Of a DNA stretch of 64,000 nucleotides, positions 1 through 64,000 are shown in pieces (the first letter of the stretch is position 1; every line of letters begins with the position of its first letter). Source of the DNA: a virus; IMG/VR virus record IMGVR_UViG_3300037567_000704, positions 22,732 through 86,731 of that record; one strand, given 5' to 3'. The notes beneath the pieces are model-generated. The model had not been told where the DNA came from. It saw only the letters and a program-made list of their open reading frames with translations, and ran no database searches. Position numbers and translations under genes: made by a program.

Positions 1-1961
1 GTGCCACCCTTCAATTCACCTGCTGCTGTGAGATTACGGAAAGATGCTATATCCTTGTTTGAGTCAACTACCACTGCCCTGCTTGCTGTTACAGTCCCAC
101 CTGCTGTGGTGATGCCATCGAGGACACCCAACTCAGCAGTTACGAGAGTTGTTGAGTCAAGAGTGAGAGAGGTATCTCCGGTAATCGTGCCCGAAACCGC
201 CAGACTGGTTCCAACAATAGCACCGCCAGTCAGAGTGCCAGATGTGGAAATGGTCCCTGAGCCTACATCTATTGAAGTGAAACCTGATGTAATCGAGCCA
301 GCATTAAGAGCGCCTACTGTGACAAGAGAACTCGCTGTCGTGCCATACCAAGTGGTCGAGGTCAGTTTTGTGGTTCCACCGAAACTGAGATGGCCACTGG
401 TGATATCCAAATCGTTCGAGAACGTCCAACCGTTACTGGTGTCGTATTGAAGACTGTGCAACGATGTTCCGGGAACATAGATACCTGAAGTATCAGCAGT
501 GGCTTCAGTAGTATTTGCAGAGGAATGCTGCATGGTAGCGCCAGAGCCTACCGTGCCTGAAGTGCCGTGTGAATCCACTACAAATGTGTTAGTCGCCACA
601 CTGCTTACCGCATACACGCCGTCTGCAATACTGTTACCCATGTTTGAGACATAGACGTATTCACCGTTACTGAAACCATGAGAGGTTGATGTAACGGTGA
701 CCACAGCGCTGGCTCTGGCATACGTGGCATCTTCCATTCCACCAGCGACACCAAGCACTATCGTCTTATCCTCAGCAACTATTGCTGTGCTGTTAATTAC
801 TGTCTGGTCTCCGCTTATAGTGAGATTTCCTGTTATCGTCACATTGTCTTGGAAAGTGACTTCCGAAGTGCCATGACCGATTGTAATCGCAACGCCGCTA
901 TTCGCAGTTCCTATCGAGACGCTGGTTGCTGAGTCGAGAGTCAGTGCCCCGGATGCATCCAAGTCAAATGTTGAGGCATCGAAATCAACAGCCACATCTG
1001 CATCGCCACCGATTGTGATAGAACCACCATCAAGCGTAAGTGCCCCTGCTGCGTCTAGGTCTATTGTCCCATCAGCAGTGATTGAGATGAGTCCATTGCC
1101 ATCGCCAGAATTAGATGCGTTAATGGTCATCGTTTTGTTACTGGCATTGGCAGCAGTCATCGTGAGGTTGGTTGTGTCAGTTGAGTCCATTGTTAGGGTA
1201 GCCCCGTTCAAATCGAGATTACCTGCCGCATTGATACTCAACAATCCTGCGTTGTTTGTGGAGATATACTCACCACCTCCTACATCATAGAAATGTAGTT
1301 TCGCACTCTGACCTATCAAACCAAGAGTTGTTGCAGAAGAATCCCAATGGAGATAATTACCAGAATTAGCACTGTAAGCCCTCAAATCTGCTACAGCGCC
1401 GCTATTGACCCCTCCTCGTCCAATCGCTAAACCTGTAGCCGCGCCGTAGGTTAAATCCAAATCACCCTCCATAGCAGTAGTCCCAGTCCATACACCAACT
1501 TGGTCTGCTGCTGGTGTCCCAGTAATTCCGACACTACCAGAGCCAGAAGTGGATGTGATGAGCAAGTCAGTCCTTCCAGACCCTGCATTTGTAGAGGACG
1601 CAAGAGTGATACCGCTACCCGCTAAGAAGCCGAAGCCATCATCTCTACCGGGGCCGTATTGTGTAGAGAACACCAATGTCGCTCCGCCACTTGATGCGGT
1701 TTTGGGAAACCTGCTAACTTCTATTGATGGTACTCCTGAACTGTAACTCACCACATAGGTTTCTGGATGCAAATGAGCAGAAGTAACTAACATGCCTACC
1801 GCAATAGCAGCATTAGCAGAATCTAGCGTGACTGTAAAGTCAGATATGGAAGTAGTGCAATCAGCGATAGACAAAGCGACTCCGTCTGAGCCACCCCCAA
1901 GATGCAAGTGCTGTAAGTTTCCACCGATTTTTGTGCCATCAGAGTATGCAGGTGCTGCCAT
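1..1961 (-). CDS. Repetitive tail-fibre protein (partial, runs off left edge)
   Basis: Open reading frame of 653 visible codons starting at ATG 1961-1959 and leaving the window at base 1. The start is fixed by an excellent ribosome-binding site (GGAGGTGATGAAGA) just after the stop of the upstream fibre gene. The protein is rich in Ser, Thr, Gly, Ala and Asp, with short beta-repeat units such as GALTLD, LHWDSSATTL and GNLTISGDQTVINS. Its last visible part contains ELGVLDGITTAGGTV and AVVVDSNKDIASFRNLTA, a signature seen in many marine phage tail-fibre or structural proteins. It is the third fibre-like gene in a row. Role as a virion surface fibre or receptor binder is inferred from composition and position at the end of the tail module. 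The C-terminus is not visible. Confidence 0.85.
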   Translation of the reverse strand, partial: MAAPAYSDGTKIGGNLQHLHLGGGSDGVALSIADCTTSISDFTVTLDSANAAIAVGMLVTSAHLHPETYVVSYSSGVPSIEVSRFPKTASSGGATLVFSTQYGPGRDDGFGFLAGSGITLASSTNAGSGRTDLLITSTSGSGSVGITGTPAADQVGVWTGTTAMEGDLDLTYGAATGLAIGRGGVNSGAVADLRAYSANSGNYLHWDSSATTLGLIGQSAKLHFYDVGGGEYISTNNAGLLSINAAGNLDLNGATLTMDSTDTTNLTMTAANASNKTMTINASNSGDGNGLISITADGTIDLDAAGALTLDGGSITIGGDADVAVDFDASTFDLDASGALTLDSATSVSIGTANSGVAITIGHGTSEVTFQDNVTITGNLTISGDQTVINSTAIVAEDKTIVLGVAGGMEDATYARASAVVTVTSTSHGFSNGEYVYVSNMGNSIADGVYAVSSVATNTFVVDSHGTSGTVGSGATMQHSSANTTEATADTSGIYVPGTSLHSLQYDTSNGWTFSNDLDITSGHLSFGGTTKLTSTTWYGTTASSLVTVGALNAGSITSGFTSIDVGSGTISTSGTLTGGAIVGTSLAVSGTITGDTSLTLDSTTLVTAELGVLDGITTAGGTVTASRAVVVDSNKDIASFRNLTAAGELKGG

Positions 1962-1976
1962 TCTTCATCACCTCCA

Positions 1977-3812
1977 TCATGAATTGAGACACACAGGCAT
2001 GCTTATGCCATTCATATTCACACCAAACGTCGCAGTTCTGTCAGTGCTGGATTTTTCTGCGTATATGCAGAACCCTATTGAAAGATATTTGTCACTCCCA
2101 TCATTGTAGAGACCTGCACAGAACTCTCCGGGCGGGTAAGCATTCAGACTATTCGTGAATCTCGTGTTATCTGTTCTAAACTCGACAGTGTTGCCATCGT
2201 AACAAGCGTATAATTTCTGAGACAACCATCGTGTCCTTACATTAGTTGATGTTATTTTCTCTTGGAAACCACACTCAACCTCTACTGCGTGATACTTGTT
2301 GTTGGAACTGTTGTCCAGATTTATGTATGCAATAGTATGGACAGAACCTGCACCGATTGCTGCGGTCACCGTATTGGTATCACTTGCTCTGAAGTTGCTG
2401 TTCTCCATGTTTATAGAAGTCAATTTAGTTCCAGAAAGCGCTATGACAGATATGTCTTGGTATATTCCTCCATCCTCTTTTGCTCTGATGGTAGCAGTGC
2501 TATGTAAATCTATACCTGTTCCTGCACTTGCTTGCTCAGTAGTGCTGTTGAATCCTCCACCGGACACTGTGCCTGTGGCATCCATTTTTCCTGTGACATC
2601 TATTCCTCCTGTCCCTACGACAACTTTCGTATTGGAGTTATACTTCAGGTTGATAACACCATCAGCATCAATGTTTAGGGGTGCTAGAAGACTTCCAGCA
2701 GCATCCACGGTTGCGATAGTTGATGCACCATGAGTAGTAGAAGTAATACTAAGTGTATCTCCTGTTGTTGGTGTCATCACAATCGAGTCATCCGTGATAA
2801 CTGTAGAGCCAATAGTGAAATCAGTAGTCGCATCAATGGTCGTGCCAGAAATTGTCCCACCTACTAATGCCGTAGAAGTGATTGAGGTAGCAGCAGATAC
2901 AGTTCCAAGATTGGCACATGTAACACCAGAAGCAGTCCAAGCACCATCTATGGTTCCTTGCCAAGTTCCAGCATTGATGTCAGCAGTTGTAACTGTGCCA
3001 AGGTCTGCGATAGTAGTGCCTGCGAAAGTCGTGTTCCTACCGAAGGTGAGGGTTTCAACATTAGTATTGAACACCATCCAGTCGTTTGTTCCATCTGTAA
3101 TGCTTAGAGCGTCTGCCATAGCATCTCTGAGAGTAATCACTCCAGTGCCAGTATTAGCAGCACTGAAATCCACATTGAGACCAGCGGCGGCAGCATCAAC
3201 ACTGATACTATCTGCATTGATGTCTCCAGCATTGGTGATGTTTCCCTCAGTCAAAGTCAGACTTGTGAGTGTTCCAGAAGTACCTGTTAGCGCGGCAAAT
3301 GTGCCAGCACGAGCAGTATCAGCACCTATAATACCATCAATGTTAGTGCCAATTAAATCTGTAGCAGTAATTGAGGTTGCAGCAGACACAGTGCCTAAAT
3401 CAGCAATGATGGTCCCATTAAATGTGGAGCCTCGACCAAATGTTATCTGCTCACTACCGTTTGTAGTAACCAGTTTGATGTATGAATGGTCACCAGTCTT
3501 GATATCCAAACCAGCAGCGACATTGTCTTTCACCTTCAAAATCGTTGAGTCAGCGGTTAGGTCAATCGTGTCTGCATCAATGATGAGGTCTCCAGAACCA
3601 TTGGGTGATAATTTGAGATTTCCGTTGGTAGGTGAAGAAGATATTAATGAGATATTAGGTGACCCTGCTACAATGCTCAACAGAGGACCATCGGTTACTC
3701 CTATCGTCCCTGAAGAGACCACTACGTTTCCAGTAGTCACAGCAACGCTTGTAGCCGATGCAGTTCCATCAACTACAAGCCCTTTTCTTACACGAAAATC
3801 TTTCTCTGCCAT
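1977..3812 (-). CDS. Repetitive tail-fibre protein
   Basis: 611 residues. The N-terminus (MAEKDFRVRKGLVVDGTAS) is a typical start for phage fibre proteins. The middle is made of repeated beta-rich units: ADLGTVSAATSITATDLIGT near residue 140, ADLGTVTTADINAGTWQGT near 265 and NLGTVSAATSITSTALVGG near 300. These have the look of a trimeric fibre shaft. The C-terminal 150 residues lose the repeats and become Cys-, Tyr- and Asn-containing, which fits a folded tip domain. It lies 11 bases after the preceding fibre gene and 15 bases before the next start. Function (host attachment) is inferred from family style and context; the receptor is unknown. Confidence 0.85.
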   Translation of the reverse strand: MAEKDFRVRKGLVVDGTASATSVAVTTGNVVVSSGTIGVTDGPLLSIVAGSPNISLISSSPTNGNLKLSPNGSGDLIIDADTIDLTADSTILKVKDNVAAGLDIKTGDHSYIKLVTTNGSEQITFGRGSTFNGTIIADLGTVSAATSITATDLIGTNIDGIIGADTARAGTFAALTGTSGTLTSLTLTEGNITNAGDINADSISVDAAAAGLNVDFSAANTGTGVITLRDAMADALSITDGTNDWMVFNTNVETLTFGRNTTFAGTTIADLGTVTTADINAGTWQGTIDGAWTASGVTCANLGTVSAATSITSTALVGGTISGTTIDATTDFTIGSTVITDDSIVMTPTTGDTLSITSTTHGASTIATVDAAGSLLAPLNIDADGVINLKYNSNTKVVVGTGGIDVTGKMDATGTVSGGGFNSTTEQASAGTGIDLHSTATIRAKEDGGIYQDISVIALSGTKLTSINMENSNFRASDTNTVTAAIGAGSVHTIAYINLDNSSNNKYHAVEVECGFQEKITSTNVRTRWLSQKLYACYDGNTVEFRTDNTRFTNSLNAYPPGEFCAGLYNDGSDKYLSIGFCIYAEKSSTDRTATFGVNMNGISMPVCLNS

Positions 3813-3823
3813 TATTCATTCCT

Positions 3824-6649
3824 CTATATTTTCAATCCTATCCATGCTATCTCTGTTGCGAAGGTTTTGTTACCCCCGCCAATCTGTAAATAGGAAATTG
3901 TAAGGTTCACATTACCACCGGATATGCTTGCACCATATGTGGCGACTGTGTCGCCATCGTTAATGGTTCCGTATGTTGTGATAGCAGTATTACCTGTTGA
4001 GCCATTTGTGCTATCATGGATAACTAGAACTTTAGTAGCCTCAAATGCGGAATCATCTGTTGCTTTACTTGATACTAGAACTTCGATGGACCGGAACTGT
4101 GCTGGAGTGCAAATACTCACTGTTGTAGTGTTGTTACTTGTCCCTCCTGCGACTGATTTATGTTCATAACCAGAACCCCCAACTTGTAAAGAAACTAATG
4201 GTGTTGCTTGATTAATCCCGACCTTAGCAGGATTGGTGGTATCAGTGTCTACTACGAAGTCATCTGTGTTGATTACCACATCTGCAGAACCAGTTATCGT
4301 AGTAGCAGAAATACTACCACCAGACTGGTCTCCGCTTAGATTTCCGCTTAGATTGGCCACCATAGTTCCAACAGCACCACTCATGAGCCCACTGCTATCA
4401 GTCGCATCTGGTATGTAGGTCAATGATGGGACACTTGCACTGGTTGATTCATCCAAGACAAGAGCAGCAATCTTAGCGGCACTACCAGTATGCCAGTGCA
4501 TTTTGAGTCCCAAATCCTTAACAGCATCTGCTGAAGGAGCAGCGCCATCACTCAATCCTATTTCGATAAGAGGCTGGTCCACATTCAGAGTCTCAACAGA
4601 TATTGAACTGGATGCACCATTGATAGTCAAGTCACCAGTAATAGTCACATCACCAGCAAAAGTGCTTACTTGAGAAGAGTCAATTGTCAATGCTGTTGTA
4701 AGTGTTGAACCAGTATGCGTGCTTAGAATCAATTTGCCTTTGGTATCACTGGCCGCTCCATGATGACTTCCTTGGATAGATGCTAGAGAGGCATTTGTAT
4801 GGTCTTCGAACAGTATGTTGCTCTCAGCACCGCCCTCAGTGTTTTCATCAATACTATTTTTGAGAGTAATAGTCGGACCATCAGCGGTTATCTGCAATTG
4901 GGTTCCGGGAGTAGTGTCTCCGATGCCTAGTCTAGCCGCACCTCCTAGAATCAAATCGTCTTGGCTCTGGTCCCAGAGCATGTAGGCACTAGCAGTATCA
5001 CCGAAGAACTTGACATCATACCCTGTGCCATCAACACCCACAGTGATTGTTCCATCTACGTCTAATATTGATTGGACATAGAGTGTGTCTACAGAGGCAT
5101 CCCAATGGATGAACTTGGAAGCAGTATCTCCGAAAGCCTTGAAATCTACTCCGTAGTTATCTGCTCCTAGAATGAGTGAGCCGTTTGTCTGGTCATCATG
5201 GTCCCACTTCATACCTACATTGTTAGCAGTTGCCGAGTGTAGAAGCAAGTCAGCGCCATTACCTGAGGCTCCTACTTCGAGTGTTACACCATCGAACTTG
5301 AGAAGCGCTTCTGCTTCTAATTCTGTAACAGTATTACCTATGGTAACGAGTTCGTTCTCAGTGGCGTTATTGACCGCTGTGACTGCTCCCGTAGACGATG
5401 CACTTGACGTGAACACCTTCCTCCAAGCAGACGCAGTCTTAACGAATATGGCATTCTCTTGTGCAGGAACTGAATGATTCAGTCCAGTGCTATCGAATGC
5501 TATAGCATGTCCTCCAGAGTTATTCTCGTTTCTCACCATGACTAGATGCCCTATGGGAAAATCAGTGCTGCTGTTGTCTGGGTTGAGAAGAGTGCTGCCT
5601 TGTTGCGGTTGTAAGACAAATATGTTAGGACCATCGAAAGTGAAGTAATTGGTAGTAGTGGAGAGAGAATCATCTACATGCACCTTTTCTGGCCCGAAGC
5701 GCATGGTCTTACGGCTCCCTCCCTCTTTATACGACAGAAATAGGACATCATCTCCGATTGCTCCTAATCTGGTTCCACCTGCAGTTATCTTGTCTGTGGA
5801 GTGCGACATCCATATTGCTCCGAAGGGAGAGGCATTCAAATCTCCAGTCTGCCCTGCATGTAAGGATTGGAGGTCTGTGGCGCTATTGACTGAATTGGCT
5901 GATGTGTAACTACCGACTGCCCCTTTGGTGACAGGGGAGAGATACATCGGTGTGGGTCTCAGAAAAATCCTCTTGTCGTTGATTTCAGTTATGGTAATCT
6001 CAAGGTCATTGTCACTATGTGCAGAGCCATTGTGAATCGCTCTTATGGTGGCGATGACCACTGTCTGTTTGACAGAATTAGCGCTTGGACTCTTGAGATA
6101 GACACTTGGAGAGGATGGGTATGTTCCTGCAGCAACTGGTATCACATCGCTTTGTTCCCAATATATGTGTTCGACATCGCTATCCGTCTCGCTTGACAGA
6201 TAGACGGTGAAGAGGCATTCCTCATCAGAATCCACTGTAGCGACATTTCCCACCTTGCTCTCATTATCAGTGGTGGTTCCCGGCTTATTGTCTGTAAGAT
6301 TTATCGTGAAGGTGTTAGGATTAGCGCCGTTGTAGCCATTAGCAAACGCATAGAGAGCGCCGTCCAATACGACATATCCTCCCTTGATTGAAATCTGGTG
6401 TGCGCTTGCTCCCTTGGAAACAGCGCCAGATAAATTGTCTGGGTTTAGTCTGTTACCGCCACCTATGGCTGTGTCATCAAGCAATAGGATTCCGTTATCG
6501 TGAACTCCTTCCAGCATATTGGTCAATGAGGCTGACAGTATCTGGTCTCCGTCTTTTAGACCGTCTACTCCCCTTCCTTGATTAGCACTGTAAGCAGTGT
6601 TGTAGTTAGCAGTGGTGTGTCCTGAGAGTATGTTACTTGCATCTGCCAT
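3824..6649 (-). CDS. Tail-fibre / tail-spike-like protein with beta-repeat shaft
   Basis: 941 residues. The N-terminal 250 residues (MADASNILSGHTTANYNTAY...) differ from the downstream fibres and may anchor the fibre to the tail tip. From about residue 430 the protein contains repeated units of the marine-phage fibre type: FGDTASKFIHWDASVDTLYV and FGDTASAYMLWDQSQDDLIL, followed by GDTTPGTQLQI and TFAGDVTITGDLTINGAS. The start has a GAGGTGAGATGA leader. It is the first of three consecutive fibre genes and follows a small tail protein with a one-base gap. Role in adsorption is inferred. No catalytic residues of a polysaccharide lyase or endosialidase could be recognised. Confidence 0.85.
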   Translation of the reverse strand: MADASNILSGHTTANYNTAYSANQGRGVDGLKDGDQILSASLTNMLEGVHDNGILLLDDTAIGGGNRLNPDNLSGAVSKGASAHQISIKGGYVVLDGALYAFANGYNGANPNTFTINLTDNKPGTTTDNESKVGNVATVDSDEECLFTVYLSSETDSDVEHIYWEQSDVIPVAAGTYPSSPSVYLKSPSANSVKQTVVIATIRAIHNGSAHSDNDLEITITEINDKRIFLRPTPMYLSPVTKGAVGSYTSANSVNSATDLQSLHAGQTGDLNASPFGAIWMSHSTDKITAGGTRLGAIGDDVLFLSYKEGGSRKTMRFGPEKVHVDDSLSTTTNYFTFDGPNIFVLQPQQGSTLLNPDNSSTDFPIGHLVMVRNENNSGGHAIAFDSTGLNHSVPAQENAIFVKTASAWRKVFTSSASSTGAVTAVNNATENELVTIGNTVTELEAEALLKFDGVTLEVGASGNGADLLLHSATANNVGMKWDHDDQTNGSLILGADNYGVDFKAFGDTASKFIHWDASVDTLYVQSILDVDGTITVGVDGTGYDVKFFGDTASAYMLWDQSQDDLILGGAARLGIGDTTPGTQLQITADGPTITLKNSIDENTEGGAESNILFEDHTNASLASIQGSHHGAASDTKGKLILSTHTGSTLTTALTIDSSQVSTFAGDVTITGDLTINGASSSISVETLNVDQPLIEIGLSDGAAPSADAVKDLGLKMHWHTGSAAKIAALVLDESTSASVPSLTYIPDATDSSGLMSGAVGTMVANLSGNLSGDQSGGSISATTITGSADVVINTDDFVVDTDTTNPAKVGINQATPLVSLQVGGSGYEHKSVAGGTSNNTTTVSICTPAQFRSIEVLVSSKATDDSAFEATKVLVIHDSTNGSTGNTAITTYGTINDGDTVATYGASISGGNVNLTISYLQIGGGNKTFATEIAWIGLKI

Positions 6650-6650
6650 T

Positions 6651-6995
6651 TCATCTCACCTCGATTAGGATTTGAATCTTCATCTCATTCCCACTGTTCT
6701 TAGTCACTGGCGCTATCACATGTCGAGACATTGGTGTGAAACTGTCGCTTCCCTTGAATTGCACGTATACCTCTTTCAACGTCTCTGAGAATGAATGCTC
6801 TGTCCCAAGCGTTCCTTCGACCAATAATGTGGAATCATCTATCACAGTCACAGTTGGGGTGATTGTAATAGCCGGACGACCAGCAGCACCATCGCTGGAT
6901 GTTGAAGGAGTCCCATCGAATCCCAACGTCATCTCATTGATGTTAGATGCTATGGTGTCCAACACCAATCTTCTCATGTGGTCACTTGCTGGCAT
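6651..6995 (-). CDS. Small tail-associated beta protein, function unknown
   Basis: 114 residues. The N-terminus (MPASDHMRRLVLDTIAS) is helical; the rest alternates beta-strand-like stretches such as ITITPTVTVI, LLVEGTLG and EVYVQFKG. The start codon overlaps the stop of the baseplate-like gene by one base (TGATG), so the two are probably translationally coupled. Placement between the baseplate-like protein and the first fibre suggests a fibre-attachment or tail-tip adaptor, but no family was recognised. Confidence 0.75.
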   Translation of the reverse strand: MPASDHMRRLVLDTIASNINEMTLGFDGTPSTSSDGAAGRPAITITPTVTVIDDSTLLVEGTLGTEHSFSETLKEVYVQFKGSDSFTPMSRHVIAPVTKNSGNEMKIQILIEVR

Positions 6996-8428
6996 CAGTC
7001 TTCACCCTTGAAAGTCAATGTATGCAATTTGTTCACTCCTATCACATTGTTGAGGCTTCGCCCGATGGTTGCACTACCCGCAGCGGGGCCGATGAGGAAC
7101 TTCGTATTTTCTACTTCTACCGCTCTTACAGAGATGATAGGAATGATGTTTATCTGAATGAAGGAGAATAATGAGAGATTTTCCTCTGTGGTTTGGGAAA
7201 TCTTATCTGGGTTATGAGGTGCTGAAGAGGCAATCATTCCCTCACTTACCCCATGCAACACTCCCTCTATACCTTTCTGCACAGTTAAGAAATTGAAGTC
7301 TGACATTCTGGTAGTAAGGGTGTGTCTTGATTCGGTGATTAGTCTTTTCACCCCTTTATACAGAGCCACTTTACCCGGTCTCATGTCCCAAGTATCTGGA
7401 TGACCACTGCTCCTCAATGAACCTCTGTGTATAGCGTTGGATTTCAGAATCTGTCTTGCTACTCTCTTAGCATCTGCTTTGCTCTTCACAGTCGCATCGA
7501 AAATATTCGTGACGTTCTCTTGTATATCCAAATCAAATCTTCCTTGTTGTCTCTCGGAATCACTTACAGTTACGCTTGCTACTTCATTCAAGGATATGGA
7601 ATTTCCCACAACTGTTATCTTGTTCTCGGTGTTGTCTATCGGATTGGTCTCCTCGTTACCAGTTCTCCCGAACTCTGAGATTTCTCTACTTGCTTCTGTG
7701 AAAACTAACGGTGTGTATAACAGATTAGCGAACCTGTCGAAGTATACGATATTAGAATCGTGTCTCGATGTGAACTTCAATGCGGATATCAACGTCACCC
7801 CGTAAAAATCCTGAGCGAGGAACTTAGTCGTATGCTTTCTTCTTCCTTCATTGGTATTGCTTGGGCTTCTCAAACTACCGAGAGACACGGATGTCAGAGT
7901 CCCAACCATATCAGTTCCCAATTTCATAGCGAGGTCACTCGTTCTGAAACCCACATCTATAGGGTCACCTAGATGGACAGCGTCTCCCTTGAGCCCTATG
8001 TCATTCAAAGACCTCCCCTTCATGTTTCTGAGATTCATTTTCACTCCATCTGTGGAAGCCTCTATAGAACTGAATGTGAGCCTCTTGGTGATATCAGCAT
8101 CGTTGTAGAGTAGTATTGGCTTCTTAGATGTAGGAGAAAGTGCAGAGTTTTGGTAAAAGGGTGCAATCTTGCTTGTGTAACCGTGCCCCCTCTTGTGAGT
8201 CAATTGAACGAAACCGTCTCCTTCTACCAATTCATAAGCATTTTCACTGAAGACATTGTAAGTGGCGTTATTCCTATTTTCTATGGTGACTTTCTGCTTG
8301 TTAGAAGTCTGACTTGAAACAAGACCATGATGCACTGCGTTGTCTACAAAAACTGGTTGTCTCGCTTCAGTCATGATTTCAACTACATCGAAATCAAACT
8401 TTCCAGCGCTCGCCATCAATTTAGTCAT
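6995..8428 (-). CDS. Tail-tip / baseplate hub-like protein
   Basis: 477 residues. The sequence is beta-rich. A central region (about residues 260-345) reads like the late-control or baseplate hub fold: a beta stretch ITVVGNSISLNEVASVTV, then a helix with regular basic and alanine spacing (SKADAKRVARQILKSNAIH), then a beta region around RPGKVALYKGVKRLI. The start overlaps the stop of the giant tail protein by ATGA. This order (giant tip protein, hub-like protein, small protein, fibres) fits the distal tail. The hub assignment rests on pattern and position only. Confidence 0.55.
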   Translation of the reverse strand: MTKLMASAGKFDFDVVEIMTEARQPVFVDNAVHHGLVSSQTSNKQKVTIENRNNATYNVFSENAYELVEGDGFVQLTHKRGHGYTSKIAPFYQNSALSPTSKKPILLYNDADITKRLTFSSIEASTDGVKMNLRNMKGRSLNDIGLKGDAVHLGDPIDVGFRTSDLAMKLGTDMVGTLTSVSLGSLRSPSNTNEGRRKHTTKFLAQDFYGVTLISALKFTSRHDSNIVYFDRFANLLYTPLVFTEASREISEFGRTGNEETNPIDNTENKITVVGNSISLNEVASVTVSDSERQQGRFDLDIQENVTNIFDATVKSKADAKRVARQILKSNAIHRGSLRSSGHPDTWDMRPGKVALYKGVKRLITESRHTLTTRMSDFNFLTVQKGIEGVLHGVSEGMIASSAPHNPDKISQTTEENLSLFSFIQINIIPIISVRAVEVENTKFLIGPAAGSATIGRSLNNVIGVNKLHTLTFKGED

Positions 8429-11400
8429 GCGGCATCACCACTATGGTCGCTAACATTGAACGTCACATCACCTTTGTGCCCCTTCGGATGTAACGCTTGA
8501 CTAAATCTAGGCTTGACAGAAAAGTCCATTCTTTTGATTTCACTCTCGTTTTCTGCTATTTGTCTTCTTCGAGGTGCATCTGAACGATAGTGTTGTAGTG
8601 TGTTTTCACTCATCACCAAACGTGTTACTGGACTCGTAATAGTCGTCTTGTCAAACTTGTCTACTCCCACTACTTCTGTTCCCAGAATCTTAGGTCCTTG
8701 ACTGGTAGGGGTGATGGTGGAAGAACCTGAAGCCATGTAGAAGACTGGGACATATGGAGCATTAGTGTTTGGAGCCGCCGAACTTGGAAAATTATTGGAG
8801 GCGACTCTCGGAGTAGTCACTTCGTAGGTGTATATACCGTATTTTCCTCCTGCAGATGCTCTGAAATAATCAGTAGGGGTGTTAGTTCCTTTATTGACTG
8901 TGTTGTTGTATTGGGGAGTTCCTGAAATAGTAGCGGGTAGGGTTCTGAACATCTCTACATGATTCTTATCTAGTAATCTCACAGGTCTGAGTAGCCATTT
9001 GATGCTCTTATCACTCTGATTATTTTTGATTGTTGTTCTATTGAAATCAACATTTTGATATGGGTTAGTGGTTTTCACTGCTCCCGAAAGCCCGTCATAA
9101 CCCCAACCTGTATCATCGAAAGGATTCCCATAGTTCCTAGTTTCCAAAATATAGTTACCTCCCAAAGGGCTCATGTTGCTCGTATGACTGAATCTAAGAG
9201 CAGAGCGAGGTTGCACACCGAAGGCCAAACTGGTCAAGTCGAGATGCGCTAGAGTCTGTGACCCTCCTAGTAAGCACCCATGCAAGATGGTTCTCTGTCC
9301 TACATTGCGGTCAGTATGCAGGCTGTGGGCCTCTGTATTGATTGCGATATGGTCCTTCTCCACACTTTCCACATTATGTCCGTCTATGCCTATTCTTGGA
9401 CTGTTTCGGCTTACTGCGTCCTTGTGGGGACTTGTCCCGATTATCTCCTCAACCCTATCGCTCACCACAGCATCTGGTTTCAGTAACCCATGTTCGGAGA
9501 TTTCGAGCCTCGCACTGATTCCTCTTGGTATTTCATCGGCCTGTAACACATCGTTACGGGGGCGTAACAGCCCTGTTACGGCTGGTGGCTCTGCCGTGTT
9601 ACTGCTCAAAACTAACCCTGTAGTGTGTATTGGTTCAGAAAGTTCCGTCAGAATATCTTCATTGAATTGAATTGGATATCTGACTCCTCTACCGTTGCCC
9701 ATGTCTCCTATCCTCATGGAATGAGTCGGCGCAAAAACATCCACCATAGTGTTGGTATCAGTGTTATTTACAGCGTTTGACCTACCGCATAGCAATGGTG
9801 GTTCGTTGTCCAGATTTCCAGAAGAGTCAATGACTGGGGCGCTGATGCCGGTGAGAACCTCGTAGATTGGTTTACCATAATTCCAGATTCTAGCGTGAGG
9901 AGTTCTATTGTTGGCTCTATCGTATTCGTAGACATCACCACAGTCCCATGCTGGTCTGATGCCAAATCCACGTACTGGAGCACGCCTTACGTCCTCTCCA
10001 CGCTCATTGCCCCACCAATCCACCAAATAATACTGCGCGGCCTCAGCGAGGCTGTAAATGCCCTTTCCTGCGACCTCCCCCCACCAGTCCTTATTCATGT
10101 TAGAATTAGAGAGTAGAGTTCTGATAGGCGTTCCGAACGGTCTGGTCATTCTTCTGCCTTCGCTATACTTCACTTGCCATTCTGGTTTGTCGCAACCTAA
10201 CATGCCTGCGAAATTAGTCTGTCTCTCCATTACACCGACATAGGTAGTAGTGTAAGAAACGTTAGACTGCGAGCCAGTATCTCCACCAGCATAAGCCCAT
10301 GTCATGGCCTCATGTTGAACGAGTGGGCCAGATGCGTAATCAACAGTGAAATTATTATCAGAAGAAGCATCGTCCTCCAGTTTTCCTCTACCTGTGAGAA
10401 TACCCCAAGTCGGTTTGTTACAGGCTTGACGCACAGCGATACGCCACCCATACGGATATTTTCTGTTATCACCACTATAACCTGAGCCCATAGCCGTGAA
10501 AGTGATTCCAGAAGAGCCCTGAGCATAGTTTTCATCCAACCCGTCTTCATCATTCCAGAAGTAGAAATCGTTGGAAGCATACTTTCTGGGTATATTCCAT
10601 GATATGCTTGCTTGTGTGTATAGGTCAAGCCTACTTGTGAGAGGCCCACCACGACTACCACATGGCCAGAACTTGCTGAACATTATTTTCTGACTATCGA
10701 AATTAGTTCCACCCTGTGCTTCGTACCCAGAAAATGCATGAATTTCAGCACCAGTGGATGCAACACCATCTTTATCTTCTGGATTAGGACTCTTCATTCG
10801 GAAATCAAATGGACCTAAACTCATTGCATATACTGAATCCTGATAATGTATGGTCTCAAAATGTTCAGGCATGCAATTATACGGTTTCTTATCTACTGCT
10901 CTATCAGATGTTAGATTACCCCAAGTACGAGAACTGTCGGAATAGAAAGTATGTGGCCTACCTAGATTGTAATGCCAGAGACATAAGTATGCATCTGGAA
11001 TATGTAATGCAGTTGTATCTCTAGTCCCCTTCTCCACTTGTGGAAGAATCATGGTGAAAATGCTATTATTCGTATCAGTCATCACTTTCCCTGCTGATAG
11101 GTTGTTGTATGGATGTGTCAGTCTGAGCGTTGTTTCGACCGAAGCGGCGAGTAATGCTGTTAGTTTAGTCCAGAAAGAGCCAGAGACTGTAGTTGATGTA
11201 AACTTCTTAGGTTCATTGATAGTTCCTATTTGCAATCCATACCTTCTGGTGTATGGTAGAGTCTGTATGTTACCATCTGCGTCGGTAAATTCTAACAATT
11301 GACCATATTGTGGGGTTTCTGGAAATGCACTTGCATCATCTACTGTGATTTCTCTAGTCCCACTACTTTCTGCATGTATAGTTTTGACTATACACTTAGG

Positions 11401-14400
11401 GTTTATCGAGGTATTCTGCAATACATGTGAGTATATCGCAGGGTATTTCGAAGGATATCCAGCAATTGTTAATTGCACTCCTATACTTCCGAAGGTACTT
11501 CTCTTCATCATGTAGTAGTTATCCAGACGATGGTGTGTTAAATGCTTGAAATTATTAGATGAACCATCATCTGGGGCTATTTTGTGAACTATGCTCCACC
11601 AAGGAATATTGAGAGTGTAGCCCGGTGTGGAATTACTGAACAGTTTTGGATGATAAGGAAGTGTTCTTCTGGTGAAAGCAGGTGATTCAGTGCCTTCTAC
11701 CCCAAACGGGTTGTAGAGTAACAAAGGAGGTATGTTGGTGAACTGTTCACCGTGGTCAGGATTGATATCCAGCATAACCTCATTGATGAAAATCTCACAA
11801 CCTCTTACATCTGCTTGAGTTGTTTGAGCCAATAAAAGGGCAACTGCGCCTGTGCCGCTTATTCCAGAAGTCGCTGGTTTGCGTCCTATGACTGTATTCA
11901 CCTGTTGTCCTGTTAGAGTATAACTGCCACCATCAACGTGATATCCGATTAATTGGTTGGAAAAAGTATTCGGCTGTATGACGATTTGATACGCTCCTAC
12001 TCTTGCTGGGTCTGGGAAAAAATCGTCCAATGTATAATTTCCAGAGGCTTCCAAAACTACGGTATGGCCTCCTTGTTGGTTGATTTTTCCAGCAACACCA
12101 GTAGATGCTAAAACCCCGTAACCATCGTTTTTCAGTTTACTTTCGAACATCAAAGTGAATGCTCCACCATGAATATCGCTTGGACCACTAGGCGCAGCAT
12201 TCAACGAACCGAATGCAATTTCTGCATCTTGTAGATGAAAATAATTAGATACTCCTGACGCTATATCACTTTTTTCTGTGGTCGCTGTCGTATTTTCTTT
12301 GAGTAGATTCCTATCTACAGAGCCTCGCAGTGATGCATTTTCTGCAAGATGACTACGATACAGTCCTTGGTATACAGGGTGAGCCCAATGACCCGGAAGC
12401 ATGGGCATGGTCGGTGTGACGAAATGATGCCCCATTCTCGGTAGAGGCATTGGTGTAATCACCGCTTTGTTGTAGATGTTGTAAGCGAGAGTCTCTGTAT
12501 TGATGGTCCCGTAGGTCCCTGTCGAATACTGGGTTTTTGCCATGTCTGGGGAATTTCCACTCACTTCAGCGTGGTCTCGTAAACGACGTGCTGCGAAGAA
12601 GCGATTGCTTCCTGCGGGGATGTAATAGGAAGGAACCACTTTCAGATTCGTAATAGTTTGAGCAGCCATGAAGTCTGTAAAATCAACGTCACCCACAACA
12701 CCAGTGAATGTTTGTCCACTTATTCCGGTATACGAAGCCACTACACTTTCTTCAGTAGATGAATTGTAGATTCTGATAAAACGCCTACCAGTCGTTGTAT
12801 GAGCCATTTCCTTGCTACCGAAATCAGCAGCAAAAATATCCGTATTAGTGGTCGGCATTAAAACTGCAGCATTGACTGTCAAAGTTGTCCCACTGAAAAT
12901 ACTCGCAGTTAAAATTCTTGTCTCTACACCATTTTCGTGTGAAAAAACTGTCGGATAACGGTGAGTGTGACTGTGCCCCATTTTCGTAACGTGGAAGTAG
13001 AGAGTCCTGTCATGCTGTTCGTAACTGGTTCTCAATGGAGCGTTGTCTGTGGTCTCTTTCCAACCAGCAGTAGTGCTGTCCTTGGTCAATGGGTCTATGT
13101 GTTCCCAGTTGTGGTCTTCGTATGTCGGTCCCTTTCTCGGACCAGAGACGCTGTTGTCGAACAAATTACCCAGATAATCCTCATTCAAATCAGCATGCAT
13201 CATTCCTCCTGAACCCATAGTTTCGTTCTGATAACCTTGCAGTCTATCGAATCCTGACCTCACGATGATGTTTCCGGGTATGCTGTTCGGGTCTGGTAGT
13301 TGTATTTTCAGATTGGGGGCTATACCACTGTTTGCAAGAGACGGGGACATTCCTTTGGCCTCTCTGTCAGTTACTTTGCTGAAACCTCGAATGATGGTCC
13401 CCAGTGGGCTACCGCCCTCGATTATGTGCTCTTGCCCGGAATCATCCTTGACGGTGATTTCCTCGAACTGCATTTCCTCGTTCGGAATATTCAACACGTT
13501 TCCTATCAACAGGGGATTTTTGCTCGCTAACTGAGGATGGGCTATTTCCTGTGCTTGTAGAATTGGTAGCATAGCACTGTTTGTAGTCTCGAAAGAAAAT
13601 CTCACATTCCCGAAAATCTTCTCTCCAGTAGTATACGCTACGCCGTTTTTCACCCTCGTCATCCAAGGGACAGCGCCAAGCCCTCGTGCGTTAATTGCAG
13701 GAAGACTGAGATTTCCGCCATCCATTCTCTTCCATACTATTTGTTCTACCGTGAAGTTTTTCGCAGGCGCTCTATCATAGAGGGCGTATGCATTCACATC
13801 TCCTGCCCAAAAATCATTGACTCTCAAAGTAGAACCGTTATCATATTCTGTCGTATAATCCACATCTTCATAGAAATCATCTGCAACATTGCGCGTCACT
13901 CCTGAGTCTTCCAAGAAGAAAGAGCCTATGGAGTGGTCAATATCGAAGAGCATATCTCCTGTTTTGTGCAATCCGGGTATGGCGTTTTCCACTGTGGTGT
14001 TGGTGGCGGCAGCCCCATGCAGGAAGTATTCGGCATTGAATGGCGCAGCATCTGCTCCATGCGTAGCGGAAAACGTGATTGAGGGAACAGTAGGAGTCTT
14101 ATGCACCAGCGCTTCTACATTAGGCCCAGCATTCGCAGGTGCGATGAAACGGTCTTGACCGTGGAACCTCTCGTCCCAACGTGTCGTGCCAGCATAATGT
14201 ATGGGATTTGAAACACTGTTAGCAGCCGCCCCTTTGACTTGTAACCAGTCTCCTAGAGCAGTTATGCCATCTCTGTCATATTTTGCTATGAGAGCGCTCT
14301 CGCACTCGTAACTCACGACGAGGAATGCTCGACCCAACACCCCTTGTGGATGAGTCATGAAATCCGGTAGTGTGGTATCAACGTAAATCGGGGGTTTTGA

Positions 14401-17400
14401 GTGGAGTGTGTCTGGCCCATCATTATCAGATGTTTTTCTCGCTCTGGTGTAACCTGTATCATGGGCCAATGTGAATCCTGTAGTATTGGCGTAAGGGACA
14501 TTCAGGAATCCCATGAGATTAACGCCAAGATTGTCTATTGGTGGTAGACTCTCAGGACTTCTGGGCATAGGAGCCACCACTGGTAGATTACCAAATGCAG
14601 TCATAGCAGAACTGGCACTGCCATAAGGAGAGAATCCTAACATCGGATGCCAAGCGCCTAGACCCCCAGCATACCCTTCTGTGCCCACTTTGAGGCTGTT
14701 CAAGTAGGAATAGCGCTCTCCGGCCCATCCTGCTGCTCCTATCGGTCTGGTGCGGTCTATGGCATCAACGATTCCAGAGAAGTGAGTCTGGCACATATGG
14801 TCGCGTGTTGCCGCTACTTCGTTGTTGTAACGATGAACTCCTGCTTTCGACCAGACATGTAACACATCACTAGCGCTTATGGCTGGGAAGTCACTGATAG
14901 TTCCATCAGTATCATACCAAGTGGTTCTGTCTTCAAACTTCATCTGCCCGCTTATCCTGTTAGGAGCAATGTAGAACCTCACTTTGAGAGTAGAGTCGTT
15001 ATTCACCTCTCTCGCATAGTAAGGAGCAAAGCCGCCAGCAGCAGTCCTCAGCCAGCCGCATGCCGGTATCTGTTCCAAACGGTCTCTATTGACTGTATTG
15101 TTAGCAGTATAGCCGCTCATTTCCACAGTGATGTGATTGTTGCTTGGCGTTGTATTTGAATTGGTGATATTGGTGCATTCGACTTCTACCCAACCATATC
15201 GGTCCTGTCGCATGGAATTACCCATAGACGGCATGTGTGTCCCTCCCATCGCTTTGAGCGCCCCTGCTCCGGGATAGGTGTTGATTGCCATACCCATCAC
15301 TGTGGCGAGTTCCTCTCCATTCTGGCATCTAGTCGCATCAACGATGATGTATTCCATATCCACATCAGCGCCTACCAAATCTCCTTCGGCTGCTGCATAA
15401 CCCAATACCTTCGTGGTTATTGGACCAGCGACTCTGTATGCGCTTGAGTGCAACTGTGTTGCTGCTCCCCATTTTTGCAGGATTGTATTGCTCTTGGGAT
15501 GAGGCGGGTTGAATGTGATTTGGTTGTCCATCCAGTGTCCTCCGGGATGGTAGCCTCCATCCATGTGGAAGACCATATCAGCAGCCATTGCCACACCATG
15601 CCCTATCACTGAGCAGTGCCTCATTGGATGGGCCCTGTCTAGTTCGTCGTTTATTCCGGATGTGGCTGTGTCTGCGTTGAAATGAGTCCCATACATCCTT
15701 CCTGACTCTGGTCCTTGTTTGAGTATAGCCACATTGGGCTTTCCTTGTGGTGGCTCCCAGTTGATAGTGGAACGCCAGTGGAATCTGCCTCTCGCCAATT
15801 GATATGTCGAGGACTCAGGCATGTAGAAGCCATCGTAGTTCTGTATGTGATTCGGTAGTTTAACCGTCCCAGACACTGGGACTTTGGACCAAGTGTTACC
15901 TATCGTCACCACTGCTCCGGGATGAGGCTGCTCTGTGTTAGCACCACTCATGTTAGCGCTATCTGCTATCTCTTGGGTGAACGGGAATGCCTGTCCGGGA
16001 CCGAAGACGATGTATGTGGTCTTGTTCTCCACATTGCTCGTGCCACTGCTGTTCTTGTGGTCCTCGTAACGCGCTGTGGGATGAGCGAATCTCAGTATGA
16101 GTGGGCTTGGTTTCTGAACTCTCACTCTGAGCGATGTCGTGGAGTGATTGTATGGGGAGGTATTACCGCTGTTGGGATGCCCGGTGTTTATCGTAGTCCC
16201 TGTCTTTGAGAGGTCCGGGGATAGGATGCTATCTTTGTTGAAGAACGGCGGTAGTATGCTGCCACGATGCTGATTGCAGAATGCAGCGCCGGGGAAGAAA
16301 GCGAACATCGCATTGCAGTCCAACAAAGCGAAACTGGTGGATATCTCGTTGGCATTCTGTATTCCTGAGGTCCCTGTGGGTCCGTTCGCATAAGGATGGG
16401 TATAGAATGTGGAGTAGTCATTCATAGTCCCGTCGTTTATATCGAGGGTCACACCGCTGAATCCACCACCGAAGAATAGTGGAACGCTGTGGTCCACACT
16501 GCCCTTCCCTCCTTTGAAATGAACTATGGGTTCTGAGAAAACACTACCGAGAGAACGAAGCCCGTCGAACTCCATTGTTCTCTTGATGTCTCCGAAATGT
16601 GAGAATGCAAGTGTGTCGTCTATATCAGCAGTAGGCCAATCCTCGGACCTGCCTTCCTCATACCATACCAATGTAGTCTTGTTAGTCACAAAAGAAGCAG
16701 TGCCGGGATTCAAACCCTCGACTACGATGAATTGCTTATCAGCCATGTAGATTGTCTTCTTCTCACCGAAGGATGGAACTCTGTCTGTGTTTCCCTCCTC
16801 CCCTGCCGGTATCAGGAAGTTCCACATCTCATGAGCCAAAGGGAACTGTTTGGTCGTTCCATCCCAATTATCACTATTTCCAGCAGAGTTGTCGTAAACA
16901 ACAATCGGGTTGTTTATCATCGGTAGGATGTGGTCACCACTGTGTCTGGTGAAACTCTCTCCTTTGAGGTTCCTTCTCCATTCATTGGTGTCCACCGGGT
17001 TGTTGAAGGAGTCCACGAGTAGTGGTGTTGCTGTATTGGTGTTCGGTCCTCTGCCTCTTGTTATGATTTGTAAGACTGTGTCGGGTATGTAACCACAAGC
17101 CATTCTCTTCTGATTTTTGATATCGGTATTTGAAAGGGCTCTAGATGTCCCGAAAGCCCAACCAGAACCAGTATTATCAGTCTTCTCAACCTCTCCTAAC
17201 TCTATGTGTGCTGCTTGTATTCCCATGTCCCGATGAAACGAGGCATAGAAGAAGTCAGAAAGGGGTTTGACTGGTTTCGTTGTGTCATAACTTCTGATTA
17301 TAATTGCGTCTGCAGCAACTCCCCATTCTCCAAACGTCCTACCATCTGTCGCATACATCTCTCTGCAATCGAATGCTAAACCCTTTGGATTGTTGATATC

Positions 17401-20400
17401 TGAATCATCAGCGTTGATTGCTGCGGTTGAGATTACTGCAAGCAACTCGTCAGTGACTATAGTGGTCCAGTTCAATAATGGTGAAATCAAATATGAATTA
17501 ACAAATGTGTCTCCATTCTGTGAACTCTTTATCCCGAAGAAAGTATGTGGTCCACTTTTGTTGTTCTGTGTTCTATGAGTATAGGAGAAGGTCATGCCCC
17601 CCTTTCCATCTTGAGAATCCGTGATTTGGATGACTCCATTCTTCAGAGGAAAGCCGAGATAACCGAGTATGTCATGATGTGCACAAGTGTCTCCGTTTTG
17701 AAACGGTCTCTCTAAACTCACAGTAAGACTTGTAGCATTAGCGCTCTTGCTTATAGTGCAATTCACCGCTATGCTAGGCGCACTAACCCCTCTCCACCTG
17801 TTGCCACAATAGGCTTGGTCTGTAATAGAAACAGCAGAGCCAGACCCTCCAGAAATGTCCAATCTACCAGAAGCGTCTCCACTACCATACATGTGTTTGC
17901 CCATAGTGAATCCACCAAGACCCACGTCTCTGTCGTCAATGAAAACACACACTTCGTTGGATATTGTGTCTGGCAGGGTGGTGTTCTCGTTTGCGAAGCC
18001 CTCACCCATAGTCCTGTAGATAAATCTCAGACCGTGTTTTCCTCCTCTGTGGTCCTCGAACTGCAGTCCATACAAAGAGGAGTTTCCCACTACATCCGAC
18101 TTCAAGTCAGAGGAATTGGTATGACTGGTATAAGAGACATCAGTGAGACTGCCGTATCTGCCTCTGAACTTTTGAGAGCCCTTCTTGCCGAATCCCCACA
18201 CACCTGCGTCTGGAGCCCAACCGGGAATGCCAGATGCTACAAGTCCACCGAAGTTCACTCTCCCTATCGCTCGCTTACCTACTCTCAGACCCTCTACCAA
18301 TACTGATGATGAGCCCTCAGTCTCGAAAGACTCGGTATTGACTGTATTGAACTGTTTACCACTACCCAAATGGTGAGATGTTCCCCTCAACACAGAGGCA
18401 TCTGCATCTGTTACATTATCATCGAAGGTCACGAAGTCGGTATTGCTCACTACATCTTCACCAGAGTCCTCTGGGGTGACGTATTGTGTGAGTGTGGTGA
18501 CAGGAGCGAAAGGTCTACCATGCTTGTTGAGAGGCATGGGAGCGGGATGCATGTTCTCTCCCTCCTTCTCCTCAGGCAATGCCCAGAAGTTCCTCCAACG
18601 TCCTCCATGTCCAATGAGGAACTCAGGCTGATAGACTGATTGTCCCTTGCTGTTATCCAGCCAAACGCAGAAGTTCCTACCACTCGCTCCCGGCACAGTG
18701 CTATGTATCACCACAGTGAATCCGATATTTCCGTTCTTGTCTTGCACCTCTCTGCCTATGTGTGCTCTGACATAGCCCATGTGAGTCCCTCGGTCACGAG
18801 TGGAGAACGCCTTGTCACTGTCCCACCAAGCAGTCGGGTCATGAGCACTGCCTGTAGTGTCCTTGTCCACTACTATCTGTCCCTTAGGCGCTCCTGCTTG
18901 GTTGATTTGACGAACAATCTCCAATGCAGCAGACTTTACAGATACCACTCCGTCCTTCTGAGCCACAGAGCCACAGTCTACCGTTAATCTCCTCACGAAG
19001 TCCATGTCCGTCCACTGTTTGAGGTGCTGCAAACGAGATTCCGAATGTGATGTAAGGTCGAGTGCATTTGCTCTTTTTCCTTTAAGGCAAAGGAAAGCAG
19101 GTATGACGCGAGTTCCGTCTGGGGTATCGAAGAACGTGGATGGGTCTCTGAGAGTATGAGAAATGCTAGTATCTGTCCTCAACTTGACTAGAGAGGTAGT
19201 AAAACTATCTGATACAGAGCGTTTCGTTCTTGAGAAACTGTGGTCTGGATTCGCTATGAGTGGATTGACTGTATTGTCGTTGGTTCTGAGTAAGACGCTG
19301 TCTCCTTCTGAGAAGGTCTGGTAAGCACCGTATATCGAATACCCATCATGGACGTGATGCCCATGAGCCTTTCCATATATGCCCGGAGACAAAGAGCCAC
19401 TTGCATAGTTGAACATGCTGTTCGGCAGAGTCCCGCTATTGAGTGAAGTAAGTAATCGAGTGGATAGGCTGTTCGCTATATCATGAGCATAGGCACTCTC
19501 GATGAACTTGGATTGCTGAACACTGCGTATGTATGGGTTCTCGCTTGGGAAGCCGTTAGCAACGTCTATCTGAGTAGTAAGCCAAGAAGGTCCTCCGCCA
19601 TTTAGTGTAGCGGCGTATTCCATCGTATCTGAGATTACATTGCTTGTACCAATCACCATCTTCTTAGGCCATCCAATCTTGACAGCATCAGCGCTAGTCT
19701 GAACCTGCATATGCAGGTCTTGGAATGCCACGAACTCCCTGTCATGGGCGACATCATAGAGAAGAACACGAGCATGTCCATCCTCTGAGAGATAGGGGTC
19801 CACATAAGCGACCTTGGGCGCTTGACTCGCTGTCAGACCGAGAACCTTGTAATTCTCCTCTACAGTCTTGTTCACATGCTGGGCGTAATTCTGTGCAGTT
19901 TCAAGACAGGTGTCTCCAATTAGGAAGTTTTCAAGCGGTATGCTCTCTCTCGGTCTTGTGGCTAATGCTCCCTTACCACCGTTGAACCCCGTCCACACTA
20001 ATGCCTCATTGAGAACCCCTCTGCTCTTAGAGAAGAGTCCCTCTATGGAATGTGGGTTGTTCATACTCATGTTGGCCCATATCGTATCGCCACTACGCAG
20101 TCCACCCGGAGCATATGGATAATTCCAAGTTTTGTTCAGGATTGCCTCATCATCATCTACCTGCGGCATTTCAATACGAAGAGGCTTGCTACTGGTATCG
20201 TTTTGGCAACTCCCAGTCAGAGTCACTGTGTAAGTTCCGTCATCATAGTCCTCTATATGAGACACTGTTCCGATATGTAGAATCTTACTCGCAGTTTCTT
20301 CTGAGTATATCGAATCCCCCTCTCTGAGGTTCAGACCCGATATTGTGTTCGAACCGGCCAATCTACCATTCCCATTGGTAATAGTGCAGGTTGAGACGAG

Positions 20401-23400
20401 AGTTGATGCTGAGATAGTCCAAGCATCATCTCCTGCTGGTTTGAAAGTCTTGGCGATAATCTCATTGTTAGCAGCCTTGGTTGTATTGCTTGGAGGAGCA
20501 CCACTTACGTTTCCGAATATGCTCCTCGTCTTCTTAGTGAGCGTTATCTCATTACCGGGCAGATTGGTAACCCAAGAAGGCTTACTGTTACCAGTATCAT
20601 AAAACACGAACATTAGAGTGTTGGCAGATACAACCTCATTAGAGGTGTTCTTGCTGATTCTTCCATAGTAATGCATGCTGCTCGGAGACAGAGAAGCACT
20701 TGCATCTGCTTGATAGAGATACTCTCCAGAACTGAAGGTATATGTATTCATATCATCATAATCTAAATCTGGGAACAGAGCCATATCCTCATCACTCATA
20801 GTTACAATTAATTCATGAATGAACTTAGAACTAGCGCCATCCAATACTGACCACTCTACGTTAGTCACTACGCCTGTGGCTCTACCACTCATCACTTTAG
20901 GCGCGTGAGGATTGCTTTCCGGTCCAGCCTTGAACTCCACCGCGCTGACATACTGTCTGATACCGTAATCCACATTGCCTCCCTGTGTCTTCGCGCTTGC
21001 ACTGTCATGGTAGTATTCACCTCTGTTCTCGAAATCAGAGGACGGGGTTATGCTGTCAGAGCCTATGGGTATGAGTCCCTCTGATAGAGAAGGGCCACCC
21101 GGTGAAACGGCTGCTCCCACTACAGCGCTTTCTACAAAACCGCTTGAGAAACCCCAATTGCTATCATTGGGTATTTTGAGATACCGTGTGCCCACCAATG
21201 GTATGTCTTCGTAATATGCCCATTCCCCATTAGCGAGGAACACCTTACGGTAGTTTCTCACGTTACTGCCGACGTTCTGGTATGATGCATCGCTCAGACT
21301 TACACTGTGGAACAACTCGCTATTGTCTGGGTGAAGGTGATAGAATGAGGCAACTAACTCGAACTTGTCAATACGGGTTATGGGCGTGAACTTCTTCTCC
21401 GCCTTGTTCATCGTGAAGGAAGACCTCGCCTCTCTATCTGCAGGCTCTACTCCCTTGTGTCTCCTACCTACAGGGCTGGGGTTGTATGTGTGTGCAGTCT
21501 GAGTAGCATCAACATGAATCTTGAAGGAGTTGTCTGGTCCGGGTAGAATACCCTTCTCAGGCTCATCGAAGAATTGGTTAGCAAAGAATGGAATCTCCAC
21601 TATCGCTCTCGTACTCGCGTATTGTGTTCCCAACTGGTAATCATGAGAGACATCGTTCATAGTCTGGAACATCCTGTCATTGACAGTGGTCCCATCCTCA
21701 GCAAGCGATGACTCATCGAAGAACTCGTCATTGAAGAACGACGTTGAGATATACATGTCGCTACCATTAGAGACTGCGCCTAATGCTGTCTCTGTTGCCT
21801 CCAACCATTGAAAGAAATTTTGGAACTCGGTTCCGTTCGCTAACAAGAACTTACCATCGCCAAAAGCGCTAGCAGCAGTGAATACGAACTCGTCTCCGTC
21901 CTTGGAATCGTAAAGAGCATTAGAACCGTCCTCCAAGTAGACTCTGCCCTTCATCGGGAATCCGTAAGTCCCCCAAGACGCAAGGTCGTCTGCTTCGTTG
22001 TTGAGTGGTTTGACGTAGATTTTACCACCATTAGTCGTAGTTGTGATTCGGTAACCAAGTGTAGCACAGTTCCTCCTCGTGGAGAAGGGCAAGCGTGCTA
22101 ACGGACTGGGGTCAAACGTCGGTTTGGTGTCCATAGCCCCTTGTCCGGGACCACCGAGAGTAACCGTGACGACAGGCGCATTGGGTTCTATCTCCTTGAC
22201 TATGTGAGAGTCCGGGCTGCCTTTACCTCTCACGCTCACGTTCCTGTTGGCTGTGGATTCTGACAGACCCACGCAATGGACAGAGGTGAAGTTCTCACCT
22301 TCCTTGTCTGACTCTTTGACAGAACGGACTCTGGCTCTCGACATGAGATACATGAGTGATACAAAGTTCGCCTCCTCACCATCACTAACGGAAGAACGTA
22401 TCTTTGCGAGTTGATTCACTCTTCTTCTGTCAGAAGGCTGTATGAACAAACGCATTCCTTCCTTGTTACCACTGATGGAACCATTGTCAATAATATCGAA
22501 CATCTCGTGAATATGTGTATTGGAAGAGGTGACCCCCTTGTCGAATTCACCGTTGGAAGGAGAATCGAGGACCACGCTAGGCTCCCTTCTGTGAAACTCC
22601 CCCTTGTCCGTCAAAGTCTGATTTTTGTCTCCATGGAATGTATCAATCACTATACGATGAAATACCGAATCATGACTTGTGCTCGGTGAATGGGAAGCGG
22701 TTATGATTTGTGGAGTAGTATTGGGATTTATGTTTGCAAGAACCCCTACATACAATTCCTCCCCATTGATTAGGGCAACTGCTCGATTCTCGTCCAATGT
22801 GATATCATTTCCTATTGATGCTATTATACCCACGAAAACCAGACTGGAGGTGTAGATAGTATCATCCACTGCGATATTGACGTTACCAGTTGTATTACCT
22901 GTTGTGGTTATCGTATTGCCGCCACCAGCATTCTGATTACCGCTAACAGTAATACCTGTAGGAGTCAGTGGTTTGTAGTTGATAGGAGTGAGACTCTCAT
23001 CCAACTCGTCATCAGACTCATAGCCTTCACTCGTATCTCCAACAAGAGAATGTGATTGTATCAGATTACCGACTAATTGCTGACCTTCGAATCTCGCTTC
23101 TATGTAACCTCCGGGAGCATAAAGGGTAGCAGTGATAGAAGCGCTGGTCACTGCAGTTTTTATCAATTCGTATATGGTAGTGGTTCCTGTGACCACTGTG
23201 GTCCCTGCAGGAACGGTCTTTTCCACCATCAACAGGGGTTGGATAGTGCCACTCATGCTTGCGCCAGTCAAATCAATAGCGTTGTAGTAAATTTTGACGA
23301 ATGGGGCTAAGTCGTAAGTAGAAAGTGCTGGAACATGTAATATGGCTACCCGACTCTCCTCACTTGGTCGTAAGTGATGCCTTCTGGTCTCAGCATTGAT

Positions 23401-25221
23401 ATTATCCAGATTGTCTGGAACTGGGCCTTTGAGCATGAAAGCCTTGTAATCGAAATTAACTCCACCTATCGCCAAGAGTTCCTTGTTCTCCTTGGTGAGA
23501 CCGTTGTTGAAGAGCGCCTCACATCTAGAGGAATTGACGACTTTATTGATTTCGAAAACATCTTGTTCTCTGAAGATGTCTACACGACTGTTCACTGATA
23601 TCTGTTCGCCTGCTCCCGTTCTTCCTACATCGTATATGATATCAATCAAATCAGCAGACCCGTCTATTCTCTGGTCAATTATTTCCTCGTTCGCTCTTGG
23701 TAACATTCTCAGGAACTCGTGCCCATCAACGTGATTGAGTATGTGTCTGCCACTATGTCCTATCTGAAAAGAAGTATCAACCGTAGCAGGCCAGACAACA
23801 GCGAAGGGATTATCACTGTCATCAGTGGTATTAGCCATGTTGCTTGAATAAACGAAACCGTGTTGAGCGAATGGGCTCTCGTCAATGACCATCTGACCCG
23901 TCCTGTCAATTATCTGTGTGGAGAAATGAGGGTCTTGGTATGGCTTTCCTGTAGCATTGTCGATGAGCAAGTCAGCGCCTATTACTACGAAGTGATTGTC
24001 CAATCCTGTTGTTCTGGTGTGTAAGGCGCTACGAAGCCCATTGCTGGAATTGGGAAAATCAAGATGGATGCTGGAAACTAGCATGTTTCCAGTGGTTGTG
24101 TTTATGTTATGGAGTCTGACCCTCTCTGGTGGTTTACCGTTCGGTTTGTGAGTGTCCAAGTCTATGCCCCCAGCATTGATGAGAAGATTGTATGGAGTGT
24201 GGGAAATGCTGTGCATCACCGGAGTGCCAGTTGATTGTTGGTAATCCACCACCTTGTAGTCCCCACCCGAATACTTGTGAGTCCCAGTGCTGTCCTTGGA
24301 AAAGACATAGTTACCTGATACCGTTGATAGTCCGGTCAGTTTCTTGGCCAGAGTAATAGCATCAGTTGTGGTTATTGTGATTTGAGATATGGTAACAGTA
24401 GCGCCATCCATAGTGGTGCTGTTGTTGGCAATGGCAGAGAACTTGTAGGTCCCTGAGATAGGAGCGATTGGCTCCTCGAACCTGTAAAGCAATAACGTAT
24501 TCTCGTTCCTGAGTGGTGCAGACCTGTCAATAGCCTCCTCTGAAAAATCGCTACTGATATGAAGGGCCTCCATCACACCTCTGAACTTGCCTCCTTTACC
24601 TCCTACATACAGATGTGAATCGTAATTCGCTATGGTTACATTCCTGTTCAACAAGGATTTTTGAACCATTAACACCCCATTGATGTAGAGGTCTATCGAG
24701 TTCGACCTTACAGTAGCCACAATGTGAATCAACGGCCTGTGGTCTATGTTCAAAGATGTTGCATCATCAGAAGAACCATCATACCTGTTGTAGGAATCAT
24801 GGATTCCTCTGAACTCTGCTGGAGGGTATACCGTTCCCTCGTAGCCTCTGCTGGTCACTGACTTTGCTGTAGAGAGAGTCTCGACTACAGTGCCGCTGTC
24901 AGAATTGAGATAGACTTCGAATACAGCAGGTCCGGGAGTATCAACATCTCCGATTTTCAATCTGAACTGCCCTTCCTTCTCTACTACAACGCCACCACAG
25001 TCAGGAACCACCCAAGCCTCGATGCACAACTGATTGTTGAGAGCACCAGACAAATTGCCGTGACTGCCTGCTTGGTTGTCTTCTCCTAGTATGTTACCTA
25101 CGCTCTTGGTCCCCTGTGTGGTTGCCTTGCCTAGTCTGCTCATTGCCCCTTGTGGGACGATTATACTGTCAGTCACCCCATCGAACATGAAAGCGTGATT
25201 GGAACGACTCATTACTGGCAT
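8425..25221 (-). CDS. Giant tail-tip / adhesin protein with N-terminal LamG-like domain
   Basis: 5598 residues, one uninterrupted frame covering about 26% of the window. The start ATG at 25221 has a GAGGTGAAGC leader. Residues 1-250 look like a concanavalin A/LamG jelly roll: HAFMFDGVTDSIIVPQG, CIEAWVVPDCGGVVVEKEG, IHIVATVRSNSIDLYINGVL and LYVGGKGGKFRGVMEALHIS. A second possible LamG-like segment lies near residue 4320 (about 12300-11650). The rest is Gly-, Asn-, Ser- and aromatic-rich with few helices, suggesting serial beta domains. No peptidoglycan hydrolase or protease motif was recognised. The gene sits between a 419-residue tail protein and the hub-like protein, so it is probably the main tail-tip or host-recognition component. 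Carbohydrate or glycoprotein binding by the LamG domain is inferred. Confidence 0.8.
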   Translation of the reverse strand: MPVMSRSNHAFMFDGVTDSIIVPQGAMSRLGKATTQGTKSVGNILGEDNQAGSHGNLSGALNNQLCIEAWVVPDCGGVVVEKEGQFRLKIGDVDTPGPAVFEVYLNSDSGTVVETLSTAKSVTSRGYEGTVYPPAEFRGIHDSYNRYDGSSDDATSLNIDHRPLIHIVATVRSNSIDLYINGVLMVQKSLLNRNVTIANYDSHLYVGGKGGKFRGVMEALHISSDFSEEAIDRSAPLRNENTLLLYRFEEPIAPISGTYKFSAIANNSTTMDGATVTISQITITTTDAITLAKKLTGLSTVSGNYVFSKDSTGTHKYSGGDYKVVDYQQSTGTPVMHSISHTPYNLLINAGGIDLDTHKPNGKPPERVRLHNINTTTGNMLVSSIHLDFPNSSNGLRSALHTRTTGLDNHFVVIGADLLIDNATGKPYQDPHFSTQIIDRTGQMVIDESPFAQHGFVYSSNMANTTDDSDNPFAVVWPATVDTSFQIGHSGRHILNHVDGHEFLRMLPRANEEIIDQRIDGSADLIDIIYDVGRTGAGEQISVNSRVDIFREQDVFEINKVVNSSRCEALFNNGLTKENKELLAIGGVNFDYKAFMLKGPVPDNLDNINAETRRHHLRPSEESRVAILHVPALSTYDLAPFVKIYYNAIDLTGASMSGTIQPLLMVEKTVPAGTTVVTGTTTIYELIKTAVTSASITATLYAPGGYIEARFEGQQLVGNLIQSHSLVGDTSEGYESDDELDESLTPINYKPLTPTGITVSGNQNAGGGNTITTTGNTTGNVNIAVDDTIYTSSLVFVGIIASIGNDITLDENRAVALINGEELYVGVLANINPNTTPQIITASHSPSTSHDSVFHRIVIDTFHGDKNQTLTDKGEFHRREPSVVLDSPSNGEFDKGVTSSNTHIHEMFDIIDNGSISGNKEGMRLFIQPSDRRRVNQLAKIRSSVSDGEEANFVSLMYLMSRARVRSVKESDKEGENFTSVHCVGLSESTANRNVSVRGKGSPDSHIVKEIEPNAPVVTVTLGGPGQGAMDTKPTFDPSPLARLPFSTRRNCATLGYRITTTTNGGKIYVKPLNNEADDLASWGTYGFPMKGRVYLEDGSNALYDSKDGDEFVFTAASAFGDGKFLLANGTEFQNFFQWLEATETALGAVSNGSDMYISTSFFNDEFFDESSLAEDGTTVNDRMFQTMNDVSHDYQLGTQYASTRAIVEIPFFANQFFDEPEKGILPGPDNSFKIHVDATQTAHTYNPSPVGRRHKGVEPADREARSSFTMNKAEKKFTPITRIDKFELVASFYHLHPDNSELFHSVSLSDASYQNVGSNVRNYRKVFLANGEWAYYEDIPLVGTRYLKIPNDSNWGFSSGFVESAVVGAAVSPGGPSLSEGLIPIGSDSITPSSDFENRGEYYHDSASAKTQGGNVDYGIRQYVSAVEFKAGPESNPHAPKVMSGRATGVVTNVEWSVLDGASSKFIHELIVTMSDEDMALFPDLDYDDMNTYTFSSGEYLYQADASASLSPSSMHYYGRISKNTSNEVVSANTLMFVFYDTGNSKPSWVTNLPGNEITLTKKTRSIFGNVSGAPPSNTTKAANNEIIAKTFKPAGDDAWTISASTLVSTCTITNGNGRLAGSNTISGLNLREGDSIYSEETASKILHIGTVSHIEDYDDGTYTVTLTGSCQNDTSSKPLRIEMPQVDDDEAILNKTWNYPYAPGGLRSGDTIWANMSMNNPHSIEGLFSKSRGVLNEALVWTGFNGGKGALATRPRESIPLENFLIGDTCLETAQNYAQHVNKTVEENYKVLGLTASQAPKVAYVDPYLSEDGHARVLLYDVAHDREFVAFQDLHMQVQTSADAVKIGWPKKMVIGTSNVISDTMEYAATLNGGGPSWLTTQIDVANGFPSENPYIRSVQQSKFIESAYAHDIANSLSTRLLTSLNSGTLPNSMFNYASGSLSPGIYGKAHGHHVHDGYSIYGAYQTFSEGDSVLLRTNDNTVNPLIANPDHSFSRTKRSVSDSFTTSLVKLRTDTSISHTLRDPSTFFDTPDGTRVIPAFLCLKGKRANALDLTSHSESRLQHLKQWTDMDFVRRLTVDCGSVAQKDGVVSVKSAALEIVRQINQAGAPKGQIVVDKDTTGSAHDPTAWWDSDKAFSTRDRGTHMGYVRAHIGREVQDKNGNIGFTVVIHSTVPGASGRNFCVWLDNSKGQSVYQPEFLIGHGGRWRNFWALPEEKEGENMHPAPMPLNKHGRPFAPVTTLTQYVTPEDSGEDVVSNTDFVTFDDNVTDADASVLRGTSHHLGSGKQFNTVNTESFETEGSSSVLVEGLRVGKRAIGRVNFGGLVASGIPGWAPDAGVWGFGKKGSQKFRGRYGSLTDVSYTSHTNSSDLKSDVVGNSSLYGLQFEDHRGGKHGLRFIYRTMGEGFANENTTLPDTISNEVCVFIDDRDVGLGGFTMGKHMYGSGDASGRLDISGGSGSAVSITDQAYCGNRWRGVSAPSIAVNCTISKSANATSLTVSLERPFQNGDTCAHHDILGYLGFPLKNGVIQITDSQDGKGGMTFSYTHRTQNNKSGPHTFFGIKSSQNGDTFVNSYLISPLLNWTTIVTDELLAVISTAAINADDSDINNPKGLAFDCREMYATDGRTFGEWGVAADAIIIRSYDTTKPVKPLSDFFYASFHRDMGIQAAHIELGEVEKTDNTGSGWAFGTSRALSNTDIKNQKRMACGYIPDTVLQIITRGRGPNTNTATPLLVDSFNNPVDTNEWRRNLKGESFTRHSGDHILPMINNPIVVYDNSAGNSDNWDGTTKQFPLAHEMWNFLIPAGEEGNTDRVPSFGEKKTIYMADKQFIVVEGLNPGTASFVTNKTTLVWYEEGRSEDWPTADIDDTLAFSHFGDIKRTMEFDGLRSLGSVFSEPIVHFKGGKGSVDHSVPLFFGGGFSGVTLDINDGTMNDYSTFYTHPYANGPTGTSGIQNANEISTSFALLDCNAMFAFFPGAAFCNQHRGSILPPFFNKDSILSPDLSKTGTTINTGHPNSGNTSPYNHSTTSLRVRVQKPSPLILRFAHPTARYEDHKNSSGTSNVENKTTYIVFGPGQAFPFTQEIADSANMSGANTEQPHPGAVVTIGNTWSKVPVSGTVKLPNHIQNYDGFYMPESSTYQLARGRFHWRSTINWEPPQGKPNVAILKQGPESGRMYGTHFNADTATSGINDELDRAHPMRHCSVIGHGVAMAADMVFHMDGGYHPGGHWMDNQITFNPPHPKSNTILQKWGAATQLHSSAYRVAGPITTKVLGYAAAEGDLVGADVDMEYIIVDATRCQNGEELATVMGMAINTYPGAGALKAMGGTHMPSMGNSMRQDRYGWVEVECTNITNSNTTPSNNHITVEMSGYTANNTVNRDRLEQIPACGWLRTAAGGFAPYYAREVNNDSTLKVRFYIAPNRISGQMKFEDRTTWYDTDGTISDFPAISASDVLHVWSKAGVHRYNNEVAATRDHMCQTHFSGIVDAIDRTRPIGAAGWAGERYSYLNSLKVGTEGYAGGLGAWHPMLGFSPYGSASSAMTAFGNLPVVAPMPRSPESLPPIDNLGVNLMGFLNVPYANTTGFTLAHDTGYTRARKTSDNDGPDTLHSKPPIYVDTTLPDFMTHPQGVLGRAFLVVSYECESALIAKYDRDGITALGDWLQVKGAAANSVSNPIHYAGTTRWDERFHGQDRFIAPANAGPNVEALVHKTPTVPSITFSATHGADAAPFNAEYFLHGAAATNTTVENAIPGLHKTGDMLFDIDHSIGSFFLEDSGVTRNVADDFYEDVDYTTEYDNGSTLRVNDFWAGDVNAYALYDRAPAKNFTVEQIVWKRMDGGNLSLPAINARGLGAVPWMTRVKNGVAYTTGEKIFGNVRFSFETTNSAMLPILQAQEIAHPQLASKNPLLIGNVLNIPNEEMQFEEITVKDDSGQEHIIEGGSPLGTIIRGFSKVTDREAKGMSPSLANSGIAPNLKIQLPDPNSIPGNIIVRSGFDRLQGYQNETMGSGGMMHADLNEDYLGNLFDNSVSGPRKGPTYEDHNWEHIDPLTKDSTTAGWKETTDNAPLRTSYEQHDRTLYFHVTKMGHSHTHRYPTVFSHENGVETRILTASIFSGTTLTVNAAVLMPTTNTDIFAADFGSKEMAHTTTGRRFIRIYNSSTEESVVASYTGISGQTFTGVVGDVDFTDFMAAQTITNLKVVPSYYIPAGSNRFFAARRLRDHAEVSGNSPDMAKTQYSTGTYGTINTETLAYNIYNKAVITPMPLPRMGHHFVTPTMPMLPGHWAHPVYQGLYRSHLAENASLRGSVDRNLLKENTTATTEKSDIASGVSNYFHLQDAEIAFGSLNAAPSGPSDIHGGAFTLMFESKLKNDGYGVLASTGVAGKINQQGGHTVVLEASGNYTLDDFFPDPARVGAYQIVIQPNTFSNQLIGYHVDGGSYTLTGQQVNTVIGRKPATSGISGTGAVALLLAQTTQADVRGCEIFINEVMLDINPDHGEQFTNIPPLLLYNPFGVEGTESPAFTRRTLPYHPKLFSNSTPGYTLNIPWWSIVHKIAPDDGSSNNFKHLTHHRLDNYYMMKRSTFGSIGVQLTIAGYPSKYPAIYSHVLQNTSINPKCIVKTIHAESSGTREITVDDASAFPETPQYGQLLEFTDADGNIQTLPYTRRYGLQIGTINEPKKFTSTTVSGSFWTKLTALLAASVETTLRLTHPYNNLSAGKVMTDTNNSIFTMILPQVEKGTRDTTALHIPDAYLCLWHYNLGRPHTFYSDSSRTWGNLTSDRAVDKKPYNCMPEHFETIHYQDSVYAMSLGPFDFRMKSPNPEDKDGVASTGAEIHAFSGYEAQGGTNFDSQKIMFSKFWPCGSRGGPLTSRLDLYTQASISWNIPRKYASNDFYFWNDEDGLDENYAQGSSGITFTAMGSGYSGDNRKYPYGWRIAVRQACNKPTWGILTGRGKLEDDASSDNNFTVDYASGPLVQHEAMTWAYAGGDTGSQSNVSYTTTYVGVMERQTNFAGMLGCDKPEWQVKYSEGRRMTRPFGTPIRTLLSNSNMNKDWWGEVAGKGIYSLAEAAQYYLVDWWGNERGEDVRRAPVRGFGIRPAWDCGDVYEYDRANNRTPHARIWNYGKPIYEVLTGISAPVIDSSGNLDNEPPLLCGRSNAVNNTDTNTMVDVFAPTHSMRIGDMGNGRGVRYPIQFNEDILTELSEPIHTTGLVLSSNTAEPPAVTGLLRPRNDVLQADEIPRGISARLEISEHGLLKPDAVVSDRVEEIIGTSPHKDAVSRNSPRIGIDGHNVESVEKDHIAINTEAHSLHTDRNVGQRTILHGCLLGGSQTLAHLDLTSLAFGVQPRSALRFSHTSNMSPLGGNYILETRNYGNPFDDTGWGYDGLSGAVKTTNPYQNVDFNRTTIKNNQSDKSIKWLLRPVRLLDKNHVEMFRTLPATISGTPQYNNTVNKGTNTPTDYFRASAGGKYGIYTYEVTTPRVASNNFPSSAAPNTNAPYVPVFYMASGSSTITPTSQGPKILGTEVVGVDKFDKTTITSPVTRLVMSENTLQHYRSDAPRRRQIAENESEIKRMDFSVKPRFSQALHPKGHKGDVTFNVSDHSGDAA

Positions 25222-25230
25222 TGCTTCACC

Positions 25231-26490
25231 TCAGATTGACCTATCTACTGGGATGAAGTTCATCACGAAACCATAGACGTTCTCACCGGCTTCGTATGTG
25301 ATATCCAGTTTCTGAACTACCCCCTTAATCCCTGCTCTGTTACCGTCTTTGGTCAGGTCTGCGCTCGCTACGAGAGTGTTCCCTGCACTAGACTTATCCG
25401 TAGGACTTTTACCCCAACCAGTAGGCATGATGAAGTTACGAGCGACATAGGTCTTGCCGTCTGACTGTATGGTGGAATTGTATGGAATCTGTATACCTAT
25501 GATGTAATCGCTACCCATTCCTGTGCCTTCTAACATCATACCAACTCCAGTAGCCGCTATTCCTCCAGTCATTCCTATGCCTACTACTCCTACACCAGTG
25601 CTCGCAAGTGCAACAGTGGCTACTCCACCAGTAAGAGCCATGAGGCCACCAGTAACAATCTTACCAGCGCCAGTCCTCTTCATATTGTTCATAAGACCAT
25701 ACAAATCCATGGCCTTGTCGCCAGCGGATTTCTTTACCACGGTTCTCCCTCCCACGAAATCAGAAGTGTATGGGGCGCTGAAACCAGCGCCCAAATACTT
25801 CCAATCCGGGGTCACGTTGTTACCTGCTTTCCCAGCAACGTCTTGTGATATCTTCACAGCGCCCGCAACTTGCTTTATCGTTGAATCAATAGCAGTAGCG
25901 GTGAATACAGCGGCCAACGTCGGTTCATTATTAATCAGACTGATGAAGCCATCGCGCAAGACTGTCGCAGTTATACTACTACTATCTGGATTGATACCCA
26001 TCACATACGACCCATTCGTCGTATTGGTGACTGTCCCGCTTGTCAGTTTTTTGAAGGATATCGTAAACTTAGTCCCATTTGAGGCTGCGAGACGAAGGAT
26101 AGTGAGACTGTATGTATCACCACTACTATCGTAAGTATTCTGAGTATTGAATAGATTTGCGAGATTATTTCTCGTTATATTTGTAGGACCATCTATGAAT
26201 GAAATAGTCGCATTAGCCCAGCCGACAGGATAAACAGACGTGAAATCAACTATGCTAGAAGCAAGACTGTCTGTTCCCACTATCTCCTTATCATCAGTGA
26301 AGACTCCATGGACGATTACAATGGCCTTCTGCATGTTCATATCCAAACCGAACCTCTGTCCACCAGAGAACGGGACTGCCATGCCGCCAGCCTTCCTGCT
26401 GGTAGTGAGAGTTATGCTTGTGGCATCCAATTCGATTAGACCGCCATTTTCTTGAACCAGACGAATCGGAACACCATTAGCCGCCACCAT
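25231..26490 (-). CDS. Tail protein after the tape measure (distal-tail-like), with Gly/Ala-rich hydrophobic segment
   Basis: 419 residues, starting in a TAATG overlap with the tape-measure stop. The N-terminal 60 residues (RLVQENGGLIELDATSITLT, then AVPFSGGQRFGLDMNM) are beta-rich. Residues 270-340 form a strongly hydrophobic Gly/Ala-rich region, around IVTGGLMALTGGVATVAL and GVGVVGIGMTGGIAATGVGM, which could cross or perturb a membrane. The C-terminus returns to beta structure (QKLDITYEAGENVYGFVMNF). Position directly after the tape measure is where distal-tail proteins occur. The glycine-zipper segment would suit a role in genome delivery through the cell membrane, but this is inference. 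Confidence 0.6.
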   Translation of the reverse strand: MVAANGVPIRLVQENGGLIELDATSITLTTSRKAGGMAVPFSGGQRFGLDMNMQKAIVIVHGVFTDDKEIVGTDSLASSIVDFTSVYPVGWANATISFIDGPTNITRNNLANLFNTQNTYDSSGDTYSLTILRLAASNGTKFTISFKKLTSGTVTNTTNGSYVMGINPDSSSITATVLRDGFISLINNEPTLAAVFTATAIDSTIKQVAGAVKISQDVAGKAGNNVTPDWKYLGAGFSAPYTSDFVGGRTVVKKSAGDKAMDLYGLMNNMKRTGAGKIVTGGLMALTGGVATVALASTGVGVVGIGMTGGIAATGVGMMLEGTGMGSDYIIGIQIPYNSTIQSDGKTYVARNFIMPTGWGKSPTDKSSAGNTLVASADLTKDGNRAGIKGVVQKLDITYEAGENVYGFVMNFIPVDRSI

Positions 26491-27299
26491 TATGCATACC
26501 TACCCTGTGTCGTTGTTCCTCCCATTCCTCTAGCCATTTCCTCTTGAATGAGTTGTCCCATCTCTCTTGCTACTGACCTCTTATCAGTTCGGTCAGTCAT
26601 TCCGCTAATCTCTATGTTCATAGTCATGTTCTGAGTGATTCCGCCTTGAATAGCAGTGCCCACAGTGGTAGTGGATTGAGTGTTCGTTCCTCCACCTCCA
26701 CCGTATATTTTATCAATCGCTTTTCCTATCACATTACTGATTGCATTCTTAATTTTCTTTATGATGGCCCAGACATATTCGAAAGGCACTTTTATCTTGT
26801 CGATAACACCCGTCATAACATCTTTCAGAGTGTCCTTAAGACTCAGCAGTTTGTCTTTAATCCCACCCATTTTGGCTTTCAGATTTTTGAGAGCCTTACC
26901 AATAGCCTCCTTGATAGCAAACGGTATTCCGAGTATGAAGTCCTTTACCCCACTAAGTTTCTCGATTATTCCATCTTTGAGATTTCCTAACTTCTCAGGA
27001 ATGGAGCCTATGGCTCCAGATATCTTCTCGACCAACCCCATGAAAAGGTCTTTGAATATTCCCAAAATCGTCTTTGCTCTTTCAATCCAAGGCTCAAGAA
27101 TGGGTGCTATATGTTCTTCCCATAGAGACTTTATTTTATCGAATGTCTCTTTAGCGGCACCACTGAACTTGCTCCAGATTTTACCTAAGAACTCACCAAC
27201 TTTACTTATTCCGCTTTGAATGCCCTCCATAGCACCACTGATGATTTGAGTAGAAGAGTTCACTGCAGAGAGACTGGTTAACAGCCCTGACAATGCCAT
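26490..27299 (-). CDS. Short tape-measure-like protein
   Basis: 269 residues, starting in a TGATG overlap with the chaperone ORF stop. The central part is a long run of amphipathic helices with regular Lys, Ile, Leu and Gly spacing (GKIWSKFSGAAKETFDKIKS, IKEAIGKALKNLKAKM, DKLLSLKDTLKDVMTGVIDK), as in tape-measure proteins. The C-terminus has a Gly linker, then MTMNIEISGMTDRTDKRS and EMGQLIQEEMARGMGG, a common tape-measure ending. Its place right after two frameshift-linked tail chaperone ORFs strongly supports the call. At 269 residues it is far shorter than usual (often 700 to over 2000), which predicts a very short tail tube or a split ruler. Confidence 0.7.
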   Translation of the reverse strand: MALSGLLTSLSAVNSSTQIISGAMEGIQSGISKVGEFLGKIWSKFSGAAKETFDKIKSLWEEHIAPILEPWIERAKTILGIFKDLFMGLVEKISGAIGSIPEKLGNLKDGIIEKLSGVKDFILGIPFAIKEAIGKALKNLKAKMGGIKDKLLSLKDTLKDVMTGVIDKIKVPFEYVWAIIKKIKNAISNVIGKAIDKIYGGGGGTNTQSTTTVGTAIQGGITQNMTMNIEISGMTDRTDKRSVAREMGQLIQEEMARGMGGTTTQGRYA

Positions 27300-27580
27300 C
27301 AGAAGTCCTCCTGTTCTAAGAACGAGTAATCGAAAGTGATAATCTCATTACTATCAGTGCTCTCAGCGAATTTCTGACGAGCGACTTCCTTCTCTTGCTC
27401 TTCCTCTACAGCCAATGCCCAAACGAGCGATTGCGTGAAAATCTCCTCACTCATCTGATACACTTCCGTCAATGAAACACCGTAGTGTTTCGCTACCATA
27501 TAGGCAAACAGTTCTAGTTGCAGCGAGATGTCTTCAGGGGATTCTATTGTTTTCCTCTGAAGAAACTGCTGCACCTTCAA
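27299..27580 (-). CDS. Tail-assembly chaperone, downstream (T-like) part expressed by -1 frameshift
   Basis: 93 residues if begun at TTG 27580, but this frame stays open upstream across the slippery site in the preceding gene. It is helical and acidic (EVYQMSEEIFTQSLVWALAV, EEEQEKEVARQKFAES) and ends in SFLEQEDF. In lambda and many tailed phages two ORFs just before the tape measure are joined by a programmed -1 frameshift to give G and G-T chaperones, which coat the tape measure during tail assembly. Order, size and frame here match that model. The frame is exactly -1 relative to the upstream ORF, and the first codons after slippage would be GTT TAC CAA AGC. Independent initiation at TTG is possible but less attractive. 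Confidence 0.75.
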   Translation of the reverse strand: MKVQQFLQRKTIESPEDISLQLELFAYMVAKHYGVSLTEVYQMSEEIFTQSLVWALAVEEEQEKEVARQKFAESTDSNEIITFDYSFLEQEDF

Positions 27581-27945
27581 CTGTTCGCTTTGGTAAACCC
27601 CCCCGACATGGCCTCTGCTAATTCATCAGGTTTAGGGAGGAGATTGGCCAACTGCTCCCCCACGTAAGCATTGAGTTGGGTTATTTCTTCTGCAGTCAAT
27701 TCCGGCTCGGTCCCCACTACCCAGTTTGTGAAGGCATACTTCCAGTATGCTTCGAGGTCAAGCGTTACACCCTCTCCTCCTACTACAAACATTGTCTGCG
27801 CGGCTTTCTGGACATCGAGATACGAAATCTCTCTTATCCACACCAATAGCATGCTGTCCGGGTTATCCGGGTCGGCACGTATCTCATACTGGTGGTCATT
27901 CTTCTTCGTCAATATTTTGTTCTTTTCCACTACTGTCATTTTCAT
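27577..27945 (-). CDS. Tail-assembly chaperone (G-like), first ORF of frameshift pair
   Basis: 122 residues. The start is ATG 27945 (or ATG 27939) with a GAGGAAG leader, inside the end of the SAP-domain gene (50-base overlap). The protein starts with a beta region (HQYEIRADPDNPDSMLLVWI) and becomes helical (LTAEEITQLNAYVGEQLANL). It ends MSGGFTKANS. The Ser-Gly-Gly codons create the slippery run G GGG GGG, nine codons before the stop. It lies two reading frames upstream of the tape measure, the classic place for G/G-T chaperones. Function is inferred from synteny and the frameshift signal; sequence similarity alone would not identify it. Confidence 0.75.
   Translation of the reverse strand: MKMTVVEKNKILTKKNDHQYEIRADPDNPDSMLLVWIREISYLDVQKAAQTMFVVGGEGVTLDLEAYWKYAFTNWVVGTEPELTAEEITQLNAYVGEQLANLLPKPDELAEAMSGGFTKANS
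27598..27604 (-). promoter_or_regulatory. Programmed -1 ribosomal frameshift slippery site (G GGG GGG)
   Basis: On the minus strand the upstream frame reads TCG GGG GGG TTT, so the seven G residues form an in-frame X XXY YYZ heptamer. A slip of one base back leads directly into the open frame of the next gene, 18 bases before its nominal TTG. The site is near the end of the first chaperone ORF, as in other tailed phages. A stimulating pseudoknot was not assessed. Confidence 0.7.
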
Positions 27946-28537
27946 TCACTTCCTCGGTTGCAGCCGTATCTACGGGGGCATCCAATGATTCCTCGGCAGC
28001 CTCTTCCAAGGGGGCCTCGGTCTCATTTTCTGTCGGTTGTGCTTCTGTGATTCCATCATCGTCTCGTCGTAATCTGAGAACGACCTCTGCTTTGGTTCCA
28101 CGTATCGTAAGACCTCGTTGTCTGCATACATCTTGCAGTTCACGTATGGTATACGAATTGTAATCATTAAGGATGAATGGAGAGTCCACCAATTCTTCAG
28201 GTTCAGGCTCAGGTTCAGGCTCAGGTTCAGGCTCAGGTTCAGGCTCAGGTTCAGGTTCAGGCTCAGGCTCAGGTTCTGTTAGAACAATACCCTCATCATC
28301 AGAAGAATCAGTCCAATGAACTCCAGTCACGTCTATTGCCGCTTGAACCCATGTTGGCTCTTCTTCTTCCTCATAATGTAACAGAGTCTCAGCGAAAGCA
28401 TCAATCTCATGTCTTGAGCCCAGTTGGAGCATTTCCTCATCCATCTCTATACCAATCCTATCAACTAACCACATGACATAATCTGCTCTGCTGTTCCTGT
28501 TGTAGAATCGCGCTCTCATTCTTCCTCCCGGCAACAT
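27896..28537 (-). CDS. SAP-domain protein with (Glu-Pro)n linker
   Basis: 213 residues. Residues 1-80 are a helical domain (RADYVMWLVDRIGIEMDEEM). A Glu-Pro dipeptide repeat follows at about residues 88-115. Residues 126-160 form a SAP/HeH-type helix-extended-loop-helix motif (YTIRELQDVCRQRGLTIRGT, then KAEVVLRLRR), which in other proteins binds DNA or proteins. The last 50 residues are very acidic. Position between the candidate tail tube and the tail chaperones is typical for small tail-assembly genes. The EP linker probably acts as a rigid spacer. Another protein next to the capsid gene (34070-34507) has the same plan, a HeH-like motif plus an acidic repeat. Confidence 0.7.
   Translation of the reverse strand: MLPGGRMRARFYNRNSRADYVMWLVDRIGIEMDEEMLQLGSRHEIDAFAETLLHYEEEEEPTWVQAAIDVTGVHWTDSSDDEGIVLTEPEPEPEPEPEPEPEPEPEPEPEPEPEELVDSPFILNDYNSYTIRELQDVCRQRGLTIRGTKAEVVLRLRRDDDGITEAQPTENETEAPLEEAAEESLDAPVDTAATEEVNENDSSGKEQNIDEEE
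28193..28277. repeat. Hexanucleotide tandem repeat encoding Glu-Pro
   Basis: About 14 copies of CAGGTT/CAGGCT (plus strand) in a row. They encode the Glu-Pro linker of the SAP-domain protein. The T/C alternation between units is irregular, which suggests slippage plus drift; copy number may vary between related genomes. Confidence 0.9.
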
Positions 28538-28546
28538 AGTCTAACC

Positions 28547-30790
28547 TCATGAATGGAATAGTGTATCTGTGGCAATAACTCTCATTGACTTAGGAGCAAT
28601 CTTGAGCATACTTCGAATCGGCCCTTTGTCCTCCGGTATTGGCAAAGGAGCCTCTGTGATGAAGTAATCATCTATGATTATGTCAAGTGACTCCTTGGTC
28701 CCAGTGCCACCCTGTTTGGTGAAAGAGAGACGAATCATATCTGAATCAGTAGTATCTGTAGTAGTATCATCAAAGTTGTCCACTGCTCTCCTCATATTGT
28801 GATAGAAAACGGGGTCATCCACTATTATCTCCAAATCTAAGTCATAGGTGGTCTTACCTTCAACAGCAATGGTAGGATTACGAGCGCCAGCAAAGGGAAC
28901 TTGGTCGGTAACGGCACTATCCACGTTGGACCCTGTGATTGTGTAGAACTGCTGAACACCTGTAGTGCCTTTCAAAGTGAAACTAGTTACTTGCCCCAAC
29001 GTCACGCCCTTGACGGTTATGATTCCGTTGTAAAACATGAAGGGCTTCTGAGTCCTCTTGGCAATTCCTGACTTCTTCCTGTTGGCTTCAGTGTTAGCAG
29101 TGTCCTCGAAGAGCCTATGCGGGTCGTATCTGTCTCCCTTGTTACTCGTTTCCAATCTGCCTGTATCCGTGTAACAGAGAGCCGCATCGAAATTCACAGT
29201 CATTCTTAGAGCAGCATCAGTATCTGCCTTGAGAGAGAAGTCCTTGACCTTGCACCCACGATACAGCCTTGTGAGTTGCTTAGTATCAGCAGCACCTCCA
29301 GAGACATCTTCAGTAATATCAGTTCCAGTATCAGCAGTATCGTTTCTTCTGATACTGACTTCCATAGCGAAAGATGGGACTGTGGACCTTGAAAAGATGA
29401 GCCTCTGCACCGGATTTTGTAAAGTAGCATAAGAAGAACTGCCGGAAGTAGTAATGAGATGGGGGCTACCTTTGGTGTTATCACCATTGAACTGGGTGAA
29501 GAAGATTGCAGAAGCGCTGACATGACTAAAACAGAATGGGTCGTCTATCCATATCGAGGAGTCTTTGATAGCCGCTATCCTCCGTATCTCAGTCTTGTTG
29601 GCTCTACTGACTATGCTATCAGCGCCATTGACGGGCCATACACCGTCACTTGCAGTTTCTCTATGGACGTTTATGTCAGTAAGATTGTCATTACTAGCCC
29701 CAGCACCCTCTGGAATCCAGACGTAATCCCCCACACCCGGAACCACATTACCAGTCAGTTCAGCAGCAGGAGTTCCGGTGTATTTGAAGAAGGAGTCGCC
29801 GGGGTTGATTGTAGTTGTAGTCTTCACCACAGTAGCGGCATTGCACAAAGCGGCGGAACTATAGTAAAGAGCATCATTATTAGAAAGAGCCGTTTTTATC
29901 CCAGCACTGCAAGTAATGGTGCTACCGGCACCACTATCGCTCGCAGCAGTGATATGACCTACATACTGACCGTATTGATTGAAAATAGCATCTCCGGGGT
30001 CTAATCCCACAGGAACAGCAGTGATTGCTATTGCGCCTGTATATCCAACAGCCTGCGCCCCATTGCTATCCACAGCCGCAACAGCAGTCACTATCGGCAT
30101 CTTGACTACCTCATGACCAAGAGTGTAGTAGAACCAACGAGCGTTGTGTATGTTGGCTTCGAAAGAGCCACCTGTGTTGATGAACCTACCCGGAACTTGG
30201 ATTGCAACATCACGACCAAGACCCACTACATGAAATCTCTTCAAGTCCACTGTGGTCTCCGGTAATGCGACTGTGCCTACCACTCCCACGAATTGGTCAG
30301 TCAGAACCGATTCTGCTGCAGCATTAGCATTAGTAGCATGTTCCATGTTGATGTCCATCGTGGGGGTCTTGTAAGGCAGAATATGTAATTTACCTACATC
30401 ATTGGTAGCAGTAGTCACATTGGCAGTAGCACTGTGAGCAGTCCTCAATGCTGGTGTGAGGGTGAGTTCAGTGGCTGATTGTGCCACTATCGTGAAAGTC
30501 CTACCACTTTTTGAGTAGTTGTCGTCTGAACTGAAAGCAGCACCGAGGTCAGAGAAGACCACCTTACTGCCTACCAGCATCCCTTTTGGAAACATTATCT
30601 GCTCACTTGCATTGACGGGCAAACCGTCTTCCCCATCTGCGAAAATAATGACGCTGGTATCTGCAATCGAGTCTTTGGTATGAGCGACAATACGCAGATT
30701 ATTCGAACCCATACCGTTTTCTAACACTATCCCAGACTCGTGTCCGAAACTGATTTCGGACAAATCACCCTTGTAGACTGTGGACGGCAT
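28547..30790 (-). CDS. Probable major tail-tube protein with inserted domain
   Basis: 747 residues. Mostly beta structure. The N-terminal part (MPSTVYKGDLSEISFGHESG; PGRFINTGGSFEANIHNARW near residue 205) and the C-terminal part (MTVNFDAALCYTDTGRL; ITVKGVTLGQVTSFTLKG; YDLDLEIIVDD) resemble tail-tube proteins, separated by an Ala/Gly/Thr-rich region that could be an insertion displayed on the tube surface. The gene lies after the tail terminator and before the tail chaperones, where the tube protein is expected. It is long for a tube protein (commonly 150-500 residues). An alternative is a tail sheath or tail-surface protein, but no sheath signature was seen. Confidence 0.6.
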   Translation of the reverse strand: MPSTVYKGDLSEISFGHESGIVLENGMGSNNLRIVAHTKDSIADTSVIIFADGEDGLPVNASEQIMFPKGMLVGSKVVFSDLGAAFSSDDNYSKSGRTFTIVAQSATELTLTPALRTAHSATANVTTATNDVGKLHILPYKTPTMDINMEHATNANAAAESVLTDQFVGVVGTVALPETTVDLKRFHVVGLGRDVAIQVPGRFINTGGSFEANIHNARWFYYTLGHEVVKMPIVTAVAAVDSNGAQAVGYTGAIAITAVPVGLDPGDAIFNQYGQYVGHITAASDSGAGSTITCSAGIKTALSNNDALYYSSAALCNAATVVKTTTTINPGDSFFKYTGTPAAELTGNVVPGVGDYVWIPEGAGASNDNLTDINVHRETASDGVWPVNGADSIVSRANKTEIRRIAAIKDSSIWIDDPFCFSHVSASAIFFTQFNGDNTKGSPHLITTSGSSSYATLQNPVQRLIFSRSTVPSFAMEVSIRRNDTADTGTDITEDVSGGAADTKQLTRLYRGCKVKDFSLKADTDAALRMTVNFDAALCYTDTGRLETSNKGDRYDPHRLFEDTANTEANRKKSGIAKRTQKPFMFYNGIITVKGVTLGQVTSFTLKGTTGVQQFYTITGSNVDSAVTDQVPFAGARNPTIAVEGKTTYDLDLEIIVDDPVFYHNMRRAVDNFDDTTTDTTDSDMIRLSFTKQGGTGTKESLDIIIDDYFITEAPLPIPEDKGPIRSMLKIAPKSMRVIATDTLFHS

Positions 30791-30804
30791 GACTCTCTCT
30801 CACC

Positions 30805-31254
30805 TCATGGGATAAGTTCTGCAAAGATAACTACTTCGATTTGGAAGGTCGTTCTGAACAACATTTTGGACCTATCTGACAAATCTGTACGTGTTTTGAA
30901 TACAAGCCTGTCAAAATTAGTGCCATCTCCCTTTCTCTTGATGTGAATACATCTACGAACCTCGTTCTCCATGTTCTGCATGTGCTTACGACTCCTCATG
31001 GTCCGAGCATCAAGAGTGATATTAATGCGCGTCGTAACAAAATCATAGAGCATTTCAGGAGTCTCTTCGTTGTGCGCTGTCTCAAAGACCAAAACGTAAT
31101 CTCGATTTTTCATATCCAACCTCTTCCCGCGCTCTGGACTGATTTCAGCGATATCTATGATTACAGGCTTGTAGTTATTGGTATTACCTCGATTCCAATT
31201 CGTGTCTAAGACATCAATCAATACGTCTAACCCTTCGAGCCAAGTAGCAGTCAT
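30805..31254 (-). CDS. Tail terminator / completion protein-like
   Basis: 149 residues, alpha/beta, starting in an ATGATG-type context after a connector gene (ATGA overlap with its stop). N-terminus TATWLEGLDVLIDVLDTNWN is helical, then VIIDIAEISPERGKRL, VLVFETAHNEETPEMLYDF and TTRINITLDARTM. The pattern of one helix, strands and a long helix before a final strand (TTFQIEVVIFAELIP) resembles gpU-like tail terminators that cap the tail tube. Position between head-tail connectors and the tail tube supports it. Assigned by pattern and synteny, not by a unique motif. Confidence 0.55.
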   Translation of the reverse strand: MTATWLEGLDVLIDVLDTNWNRGNTNNYKPVIIDIAEISPERGKRLDMKNRDYVLVFETAHNEETPEMLYDFVTTRINITLDARTMRSRKHMQNMENEVRRCIHIKRKGDGTNFDRLVFKTRTDLSDRSKMLFRTTFQIEVVIFAELIP

Positions 31255-31589
31255 ACCTTCACCTTCCTGATAATCTTCATACCCACGTATTCGAAACCTA
31301 ACTCATTCATCATGGAATTACCTTCTGTGAGCATCCTCTCCTCAACTATCTTCAAGACGCCTTTTCCCTTCTCGAAGTCTATCGGTTGCTGGGTATTCTC
31401 ATCAATCATGACTCCGTCTTTCTGGATTATTCCCGCTTCTTCAAACTCTTCCCGCTCTTTAACTGCTCTAAGTGAGACAGGTTCCTGTGAAAAGAAAGCC
31501 CTCAATTCCTTCTGTGCGTTATCGTCCTTTTTGAATCCCTTATTGATTTCAAATAAGGTCTCTACAGCGAAATCATCCTTCTTAGCCAA
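31251..31589 (-). CDS. Small head-tail joining protein, function unknown
   Basis: 112 residues from TTG 31589, chosen over the longer frame to 31670 because the TTG is preceded by GGAGGTGG with 7-base spacing, and because the longer frame would reuse 80 bases of the preceding gene. Begins AKKDDFAVETLFEINKGFKK. The protein is charged and helical (LRAVKEREEFEEAGI) and ends basic (YVGMKIIRKVKV). It sits between the connector and the tail-terminator-like gene, the usual place of a head-closure or neck protein. No family recognised. Confidence 0.7.
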   Translation of the reverse strand: MAKKDDFAVETLFEINKGFKKDDNAQKELRAFFSQEPVSLRAVKEREEFEEAGIIQKDGVMIDENTQQPIDFEKGKGVLKIVEERMLTEGNSMMNELGFEYVGMKIIRKVKV

Positions 31590-33255
31590 AGGAGACCACC
31601 TCCAAGTAACGCGGCAGAGTCCTTTCCACATCTGCTTTGTAGAGTTGGATTTTGGAAGACAAGTCCACATTCTGAGTTCCTTCTGGTATCAGAACGCTAC
31701 GGTCATCACTCATCAGTAAATCAACCGCCACCATCTTGGTGCACATATCCTCTATACCTTTCTCAAGATAACGCTCTCCATAAATGTAAGCCACCTTGAT
31801 TGCATTCCACTCGAAGAACGGGTATGAGTTGTTGAAGTAAATGATACCCATCTCGTTGTCAATCCACCAATCTCGCAGTCTACCTCTATCACCAGAAGCA
31901 CTACCGCCCTGCAAATCAACTGACAAAAGGTATTGAGTGATTTCTACACCTGTGGTGTTCAAAGTAGTTAAAGGAGTTCCGCTGAGATTAACACACCCAG
32001 TGAAAGTTCCCCACGCTGTAACGGCTCCTGTATCAGGATGGAGCGTCGTTGCCGTCTTTCCAGTGTAAGAAACTACCTCGTTACCTACCTGTAATAGACC
32101 CTTTTCAACGAAACCAGCAGTCTTAGATGCAGTGGTAGTGGCTCCATTATCATCGAAAGTGTAACCAAGAGTCACTGTAGTTGAACTCACCGATGCGCTA
32201 TATGCAGTCGCTGAGGTAGTTTCACTCACCGTTATGTTGGTAGCATCACTTACTGCGATAGTGCAAGTCTCCCCGGCAGAAGTAGAACGCATACTAGTTA
32301 TCTTGACCACACCGCTACCATAATCAGAATTAGCGGTGGCGAGGAACTCGTTATGAACAGCAACAGCAGAAGTGCTACCTTCTAAAGTGAATGTAGTAGT
32401 AGAATCACTTTGGTCTGAAAGGAAATTGACGACAGTCTTACCGACTCTGTCTTCTTTATTGATTAGGTCAGCGAAATTCTGGGCTGTAGTAATTTTGTCG
32501 AAGTCTGACCTCCATTGGTTTGTTCCCGTCCCGATTTGTAATTTGGCAAAGAATCCGTTACCAGAAGATAGGAATACGCTATCAGAAGCGAGTTTGGTAT
32601 AGTCTGTTATTATGACTCTACATTCTGCAGCACCTATCTCTCTGTAATCGTCTCCTTGCCAGAGTTCCAATCTAAGAATCTGTTGAACGTTTCTGTATAG
32701 AAGAGGAGTGGTTCCCACATAATCAGTGTAGTATCGGCGGCGATAAGGTTTGTATGTATCGAAATTGATGTATTCTGCATTAACTAGATTGGGTCTCCAA
32801 GAGTTATGAGTTATGTTGTCTATCTTGTCCTGCATCCTCTTGATTATTTTCTCCACCTTGTCTTTGGTCATACCACGAGTCCTACCATTAGTGAAGGAAG
32901 CCGTGTTCTGGACATATGCATTGTCAGCGAATTGGTAGTTAGCATGAGTGATTGAGACAGCGAAGTTCAATTGGACACCGGGTGAGTTGGTTGTCACCGA
33001 GGTAATTGTTCTCTCTGTCCCCATGGGGTCTGCATCAGAATAGAGAAGAATGATATCATCTTTACTGAATCCTATGTTCCTATAGTCCGTCCCGGTGACG
33101 TATACTGCGTTCGCTGTGCTGTCTTGAGCGACAAGAACAGCATCCTGCGGTCCTATATCGAGTAGGTCAGCGACATTCTGCGCTGTGGTGTAGACAATGG
33201 CATCTGGGTCAAGAGGCCTTGTCTCTGCTTCACCCGGACTGAATACTTGTGGCAT
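31582..33255 (-). CDS. Head-tail connector-like protein with inserted beta domain
   Basis: 557 residues, starting in a TAATG overlap with the zinc-ribbon gene. Near residue 130 there is a helical segment (MTKDKVEKIIKRMQDKIDNI followed by THNSW) like the four-helix gp6-type connector that docks under the portal. Much of the rest (residues 230-420) is Thr/Ser/Val-rich beta sequence, perhaps a surface domain. Near the C-terminus, WNAIKVAYIYGERYLEKGIE and MCTKMVAVDLLMSDDRSVLI are helical again. Its place between capsid genes and tail terminator fits a head-tail adaptor. The unusual length suggests domain accretion. Confidence 0.55.
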   Translation of the reverse strand: MPQVFSPGEAETRPLDPDAIVYTTAQNVADLLDIGPQDAVLVAQDSTANAVYVTGTDYRNIGFSKDDIILLYSDADPMGTERTITSVTTNSPGVQLNFAVSITHANYQFADNAYVQNTASFTNGRTRGMTKDKVEKIIKRMQDKIDNITHNSWRPNLVNAEYINFDTYKPYRRRYYTDYVGTTPLLYRNVQQILRLELWQGDDYREIGAAECRVIITDYTKLASDSVFLSSGNGFFAKLQIGTGTNQWRSDFDKITTAQNFADLINKEDRVGKTVVNFLSDQSDSTTTFTLEGSTSAVAVHNEFLATANSDYGSGVVKITSMRSTSAGETCTIAVSDATNITVSETTSATAYSASVSSTTVTLGYTFDDNGATTTASKTAGFVEKGLLQVGNEVVSYTGKTATTLHPDTGAVTAWGTFTGCVNLSGTPLTTLNTTGVEITQYLLSVDLQGGSASGDRGRLRDWWIDNEMGIIYFNNSYPFFEWNAIKVAYIYGERYLEKGIEDMCTKMVAVDLLMSDDRSVLIPEGTQNVDLSSKIQLYKADVERTLPRYLEVVSFG

Positions 33256-33554
33256 TAGAGCCTCGCCCCCTCATCACGATGGCCGAGGTTGTATTCCATA
33301 GGCCTTTTGCAACTCCCACAATCTTTCTTCCACATGAAATGAAGAAGACCACAGTGCTTACAACGAGTGCCAGAGCCAATATTGAGAACGTCGCCTATAT
33401 CCTTGTTTCTCTGTCGCTGCTCAGAAATTACGCCCTCCAAGGGCTTCAAATCGTTGTATACCTCGCTTGTCCCTAAGGACTCAGCCAGTCTAACATTCTC
33501 TTTTTGAGCACGAGAGATGTCGTCAAAATCGAGAGTTTTTAACTCGAAACCCAC
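33255..33554 (-). CDS. Small zinc-ribbon protein
   Basis: 99 residues from GTG 33554, preceded by GAGGGAGAT. The first 60 residues are helical and charged (FDDISRAQKENVRLAESLGT). Residues 69-85 contain two Cys pairs, CKHCGLLHFMWKKDCGSC, a C-x2-C-x10-C-x2-C zinc ribbon. Located between two small capsid-module genes and the connector. Role unknown; zinc ribbons at this position may stabilise a structural or assembly protein. Confidence 0.75.
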   Translation of the reverse strand: MGFELKTLDFDDISRAQKENVRLAESLGTSEVYNDLKPLEGVISEQRQRNKDIGDVLNIGSGTRCKHCGLLHFMWKKDCGSCKRPMEYNLGHRDEGARL

Positions 33555-33569
33555 ACATCTCCCTCACTC

Positions 33570-33770
33570 TCATGCACTACCTGTGCCATATGTAGTTGTT
33601 ACAAAAATCCAAACATTACCAAGAATAGTATGCGGGTCAGCAGACACTATTGTGGCATTACCGGCAGCAGTAACTACGGCAGCCGCTATTGTCGTAACAC
33701 TGCTCGCGCCTTCTATGAAATCCTTAGGCGGGTAAGGCCCTAGTATTGTGCACGATGTTGTTGCTGCCAT
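33570..33770 (-). CDS. Very small structural-module protein, unknown
   Basis: 66 residues, Ala/Thr/Val-rich (IAAAVVTAAGNATIVSADPH) with a beta-like C-terminus (GNVWIFVTTTYGTGSA). Starts 15 bases before the next gene's end. Its composition resembles the two neighbouring small beta proteins, so it may be another decoration or cement subunit. No family recognised. Confidence 0.6.
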   Translation of the reverse strand: MAATTSCTILGPYPPKDFIEGASSVTTIAAAVVTAAGNATIVSADPHTILGNVWIFVTTTYGTGSA

Positions 33771-33784
33771 TTAGATTACCGCCT

Positions 33785-34063
33785 TCAAGAACGGTTACCT
33801 ATCGCCATGAACTGGTAGTCGCCGCCAGACCCGCTAGTTATCGTAGCGAGATAGACCAACGTTCCGTCAATGGATGAGGCGGGTGCTGCCAAAGCGGTCG
33901 CCCCTACTCCGTTGATGAGGAAAGTATCTACGCTCGCTAGAAGGTCAGCAAAATCAATGTGACCGCTAGTTGCTCCTGAGTTAGTTAGTGTTCCAGTCAC
34001 CACAGCCTTGTTTCCAAATACTGTCGGTCTTGCGTCAAATGCTAATGTTGCTAGTAATGCCAT
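33785..34063 (-). CDS. Small beta protein, candidate capsid decoration subunit
   Basis: 92 residues. Strand-rich: KAVVTGTLTNSGATSGHIDF, then FADLLASVDTFLINGVGATA, ending GGDYQFMAIGNRS. The pattern of a Gly/Thr-rich beta protein with an ADLLASVD helix turn is often seen in small virion proteins of marine phages. It shares size range and a final FMAI ending style with the 140-residue protein directly after the capsid gene (LFMAIVS). Function inferred only from context. Confidence 0.6.
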   Translation of the reverse strand: MALLATLAFDARPTVFGNKAVVTGTLTNSGATSGHIDFADLLASVDTFLINGVGATALAAPASSIDGTLVYLATITSGSGGDYQFMAIGNRS

Positions 34064-34069
34064 TTCTAA

Positions 34070-34507
34070 TCACTCTTCTGTTTTTTCTGCCTCTTCCTTG
34101 GCTGGTTCTTCGACTATTTCCTCGATTACTTCTTCGACTATTTCCTCGACTACTTCTACTTCAGGTTCGACTACTTCTACTATCGGCTCAGGGGCGGGGG
34201 GATTTAGATGTTGCTCCACTATACCAAGTAGCGCACTCTTTGTTTTGTAACCCAGACCCAGAGATACACCCTGTTCGTCTAACCACGTTATGATATCAGG
34301 TCTTCGCCATCCAGAATCTGGAAGGCCATCCCCATCATCGTGAGTAGGAGCCTCATCTCCTTCGATTTCGAAATTCTCACCCATGTGGAAACGATTATCA
34401 TCCATCCACTTTTGAGATACATCTACCCATTGGGCCCTTGGAAAGACAACGTCCTTCCCAGCACTTCTGGTCTCGTAATGAGGACCCAAAAACCTAACCT
34501 GCGGCAA
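34070..34507 (-). CDS. HeH/LEM-like domain protein with acidic Glu-Val tail
   Basis: 145 residues. The N-terminus (MPQVRFLGPHYETRSAGKDV) is beta-like. Residues 67-103 carry a helix-extended-helix motif (WRRPDIITWLDEQGVSLGLG, then YKTKSALLGIVEQHL), similar to HeH/LEM or SAP motifs common in short phage capsid-module genes. The last 40 residues are a Glu/Val repeat (VEPEVEVVEEIVEEVIEEIV). The plan matches the SAP-domain protein at 27896-28537. Likely a head or neck assembly factor; DNA binding by the HeH motif is possible but unproven. Confidence 0.65.
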   Translation of the reverse strand: MPQVRFLGPHYETRSAGKDVVFPRAQWVDVSQKWMDDNRFHMGENFEIEGDEAPTHDDGDGLPDSGWRRPDIITWLDEQGVSLGLGYKTKSALLGIVEQHLNPPAPEPIVEVVEPEVEVVEEIVEEVIEEIVEEPAKEEAEKTEE

Positions 34508-34516
34508 TTATACACC

Positions 34517-34939
34517 TCAAGAGACTATTGCCATGAAAAGAGTTCTGTTGTCCAATGTGCCCTCTGCGAGCATTGTGGCCGTTGCACTTCCGCCGGTAGT
34601 GAGGTTAGTCGTGCAAGTCAGAGACTTACCCGCTACACCCGAACCGCCGATTATCAGTCCGTGAATGGTATCTGCATCTCCACCAACTGTGAAGACGTTA
34701 GCGTTCTGCACTAGAGTGAGAACACCCATCACGAGTTTCAACCCTCGTCCTGCTGTATTTATCGTATCGTCGTTTGTTGCTTGGAATCCAGTTATAGCGC
34801 CGGGGTAAGCATCTGCTACTCCTGCCGCACCGTCTAACCAGCGCGTGCTACCTTCTAACGCTCCTGCATACATATCTATTTCAAAATCTACGGCCATTAC
34901 GCCGCCACTTCCTGTCGTTAAACTAAATGTTACTGCCAT
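34517..34939 (-). CDS. Candidate capsid decoration / head protein next to MCP
   Basis: 140 residues, the first gene after the major capsid protein, with leader GAGGTGAAAAAAA before ATG. Predicted all-beta with Gly/Thr/Ala richness: AVTFSLTTGSGGVMAVDFEI, LKLVMGVLTLVQNANVFTVG, KSLTCTTNLTTGGSATATML. Small beta proteins directly after the capsid gene are often cement or decoration proteins that bind the outer shell. This role is inferred from position and fold pattern. Confidence 0.6.
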   Translation of the reverse strand: MAVTFSLTTGSGGVMAVDFEIDMYAGALEGSTRWLDGAAGVADAYPGAITGFQATNDDTINTAGRGLKLVMGVLTLVQNANVFTVGGDADTIHGLIIGGSGVAGKSLTCTTNLTTGGSATATMLAEGTLDNRTLFMAIVS

Positions 34940-34974
34940 TTTTTTTCACCTCTATCTCCTATAATTCTCCATCA

Positions 34975-36117
34975 TCACTTGATGTCTCGAATACTTCCTT
35001 GTCCTCCGAAGAAAGTGGTCCAGACCTCTCCCATTGTTCGGTAGAGTCCTTCCTGACCCAGTCTGTTGATGGCGAATGGGTCTCCAGTCTCGATGCCCGA
35101 CTCGAAATATTGTGTCGGTATCGCTGTGCTGAAGTATAAGTAATCTGTGTCTAGGTAATACATCCTGCTGATTCCATCAGAGTTGTAAACGTCCTTGGAT
35201 GGAATGATTGGAACACCGTTGTAAGTAGCCACGATGAACCCGGCCTCCATACCCGGAACACCCTTCACACCGTTGTAAGTGGGGGTGACCCTCTTCTCTT
35301 CCATGAACCTCTGCTGGCTCTGCAATAGTTGCTGCAGACGCATTAGAGTATCGTAGCCGGTCAGAATGACCTTCGGATTTCCACCACGAACCCAGACTTT
35401 CTGGAACAAATCATCCAGTTGGTCAAGACTCAGTGTGCGATTAGTTCCGCTTGTTGCAGCATTGCACTCAGAGTAGGACCAACCGTTGCCGCCCCCATTT
35501 CTGTTGATACTGTAGATATCTTCTCTGGTAGCCGTATAATGGGTTCCAGCAGTCATTGCGGTGGAATCACCACAAGTAATCCTGTCGAGAGATTCCAAGT
35601 TATTACCTGCTACAGTGTCTATGTCGCCAGTGAGCATCAAGTTCACCATCTCAGCGTGATGCTTGCCCATCTCTTCCTTGAGAACTTGTCGAATGTCTCC
35701 GAGGCCGTCGTCCTTGTCAGCGAGGAAAATCGCCACTTCGCTCATGTCGAATGAATGGGCGATAGTCTTGGGCTTTGCAGCAACGTGCTGGAAAGTCGGC
35801 TTGACCGTCTCAGGCAGAGTTGCATTCTCAGCAACACCGCCATGAACGGAGCCAGAGTTAGGCTTGTCTGTGATGACTCGCCATCCAGACCTGTCCCAAG
35901 GTTTCTTGGGCAGTATGCTGAAGGCATTGAATTCTTGATTCATCTGACTCCATACTTTGCGTCCGTAAATTGCTTGATAAGTCCCACCAGTAGATGAGAG
36001 CATTGGGCTGTCAGCCTTCAGTAATTCACTACCACTGTAGGTGTAACCCATTGCGTTCCCTGCGCCATAATAATAACGCTCCATGTCTGTTACTGTTCGA
36101 ATATAGTTTCTTGCCAT
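34975..36117 (-). CDS. Major capsid protein, HK97 fold
   Basis: 380 residues. Strong leader AGGAGTGATGAAGA. Features of HK97-type capsid proteins are visible: an N-terminal arm (ARNYIRTVTDMERYYYGAGN), an E-loop/P-domain region (GVAENATLPETVKPTFQHVA), the spine helix (DIRQVLKEEMGKHHAEMVN), and A-domain elements (NPKVILTGYDTLMRLQQLLQ, then NGVPIIPSKDV). C-terminal EVWTTFFGGQGSIRDIK closes the fold. It follows the protease-scaffold gene by 18 bases. There is no large N-terminal delta domain, which agrees with the scaffold being supplied by the protease fusion upstream. Confidence 0.9.
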   Translation of the reverse strand: MARNYIRTVTDMERYYYGAGNAMGYTYSGSELLKADSPMLSSTGGTYQAIYGRKVWSQMNQEFNAFSILPKKPWDRSGWRVITDKPNSGSVHGGVAENATLPETVKPTFQHVAAKPKTIAHSFDMSEVAIFLADKDDGLGDIRQVLKEEMGKHHAEMVNLMLTGDIDTVAGNNLESLDRITCGDSTAMTAGTHYTATREDIYSINRNGGGNGWSYSECNAATSGTNRTLSLDQLDDLFQKVWVRGGNPKVILTGYDTLMRLQQLLQSQQRFMEEKRVTPTYNGVKGVPGMEAGFIVATYNGVPIIPSKDVYNSDGISRMYYLDTDYLYFSTAIPTQYFESGIETGDPFAINRLGQEGLYRTMGEVWTTFFGGQGSIRDIK

Positions 36118-36135
36118 TCTTCATCACTCCTTTAT

Positions 36136-37548
36136 TCAGTCGCTCCTAAATGCTCTATTCGCTAAATTGTGAACCTCAGTCCACGACATTTCAGCAAGGT
36201 CTTCTGTTGAGGGGACCTCGAACACTGGGAGGGATTCGTTACTCTTCTGGATATTCTCGCCAATTTCGGCGGGAGTTCCGATATTCTCAATGCGCTCAGT
36301 TAGTGCAGCGATACTCTTCTGGATTTGGGCAAGTGGGCCACGAGCATCGAAGGCCTGTGCCTCGGCCTTAGTTACCTCATTAGTCCTCTCGTGCGCGTAT
36401 CGTGATGAGAAATTATTTTCCAAGGCACCCTTGAACTCTTGCTCAAGAGCAGCAGCCTTGTAGATTTCATATGCAGCCTCAACATCGCTCTCAGATACTC
36501 GGTCTGGAGTTAGGAAGTTACCCTTCTTGACTCCTCCGCCTTTACCAGAAAGGCCTGAAGCGGATAGAGCATTGGTAGAAGGCTTGCCGCTCTCGGTCGC
36601 TCGACCCTTAACTTGACCAGTCCTCTGTGGCAGACTCTGCTCCAATTCCTCAGGGGTGGAACCAGCGTTAGCCTTGGAGACATTATCGAAGTGTGAGCGT
36701 GCGGCTATTGTGTCCACGCCTGCACTCTTCAGACTTGTCTCCATCCAATCGAGATACTCAGAAGATATGACATCGGAGTATTCCGATTTCTTCTCAAACG
36801 GATTCTTTTCATCCTTATCCTTCTTGTCATCGCCATTGTCATCGTCGCTGCCTTTGTCATCGTCGTCGCCATTGCCGTTTTTCTTATCGTCCTTACCGTC
36901 TAACCAAGGAAGTCCTTTCTCCATAGAATCGAGCCTTCCTTCTAAACGACCAAGAACGTCAGTCATTTGCGTCATAACATTGTTGTCTTCTTCTGTCATT
37001 TTATTCACCTTGTCTTCTTTCAATATTCTAAATGTTGCTTCTGGATTGATTCCTTTTTCACAGATTGTTACTTCGTGTAGTTCAAGTTTGCTGATTTCTT
37101 GGTAATCGCCGTGCACTGGGTCTGATTTTCTGACTCGTTTGAATGCCTGCCCTCCGATACTGAAACCCCTTAATGCTCCTTTTCGGATTTCGGCAGCGAC
37201 TTCCTTTGCTTTTTCAATGTCGTTTCTGAGTTCTACTACTACAAACATCCCGACATCATCAACTTCGCTTTTCCACAACCTCCCTTCACTATCTGTATAA
37301 TTTGGAATCACTTCACCGACTTGTATGTTAGAATGCGCTAATTGCACGTTTCTGTATTTCGGGTCCCCCATGTATTTTTGGAATGCATCTTTGAGCGCTT
37401 CTTTGGTTATTTTATCCCCTTGCTTGTCTACTACTTCCACGCTCGCGTAGCCTGCAACGATGAGGTCTCCACCCTTGATGAGAGTGATTTTATGTTCTGA
37501 ACTGACTCGAAGAGGGGATAACACACTGGCTCTGAGTGTGGCCGCCAT
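36136..37548 (-). CDS. Prohead protease fused to scaffold
   Basis: 470 residues. Residues 20-145 match phage serine proteases of the HK97/XkdF type: LIVAGYASVEVVDKQGDKIT, catalytic His72 in VQLAHSNIQVGEVIP and catalytic Ser130 in GALRGFSIGGQAFK. After residue 180 comes a long charged region with a coiled-coil-like start and an Asp/Lys-rich stretch (about 215-250), typical of scaffolding domains. The last residues read EDLAEMSWTEVHNLANRAF, a short motif shared with the 117-residue protein at 43624-43977. The gene precedes the capsid gene. Expected role: nucleate the procapsid, then digest scaffold and trim virion proteins. The fusion means scaffold and protease are made in equal amounts. Confidence 0.85.
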   Translation of the reverse strand: MAATLRASVLSPLRVSSEHKITLIKGGDLIVAGYASVEVVDKQGDKITKEALKDAFQKYMGDPKYRNVQLAHSNIQVGEVIPNYTDSEGRLWKSEVDDVGMFVVVELRNDIEKAKEVAAEIRKGALRGFSIGGQAFKRVRKSDPVHGDYQEISKLELHEVTICEKGINPEATFRILKEDKVNKMTEEDNNVMTQMTDVLGRLEGRLDSMEKGLPWLDGKDDKKNGNGDDDDKGSDDDNGDDKKDKDEKNPFEKKSEYSDVISSEYLDWMETSLKSAGVDTIAARSHFDNVSKANAGSTPEELEQSLPQRTGQVKGRATESGKPSTNALSASGLSGKGGGVKKGNFLTPDRVSESDVEAAYEIYKAAALEQEFKGALENNFSSRYAHERTNEVTKAEAQAFDARGPLAQIQKSIAALTERIENIGTPAEIGENIQKSNESLPVFEVPSTEDLAEMSWTEVHNLANRAFRSD

Positions 37549-37577
37549 ACTACTTTAATGAAGCGACACCAAAAATA

Positions 37578-40500
37578 TTACGTTTTAGGGTCATCTTTCT
37601 CGTCAGAATCGCTATACTGCAAGCCTTTCCTCTTTCTACGCTGCCGCTTTATATGCGGATATTCCTTTTCGGAATCCTCAGTTGGCCGAGCAATCATATC
37701 CCAATCTGGCATACTCTCTTCCCCCTCCAAATGAGTAGGACCTCTAGGACTCTCTGTCAGAGACCCGACATCTATCCCTAGACCCTTTGCTCCACCTGTG
37801 AATCCGAATTGATTCTTCTCCAATAAATCCAATGCCCTCTCTATGAGCGTAAGCCCCTCTTCCATCTTGGGTTTGAGCAACAAGTCCTCATCATCCAACT
37901 CTTCAGAGTCTTCTTCTATGTCCTCTTGTGAATCTTCTGATGGAATGGGGTCATCTACTCTCTCAATCTTACCCTTTAGAAGCATACTCACTACTTGCCC
38001 CCAAAATGGTTTCAAACTCTCACTCAGCATTATACTGTAGTTCCCTCCTCCCATATCACTGAGAATGGTATCAGGAGAATGGACCCAGAAACCGCCATGA
38101 GACTTCTCCAATGTGTAAGACACTTCGTCTTGGTATGGTATGAATACTACCACTTTATCATCAACCACTTTGACATCGTGTGGGAAATGAAGGTGCTTGA
38201 GTGACTTCGAAAGCATCCCAAGAGTTTCCATACTGACGCTGGATTCTCCTTCTCCTTCTCCTATCAATTTCATAGGAGTAAGACTGTAAACATCTCTACC
38301 ATCTATCTCTTGATGCTTTATCCCACTAACTTTCACCTCTACGATGTCTCCCTCTTCGAATGGCTTTGGGCTTGAGACTGTCCCTACGTCCAGATAGATA
38401 TCATTTTCAAATTCTACCGTTTTGTCTTCTATCCCATCATCATCAATCAATGGTCCTGCTCCAAGTCTGTAAGTGAACGGCTTCTTTCCTCTCTTATCCA
38501 ATATTTTGAGATTGATTGACTTGTTAGGTCTGAGAAGCACCCATTTGGGATGTCTTCTCTCACCTTTCATGTAAGTGCTCTTCCCATCTCTCAATAGCAG
38601 AGTCTTGTGCTCGTCTAAGAAATTATTGACCAAATCCTCCAATCCCTCTTCATCCGTGAGTTTAGTATCATGTGGTCCGGGTATGGTGACTTGCTCATAA
38701 CTATCGAACTGTCCTCTTAGAATTTTCAATCTCTCTTGCACACTCATGTCAGTCACATCGGTATCATCGTAGAAGGTGATGTCTATGACGTGTAATTCCT
38801 TTTTATCGAGAATCCCATCCAGAGTGCAATCCTTCTCTCCGAGGTTCTTGACCCCATTTTTAGCCCAATCCGGTATACTTCTCCGCCCTCCGCCTTCATC
38901 ATACCCGTTTATCTCGTCTCCCTTCTTGGTAACCACTATCCTTTCTCCATCATACCACTTAGAGACCACCCAAGTGCCGGTGAATCCACGAAGCCTCTGG
39001 AGGTCCTTGAACGAGAATATTCTGTGCATGGGTCTGATAGGCGGGACCCAAGAAGGGGAGTCGCCCTTCATCAAGAGGGAGTCTGGGTTCAAGAGGTAAG
39101 CAGCGTAATCACTCGGTTCGCTCCAAGTTCCGGATTCTTTGACCTCAGCAGGAATCATACTTCCTACTAATGGGTCTTCATACGGAGTGAACTGATTGGC
39201 TCCTCTCTCCCAAGTCATTGCCTCATCCTGCATTTGAACGGTATTGGCCACATCAAGGTCCCATAGACTCGATATAGCATCCATAGGAGCCGGACTAAAT
39301 GCCTCTTCTTGAGTGTGAGGTCCTAGAACTGGTTTCCCAGTGCCAAAATCCATACTGTGTGTAGGGACCCCTCTTCTATAATTAGAATATTCCAACAGTC
39401 CGGTTTTGTCGAATAAATCCATTATCGGCGTTCCTGTGGTCCCCATCGGGTGTATTTCCCTTCCGGGTCCGTCTCTAATCGTCTCAGTTGTGATATCCTT
39501 AGGCAAAGAAGACAAATCCACATTGGGGTCTTGGATGAAGACGTTCTTCATCTGATGCTCGATATTCCTTCCTGAGACTCTGAAGTTTCTGTTGCTGTGT
39601 CTACCTTGAATATGGATATCGCCATCTCCATCTTTTACGAGCATCGAATGTTTTCCTTTATCGTCAATTGTAGGAGCCGACATAGGAGTTATTCCCAAAG
39701 TAGCAAGACCCTCTTTCCCGAATTGTCTTCTTACATTGGTTTGGAAACCTAGTATAGCCTTTCTCATATCTTTCATTGGCTTCTGCCAACCTTTCACTGG
39801 CGACCCACCGTGAAACAATACTTCTCCGTCTCCGTCTTTTACATTTCTTTCGAATCCATACGTGTTGAAGAATTCCTCATCGCTTAAATGATTAAGATTA
39901 GGCGCTCTTCGAAGTTTTTGAACATGGTCTAGCACGTTTTCTACATCTTGATATTTATCGAAGAAGTTATCACCCTTTTCGGTGGATAATTGTGGATTAC
40001 TCCGTATCAAATGCTCCATTGACATAACTGTCCTATGGTCATCGTCATTCTTCAATCCACTTTGTATGGAAGTGAGCATGTTAGTAGCATGGGCTCGATG
40101 TGCTCCGTCTTGTGGATATTTCAAATAATCCATCAAGTCTTCAAAATCAGTCTCTCTAGTAACACGAAAGCCGTGTTCATCCATATGATTGTGGAAGTTA
40201 CCGAATCCTGTCTGGTGCAAAGGAAGTTTATCTTCGTCAATACCGTAACCACTCACTGTTATGCCAAGGTCTCTAATGTATTCAGCAGGGAGATGCTTCA
40301 ACGCTCTATTGGCTAGTTGGAATATTTTGTCTATGTCAATATTCAGATTGGGGTTGGAAGAAGTGAAAGTATCTTCTGGATACATCGGGGCCAAATGACC
40401 AACCACCGTGAGTATAGCGTTGTAATGAGATTCAATCATATTCTGCAGGTCATCGTATAATCTTCCTTCATGGCCCTTTCCAAGTTTCTTCTCTTGGATA

Positions 40501-43271
40501 GTTTTACCACCCCCCTTTTCTCTTGCAAGAGGCCCCCCAAGTTTCGTCTCTTTGACAGTCTCTCGCAAAGCCTTCGAATCTAACAGAAATGATTCAGCAG
40601 CGCTCCCCTCTGTTACATCCAAACCCTCCGGTCTGGCCCCGAAGGTAGCCTGACGTGTGGCTAAACTTGCTGGAGTCATTCGCATTATGGAAGACGGTCT
40701 TCCCCTTTCTCCTCTACCCATCATGCTATTGATAGTATGCGACATCAGAGACTGGTCTCGCGCTATCATGTCTGGTGTCCTGTTCTCTTTCTGCCGCGCG
40801 CCCAGTGGTTGCTGCTGTGTAAGTTCTAATGGGACTTCCACCGTTCTGCCGAACTCAGCGGTGATACCGGCACCAGCAATATCTATGGGCTTCTTGATAT
40901 TCCAATTGATACCTTTCCCATGAGGGGTCTTGACGTTGTGTTGACGTGATGAGTAACGAGGGTGAGTAATATCAAACTCTTTGTCATATTTTGCTTTAAT
41001 CTGAGACATGCTCAATCCTGAGATAGCGTTTACCACTCCGGGAAACAAAGAGGACAAACCGGCAAGAATCTGATTCTTGGGATTGCTCGCATCCTGATTC
41101 TCCGGGTTTTTGGAGTTATTGAAGCGAGAGAGCACAGCATGTGGGGTGTTGAATAAATCATGTCGAGCAGCGATATAGGGGCCCCAGAGCCCTATGTTAT
41201 TCTCATTGACAGTGATTCTACTCCCATCAGTGGACCCGATGTAACTGTTACCATCCCCATCGCTACTGTGGTCATGCAGCATTTCAATGAGAGTATGGGG
41301 ATTTCTCGAAAGTCCAGAGGAATATAACTGAGCAAACAAAGCAGCAGGAGTGTAATGTCCTCCATCCTCTATGCCCCACCCCTGCATCATTGCCAACTCT
41401 TCGTCAGTCGCTTCAGACTCATCGAACCATAATGGGCTAGTATGCAGGGTTTGTTGATTACGCAACTCCTTGCCTTGCGATGCAATAATTCTATGGATTT
41501 TCGCTCTTTTGAGCATAGAAGCCATATTCTCCTCTGAAATCAAAGGGCCTGAGTGATGCTCTGCCGGATAATAGGGATGCTCACCTGCAGGTATTGCGGC
41601 TCCGGTTTCCGGGTCATAACCAAGAGCGAGCATGATAGAACTCTTCTGTAGCCTCTTATCCTGATAACCAGAATCAATGATGTCTCCTATTGGATTATCA
41701 CTCCCAGAAAGTTGCTCGGCGGGAGAGATAACCATCCCCTCTGAATCCTTCTTCTCCTTTATCTCTGGCAGATTCCTGAACACTCTATGTTTCTTACCAT
41801 CAGTATCGAAATGATGCTTATTCCCGTCTTCATCTTCACCCAAATCTAACCCACCCAAGGCCTCTCTAAGATTGTCCTGTATCTCATCGCTCAACCCGTC
41901 CGAGTGAACGATATCATGCAGAGAGTCGAATAGCATATCCTGCTCATAGGCAGACAACTCATCATTGCTCTCCCTACGAGGTATGGCATTGCTGTTAGTG
42001 AAACCTGCCGTTCTACCACCCCAATCAGCAAGTCCTCCCATGACATGATGGAACGAGCGTTTGAGTCTACCAGCAGAGACTGTTGTCCCATCTGGGAGTT
42101 TGATGTCTTGGTTACTCGCTTTGTCAAGACCATCAAAAGCGGCCTCCAATATCGCACTTCTCTCCTTAGGAGAGAACCACTGTAGTTGATGAATCCAAGA
42201 CAGTTCACCTAGATTGTGACCATGTTCGATGATGCTCTGCTTTTCTGCCTCCTCAAAAGAAACCCCCTCTGGCGTACTTTGCCAATGTGCGTAAGCCTGT
42301 TCTGGAGTCGAATCTCCTTCTGCTACCTTCTCGCTTTTCTTCTCCAAATCTACAGCATCACTCATCCAACTTCTCGCTCTGTCGTCAGCGTGTAGTTTAC
42401 GGAGTTCCAATTCCTCCTCGGAATGGTCATGCCCACTTTGTATATCAGTAGAAAGTCCCATCGCCTTGACTCTCGCTATTGCATTAGACCTCCAATTACC
42501 ATCATGGTCCAAATCTTCAGTTTCTGAATTGATGCTTCTCCAGTCATCATCACCAGCGAGCCATCTCTCAAAGTCCCTGTCGTATGCTCCTCTGATTGAT
42601 GTGACATCAGAGCCCTTGATACCATCAAGAGGACCAATACCGTGATAGAATATATCACCATCCTCTTTCAACATACCAGTATGATGAAGGCTCTTCTCTT
42701 TCCTCATTATCCTGTCTTGCATTCTCTCTAAGGTCTCTACGGCTTTGGCGTGAGTAACGTCTTTGGTATGAGTAGGTAGAACCTGCTGTATGATTGTATC
42801 AAGTCTCGCTGTTCTCCCAGTGCCTGAGTTCATCACTTTAGAAGGGTCATAAATGGAACTGAAGGGATGGTCGTCCGATGTGCCATAGGGCGCAAGACCA
42901 TTTGGATTCACCTCTATATCATGCGCGTGAGAAGTAGGGTCACTACCCCTCGATTTCACTCTTTTCCTCCAAGGTTGTCTCTCAGAGAGATGATGATTGC
43001 TTTGTTCTGCTACCTGCCTTCTCCTCTCAGCATCAGAAATAAAAACCTCAGCGCCATGCCCTCCCTTGAGGATGCCCCCAATTTCACTCTTTACGAATGA
43101 ATCACAGATTCGCTCTCGCCAAGTAATATCAGGTTCAAAATTAGATGTTTTAAGATTGTTTTTAGCGAAGAGGTATTCCCCTACGCTATCATCAATATCA
43201 TTAGCATCTATGATGCTCAATAAGAGTTCATTACGTGCTTTTACAAACACCGAAACGGCATCATCAAGCAC
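37578..43271 (-). CDS. 1897-residue virion-module protein with C-terminal DNA-ligase-like region
   Basis: Starts at GTG 43271 with leader AAGGTGGTATT. Residues 1-1400 are charged, His/Asp-rich and mostly unrecognised, with Gln/Asn-poor helical stretches. Residues about 1420-1680 look like an ATP-dependent DNA ligase or mRNA-capping nucleotidyltransferase core plus OB fold: GTWVVSKWYDGERIVVTKKG (motif I-like), KDCTLDGILDKKELHVIDIT (motif III/IIIa-like), EEGLEDLVNNF, KWVLLRPNKSINLKILDKRG (motif V-like), and FEEGDIVEVKVSGIKHQEID (OB-like). Motif I reads K-W-Y-D-G rather than K-x-D-G, and motif III has DGI instead of DGE, so activity is uncertain. The gene lies between portal-associated genes and the protease, where ejected or minor head proteins are found. 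A virion-packaged nick-sealing or nucleic-acid-binding role is inference. Confidence 0.7.
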   Translation of the reverse strand: MLDDAVSVFVKARNELLLSIIDANDIDDSVGEYLFAKNNLKTSNFEPDITWRERICDSFVKSEIGGILKGGHGAEVFISDAERRRQVAEQSNHHLSERQPWRKRVKSRGSDPTSHAHDIEVNPNGLAPYGTSDDHPFSSIYDPSKVMNSGTGRTARLDTIIQQVLPTHTKDVTHAKAVETLERMQDRIMRKEKSLHHTGMLKEDGDIFYHGIGPLDGIKGSDVTSIRGAYDRDFERWLAGDDDWRSINSETEDLDHDGNWRSNAIARVKAMGLSTDIQSGHDHSEEELELRKLHADDRARSWMSDAVDLEKKSEKVAEGDSTPEQAYAHWQSTPEGVSFEEAEKQSIIEHGHNLGELSWIHQLQWFSPKERSAILEAAFDGLDKASNQDIKLPDGTTVSAGRLKRSFHHVMGGLADWGGRTAGFTNSNAIPRRESNDELSAYEQDMLFDSLHDIVHSDGLSDEIQDNLREALGGLDLGEDEDGNKHHFDTDGKKHRVFRNLPEIKEKKDSEGMVISPAEQLSGSDNPIGDIIDSGYQDKRLQKSSIMLALGYDPETGAAIPAGEHPYYPAEHHSGPLISEENMASMLKRAKIHRIIASQGKELRNQQTLHTSPLWFDESEATDEELAMMQGWGIEDGGHYTPAALFAQLYSSGLSRNPHTLIEMLHDHSSDGDGNSYIGSTDGSRITVNENNIGLWGPYIAARHDLFNTPHAVLSRFNNSKNPENQDASNPKNQILAGLSSLFPGVVNAISGLSMSQIKAKYDKEFDITHPRYSSRQHNVKTPHGKGINWNIKKPIDIAGAGITAEFGRTVEVPLELTQQQPLGARQKENRTPDMIARDQSLMSHTINSMMGRGERGRPSSIMRMTPASLATRQATFGARPEGLDVTEGSAAESFLLDSKALRETVKETKLGGPLAREKGGGKTIQEKKLGKGHEGRLYDDLQNMIESHYNAILTVVGHLAPMYPEDTFTSSNPNLNIDIDKIFQLANRALKHLPAEYIRDLGITVSGYGIDEDKLPLHQTGFGNFHNHMDEHGFRVTRETDFEDLMDYLKYPQDGAHRAHATNMLTSIQSGLKNDDDHRTVMSMEHLIRSNPQLSTEKGDNFFDKYQDVENVLDHVQKLRRAPNLNHLSDEEFFNTYGFERNVKDGDGEVLFHGGSPVKGWQKPMKDMRKAILGFQTNVRRQFGKEGLATLGITPMSAPTIDDKGKHSMLVKDGDGDIHIQGRHSNRNFRVSGRNIEHQMKNVFIQDPNVDLSSLPKDITTETIRDGPGREIHPMGTTGTPIMDLFDKTGLLEYSNYRRGVPTHSMDFGTGKPVLGPHTQEEAFSPAPMDAISSLWDLDVANTVQMQDEAMTWERGANQFTPYEDPLVGSMIPAEVKESGTWSEPSDYAAYLLNPDSLLMKGDSPSWVPPIRPMHRIFSFKDLQRLRGFTGTWVVSKWYDGERIVVTKKGDEINGYDEGGGRRSIPDWAKNGVKNLGEKDCTLDGILDKKELHVIDITFYDDTDVTDMSVQERLKILRGQFDSYEQVTIPGPHDTKLTDEEGLEDLVNNFLDEHKTLLLRDGKSTYMKGERRHPKWVLLRPNKSINLKILDKRGKKPFTYRLGAGPLIDDDGIEDKTVEFENDIYLDVGTVSSPKPFEEGDIVEVKVSGIKHQEIDGRDVYSLTPMKLIGEGEGESSVSMETLGMLSKSLKHLHFPHDVKVVDDKVVVFIPYQDEVSYTLEKSHGGFWVHSPDTILSDMGGGNYSIMLSESLKPFWGQVVSMLLKGKIERVDDPIPSEDSQEDIEEDSEELDDEDLLLKPKMEEGLTLIERALDLLEKNQFGFTGGAKGLGIDVGSLTESPRGPTHLEGEESMPDWDMIARPTEDSEKEYPHIKRQRRKRKGLQYSDSDEKDDPKT

Positions 43272-43282
43272 ACAATACCACC

Positions 43283-43627
43283 TTACTCAAGTTTAGGCGC
43301 GTCTCCACCTGCAAAATCTTCATGGCCCTTGTTCTGGTCATGAGTGTTTAATTTTCTACCCAAGGAATCTAAATCGGTTGTGGACTTATCTGCCCCTTTG
43401 TTCTTCACATCTTCTGATTCCAACAGGTGGTTATTGGTAGTATAATGGGCATTTCGAGTTAAACCGCCGCTTTCTGATTGAAGGGATATCTCATGAGGTG
43501 CGGTCTGGAATGCTACAGAATATCCCGGTTGAGACTTTTCTATCGCATCAATTCTCTTGTCAATACTCTTTGCTTTCTTCAAGAGGCTCATGACCTCTTT
43601 GGACACTTCTTCCTTTCTTGGTTTCAA
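43283..43627 (-). CDS. Small charged protein, unknown
   Basis: 114 residues from TTG 43627, overlapping the preceding stop as TTGA. The N-terminal 35 residues form a basic coiled-coil-like helix (EEVSKEVMSLLKKAKSIDKR). The rest is hydrophilic and probably disordered, ending DFAGGDAPKLE. A short string, SLGRKLNTHDQ, resembles MARKLNVHTEA in the protein two genes upstream. Part of a three-gene set between portal and the 1897-residue protein. Function unknown. Confidence 0.7.
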   Translation of the reverse strand: MKPRKEEVSKEVMSLLKKAKSIDKRIDAIEKSQPGYSVAFQTAPHEISLQSESGGLTRNAHYTTNNHLLESEDVKNKGADKSTTDLDSLGRKLNTHDQNKGHEDFAGGDAPKLE

Positions 43628-43977
43628 ACTACCACATCCGTGTCTCTACTCTGCTCTGCCATTTCATGAATCTCATCCCATGACATCTCGTGAATCTCTT
43701 CACTGCTCATTAGGCCTATTTCCATACTATCGGTTTTGAGAAGTGTAGCATCTCCAAGAGGTAAATCCCCTCTGAAAGGGTCCATTCTAATATCTTCGGA
43801 AAGAGGGGTAGTCATTGATACAAAACCCGCTCTTTTCAGAAGTTGTCCCGGATTGAGTAACATCTTCCTGAGTTCTCTATTCTCACTTTTGAGTTCACCT
43901 AATGAACCGTCCATACTCTCCATCTTGTTGATAAGAGCGTTCATCAAACGCTCAGTATTACTCTCGGCTTCTATCAC
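43624..43977 (-). CDS. Small coiled-coil protein with scaffold-like C-terminal motif
   Basis: 117 residues from GTG 43977 with leader GAGTGAGGAATTATT. Residues 1-40 are a coiled coil (ESNTERLMNALINKMESMDG, then LGELKSENRELRKMLLN). The C-terminal end contains SSEEIHEMSWDEIHEMAEQS, which closely matches the C-terminus of the protease-scaffold (EMSWTEVHNLA). In other phages the scaffold C-terminus binds the capsid protein, so this small protein may bind the same partner, for example as an accessory scaffold or portal-vertex initiator. That link is inference from the shared motif. Confidence 0.75.
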   Translation of the reverse strand: MIEAESNTERLMNALINKMESMDGSLGELKSENRELRKMLLNPGQLLKRAGFVSMTTPLSEDIRMDPFRGDLPLGDATLLKTDSMEIGLMSSEEIHEMSWDEIHEMAEQSRDTDVVV

Positions 43978-43986
43978 AATAATTCC

Positions 43987-44343
43987 TCACTCTGGTCTGT
44001 AAGCCCTTCCATAGGTTCCAGTGTGAGGCCTCATTCTACCATGAGAACGAGCGGCAATAATAGTGCCCGGTAATTGACTATCCCGCTGAGAAGTATCAAA
44101 ATTGGTCCCACGCTCGTTGAACTTCATGATTGAACCAGTTGCAAGGTGGTTCTCAGGAGTATGCACTTCACTGGTCTTCTGCACTGTCTCTGTTAGGTCG
44201 TCATGTAGATAGTTACCAAATTTCAAAACTTCAGTGAGATGGTCTCTCGCCTCATCGGGTTTTCCATTTTCCAAAGCCTTGGAAAAAGCCTCCGTATGCA
44301 CATTCAATTTTCTCGCCATAGGGTCCATCTTGCTCAAATCCAT
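43987..44343 (-). CDS. Small hydrophilic protein after the portal, unknown
   Basis: 118 residues. N-terminal half helical (MARKLNVHTEAFSKALENGK, EARDHLTEVLKFGNYLHDDL); C-terminal half basic and probably disordered (HGRMRPHTGTYGRAYRPE). It follows the portal gene after a 41-base gap that includes a TATA-like element. Function not recognised; position suggests a portal-vertex or procapsid component. Confidence 0.7.
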   Translation of the reverse strand: MDLSKMDPMARKLNVHTEAFSKALENGKPDEARDHLTEVLKFGNYLHDDLTETVQKTSEVHTPENHLATGSIMKFNERGTNFDTSQRDSQLPGTIIAARSHGRMRPHTGTYGRAYRPE

Positions 44344-44370
44344 GTTCGTTCAACTCTCTCGAAGTGGTGT

Positions 44371-44384
44371 TGGTTTAATTATAC
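44371..44384 (-). promoter_or_regulatory. Possible archaeal-type TATA element upstream of 43987-44343
   Basis: The 41-base gap after the portal gene is unusually AT-rich for this window. On the minus strand it contains TATAATTAAA about 30 bases before the next ATG, a distance that would suit an archaeal promoter with a very short leader. No start-site data; AT content alone could explain it. Confidence 0.3.
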
Positions 44385-46199
44385 TTACGCTCCACGAGGC
44401 CTTCTAGCATTCAAAAGGGCGTTAGAAACATTCTGTGCTAATCCGGGCTGTAAACCGTTCTGCTGAACGCTTGAAAAGGGAGAGCCTGCTCCCATAGATG
44501 CCCTTTGTTGAGGTCTCGCTGGTCCTTGTGGAGTTCTGATACCCACCCCTTCTCCGCCGGGTTGCGATGGAGGCATCACTTGTTGCATTACGCCCGGAGG
44601 CATTCCCGGAGGATGCATTCCGGGAGGCATACCACCCGGAGGCATACCACCCGGAGGCATTCCCGGAGGCATTCCCGGAGGCATTCCCGGAGGATGCATT
44701 CCGGGAGGCATACCACCCGGAGGCATACCACCCGGAGGCATTCCCGGAGGCATCATTCCACCGGGCGCTGGCGGTTGTTGCTGTTCCATTGGGTCAATCT
44801 TTCTGTAGACAAAGCGAATGTCCCTCTCCCCTTCTTCGAGAAGTTCCGGTTTGTAACCTAGCATCATCATACGTTGAGCAAGATTTGCTTCCATCTCATC
44901 TCTTCTGAGACGAGTAATCTCGTCTTCCTCCTCGTTCGGATAAAGAGTCATTTTCCAATCTTTGACACCCATCTCATTCAACATGCGCGGGAAAATGACT
45001 TCAGTGAATACCTTCTGCCCGTATTCAACAGCGCGATTAGTCACAAGAATTTGCATTCCCTCGTTATTGAGACCCCCGCTCTTGCCATTGTCAATCATGA
45101 AAACGGCACTCACCCCATAGAACGCCGCTATCCTGTTTCTCATCTCATCACGCACCGAGATATATTGCATCTCTTCCAATGTGTCCATGAACTTGACCCA
45201 ACTCACGCCTCCCCTGCCCGAAGCAGACTCTATCCCTACCTTGGGGATATAATGCGGGTCTCGTTCCATTTTTTCGTCTACTGTCTTCCAAAAGGACTTC
45301 ATTGATTCAAGATTGTCTGTAGTGACTGAGATTATACCCTTGGGACTTCTCCTCTTCTGATACGCTGTATACATGTAATTATCCATAGCAGTGAGAGTCA
45401 TGGCTTGTCTCCACATCGTATTGACAGGGCTCCTACCATACAATTTGGAGGGATTGTATTTGCTAACATGAATGATTTCACCTTTCAGATAATACTGGGT
45501 CTTCCCACTTCCAGCCATATTGACGTAATGAACATCGTCCATCTCGCTTCCGCATATTTGACAATCATCATCTTGACCGGGATATGAGATTTGGTCCCTA
45601 TGCAACGGGCACACTTTGTAACGACCGCCCCTCACTCCCCTCTTGTCTGATACTATACGCATGAATATGGGGTCACCGCGAATTACCTCTTTCACTCTGA
45701 AGAAAAGTATTTCAGAAGTCTCAGGGTCTACGTAGTATTCCTTTATCAGAATCAGGAAAGCGTCATCTATAATGTCCAAGTCCTTCTCAATCTCATAGAG
45801 GACGTGTATGAAATCCTGTTCCATAGAGTTCTGCTGTTTGAACAACCAGCGAGGATAGACCAATTCGTTAGGTTCTGGTGGTCTGACATCATAGCCACAC
45901 GTAGGGCATTCATCCACATCATGTTGAAACTCCTCTCCACATGTATCACATCGGAATCTGAACCTCTTCTCCCAATAATACCCTCTTCGGAATATCTCTT
46001 GTTGTAATTTAGATATCACAGTGCGAAGAATTAGATTCTCATGAGATACAGCATACAACGCTGGAAGCGTTATTCCTTGAGCCATAACGGGCTCTTGAAT
46101 ACCAGTAGTATGCAACGGCATCTGCGGTTGCGGAGTTGTGCGTCTTTTGAACGGATTTAGAGTGTCCAAGAATCTTCGAATCGGTCCCTCTTCTGCCAT
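44385..46199 (-). CDS. Portal protein with zinc ribbons and Pro-Gly-Met repeat tail
   Basis: 604 residues, starting in a TAATG overlap with the upstream gene. Portal features: an N-terminal arm, a conserved region near residue 240 (GEIIHVSKYNPSKLYGRSPV), the stem helix region, and GVSAVFMIDNGKSGGLNNEG around residues 362-381 followed by a long helix. Two metal-binding inserts are visible: CDTCGEEFQHDVDECPTCGY (about residues 80-99) and CPLHRDQISYPGQDDDCQIC (about 197-216). The last 120 residues contain PPGMPPGGM-type repeats, disordered. The portal forms the dodecameric DNA gate. Zinc ribbons are unusual for a portal and may stabilise the clip or wing. Confidence 0.85.
   Translation of the reverse strand: MAEEGPIRRFLDTLNPFKRRTTPQPQMPLHTTGIQEPVMAQGITLPALYAVSHENLILRTVISKLQQEIFRRGYYWEKRFRFRCDTCGEEFQHDVDECPTCGYDVRPPEPNELVYPRWLFKQQNSMEQDFIHVLYEIEKDLDIIDDAFLILIKEYYVDPETSEILFFRVKEVIRGDPIFMRIVSDKRGVRGGRYKVCPLHRDQISYPGQDDDCQICGSEMDDVHYVNMAGSGKTQYYLKGEIIHVSKYNPSKLYGRSPVNTMWRQAMTLTAMDNYMYTAYQKRRSPKGIISVTTDNLESMKSFWKTVDEKMERDPHYIPKVGIESASGRGGVSWVKFMDTLEEMQYISVRDEMRNRIAAFYGVSAVFMIDNGKSGGLNNEGMQILVTNRAVEYGQKVFTEVIFPRMLNEMGVKDWKMTLYPNEEEDEITRLRRDEMEANLAQRMMMLGYKPELLEEGERDIRFVYRKIDPMEQQQPPAPGGMMPPGMPPGGMPPGGMPPGMHPPGMPPGMPPGMPPGGMPPGGMPPGMHPPGMPPGVMQQVMPPSQPGGEGVGIRTPQGPARPQQRASMGAGSPFSSVQQNGLQPGLAQNVSNALLNARRPRGA
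44599..44760. repeat. Tandem 81-bp duplication in the portal gene
   Basis: Two consecutive 81-base copies, 44599-44679 and 44680-44760, nearly identical and themselves built of 15-base units encoding Pro-Pro-Gly-Met or Pro-Gly-Gly-Met. The near identity of the 81-base units points to a recent duplication in the disordered C-terminal tail of the portal. Confidence 0.85.
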
Positions 46200-47338
46200 T
46201 AAGCACCACCTTCCCCATTTGCGCCTCTAACAACCCGCTTGATTGTTTCCCTTTTCTCCAAGTCATTCGTATTCAGGTAAGATAAAACTCTCTCGACTTG
46301 TCCATTCTTATCTTTCACATACGGAGAGATTCCTTCCAACAACTTCCTTATCTCGTCTTCCTGATAGAATAAGAGTCTATGTATGATTATGTTATTGCTT
46401 TTCTGATTAAGTTGAAGAGAGCCACAATCGAGAGATTTGTGCAACTCTTCACAATGCGCTTTTCCTCTTTTCCCAGTAGCGATGAAACCAGCACGCGGTT
46501 CTCCTCTTTCGGTGATTGTGATGAACCCGTCCCCTTCCAAGAAATCTGCTGCATAAGACCAAGGGTCCTTGATGATAATACCATAATCAGACATTTTCAC
46601 GAATGTTCTTCTACCGCCTCCTGCTATGATATCAACTTCCTCGCCATACATCGAAAGTAGTTTAGACAATTTGGAAGGACTCATGCTCTTTTGCAAGAAA
46701 GAGGAATCCATCATCCTCTCTTGAAGCCTCCTACTGGTCAAGGCCCCCTCACTTTCAAGTATCTCAGAGGTCTTATTGAGTATATCCTTCTCCTTCTGTG
46801 TCAATCTGTCTATTTGATGAAGAGCAGTTTTCCACACTTTTATCGCATCAGTCTTCTGTGACATAGCATTGTGCCAAGCGTTCCTTTCCTCTTCATCCCA
46901 GACATCTTGGAAATCGTCCAACATCTTGAGAGCATTATCTGCTCCTTCCCAGAGATTACATGCCTGTATCAAACTCACACTTCTTGAATTACCGAACTTC
47001 CTGAGACTCCTCAAATCTTCGTCTGTGACTCCTAAACTCTTGATGATGTTACTTCTGTCTTTGGTCCAAGATAAGGAGGATAGGGTGGCTTTAATCTCCA
47101 AAGATTTGAGAGACTTGACATCTTCAATTATCGAATCCACTTCGGTTCTCACTTCCTCGTTGTCTTTTCCCATCTTCTGAAGTCTGTTTATGAAATCAGA
47201 AGAAGAACACCCTAAGTGAGTCTCGAACCAACCTCTTCCGGTGTTAGAGAACACATATTGAGGAGCCTCTACTTCCTTTTCCTCATTTATGGCTTTTTCG
47301 AAGATATTATCCTCTTCAAGAAAAGCGCTCGACCACAT
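46199..47338 (-). CDS. Winged-helix plus LAGLIDADG-like protein between terminase and portal
   Basis: 379 residues. Residues 1-190 are helical. Around 195-240 lies a possible winged helix (ALTSRRLQERMMDSSFLQKS, MSPSKLSKLLSMYGEEVDII). Residues 262-330 read like one LAGLIDADG repeat: YAADFLEGDGFITITERGEP (acidic active-site position in EGDG), then AGFIATGKRGKAHCEELHKS and LDCGSLQLNQKSNNIIIHRL. Only one motif copy is present, so it would act as a dimer or be a domesticated DNA-binding fold. Its place between large terminase and portal is unusual for a free homing endonuclease. Candidate roles: small terminase or packaging-site nuclease, or a resident homing endonuclease. Recognition of the fold is moderately sure; the role is open. 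Confidence 0.6.
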   Translation of the reverse strand: MWSSAFLEEDNIFEKAINEEKEVEAPQYVFSNTGRGWFETHLGCSSSDFINRLQKMGKDNEEVRTEVDSIIEDVKSLKSLEIKATLSSLSWTKDRSNIIKSLGVTDEDLRSLRKFGNSRSVSLIQACNLWEGADNALKMLDDFQDVWDEEERNAWHNAMSQKTDAIKVWKTALHQIDRLTQKEKDILNKTSEILESEGALTSRRLQERMMDSSFLQKSMSPSKLSKLLSMYGEEVDIIAGGGRRTFVKMSDYGIIIKDPWSYAADFLEGDGFITITERGEPRAGFIATGKRGKAHCEELHKSLDCGSLQLNQKSNNIIIHRLLFYQEDEIRKLLEGISPYVKDKNGQVERVLSYLNTNDLEKRETIKRVVRGANGEGGA

Positions 47339-47344
47339 TCATTC

Positions 47345-47400
47345 AACTCCAAAGGGTAGTATTCAAATTGTTATCTTCAATATATGTTGTATTCATTATT
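47345..47400 (-). promoter_or_regulatory. AT-rich gap with TATA-like element after terL
   Basis: The 69-base gap between the terminase stop and the next gene is one of the longest in this otherwise packed region. On the minus strand it contains ACATATATTG about 40 bases upstream of the next ATG. It may be an internal promoter; no other signal was seen. Confidence 0.3.
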
Positions 47401-47407
47401 CATCACC

Positions 47408-48892
47408 TTACGATATTAACCACGAATCCCCGTCTCCACTCCTAGGTTCGCCACTGAGCCATTCATCGAATCCCGGCATATAATCATCAAGCATAACTAC
47501 CGACCCTCTGAATTCCTTTGAGGCCCAATTTGCAAGAGCGAGACTCATCGCCAAATCATCATGAACACCAACGCTCTCTAACTTGCCGTTCTTCTGCATA
47601 CCAAAACGATTCAATTCAATTTCCAACTCGTGTGTATACTTCCTACTCTTCTCATTACCATACGGTAATTTGATTTGACCTTGCTCGAAAGCGAGCAAAA
47701 GACTCATGAAAAGAGACTCTTTCTTTGCACGAGTGGTCATGAATACTCTGATTGGCATATCTGCCCTCATTTCCCTCATCTCTTGTTCAAGCATGCGCTG
47801 GAAGTTATTACCCTCAAGTTCTATGAGTTCAGGAGAGAATCTGCTATTGAGTATCACCATCATCCTCTTCTGCGCCATTGAAGACATTCCACGCTCATGC
47901 ACAACGTGAACTATCTCTTTGAAATCCTCATTGGGTTTCTGTCGCATGACAGTCATAGCAGTGAAGTCAGCGTTCTTATCCGATGAAATTGCCGGGTCAT
48001 GCCCGATGAAATGCTGTCCGAACACACCATCTGCCTCCCCCTCTTCGTTGTAATTCGTCTCTGCTCTGTCAAGAAGAACGAGTTTGGTGTCTCTAGACGC
48101 TTCTAGTATGTCCATCGGGAACATACTAGCGACATCGTGAATCGGCTCACAGAGATACTCTCGACTGAACTGAATGGCTGGCATGCTCATTCTCCTCCGT
48201 TCTAAAGATTCCAAATCCCATCTACTGGGCCACAACGCCTCGCCTTCCGAGTTGATTGCTGGATAAGTGTCTACCACAAAGGTCTCTTTCTCCTCCAATT
48301 CTGCATACAGGTCATTGTAACTGAATGGCGTTCCTACCATCATTAGTTTACTACTGTGATGGAGAACCGGGAGAAGGACACCGTAGAACCAATCTGCTGC
48401 TCTCTGCAATTCGGTTCCCGTTGTGCCCCACAAGATATCGTCGCAAACAACAACATCAGGGTGGAATCCACGAGTGGCCCCTCCAACCGATTTAGCCATT
48501 ATTCGAGAGCCATTCGATAGTTCGAAGTATGACTTCGCCCATGGTCTGCCCTCTGGAATCAAAGGTCTCAAGATATTGTTGCCGTCTATGTTTTGCTTGA
48601 TGAAACGCATGTGCTCAAGAGTCTGTTCAAGGGAGTGAGAAAAAATCATGACATGTAATCCGGGATTAAAAGTGGCTAGCCACAAGGCATATGACATGAA
48701 GAAAACTGATTTACCATGGTCACGAGATGCCTTCACGCAGAAATACTGATGTTTGTCCAGACCTATCTTCCACTCGTCATGATGCCAGTTCATCTCGAAA
48801 CCCAGTATATCCATGAAGAAATACTCGAACGACTTCTTAGACATCTCGAAGTCCATCTGGTCAATGAATTCCTGCATGCTCTCATTAGTCAT
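47408..48892 (-). CDS. terL: Large terminase subunit
   Basis: 494 residues, starting in an ATGA overlap. ATPase: Walker A at residues about 54-61 in KASRDHGKSVFF, Walker B in PDVVVCDDILWG, coupling region in MMVGTPFSYNDLY. Nuclease: FIGHDPAISSDKNADFTAMT (first acidic residue), IELEGNNFQRMLEQEM, and GVHDDLAMSLALANWA (third acidic cluster). All expected catalytic positions of the RNase H-like nuclease and the ATPase are present, and the length is typical. The enzyme cuts concatemeric DNA and drives it through the portal. It is followed by the LAGLIDADG-like gene and the portal. Confidence 0.93.
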   Translation of the reverse strand: MTNESMQEFIDQMDFEMSKKSFEYFFMDILGFEMNWHHDEWKIGLDKHQYFCVKASRDHGKSVFFMSYALWLATFNPGLHVMIFSHSLEQTLEHMRFIKQNIDGNNILRPLIPEGRPWAKSYFELSNGSRIMAKSVGGATRGFHPDVVVCDDILWGTTGTELQRAADWFYGVLLPVLHHSSKLMMVGTPFSYNDLYAELEEKETFVVDTYPAINSEGEALWPSRWDLESLERRRMSMPAIQFSREYLCEPIHDVASMFPMDILEASRDTKLVLLDRAETNYNEEGEADGVFGQHFIGHDPAISSDKNADFTAMTVMRQKPNEDFKEIVHVVHERGMSSMAQKRMMVILNSRFSPELIELEGNNFQRMLEQEMREMRADMPIRVFMTTRAKKESLFMSLLLAFEQGQIKLPYGNEKSRKYTHELEIELNRFGMQKNGKLESVGVHDDLAMSLALANWASKEFRGSVVMLDDYMPGFDEWLSGEPRSGDGDSWLIS

Positions 48893-49863
48893 CGTGCCGC
48901 CGCCTTCAGTAATCGGAATGCAATCTCCATAGGCTCACTCTTCGGCAATTGCACTCCGCCCGACAATATCTGCTCCAAATCCTCTTCTTCTGTTGGCAGA
49001 GGAGTTTCCTCCACCAACTGGGTATCTAAGACTGGAGTTTCAACATCAGCCATAGATTGGTCTCCCATAGATTGGTCATCCATATTCGGCATATCATAAT
49101 CCATATTATAATCTCGCACTTGCTCAGGTGCACTCGGCACATATCCACCCCCTTGGCTTGTAGCGCCAGTTGTAGTACCTGTAGTCGGAGACGATTGACT
49201 GACTGCGACTGGCGCGACTGGTGGTGGCGATATTGGTGCGCCCGAAGAAAGTGATGGGGTCGAAAGTGATGGAGATATTCTAGGAACAACGCTACCAGAA
49301 GAGGGGTTTATTGTGGTGGGGCTTCCGAATAAATCGGCGGTCTTCTTTCCAGTAGAGGGGTCATAGTGCCCCCCTCTGGTATCTGTAGCCCCTCCGGTAT
49401 TACCTAACTGAAAACCAGTAGGCACATTGAAACCTTGATTTCCCCATCTATTCCATTGACCTTGATTGGGCATACCTCCTCCTTGACCGGAAGGAGGACG
49501 AGCCGGAGCATATGCTGCTATCTGTTGTTTCCAACCACCCGGTCTGTGATATCCAATAGCCTGACCAACCCGGTCAGAAGGGTCAAGAGCATCTCCAGCC
49601 TTACCTGCTCCAGCCCCTGTCGCTGCACCATACGCCGCAGCAGAACCAGCCCCACTCACTATGTCTTGTTGATTCGCTCCGGCATCTGCAAGGCTGGTCA
49701 AGAACTGAAGAGCACCAAGACTGCCAGCAGCAAAGCCACCTAAACCAGTTTTCGGTTTTCCCATTAAATTCCCTAGCAATCCAGCGCTTAGACTTCCGCT
49801 ACCAGCGCCACTACCACCGCCACCGCCACCGCCACCGTTTGCTTTGACCAGAACCTTACCCAT
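48889..49863 (-). CDS. Gly/Ser-rich disordered protein ending in the AF-LLK motif
   Basis: 324 residues from ATG 49863 (TGATG overlap with the preceding stop, leader TTTGGAGGGACAGTG); a GTG one codon earlier is the alternative. It starts with a poly-Gly/Ser stretch (about residues 8-30), has an Ala/Gly-rich hydrophobic part (GFAAGSLGALQFLTSLADAG) and is otherwise low-complexity. The extreme C-terminus is KSEPMEIAFRLLKAAAR, a copy of the short motif shared by ten proteins in this window. Just upstream of the terminase gene. Likely a virion-associated or assembly protein; no domain recognised. Confidence 0.75.
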   Translation of the reverse strand: MGKVLVKANGGGGGGGGSGAGSGSLSAGLLGNLMGKPKTGLGGFAAGSLGALQFLTSLADAGANQQDIVSGAGSAAAYGAATGAGAGKAGDALDPSDRVGQAIGYHRPGGWKQQIAAYAPARPPSGQGGGMPNQGQWNRWGNQGFNVPTGFQLGNTGGATDTRGGHYDPSTGKKTADLFGSPTTINPSSGSVVPRISPSLSTPSLSSGAPISPPPVAPVAVSQSSPTTGTTTGATSQGGGYVPSAPEQVRDYNMDYDMPNMDDQSMGDQSMADVETPVLDTQLVEETPLPTEEEDLEQILSGGVQLPKSEPMEIAFRLLKAAAR

Positions 49864-52040
49864 CACTGTCCCTCCAAAGATACCTTCACTGCTTTAACGA
49901 GAACAGGTTTTGTATTATACGCCTTCGCCACACGATTCCAATCCCCTTTGCTATGAGCGATTGCTCTAATGTCCTGCTTTTCAAGCCCCATCTTATCAGC
50001 CAAGAACGAATGACTATCTGTTGTGCCTGATGGGACTGTGGACACCCTCTTCAAGACTGCCACATCTTTCTTGGCATCTAACATCTGCAATCTCTCCATC
50101 GCTTTGATTAGCCTGTCTTCCACTGGTATCGTATCAAAACTGGCAGCCACTGGGTAATCTGGCAGAGTCTGTTGAGTAGTCTCCGACTTTTGCCTCTGGG
50201 CATTGATGAAACGCTGCGCTGCCATTTGTGGCGTGAACTCTTGCCCACTTTGCAATGCCTGAGTTTGAAGAGATGATTCATCAATAGCATGTTGAGGATT
50301 TTGTGTCTTGAAATGCTCGTATATCTGCGCTTGAGTCTCTGGGGAATAATTAGCGATGCGATTCCATATGTCAGAATCACCAGAGGGCGCTGGCGGAGCG
50401 AGTGGCGTCATCTCCTCATCAGAGTCAGGACCGGCCTGTGGTTGAGGGTGTTCCTGCCATTCTGGTATTAGTCTCTCAGCCAGATGCGGAGGTATAGGCA
50501 CTGGACCCATGTGTTGGTCCAACAGTCTGGGAAGAGTGACGTTGGAGTAGTCAGGAGCCTCTGTGGTTGCTCTTCTCGGTTGATGGCCATGAGCGTGAGA
50601 GATGGAATCAGCCACGATATTGAACAAACCGTCCTGCGCCTCTAAATCCGGGTGAGGCGGGAAGTGCTTAAGTGCGAACTCCTTCATTGATTCGGGTTCC
50701 ACATGGTGCGCTAGACCGAACAGTTTCTTTCCCATTTCATGACTGTTCCTGTCTTGAGCGCCGGGAGTCTTACCAGCAGTTATCCCCATCATGGTATTAT
50801 CGAGAGCCTTGGCTTCCTCAGGTGAGAGTTGTGAGAGCAACTGACTGTGCATCTCATCGAGGATGTGATTGGCCGCTCCCGCTTGGTCTGCATTCCCAAG
50901 CAGGAAAGCAAGAGCAGCGGGACTCTTCATCATCTGACCTGCCAATATTTTAATGCCAGTCTCATCTTGTAATGCCTGTCTCAGAGACATCTGCCCACCC
51001 TCTACATTTATTATCGGGGTGTCCAACAGTTCAGGAGGGGTTTTAGCAAGCATATTGGGAGCGAATTTAGCGAGTGCCTTTTCGTATATCACAGGACTGA
51101 ACGGCCTCCCTCCAGCCCTCTTACCCTCGAACTCCTTGAAAATCTGCTGCGCGTCAGGATGAGCGAGAATCGCTGGTAGGGCATGATACATCTCCCAACT
51201 ATGCACAGCCTCTTGGAAGGGTTGGACTTGGTTATCAGTAACACCAAGCGCATCAGCGATATGAGGAGGAAGCAAACCCTGAGGTGTGAGCGCCTCACCG
51301 AACTTACTCTTCAATCTCTTTGCTACTGGTATACCATTTTGGTCCCAACTGAGGTCTTCGCCAGATATGTAACCATGTGTGATTCCCTCTTCGTATGCCC
51401 CCTCAGGGAAGTCTATGCCGTATTTCTCTGCCAGCATTTGTTTGAGGATTGGGGCGAAACCTAGCCTGTATGACTCAGGATGATGAGCCAGTTTGAACTT
51501 GGCCTTGGACGCTTCCGGGTCAGAACTCATATTCAGTGTAGCGAAAGTGCCTCCTTTTCCGTTGTAGGGATAACTGAGAGCATCTTCTTCACTGTAAGAA
51601 GGACTGTAACCATGAGCCACTAACTTCCTCCAAGCGGCATCCTCTAGGCTGGGTATCTTCATAGCGTCGTTGGTGTGATTCTTATTGACGTGGTCAATGA
51701 CCTCTTGAATGAAATCATAAGGGTCAGGAACGCCTAACTCACCGAGTTTGTGTATCAACCCGTCAATGCCGTGCCTGTGAGTATGTCCGTATTCATCCTG
51801 CCAGACCATCTCCCCATGCTCGCCCTTCATCCACTGTCCACTTGGTGTCCGGTCTCCGAGATGAGCGTGTAGAGGCAAGTCAATCCCATAATGCAACGGG
51901 TTCTTCTCGTCGTCGTGGAATATCCCTTCGTGAGGCATCCCGATGTAGACTGGTTCACCAGTCTCCGGGTCCACTCGAAAGATTCCCTCTCCTTTTCTAA
52001 GCAACAGAGGAGAATTGAGAAGTGAAGATATCACGCTCAT
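49863..52040 (-). CDS. 725-residue protein of unknown function, possible internal virion protein
   Basis: Starts in an ATGA overlap. Residues 1-100 are His-, Gly- and Asp-rich (LHYGIDLPLHAHLGDRTPSG). The middle is helical with many His/Pro residues (QQIFKEFEGKRAGGRPFSPV, KTPPELLDTPIINVEGGQMS). The last 45 residues resemble a helix-turn-helix (GLEKQDIRAIAHSKGDWNRV, then AKAYNTKPVLVKAVKV). Composition is similar in style to the long unrecognised part of the 1897-residue protein. It lacks the AW/AF motif of its neighbours. Candidate ejected or core protein; no enzyme signature seen. Confidence 0.7.
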   Translation of the reverse strand: MSVISSLLNSPLLLRKGEGIFRVDPETGEPVYIGMPHEGIFHDDEKNPLHYGIDLPLHAHLGDRTPSGQWMKGEHGEMVWQDEYGHTHRHGIDGLIHKLGELGVPDPYDFIQEVIDHVNKNHTNDAMKIPSLEDAAWRKLVAHGYSPSYSEEDALSYPYNGKGGTFATLNMSSDPEASKAKFKLAHHPESYRLGFAPILKQMLAEKYGIDFPEGAYEEGITHGYISGEDLSWDQNGIPVAKRLKSKFGEALTPQGLLPPHIADALGVTDNQVQPFQEAVHSWEMYHALPAILAHPDAQQIFKEFEGKRAGGRPFSPVIYEKALAKFAPNMLAKTPPELLDTPIINVEGGQMSLRQALQDETGIKILAGQMMKSPAALAFLLGNADQAGAANHILDEMHSQLLSQLSPEEAKALDNTMMGITAGKTPGAQDRNSHEMGKKLFGLAHHVEPESMKEFALKHFPPHPDLEAQDGLFNIVADSISHAHGHQPRRATTEAPDYSNVTLPRLLDQHMGPVPIPPHLAERLIPEWQEHPQPQAGPDSDEEMTPLAPPAPSGDSDIWNRIANYSPETQAQIYEHFKTQNPQHAIDESSLQTQALQSGQEFTPQMAAQRFINAQRQKSETTQQTLPDYPVAASFDTIPVEDRLIKAMERLQMLDAKKDVAVLKRVSTVPSGTTDSHSFLADKMGLEKQDIRAIAHSKGDWNRVAKAYNTKPVLVKAVKVSLEGQ

Positions 52041-53512
52041 GCTGTTCTTCCACTCCTGCTGGTGTATATACCAACAGGGTCTGTCCCGAAATATCTGGGC
52101 TCGTTAGTAGGGTCTGATGTCCCGCCTTCGTTCCTATTGGTCTGTTTCGGCCCGTTAGCCGGATGATTGGGATGATGGGCATCTTTGCCTCCCTTGTCCC
52201 CCTTACCTTTCTTCTTGCTCTCCTTTTCCTCAAGCAGCCTCTTGACTTTATGCATCAACAATCTGATTTCCTGCTGTTCTCCCCAGTTATGCTTCTTCTG
52301 CAAATCACTTCCTGCAAAGATGTCGAAGGATGTAGCCATGCTTTGAGAAGACATGCTTCCTGAGAATGGATTAGAAGAACCGCCCATATTGAGACGAGGC
52401 CTTCCACTGATTGTAGGCGGAACTATTGGTGGAGGACGATGAGGCTTCAACTTAGGCTTCGGCATTCCCTTTGTTCCCATTGCTCCCATTGCTCCCGCTC
52501 CCGTTGCTCCCGCTCCCGTTGCTCCCAAGTTTCTCTCTGAAGGTAGCAATGATTGCAATCTACCACCGCCAGTTGCACCTGCGAAATATTTTCTTGGATT
52601 GCTCTTTGAAGGGCTGGCGGCAGTCACTCTGACGTTACCTTGCCTCTTTATCGCGTCCTGCTGTCCTAGATACTCTCGATAAGCAGCAGGGTCTTTCGAC
52701 TTAGGCTGCTTAACAGCAACTCCCCTGTGTTCCATCTCCACAGAAAGCGGGGCATTCATCATACCAGTCTTAGTGCCTCTACGAACTCCTCTCCTCTTGG
52801 CTTTGTAAGACCTCATAGTAGCACCAATACCACCCATCATTCCACCGGGAGGCTTCTTGAAAGTCCCAGTGCTTGGTCTCCATTTCTTACCTTCCTCTTT
52901 AGAACGACCTCGCTCTGTTTCTTTGGTTTCCTTGCCACGCAAGTCCAAAGGTCTCATCATCGAGATATCTGGATTATCCTCTGCTGAGAAAGACTTGAGC
53001 AACTGGAATGGTATCTCAATCAGTTCACTCATCTGAACTGGATGTCCATAGGCGAAACCCGGACCTCTCGCTTGAGTAGCAAGGCTGGTCAAAGCGCCGA
53101 GATTACCAGCAGGCCCAGTCTGGGCGTGTAATTCTCTATCTATGTCAAACTTGTCGGGCTCATTCTCCTCGTCATATTGCTCATCGGAACGCCACGGTTC
53201 ATCTTCATCATCATCTTCATCATCTGAGAGACCTGCTAACATGTCGAGCGTTATTTTGAAATGTTTACGCTCCCTCACTCTCTCATCTTGCTTATCTTGG
53301 TCATTCTGCCTCTTTTCCTTCTCAGCATCAGCATATCTTGGGTCAGACGGACTACGACCAGAATCAGGTGTTTCTGATTCATACCTGTCTTCTCCGTCAT
53401 TAGTACGGAACATAGAGGAAGATTCACTTCTCGGAGCATACATCCGAGTATCACTACCTCTTCCCATCATCCCTCCAGTCTTAATCAAGACAAAACCACG
53501 ACGAACTTTCAT
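52037..53512 (-). CDS. Basic, low-complexity protein with internal AF-LLK-type motif
   Basis: 491 residues, starting in an ATGA overlap. Residues 30-130 are highly charged and acidic in places (GLSDDEDDDEDEPWRSDEQY). Near residues 157-175 is MSELIEIPFQLLKSFSAE, a variant of the shared motif (P instead of A before the aromatic). The second half is very basic with Met/Gly repeats (ATGAGATGAGAMGAMG), then SSQSMATSFDIFAGSDLQKK and a Lys/Glu helix. Largely disordered. The basic tail could bind packaged DNA. Function unknown. Confidence 0.7.
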   Translation of the reverse strand: MKVRRGFVLIKTGGMMGRGSDTRMYAPRSESSSMFRTNDGEDRYESETPDSGRSPSDPRYADAEKEKRQNDQDKQDERVRERKHFKITLDMLAGLSDDEDDDEDEPWRSDEQYDEENEPDKFDIDRELHAQTGPAGNLGALTSLATQARGPGFAYGHPVQMSELIEIPFQLLKSFSAEDNPDISMMRPLDLRGKETKETERGRSKEEGKKWRPSTGTFKKPPGGMMGGIGATMRSYKAKRRGVRRGTKTGMMNAPLSVEMEHRGVAVKQPKSKDPAAYREYLGQQDAIKRQGNVRVTAASPSKSNPRKYFAGATGGGRLQSLLPSERNLGATGAGATGAGAMGAMGTKGMPKPKLKPHRPPPIVPPTISGRPRLNMGGSSNPFSGSMSSQSMATSFDIFAGSDLQKKHNWGEQQEIRLLMHKVKRLLEEKESKKKGKGDKGGKDAHHPNHPANGPKQTNRNEGGTSDPTNEPRYFGTDPVGIYTSRSGRTA

Positions 53513-53940
53513 TCCATAACCTCCACTACTGGCCCCATAACCTCATAAGCAGATTCTTTGACCATTTCGGCCAGTTCTGCATAGAAGCCCTTAACAAAAG
53601 GAGGGCTTGTAAAACACTTACCCATACTCTTACACTCTTCCTCGAAATGAGGTAGAAGTGACTTGAGTTTCTCACGAACGGGAATCACTACAGCAGGCTC
53701 ATCTTCCTCGGTCAATGTCTTCAGAGCCTCCATTATCTCTATGAGATAATTACCATATTCCATGTTACCATGGGATTCTTCATTGATGTAATATTTGAAA
53801 CGCTGATAGATTAGAGAGACATAATCCAGAAAAGTAGGAAGTTGTTTGGGTGTTATCTTTGACTGCTGTTTCAAGAGGCGATATCCGGGATGCCCCATTT
53901 GCAGCAAATCACTGATAACTATCTGATTCAAAATACTCAC
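53509..53940 (-). CDS. Helical protein next to Zn-HTH protein, unknown
   Basis: 143 residues from GTG 53940, whose last bases overlap the preceding TGA (GTGA) and which follows CAGGTGGA. A longer version from 53979 would overlap the upstream gene by 43 bases and is less likely. All-helical: LNQIVISDLLQMGHPGYRLL, PKQLPTFLDYVSLIYQRFKY, YAELAEMVKESAYEVMGPVV. The tight coupling suggests it works with the Zn-HTH protein. No family recognised. Confidence 0.75.
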   Translation of the reverse strand: MSILNQIVISDLLQMGHPGYRLLKQQSKITPKQLPTFLDYVSLIYQRFKYYINEESHGNMEYGNYLIEIMEALKTLTEEDEPAVVIPVREKLKSLLPHFEEECKSMGKCFTSPPFVKGFYAELAEMVKESAYEVMGPVVEVME

Positions 53941-54611
53941 TCCACCTGTTCCAATAACTGACTCTTGATTCTCTTCCAACTATCAGGACTCTCCTTGGCT
54001 AATTCGACCTTGAGGATATTTATCGTCTGATTGATTTGAGTCCCTTCGGTCTCTGGACCCCACTTCTCATCCAATTTCACCAAATCCTTGATTGTCTCTC
54101 TCACCTCTTTGTGAAGAGAGACCGCATCTTTGACAAAACCGTCCTCATGGACACTACCATCCTCAAGTAACTCATTGAGTTTGTCGTTGAGTCTTTCAGC
54201 GTTGGAACGAAGGGCGTTCATCTCTTGACCAAGCGCTAGAGAGACCTCTATCGCCGCCGCCTTTCTTACAAGCGGTTGAAAATGGTGTTTCATGTGATGA
54301 TATACTGAAGATTCAGCACATTCCAATAACTCCGCTAACTCCTCGCTGGGAAGGCTTCCTTCAAAGTAAGCGGTCTCTAAATCACCGCGTTGCTCATGCG
54401 TGCAAATAAGACAAGAGGGATTCGCCGCCATGTGATAGTCCCCCATGTGATTCCTGTAATGACGGTCTGATGTGTTGGCCCTCCAACTCATCTCCTTATC
54501 TAGTTCCTTATGCGATATTTCACCACTCAATAAGGCCCCTTCCAAGGCCTCTCTCGTATCACTTTGACAAAAGGCGCAAGACCTCTTGACCACTTGCTCT
54601 CGCTCGGCCAC
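53937..54611 (-). CDS. Tandem Zn-HTH protein, candidate small terminase subunit
   Basis: 224 residues from GTG 54611. Two copies of a Cys2-His2 helix-turn-helix unit are visible: CAFCQSDTREALEGALLSGE with a terminal HYRNHMGDYH (residues 12-60), and CLICTHEQRGDLETAYFEGS with VYHHMKHH (about 66-110). The pattern C-x2-C, HTH, H-x3-H is common in phage DNA-binding proteins. A coiled coil follows (MNALRSNAERLNDKLNELLE; SLHKEVRETIKDLVKLDEKW) and a C-terminal helix. HTH plus oligomerising coiled coil is the plan of small terminases, and terL is 5 kb downstream. A regulator is the main alternative. Confidence 0.65.
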   Translation of the reverse strand: MAEREQVVKRSCAFCQSDTREALEGALLSGEISHKELDKEMSWRANTSDRHYRNHMGDYHMAANPSCLICTHEQRGDLETAYFEGSLPSEELAELLECAESSVYHHMKHHFQPLVRKAAAIEVSLALGQEMNALRSNAERLNDKLNELLEDGSVHEDGFVKDAVSLHKEVRETIKDLVKLDEKWGPETEGTQINQTINILKVELAKESPDSWKRIKSQLLEQVE

Positions 54612-54660
54612 ACAAAGTCGGAGTTACAGATACCACATGAACGTTGTTGCATTATATGAT

Positions 54661-54924
54661 TTACATCCGATTTATCCGAGTGTAAATCCCGCCTAACAAC
54701 ATGATGGAGGCAAAGATGCCCATCATTATGAAAGAGGCATCCATCTGGTTAATCTCATTACCTTTGAGAGCGAGTATGAGCATAGAGCAGAGAATGGCGC
54801 TAATAAGTTGTATCATTACCATATCAATGATGACGCTGTGCTTAGGAGCCATCAGATTAAGAGACATACCTGCAAACTGCTTCGAACCGGGCATATTACC
54901 TCGCATACCCCCTCCACTAATCAT
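54661..54924 (-). CDS. Small two-TM membrane protein, holin-like
   Basis: 87 residues from ATG 54924, chosen because it has a GAGAGGTTGAG leader directly at the upstream stop; the longer frame to 54981 would overlap that gene by 56 bases. Two membrane segments: SVIIDMVMIQLISAILCSML (about residues 30-52) and SFIMMGIFASIMLLGGIY (about 64-82). A short basic C-terminus follows (TRINRM). Size and two-helix topology would allow a holin, but no lysis enzyme is visible nearby; a virion membrane-interaction role is equally possible. Confidence 0.75.
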   Translation of the reverse strand: MISGGGMRGNMPGSKQFAGMSLNLMAPKHSVIIDMVMIQLISAILCSMLILALKGNEINQMDASFIMMGIFASIMLLGGIYTRINRM

Positions 54925-54925
54925 C

Positions 54926-55567
54926 TCAACCTCTCCCGAATATTGACCTATTGATGAAACCGCCAGCCGCCTGTCCGACACCCTCTAACATTCCGGGGTC
55001 AGCAAGTGCACTGCTCAATGCTCCCTGTAACAAAGATTGGTCTGCCAACTGCAAAATCTGCTGTCTTTCTCCTTCCGCTTTTTGTATTATCTGCATGGAA
55101 GTATTCTGCAGAGAATTGAGTTGGGCGATGATATTCTCAGCACTCAATGTTTGTAGGTCACTAGGCATACTAGTAACATCCAAAGCCATAGTTCCCTCTT
55201 CATCCAAAGTGAATGTGCAATTCTTGAGAACATTGAGTATGGAGTAAGTAGTGAGATTGGAAAGCATCTCTATGAACACCGGCATATTCTGACTTATGAT
55301 GAATCTGTCAATAGGCTGAAGAGTGCCAAGCATGGCAGCGAGAACTTGAGTATCTGAAGGAGGCGCTATCGGCTGTTGATACTGTTGATACTGTTGAGCC
55401 GAAATTCCCGCTCCACCTAGAATACCAGCAGTGAAAGGAGAGGCCCCACCATAAGCGGTGTTATACTGAGCCCCATAATCACTTGATTCTGGTTGTGATT
55501 GCGGTGTTAATCCCAAACTGAGAGTGCTAGTCGGTGAGGCATTCATATTCGAAAGACCAAGCGTCAT
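54926..55567 (-). CDS. Gln-rich protein with C-terminal helices, unknown
   Basis: 213 residues, starting in an ATGA overlap. The N-terminal 75 residues are Ser/Gln/Gly/Tyr-rich and disordered (AQQYQQYQQPIAPPSD). Then come amphipathic helices (LGTLQPIDRFIISQNMPVFI; MLSNLTTYSILNVLKNC; IIAQLNSLQNTSMQIIQKAE). The C-terminus is Gly/Ala-containing (MLEGVGQAAGGFINRSIFGR). Part of the membrane/GTPase gene set. No family recognised. Confidence 0.7.
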   Translation of the reverse strand: MTLGLSNMNASPTSTLSLGLTPQSQPESSDYGAQYNTAYGGASPFTAGILGGAGISAQQYQQYQQPIAPPSDTQVLAAMLGTLQPIDRFIISQNMPVFIEMLSNLTTYSILNVLKNCTFTLDEEGTMALDVTSMPSDLQTLSAENIIAQLNSLQNTSMQIIQKAEGERQQILQLADQSLLQGALSSALADPGMLEGVGQAAGGFINRSIFGRG

Positions 55568-56592
55568 TGTGCTACCTCTTGATTTGTAACTACCGTTTGT
55601 GCTGCTTGAGCCACCACTGGAGGCGGTTGTATTACCGGAGCAGGGGCGAGTGTTTGAGTCTGTTGGTTGAGAACACTATTGAATGCTGCTTGAGCAGCCG
55701 CTTGGTATTCTTCCGCTTCTCTTTGAAACATCCTCATGTCAAATTGTATCATAGTTATATCGTTCATACCACTCTCCGGATTTGGTATGTGCCAAACATT
55801 GATGCCTTTGGTTTTATTGGAATCCTTCTCTATCTCTTGAAAGAATGGTTCGTATTTCTGAACCAATTCGGGCACTGAGACTGTATCATCAGTGCCCTGA
55901 ATAGCCGCTACAGGCACTGTGACTATACTGACTCCCTGTTTTATCTTGTCTCGGAACCTACTCGGTTTCATTTCATCTTCTTTATCTTGCTCATCCTCCC
56001 ATTTGCAGAGAAGATGATAGAGATGAAGATGTTCAGGACAATAAGTTCCTCGCATTAACCTACCACTTGTGACTCCTGTTCTCGCAAGGAATGCTTCGGT
56101 CTCACCAGAAATCGGATTCTGCCAATACATCTCCCAAAGGCTTCTACCCGACTCTTCATCTGTTATTCTCGCATAGAGATTGTCGTATTCTATGAGTTTC
56201 TTACAATCACACCCATCAACAACGCAAACCGCACTATCCTTGTTGTATCTGTAATTACTCCAAGCCCATCTACGAGGGTCGAGTAGAGAACGCTTCGTGG
56301 GTCTCAACAACTTGTATGCCTGCTTGATGTCATGCTTACGAGCCTTTCTTGGGTCTGCATGACGACTCGGATAGAAATTGACTTTAGGAACCTCCAAATT
56401 CTGTTGAACTGCATAACTCTGCATATACTGTTGAGCGGTGGCTTGTTCCATTATAGCCGCTTGATTGAATTGAGGATTACCTTGTTGAGCAAGACTCATC
56501 ACAGCGGCTTCACTCAGATTACTCAACGATTGTGATGGTAAGGGCGTTCTGGTTATTGTGCGATACATATTATCTGGGATGTCCAATACCAT
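55564..56592 (-). CDS. Cys/His-containing protein downstream of AbrB-like gene
   Basis: 342 residues from ATG 56592, which has a strong GGAGGACTAAAC leader placed at the upstream stop; the longer frame to 56661 lacks this and overlaps. N-terminal 100 residues are Gln/Ala-rich. Around residues 120-205 there is a possible metal site: CVVDGCDCKKLIEYDNLYAR and, 50 residues on, TYCPEHLHLYHLLCKWEDEQ. The C-terminal 60 residues are Ala/Gln/Pro-rich (QAAQTVVTNQEVAQ). A globular zinc-binding core between flexible arms. Function unknown. Confidence 0.7.
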   Translation of the reverse strand: MVLDIPDNMYRTITRTPLPSQSLSNLSEAAVMSLAQQGNPQFNQAAIMEQATAQQYMQSYAVQQNLEVPKVNFYPSRHADPRKARKHDIKQAYKLLRPTKRSLLDPRRWAWSNYRYNKDSAVCVVDGCDCKKLIEYDNLYARITDEESGRSLWEMYWQNPISGETEAFLARTGVTSGRLMRGTYCPEHLHLYHLLCKWEDEQDKEDEMKPSRFRDKIKQGVSIVTVPVAAIQGTDDTVSVPELVQKYEPFFQEIEKDSNKTKGINVWHIPNPESGMNDITMIQFDMRMFQREAEEYQAAAQAAFNSVLNQQTQTLAPAPVIQPPPVVAQAAQTVVTNQEVAQ

Positions 56593-56594
56593 GT

Positions 56595-56822
56595 TTAGTC
56601 CTCCAAAGGCGCAGGCGCTACGTGAATAGTCATTTTGCCATTTTGGGCCGATAAACTCCACTCCAATTTATTCCCAGCAGTCAATCCAAATTGATGGACA
56701 ATCCACATGGGAACTGTGGTTCTCAACGAATTACTACCCCCTCCAGTGGGAACCAAAGCAGTAGTCGTCTTACCTCTTGTCATGTATGCCCGACACCCCT
56801 CTACATCAAAAAGGTCACTCAA
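56595..56822 (-). CDS. AbrB/MazE-like swapped-hairpin DNA-binding protein
   Basis: 75 residues, start overlapping the GTPase stop as ATGA. The second half has the pattern of an AbrB-type beta hairpin: SNSLRTTVPMWIVHQFGLTA then GNKLEWSLSAQNGKMTIHVA (strand, VP-x-W-IV-x-x-FGL turn helix, then W/I strand pair). These domains dimerise and bind DNA as small transcription factors or antitoxins. No toxin gene is adjacent. Being translationally coupled to the GTPase, it may regulate this gene set or switch early to late expression; that is inference. Confidence 0.7.
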   Translation of the reverse strand: MSDLFDVEGCRAYMTRGKTTTALVPTGGGSNSLRTTVPMWIVHQFGLTAGNKLEWSLSAQNGKMTIHVAPAPLED

Positions 56823-57532
56823 GTGGTCAATAATTCAATCATGGTTGATTCTACGTTCCAACCTATCCTTGTGGCCATGAAAGCACGTTTTGTGGGTAGT
56901 CTCGCCTTCTGAAGACGGATTAAGTCATCTCGGAAAGGGTCGAATAACTTGTGTTCGCCTATTCTTCCCTGCTGCCATAGTTCTGCAGCATTCTTATCAA
57001 AAAACCTATCAGCCTTGTTAGCAACTAACATCAGTAATCGAGGACTGTATTTCTTACCCCTCCATCTACTTTTGAGAGTTCTGTATCTATACCGCCGCTC
57101 TATGAGACTATCCACAAGATACTTGAAACCGGCAATTTGTTCCAATCCATCACCGCCGCCCTTGAAAGCGCGGTCATCGAACATGTAAACTATCACTTCA
57201 CACTGTCTAGCAACCATATCGTCAATCCAAAGATTCCAGAACCTCTCCTGTCCCCCAATATCAGCAGAATACACAACTCTCTTCTCTCCCTCCCAAGCGA
57301 TTCTCTTTCTCGTCGGTTTGGGAAGTAAATATCTACTCAGTATTTTATAATGTTCTGTCCTCTCGTCTTCTGGTATCTCTCCCATCTCACCGGGAGTAGT
57401 CATATATCTGTCAAGTGTGGTCTTACCAACCATTGTGCCACCATAGATTCCTACCCTCCTTGGTCTCCAAGAATGATAGACATTCTTGCCATACAGGGCT
57501 ACGCCTATCAGGACGCTACCCATTCCGACCAT
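56819..57532 (-). CDS. Ras/Arf-like small GTPase with N-terminal hydrophobic segment
   Basis: 237 residues. G-domain motifs are complete in the usual order: P-loop GGTMVGKTT (residues 31-39, G1), DIGGQERFW (91-99, G3, with the catalytic-type Gln), LMLVANKADRF (167-177, G4 NKxD) and a G5-like FMATRIGWNVESTMIELL near the C-terminus. The DIGGQERFWNLW stretch looks like Arf/SRbeta/Rab-type GTPases. Residues 3-15 (GMGSVLIGVALYG) are hydrophobic and could anchor it in a membrane. An insertion of basic residues lies at about 146-162. It is coupled to the AbrB-like gene and follows two membrane protein genes. Small GTPases of this type are rare in viruses. Host origin by transfer is likely; role unknown. 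Confidence 0.85.
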   Translation of the reverse strand: MVGMGSVLIGVALYGKNVYHSWRPRRVGIYGGTMVGKTTLDRYMTTPGEMGEIPEDERTEHYKILSRYLLPKPTRKRIAWEGEKRVVYSADIGGQERFWNLWIDDMVARQCEVIVYMFDDRAFKGGGDGLEQIAGFKYLVDSLIERRYRYRTLKSRWRGKKYSPRLLMLVANKADRFFDKNAAELWQQGRIGEHKLFDPFRDDLIRLQKARLPTKRAFMATRIGWNVESTMIELLTT

Positions 57533-57535
57533 GAA

Positions 57536-57802
57536 TCAGACCGCCGCATCTATTTTACTATACAACCAATCAGCCAAATCTTGCGCTTGACCATAAGCCC
57601 ATTCTACAGTCCAACCCCAAAGCGAAAATGAAGAATTGGACTCAATGGCACTCACCAAGAGAGCGGCAACTACGGTTGCGATAATGGTCCTAATCCAACC
57701 AACACCCCACTCATAGGTGTTGTCCACAGTATTGGCGAGATGCATAGCGCGAAGAGTTTCCTCAACAGAATCATCTTTCGGAGTTTTGAAGATGCGTCCC
57801 AT
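57536..57802 (-). CDS. Single-TM membrane protein
   Basis: 88 residues from ATG 57802 (TGATG overlap with the upstream stop); a TTG one codon earlier is possible. A charged N-terminus with a helix (SVEETLRAMHLANTVDNTYE) is followed by a membrane segment (GWIRTIIATVVAALLVSAIE, about residues 35-54) and an aromatic amphipathic C-terminus (WGWTVEWAYGQAQDLADWLY). Three bases before the GTPase start. Possibly a membrane partner of the GTPase. Confidence 0.75.
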   Translation of the reverse strand: MGRIFKTPKDDSVEETLRAMHLANTVDNTYEWGVGWIRTIIATVVAALLVSAIESNSSFSLWGWTVEWAYGQAQDLADWLYSKIDAAV

Positions 57803-58428
57803 CAATTACCGCTACCATTACCCTTGTATCTTAAGTCTGGGGTTCCATCTTTCTTCAATCTCACATTGAGGCTCGAAGGAACTCTCGGTCTTGGTATTAC
57901 TGGCGCGCTTTCCAATCCAAATGGTGTTTGCTCTGTGAGAGAATCCAAACCCATGCTCAATGGCCTTGCTTCTACTAAAGGAGGTGAAGATATCGTGTCT
58001 ATTCCTAAACCTTGCATACCGATATTTGAATGGGGAGGCGTTTGTCCGGGATTTTGTTGAATCCAATGCAACTCCTTCTCTAACTGCATCTCCTGCATCC
58101 TGAGTTCCATATCTGCTCTTCTCTGGTCATAGTTGAACTGCTGTTCCCTAAAGCGATAATCCCTCTGTCGCTGCAACTCAGATACTCTCACTTTGTCTTG
58201 CATCTGCTCTTCGAAGAACATCTTGAAGAGGTAGTAAGCCAAAATTTGAACAGCCAACGCTCCCATAGCGTAAGTTATCCCATTTACGTAATGCCCAGCA
58301 CTTTCTCCTCCCGGTAACCATATCCCTGCATCATAAACACCTACAGCCGCACCGATAAGTAACGATTGCGTGAGTATCAATCCAGTCAATCTCATCTCTG
58401 ATTTATCCATGGGGTCTTGCACACTCAT
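57802..58428 (-). CDS. Two-TM protein with cytoplasmic coiled coil
   Basis: 208 residues, with leader GAGGTCATAAT. Two membrane helices are visible: LTGLILTQSLLIGAAVGVYD (about 14-34) and GITYAMGALAVQILAYYLFK (about 50-70). Residues 72-128 are a strongly charged coiled coil (DKVRVSELQRQRDYRFREQQ, then MELRMQEMQLEKELHWIQQ). The C-terminal 80 residues are Pro/Gly/Ser-rich. It starts the tightly coupled membrane/GTPase/AbrB gene set. May form a membrane platform; function unknown. Confidence 0.75.
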   Translation of the reverse strand: MSVQDPMDKSEMRLTGLILTQSLLIGAAVGVYDAGIWLPGGESAGHYVNGITYAMGALAVQILAYYLFKMFFEEQMQDKVRVSELQRQRDYRFREQQFNYDQRRADMELRMQEMQLEKELHWIQQNPGQTPPHSNIGMQGLGIDTISSPPLVEARPLSMGLDSLTEQTPFGLESAPVIPRPRVPSSLNVRLKKDGTPDLRYKGNGSGN

Positions 58429-58491
58429 TATTATGACCTCTAAATAGACCCCGCGAGAGGGAAGATGATAAGGGTTCTGTTTTTTCTGGAC
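58429..58491. other. Short intergenic spacer
   Basis: 63 bases between the triple-motif protein and the two-TM gene. It holds the GAGGTC leader of the downstream gene and a small CCC-GGG inverted repeat (CCCCGCGAGAGGG). No clear promoter or terminator was recognised. Confidence 0.5.
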
Positions 58492-60087
58492 TCAAATAGC
58501 GTGTCTCAACGTTCCTTTATCTTTGAAATGCCGAGCCCGATTGGAATGTATGCCTTCTAACGTCAGTTTCCCACCTTCCGTATGGCTGACATCCTTACCA
58601 CCACCTGTGCCGTAGATGCCTCTTCGTCTCCTCTCTCGATTCAAGTCCTCACGGTATTTCACCCTCTTCGGGTTCGACTCATATTTCGTATCATACTCCA
58701 GTTTGTGCTGTCTCGCCTCTGGTGACACTCTCTCCTTGAGCAACCGGAGGGCTATATCCATTGGTTCGCTTCTTTGCAGGTCTTGGAACTCTTCTGAAAA
58801 CGGATGTTCTTCATTAAATAGCGTGGGTTTTGACTCCAAATCCCTCAAGTTCATCTCCTGTTCCAATTCCCACCTGTCCGGGCCTGAATTAGGATGAAAG
58901 CGCACATGAGTTTCTCCATCGTCACTCAAAGGCACGGGGGCTATCCTGCCATCTTTATCACGGACATATTCCGGCATTCTCGATAACCACTCTCTTATCT
59001 GTGAATTGTCCTTGTCGGCGTGTGGGCGATTTTCCAAAGAGGTCAAAGATGGGGCATCGTAGTTCATCCTATCCACATTATCAATGATATTTCTTATGTT
59101 GCTTGACCTCATTTGGTCGAAGTCAGAACTATCTAACGGTGCGAACCTCGCATCCTTTATCGGAATGTCTCGGTATTCCCTTGCATCTCCATAAGTTTTC
59201 TCATATCTGAAGTTCGGGTCATGAAAATTACCGAAATCCTGTGGTACTTCTTTGAGCAACTGGAAGGCTATGTCCATAGGTTCAGATGCGTTCTTTCCTT
59301 GCCAACTGTCTCCGAATTGTGGTTCTTCTGCTGTTGGATTACTCATTGCATTGTCAAATGCAGCATCACGGCTTTCAGGGTGAAGACAACCTGTGCAGAT
59401 TCCTTGTTTATCATCCATAGGAACACCTTCACTGAAATTACGAATGTCTGCAGCACAGGTTCGGCATTCTCTTGGGAACATAACACTTGGGTCATGGTCG
59501 AATTGTTCTGGCGGCATCAATATACGATTCATTATAGAGTAGTCTTTGACACCGAAGTTCTTAGGTGGAGTTTCGTCCTCTTCTTTGAGCAACTGGAAGG
59601 CTATTTCCATAGGCTCGCCCATCTCAACGAAACCAGAACCGATAGGATTTGAAGTATACTGTCCATAGGCATATTTCTGCCCTGTAGGGAACTCAGTGTA
59701 AGCCGGTGGGTTTTTTTCTGTAAAACCGCCTTCCTCTAACCTACCTACAACTTCTCCATCTGGTTTCAAAAACTCAGTCTGTCCTGTTCCACTAGGAGAG
59801 TGAAGTATCGAGTCCTGTTTATGCTCTTCAGCAAGTCCTAGTATCTCAGGAATTAGAGGTTCAGGCACGTTAGATAGAGCAATAGAATTCTCAGGCCCCC
59901 ATTCTTCACTCTGTCCACGACCTGAGATGATTTTCATTTGCAGTTTATTTTCCAATTCCCCAATCTGAGACAACAACCTATCGTGTCTCTCACTTTGCTC
60001 CTTTTGACTCATCGGATTTTCGTCATTCACCCAATTTGGTTTGGAAGATATGAGTATATTGTGGGTTTCAGGGTCAAATAACTCCAT
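58492..60087 (-). CDS. Protein with three AF-LLK motif copies and a zinc ribbon
   Basis: 531 residues. The shared motif occurs three times, at about residues 157-170 (GEPMEIAFQLLKEEDE), 268-281 (SEPMDIAFQLLKEVPQ) and 440-453 (SEPMDIALRLLKERVS). Spacing is about 110 and 170 residues, so the protein looks like joined modules each ending in the motif. Between copies one and two lies a zinc ribbon, CRTCAADIRNF ... CTGC, with two C-x2-C pairs about 19 residues apart. The rest is charged and probably disordered. The DNA encoding the copies is also similar (plus-strand TTGAGCAACTGGAAGGCTAT in two of them). Function unknown. Confidence 0.8.
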   Translation of the reverse strand: MELFDPETHNILISSKPNWVNDENPMSQKEQSERHDRLLSQIGELENKLQMKIISGRGQSEEWGPENSIALSNVPEPLIPEILGLAEEHKQDSILHSPSGTGQTEFLKPDGEVVGRLEEGGFTEKNPPAYTEFPTGQKYAYGQYTSNPIGSGFVEMGEPMEIAFQLLKEEDETPPKNFGVKDYSIMNRILMPPEQFDHDPSVMFPRECRTCAADIRNFSEGVPMDDKQGICTGCLHPESRDAAFDNAMSNPTAEEPQFGDSWQGKNASEPMDIAFQLLKEVPQDFGNFHDPNFRYEKTYGDAREYRDIPIKDARFAPLDSSDFDQMRSSNIRNIIDNVDRMNYDAPSLTSLENRPHADKDNSQIREWLSRMPEYVRDKDGRIAPVPLSDDGETHVRFHPNSGPDRWELEQEMNLRDLESKPTLFNEEHPFSEEFQDLQRSEPMDIALRLLKERVSPEARQHKLEYDTKYESNPKRVKYREDLNRERRRRGIYGTGGGKDVSHTEGGKLTLEGIHSNRARHFKDKGTLRHAI

Positions 60088-60148
60088 GATGCTCTCTGGA
60101 TTATAGGCGGGAAGCGTCTGTTGCGCTTTACGAACAAGAACTTTCTTC
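60088..60148. other. Short intergenic spacer
   Basis: 61 bases between the 425-residue Cys-cluster protein and the triple-motif gene. No TATA-like element, repeat or strong ribosome-binding site was seen. Confidence 0.4.
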
Positions 60149-61426
60149 TCACTCTTGAAGGGCAGGCTTACCCCTCCTCGCTATCTCACTCTGCAAAGAT
60201 TGCCTTCTCTCACCCATCTCAGGTTTGTCCATCGAGAACTGAGGCATTTCTCCCTCAATTTCCGAAAGCCCATGCCAATCTTTCGCAGGCCATCTACTAC
60301 CTATCATTTCTGGCGACAAGCGGCGAGTCTCTTCTTCACCCATATCACTCATCTCATCCTCCATCTCAGGCCTCTTCATCCTGAATGGGTCTTGCAAATT
60401 ACTGAGACCTCTTGCCGGAGACCTCTCATCAGGATTTTCACCAAGCAATTGTAGTAATGCTTGCAAACCGTTTGGGTCATCACGGTATGTTTCGTCTATC
60501 AAAGACTCACCGCCCTCTTCCTCCTCTGGTTCTAGGTCTTCTGTTGGGGGGACCTGCTGATATACGCCTCCCGGCTGAGAATCTGAGTCTTCAGGAGCCA
60601 TCTGAGCGTATTTCCTCTTATTTACGAACTTGAGTAGCGACCAAGCATGATTGAGAGGCCCATCGAAGGACCTAGCGAAGATGTTCTTAGGTTCTCTACC
60701 CGATTCAAACTCAGCAATGGTGGAAGGCCCACCTATAACAGGTCGGCCCTCATCCGGAAACGGTTTTTTCTCATATGGTCTTTTAGGAGCAGGCAGAGAC
60801 CCCACATCAGCAGGAGAAGTCTCAGGCATCGGTGGGTCCACACCGGGCGGGCGGTTTCTCATTGGATTATAATGAGAATCACGAATAGCCGCTTGATTCA
60901 AAGCCTGTAAGAGTTGCAAATCCTGCGTTTTCGGACTACCAGAGGGTTCTGTCCTCATCTGTAAGTCTTGAGTTGATTGGCTCACAGGGCCGGGTTTAAT
61001 CTCAGCCCCAAAACGGTCAAGTTGTCGAAAGTCCTGCTCTTCTTGTGGGGCTTCTGCTAGTGCTTGACCCTCTTCAGATGCATCGAACTCCTCTCGCCTT
61101 CCCTTGGCTTGCCCCACACTACTGTTCATGCTGTCAATTATCCCCTGAAGACCGGGGTGGGCGGGTGGAGCAACACTTTCTCGTGGTTTTTCACCCATTC
61201 CCGCAGTCGCTTCAGGGATTGGGGCTTTCTTCACATCTGGCTTAGAGGTGTCTTCAGGATTCTTTGGGGACTTGCCGCCCACTGAGATGACCATTACCAT
61301 GCCCTTCTTGTTGTTCTTGTCAGAATCAGATGCCTTTCCGATACAATCTCCTTTGCAATCATCAGGGCAAACGCAACCCTTCGCACCACAACCACACGGA
61401 CACTTCTTCTTGTCGGAATCAGGCAT
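60149..61426 (-). CDS. Protein with N-terminal Cys cluster and central AW-LLK motif
   Basis: 425 residues from ATG 61426, with leader GGTGGAG; a TTG one codon earlier is the alternative. Residues 5-28 hold seven Cys in a compact cluster (KKCPCGCGAKGCVCPDDC then KGDC), which suggests binding of zinc or another metal. The body is Pro/Glu/Lys-rich and disordered, with a small repeat TQDLQ. Near residue 260 is GPLNHAWSLLKFVNKRKYAQ, a copy of the shared motif. The C-terminus is charged (MGERRQSLQSEIARRGKPAL). Function unknown. Confidence 0.75.
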   Translation of the reverse strand: MPDSDKKKCPCGCGAKGCVCPDDCKGDCIGKASDSDKNNKKGMVMVISVGGKSPKNPEDTSKPDVKKAPIPEATAGMGEKPRESVAPPAHPGLQGIIDSMNSSVGQAKGRREEFDASEEGQALAEAPQEEQDFRQLDRFGAEIKPGPVSQSTQDLQMRTEPSGSPKTQDLQLLQALNQAAIRDSHYNPMRNRPPGVDPPMPETSPADVGSLPAPKRPYEKKPFPDEGRPVIGGPSTIAEFESGREPKNIFARSFDGPLNHAWSLLKFVNKRKYAQMAPEDSDSQPGGVYQQVPPTEDLEPEEEEGGESLIDETYRDDPNGLQALLQLLGENPDERSPARGLSNLQDPFRMKRPEMEDEMSDMGEEETRRLSPEMIGSRWPAKDWHGLSEIEGEMPQFSMDKPEMGERRQSLQSEIARRGKPALQE

Positions 61427-61448
61427 CAAACTCCACCTTTACTGTATC

Positions 61449-61916
61449 TCATCGCTCAACCCGTCCACGTGCATTATCAGAAGCGCTCCATTTGGGAGAA
61501 GGAGGAATCTCCTCCTCCTCGGCTGGGTCTTCAGCGGCGCCCAGAACCCCCACAGGGGCTGAAGGCTCTACTATTCCGGGCACTTCCTCCCTTCCAGTCG
61601 AAGACGGAATGTTTTCCATGTTCGAAAGATTGAATCGAGAATCAGGATGTCTTCTATCATCGGATATTTCATCTAATCGCCCATGCAATCCTTCGAATCG
61701 TTCTATTTCTGATGGATATAGGCTATCAAGTAGATTCTCCACGACCCATTCTGGATTATTGTCTATCATATGAATTCTTTTGGCCTTTCTTTGGTCATCA
61801 GTTACCTTATCTTGACCAGTTGGGAAAAAATCACGACCAGTTTCATCCCCCTCTCCTTCTGGAAATCTCTCCCAAGGTGCTTTGAGGAAAATCCAAGCAT
61901 TTTCAAAGGGATTCAT
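61449..61916 (-). CDS. Small protein with N-terminal AW-FLK motif
   Basis: 155 residues. Begins directly with the shared motif MNPFENAWIFLKAPWERFPE. Then a charged helical middle (MIDNNPEWVVENLLDSLYPS, EIERFEGLHGRLDEISDDRR) and a Glu/Pro-rich C-terminus (LGAAEDPAEEEEIPPSPKW). Starts one base after the upstream stop. The N-terminal position of the motif is like a targeting peptide. No other domain recognised. Confidence 0.75.
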   Translation of the reverse strand: MNPFENAWIFLKAPWERFPEGEGDETGRDFFPTGQDKVTDDQRKAKRIHMIDNNPEWVVENLLDSLYPSEIERFEGLHGRLDEISDDRRHPDSRFNLSNMENIPSSTGREEVPGIVEPSAPVGVLGAAEDPAEEEEIPPSPKWSASDNARGRVER

Positions 61917-61917
61917 A

Positions 61918-62175
61918 CTATCTATTCCTGCTTACACGGACAAGGCCGGTCTGCCTACGCATCTTCGGACGTACAGTCCCCCTATCGAGGTTCCGCTTAT
62001 ATTTCTTCTTGGTCTTATCAGTCTGAACCTTACGAGAGAGGCGTTGAACTTTGGCTCTTGCGATTTTTCTAGGGCGCTCACTGATGTATGACTTCCCTTT
62101 ACCCCCGAACTGACCTTTGAGGAAGTCAAATGCAGCATCAATCTCACTCACGGCGGGGTCCCACCAGTAAGGCAC
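61918..62175 (-). CDS. Small basic protein with N-terminal AF-FLK motif
   Basis: 85 residues from GTG 62175. Motif variant at residues 10-20: SEIDAAFDFLKGQFGGKG. The rest is strongly basic (RPRKIARAKVQRLSRKVQTD, then KTKKKYKRNLDRG and RPKMRRQTGLVRVSRNR), so it should bind nucleic acid. A targeting motif plus a basic body would fit an internal DNA-binding virion protein like T4 internal proteins, by analogy only. A 44-base gap separates it from the divergent plus-strand gene. Confidence 0.75.
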   Translation of the reverse strand: MPYWWDPAVSEIDAAFDFLKGQFGGKGKSYISERPRKIARAKVQRLSRKVQTDKTKKKYKRNLDRGTVRPKMRRQTGLVRVSRNR

Positions 62176-62219
62176 TTAAAGCGACACCATAATTAGTTTG
62201 CGCCCTTTCCCGTTCATTT

Positions 62220-62552
62220 GTGAGCGATGGAATAGTGAAGATTCTACCCGCGCTTCCAGCAATAGGAAGTGCAATTTCTGGTGCTCTAACAGCCGCGAGA
62301 GCCTCAAAAATAGGTCAAGCATTAGGAAAAGTAGGAGCACAAGGCAAAAAACTCGCAGCAGGAGCAGCAGGAATAGGAGCGGCAGGAGTAGCAGGTGCCA
62401 AAACAGCCCAAGAAAGCCCAATGGGACAGGCTTGGGGGCACTTACAGAACGCTTCTGCAGCAAATCAAGCAGCAAATCAGCAAATGACCTCCGAAGCGAG
62501 ACAATTATCGAGAGCCGGAGCAGGCACTGGCAGCACAACGATGGGGAACTAG
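62220..62552 (+). CDS. Ala/Gly-rich protein on the opposite strand, with AW motif variant
   Basis: 110 residues from GTG 62220, the only plus-strand gene accepted here. Residues 4-60 are Ala/Gly-rich with glycine-zipper spacing (IGSAISGALTAARASKIGQA, LAAGAAGIGAAGVAGAKTAQ), which could insert in membranes. Residues 67-78 are SPMGQAWGHLQN, which aligns with the S-x-PM-x-x-A-(W/F)-x-x-L-K motif of its neighbours; this makes the frame credible, because the minus-strand reading is just Leu-rich. No clear ribosome-binding site precedes the GTG. Its stop overlaps the stop of the convergent gene in one CTAG. Confidence 0.65.
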   Translation: MSDGIVKILPALPAIGSAISGALTAARASKIGQALGKVGAQGKKLAAGAAGIGAAGVAGAKTAQESPMGQAWGHLQNASAANQAANQQMTSEARQLSRAGAGTGSTTMGN

Positions 62553-62755
62553 ATTCTGTTATACTGAACGAAGAGGTTTTCACCATCTTCTTGCAGTCCC
62601 GTATCATTTGAGTTCATCATTTTGATGATTGTTCCGAGGATAAAGGACTTCTCCTCCTCAGTGAAAGACAAACCGACAGGTTGAGTCTTCAAAAGTAGCC
62701 AAGCGCGATTAAAAGCCGCACTTGGAGGTGTATTTGGACTATCTCCGATGACCAT
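62549..62755 (-). CDS. Very small protein with AW-LLK motif
   Basis: 68 residues. Motif at residues 11-25: PSAAFNRAWLLLKTQPVG. The rest is a helical, charged segment (SFTEEEKSFILGTIIKMMNS) and ends LFVQYNRI. No ribosome-binding site is obvious. Converges with the plus-strand gene. Function unknown beyond the shared motif. Confidence 0.7.
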   Translation of the reverse strand: MVIGDSPNTPPSAAFNRAWLLLKTQPVGLSFTEEEKSFILGTIIKMMNSNDTGLQEDGENLFVQYNRI

Positions 62756-62796
62756 TCTGGAAATTACGGTGATGGTGCTTTATTAAAAGACCTTCG

Positions 62797-63264
62797 TTAC
62801 TCTTGCACAACGGGATTATTGACCATTTCTTCATCATTAATTTGTGTAGACTGCAGATAATTGGGGTCAGCGGCCAATCTCCTTTGATGTTCGTCCCAAA
62901 TGGCTTTCCCATCATCGTTTTGAAAGAGGAAATCGGGAAATGACTTGAATGCTTCCTGCCCACCGGCATCTCTCATCTGATTGTCATCGAAAAACATACT
63001 CATTTTGTTCATCATTAACCTATACCACTCATCATCGGCCATTTCTTGTAGATTTATTCGCCCCTCGTGACCAGCAATACTCCCCTGTCGATAGTCTTCA
63101 GCCTCCATTTCCCTCGCATGAGCCCAAGGGGAGGCTATTTTGTATGCATCTACCTCTTTTTCCTCAGGTATTTCCTCTTCTAGTTTGGGTTTACCCCATC
63201 TAGTGGGCATACCGGGCCTCCTACTACCCTTGAGAAAGACCCAAGCGATGTCAAAAGCACTCAC
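62797..63264 (-). CDS. Small protein with N-terminal AW-FLK motif
   Basis: 155 residues from GTG 63264, giving MSAFDIAWVFLKGSRRPG, which matches the N-terminus of the gene upstream (MSAFDKAWAILKQ). A longer frame from TTG 63294 adds ten residues and is less likely on this comparison. The body is charged and helical (DDEWYRLMMNKMSMFFDDNQ, EAFKSFPDFLFQNDDGKAIW). Lies immediately downstream of the curved-DNA region. Function unknown. Confidence 0.75.
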   Translation of the reverse strand: MSAFDIAWVFLKGSRRPGMPTRWGKPKLEEEIPEEKEVDAYKIASPWAHAREMEAEDYRQGSIAGHEGRINLQEMADDEWYRLMMNKMSMFFDDNQMRDAGGQEAFKSFPDFLFQNDDGKAIWDEHQRRLAADPNYLQSTQINDEEMVNNPVVQE

Positions 63265-63292
63265 AATAGGGACGAAAGGCCTTCGGACTATC

Positions 63293-63418
63293 AATTTTGA
63301 GCAAAATAAACCTTTTTTGAGCGTTTTTTGTTGCTTTTTGCCATTTTTAGAGCAAAATCAGTTAAAAAACCCGATTTTAAGCCCAAAAAGGCAGTTTTTA
63401 TCATTTTTCGAGCAAAAA
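63293..63418. promoter_or_regulatory. Predicted intrinsically curved DNA (about 13 phased A/T tracts)
   Basis: Tract centres average close to 10.1 bases apart over about 120 bases. Phased A-tracts bend DNA additively. The block ends 29 bases upstream of the GTG at 63264, a promoter-like position for the leftward gene set. Function is inferred; the phasing is directly visible. Confidence 0.75.
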
Positions 63419-63439
63419 CCCAGTTAAACGAAATTAGGT

Positions 63440-63471
63440 GGACCATCATGGTTGCAGCCATCCGATGGTCC
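63440..63471. promoter_or_regulatory. Perfect-stem inverted repeat (hairpin)
   Basis: GGACCATC at 63440-63447 pairs with GATGGTCC at 63464-63471; the inner ATGG/CCAT pairs extend the stem with a two-base bulge and leave a TTGCAG loop. Lies between the curved DNA and the next gene upstream. There is no U-tract following on the minus-strand transcript, so a simple terminator is unlikely; a protein-binding or RNA-structure role is possible. Confidence 0.65.
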
Positions 63472-63536
63472 TTAAATGGGTATTTTCAAGATTTGATTCT
63501 GAACTGAGCGTGACCAAATCCTCTGTTTCATCTTAA

Positions 63537-63740
63537 TCACTCTCCGTTTGGGTAATACCCAACAAACTCATACGAACCATCCGGCAAACGGTGAATCTTA
63601 CCTCTCCCGGCGGCTTCGTCTGCTTGTGCTTCTTCAAAAGTTATATCCGCAGAATTATCTAACAGTGTTCTTTCGCCTAATTGTGGCATAGGTTCATCGC
63701 CTTGCTTTAGAATCGCCCAAGCCTTGTCAAATGCACTCAT
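63537..63740 (-). CDS. Very small protein with N-terminal AW-ILK motif
   Basis: 67 residues. Begins MSAFDKAWAILKQGDEPMPQ, the clearest example of the shared motif at a protein N-terminus. The C-terminal half (ITFEEAQADEAAGRGKIHRL, PDGSYEFVGYYPNGE) may form a small fold. Start ATG directly touches the stop of the upstream gene (TAGATG). Function unknown. Confidence 0.75.
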   Translation of the reverse strand: MSAFDKAWAILKQGDEPMPQLGERTLLDNSADITFEEAQADEAAGRGKIHRLPDGSYEFVGYYPNGE

Positions 63741-64000
63741 CTACTCACCTTCTAATGCTCTTCTTGACGCATCATTCTCAGCGTTGATTCTCGCTATCGC
63801 TTCAGGAGTCCATGACGGGTCCATGTCTGGTTGTGTATTTCCTTCCTGAATCTCTGTAGGCACATTTGGATTCACTTTAGCCATGGGTTGCATTCTCCCC
63901 TCCGTAACTGGGTCAGACATACTTTCCGGAAGCCATTTTTTTGGGGTTGGTTCAAAGTTTCCGTCAGATGGTCCCCCCGGAATCCACTTTTCTTTCGGAA
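63741..64000 (-). CDS. Partial gene running off the right edge, C-terminal 86 residues
   Basis: Open frame from the right edge to TAG at 63743-63741. Visible sequence includes two short similar elements, EKWIPGG and KKWLPESMSD, and ends SWTPEAIARINAENDASRRA then LEGE. Hydrophilic and Pro-rich. Directly adjacent to the next start, so part of the same operon. No family recognised; the visible part has no copy of the AW/AF motif. Confidence 0.65.
   Translation of the reverse strand, partial: PKEKWIPGGPSDGNFEPTPKKWLPESMSDPVTEGRMQPMAKVNPNVPTEIQEGNTQPDMDPSWTPEAIARINAENDASRRALEGE

Follow-up and report, generated by a model that had tools for sequence, protein, structure and literature searches.

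The window analysed here, a stretch of 64,000 nucleotides, corresponds to positions 22,732–86,731 of an 86,731-bp IMG/VR virus contig (G000:22732-86731). Read by eye, the plus strand appears to carry the early genes, for a B-family polymerase, RFC- and PCNA-like proteins, an ERCC4-like nuclease and a thermosome-like chaperonin, and the minus strand carries the terminase, portal and prohead protease genes, as Pfam and PHROGs confirm. The same gene content and two-direction layout are found in magroviruses, the viruses of Poseidoniales (PMC10768690), and on both grounds we assign the contig to the magroviruses of these marine archaea. Its B-family polymerase matches 24 of the 28 related contigs. 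The minus strand also contains a single open frame of 5,598 codons (8425–25221).

The region of interest lies at the head of the leftward late block, approximately 580 bp from the contig end, where a curved segment is flanked by two small genes, g67 and g154. We call the g154 block late because the virion genes share its strand. The features are as follows.

62549–62755, minus strand: g68, the next gene after g154, with orthologues in seven loci including L010, L012 and L013, which have a curved gap of 181 bp directly upstream of the gene
62756–62796, minus strand: short gap with GGTCTTTTAA..AAAGCACCAT, similar to the part of the relatives' 181-bp gap that is nearest the start (alignment partly by eye)
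62797–63264, minus strand: g154, directly downstream of the bend, with a GTG start, beginning MSAFDIAWVFLK
63265–63536: non-coding gap of 272 bp containing the curved segment, at the head of the leftward late (virion) block, defined from gene calls and sequence
63295–63418: curved segment, 13 helically phased A/T tracts of 4–6 bp, predicted bend ~219 degrees per 105 bp
~63440–63471, minus strand: hairpin GGACCATC...GATGGTCC between g67 and the curved segment, not exceptional
63537–63740, minus strand: g67, upstream of the 272-bp gap, beginning MSAFDKAWAILK

The curved segment occupies positions −31 to −154 relative to the g154 start codon. No relatives of g154 were found in viral and genome contigs, and none of the truncated gene at the contig end when it was searched as a C-terminal frame, although a 28-residue piece of the latter matches L048. 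The description of the gap as the longest non-coding one of the window is plausible, since the longer gaps in the list of a simple gene caller contain open reading frames missed by that caller. Many small late proteins begin with an FDxAWxxLK-like peptide, which is also repeated within larger ones; it occurs at 8 places between 48889 and 63740 (0.1 expected by shuffling), is found also in L008, L010, L012, L025 and L042, and may serve, alongside the prohead protease system, as a tag for capsid targeting or assembly.

The original prediction had placed about 13 A/T runs at 63293–63418, with an average spacing of about 10.1, and held that chance AT-richness would not give such regularity. We counted 13 A or T runs of at least 4 bp, with centres from 63296.5 to 63416, which remain in phase with the helix through several turns; A and T tracts alternate in phase. 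The spacings are 8–11 bp (mean 9.96, sd 0.94) and the best-fit period is 10.05, so that the regularity holds at a value slightly different from 10.1. The phased sum of the tracts is 11.95 of 13 unit vectors, a value reached by none of 20,000 random re-spacings of the same tracts (maximum 10.8), and the dinucleotide shuffles of the segment (n = 3,000) did not exceed 8.4. The density of tracts is 13 per 130 bp, compared with a window mean of 0.75 and 6 in the runner-up stretch.

The curvature profile that had been proposed as a check places the predicted bend of the segment well above that of shuffled sequence. In the wedge model, the segment is bent by 219 degrees over 105 bp and the runner-up of the window by 127; the highest bend in shuffles of the whole 64-kb window (n = 30) was 159 degrees, and dinucleotide shuffles of the segment itself gave at most 170. 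The end-to-end distance of the calculated 3D path is 0.38 of the contour length, with 0.75 the next lowest value in the window. Estimation from the tracts only gives 130–213 degrees at helical repeats of 10.0–10.5, the absolute bend in degrees varying with the repeat assumed. Because the segment ranks first in the roll-only, tract-only and 3D-path models, and still first, if narrowly (168 vs. 160 degrees), with the direction sign of the wedge table reversed, we regard it as the unique maximum of the window. These calculations support the prediction of strongly curved DNA, and a near U-turn of the DNA is to be expected from the approximately 125 bp of phased A and T runs. DNA elements of this kind are known, and the segment is a genuine and extreme example; what is new here is the predicted strength of the bend and its occurrence in magroviruses. 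The second-highest curvature of the window belongs to an Ala/Gly-rich frame (62220–62552, plus strand) that is antisense to the leftward late block in which it is embedded; a homologue of this frame is equally placed in L010, L012 and L013.

For comparison, 80 loci were fetched via the neighbouring GTPase-like gene and 11 related contigs were read whole. In these 11 contigs the curvature maxima are 128–155 degrees per contig vs. 219 here, none being comparable, and no exact 20-mer of the curved segment matched a viral contig beyond its own record. Several other maxima of the relatives proved to be coding, for example an Ala-rich gene and, as judged by eye, the L065/L066 gap. A 26-kb contig from another sample (L005) encodes several proteins identical to those of the window and ends inside g426, some 2 kb before reaching the curved segment.

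The closest relatives, G002 and G004 (polymerase 76% identical) and G005, have retained g68 together with two neighbouring genes, and in each of the three the gap directly upstream of g68 is exactly 181 bp long. Sequence alignment of this gap with the 272-bp gap gave no credible homology. When the phased-tract bend was calculated for 412 magrovirus non-coding gaps, the 272-bp gap ranked first (z = 10) and the 181-bp gaps third, fourth and seventh. Their wedge-model bends over 126 bp are 115, 132 and 149 degrees, reached by 28, 2 and 0 of 1,000 shuffles, respectively. The bent stretch lies at −39 to −164 from the start of g68, a position comparable to that of the segment relative to g154 in the window. 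It should be noted that the curvature of the relatives is moderate and model-dependent, being not significant with the reversed-sign table, and that the three are close kin and thus amount to roughly one independent observation rather than to independent lineages. There is no general enrichment of curvature in magrovirus gaps (mean z 0.03, 434 gaps), which makes the curvature a property of the place upstream of g68 and not of magrovirus gaps at large. Two divergent gaps of more distant magroviruses, L071:2983-3281 and L060:850-1205, also rank high in phased-tract bend, 2 and 12 of the 412.

Overall, the shape is partially conserved in close relatives. The original prediction had named as counter-evidence relatives that keep the genes and lack the phasing; weaker phasing is in fact kept together with g68, while the sequence and the extreme curvature are not conserved.

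Within the gap, the following words and repeats were found.

63299–63306, plus strand: GAGCAAAA, copy 1; the same 8-mer occurs in the curved gap of L010, L012 and L013
63350–63357, plus strand: GAGCAAAA, copy 2
63410–63417, plus strand: GAGCAAAA, copy 3
63335–63428, plus strand: decayed direct repeat, 63335–63366 and 63395–63428, about 60 bp apart
63303–63310, minus strand: weak candidate TATA-like box TTTATTTT upstream of g154, identified by eye

The three copies of GAGCAAAA are 5 and 6 helical turns apart. In the 181-bp gap of the relatives the 8-mer is present once, within a block identical in all three and beside a TATA-like TTATTAAA; TATA-like boxes are clearer in the relatives than the candidate of g154. 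The high-affinity MC1 site AAAAACACAC(A/C)CCC(C/A) is absent from the curved segment.

We estimate at roughly 0.5 the probability that the curved segment is the intrinsically curved upstream part of a magrovirus late promoter, and an unusually strong curved promoter region, not an origin or a packaging site, is the most likely identity judging from the sequence. This reading follows from the position of the bend just upstream of virion-protein genes together with the weaker bend in the closest relatives. The 272-bp gap is a non-coding, same-strand gap upstream of a late gene, in the leftward block with the terminase, portal and prohead protease genes. Counting against a promoter, the bend precedes the extra gene g154 and not g68 directly. 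Promoter, replication origin, recombination and packaging had all been named as roles that curved DNA marks; evidence was found for the promoter alone, in the late-block gap and in the phasing of the relatives' gap at a similar distance from the start, whereas the origin is disfavoured and packaging and recombination found no support.

Curved upstream regions with phased A-tracts are known from prokaryotic promoters, as in a survey of archaeal promoter curvature (PMC8553660) and in the upstream bending cited in PMC3940949. The segment resembles them in having phased A-tracts in an intergenic gap upstream of a start codon; it differs in its 13 tracts and its predicted ~219 degrees, far above the rest of the 412 magrovirus gaps, and is a candidate promoter only.

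From the computed phasing, predicted bend, place in the gene block and weaker phasing in close relatives, we infer promoter activity, a bend-reading protein and late timing. The phased tracts would give approximately 125 bp the form of a near U-turn directly upstream of the start of g154. Such curvature would favour the binding of an architectural protein that bends DNA, for which MC1 is the likeliest candidate in Marine Group II hosts; a viral late regulator acting at the three copies of GAGCAAAA may be an alternative or additional reader. The bound protein would then shape or clear the promoter for TBP/TFB and RNA polymerase, and the late genes would be expressed strongly or at the right time.

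A chromatin protein that binds bent DNA, host MC1 for instance, is the probable reader of the bend. MC1 is encoded by most MG-II archaea (PMC7613761) and has a preference for bent DNA (PMC3928310), so a suitable protein is available in the likely host lineage. The curved segment lacks the SELEX motif, and MC1 binding is putative. HU, MC1 and TFIIB genes were not found above the cut-off in the viruses searched. A weak TFIIB-like match below the cut-off, in an early-side frame of G004 (65488–65670), may be a viral TFB.

The early/late control region of phi29 (PMC3100819) offers a parallel, with A-tracts in a viral early/late region and about 120 bp turned for the late switch. In phi29, however, the individual tracts of the p4 sites matter and not the global curvature, and p4 and p6 make the hairpin (PMC3100819). 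Since the phi29 tracts matter individually, the tracts alone do not prove that bending is the function.

It is unlikely that the segment has no bending function and is an A/T-rich spacer in which local duplication of units of one or a few helical turns, followed by drift, produced the phasing. The decayed repeat about 60 bp apart indicates that a duplication of about six helical turns may account for some of the phasing; a short 11-bp array is also present, the sequence and the extreme curvature are unique to this contig, and the segment lies in a fast-changing part of the genome. Head-to-tail copying of a 10-bp unit, however, would not give alternating A and T tracts, the phase is held across all 13 tracts despite diverged spacers, and the corresponding gap of the relatives is phased too.

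A replication element, either a bent auxiliary site acting as enhancer of a nearby origin or an origin in its own right, is somewhat less probable still. The relatives have a conserved box, TWTRRYCNCACACARCGCTG, which lies upstream of the late block between lineage-specific repeats and an A/T-rich block, and it occupies the divergent early/late gap wherever the flanks are complete. We list the resulting candidates below.

Candidate magrovirus replication origin (TWTRRYCNCACACARCGCTG, CGGAG word and A/T-rich block): L010:2920-3130, L012:3105-3336, L013:1082-1313 and L008:2960-3230; also L007, L053, L048, L050, L146 and L147

The lineage-specific repeat is TTAATCGC, in five to six copies, at the candidate origin of L010, L012 and L013, and other repeats occur elsewhere. 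In an exact scan of 2.9 million viral contigs, only 10 contigs matched TWTRRYCNCACACARCGCTG: eight are magrovirus loci already collected, and the two added by the scan, L146 and L147, have the same layout. The cumulative GC-skew minimum lies 0.4–2.6 kb from the box in four contigs.

In the window the box is absent even with 3 mismatches allowed. The GC skew of our contig is below zero at its right end and above zero at its left, and about 19 kb is missing between the contig ends, as estimated from the gene order of G004. The origin should lie in the missing part, within a few kilobases of the curved segment, and we predict it to be a separate element off this contig. A search with the first early gene, made to recover the missing part of the genome, matched only the three known relatives.

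This proximity is what speaks for a replication element. The curved segment lies in the final 0.7 kb of the contig, and since the predicted origin of the relatives is 1.7–2.3 kb upstream of g68, the segment should be within a few kilobases of it; the threefold GAGCAAAA, spaced by 5 and 6 helical turns, fits as well. As in iteron-type origins with bent A/T-rich DNA, there is a repeated short word in an A/T-rich stretch near a predicted origin. Unlike them, the segment has no iteron array, no unwinding block and no CACACARCGCTG core; its gap is not a divergent early/late one carrying TWTRRYCNCACACARCGCTG, and no GC-skew switch occurs here, the skew being still negative at the right end. Moreover, the origin-like element of the relatives lies elsewhere and is mostly modest in curvature.

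A transcription terminator or insulator, formed by the hairpin and several T runs after g67, is very unlikely. Archaeal termination uses T runs, the hairpin follows g67, and five T runs are on the transcribed sense strand. The hairpin next to the curved DNA, announced as strong, bears out that description only in part: it has an 8-bp stem, but 16 of 200 shuffles fold as well or better, and no T run directly follows it. The opposite strand has more T runs, and termination needs no phasing. A bacterial promoter/terminator scan made no call inside the 272-bp gap, and the Rfam search returned nothing.

Still less probable is a packaging (pac/cos) or recombination site. Some phage packaging sites have bent DNA and the contig ends about 580 bp away, but the terminase genes are about 15 kb distant and the ends of other long contigs of the group fall elsewhere, with G001 and G004, for example, running through; no recombinase or integration signal was seen. 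Periodicity arising from a small protein gene that was overlooked and encodes a helical repeat can be practically dismissed: the 56-codon minus-strand frame that spans the segment (63291–63461) was not called coding and has no relative in the magrovirus loci searched.

Taken together, our results make the curved late-promoter region the preferred reading. A broader proposal, which we offer tentatively and consider improbable as it stands, is that magroviruses of this lineage use strong curvature as a cis-acting switch for late genes, read by host MC1 or by a viral regulator at GAGCAAAA, so that the shape and not the sequence would be selected. No magrovirus has been cultured (PMC10768690), and we found no description of magrovirus promoters or origins in the literature searched. 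A curved gap conserved by shape at the head of the late block provides a concrete candidate promoter for this group, the comparison of relatives yields as a by-product a candidate replication origin for magroviruses, and the bend suggests a possible link between archaeal chromatin, through MC1, and the timing of viral genes.
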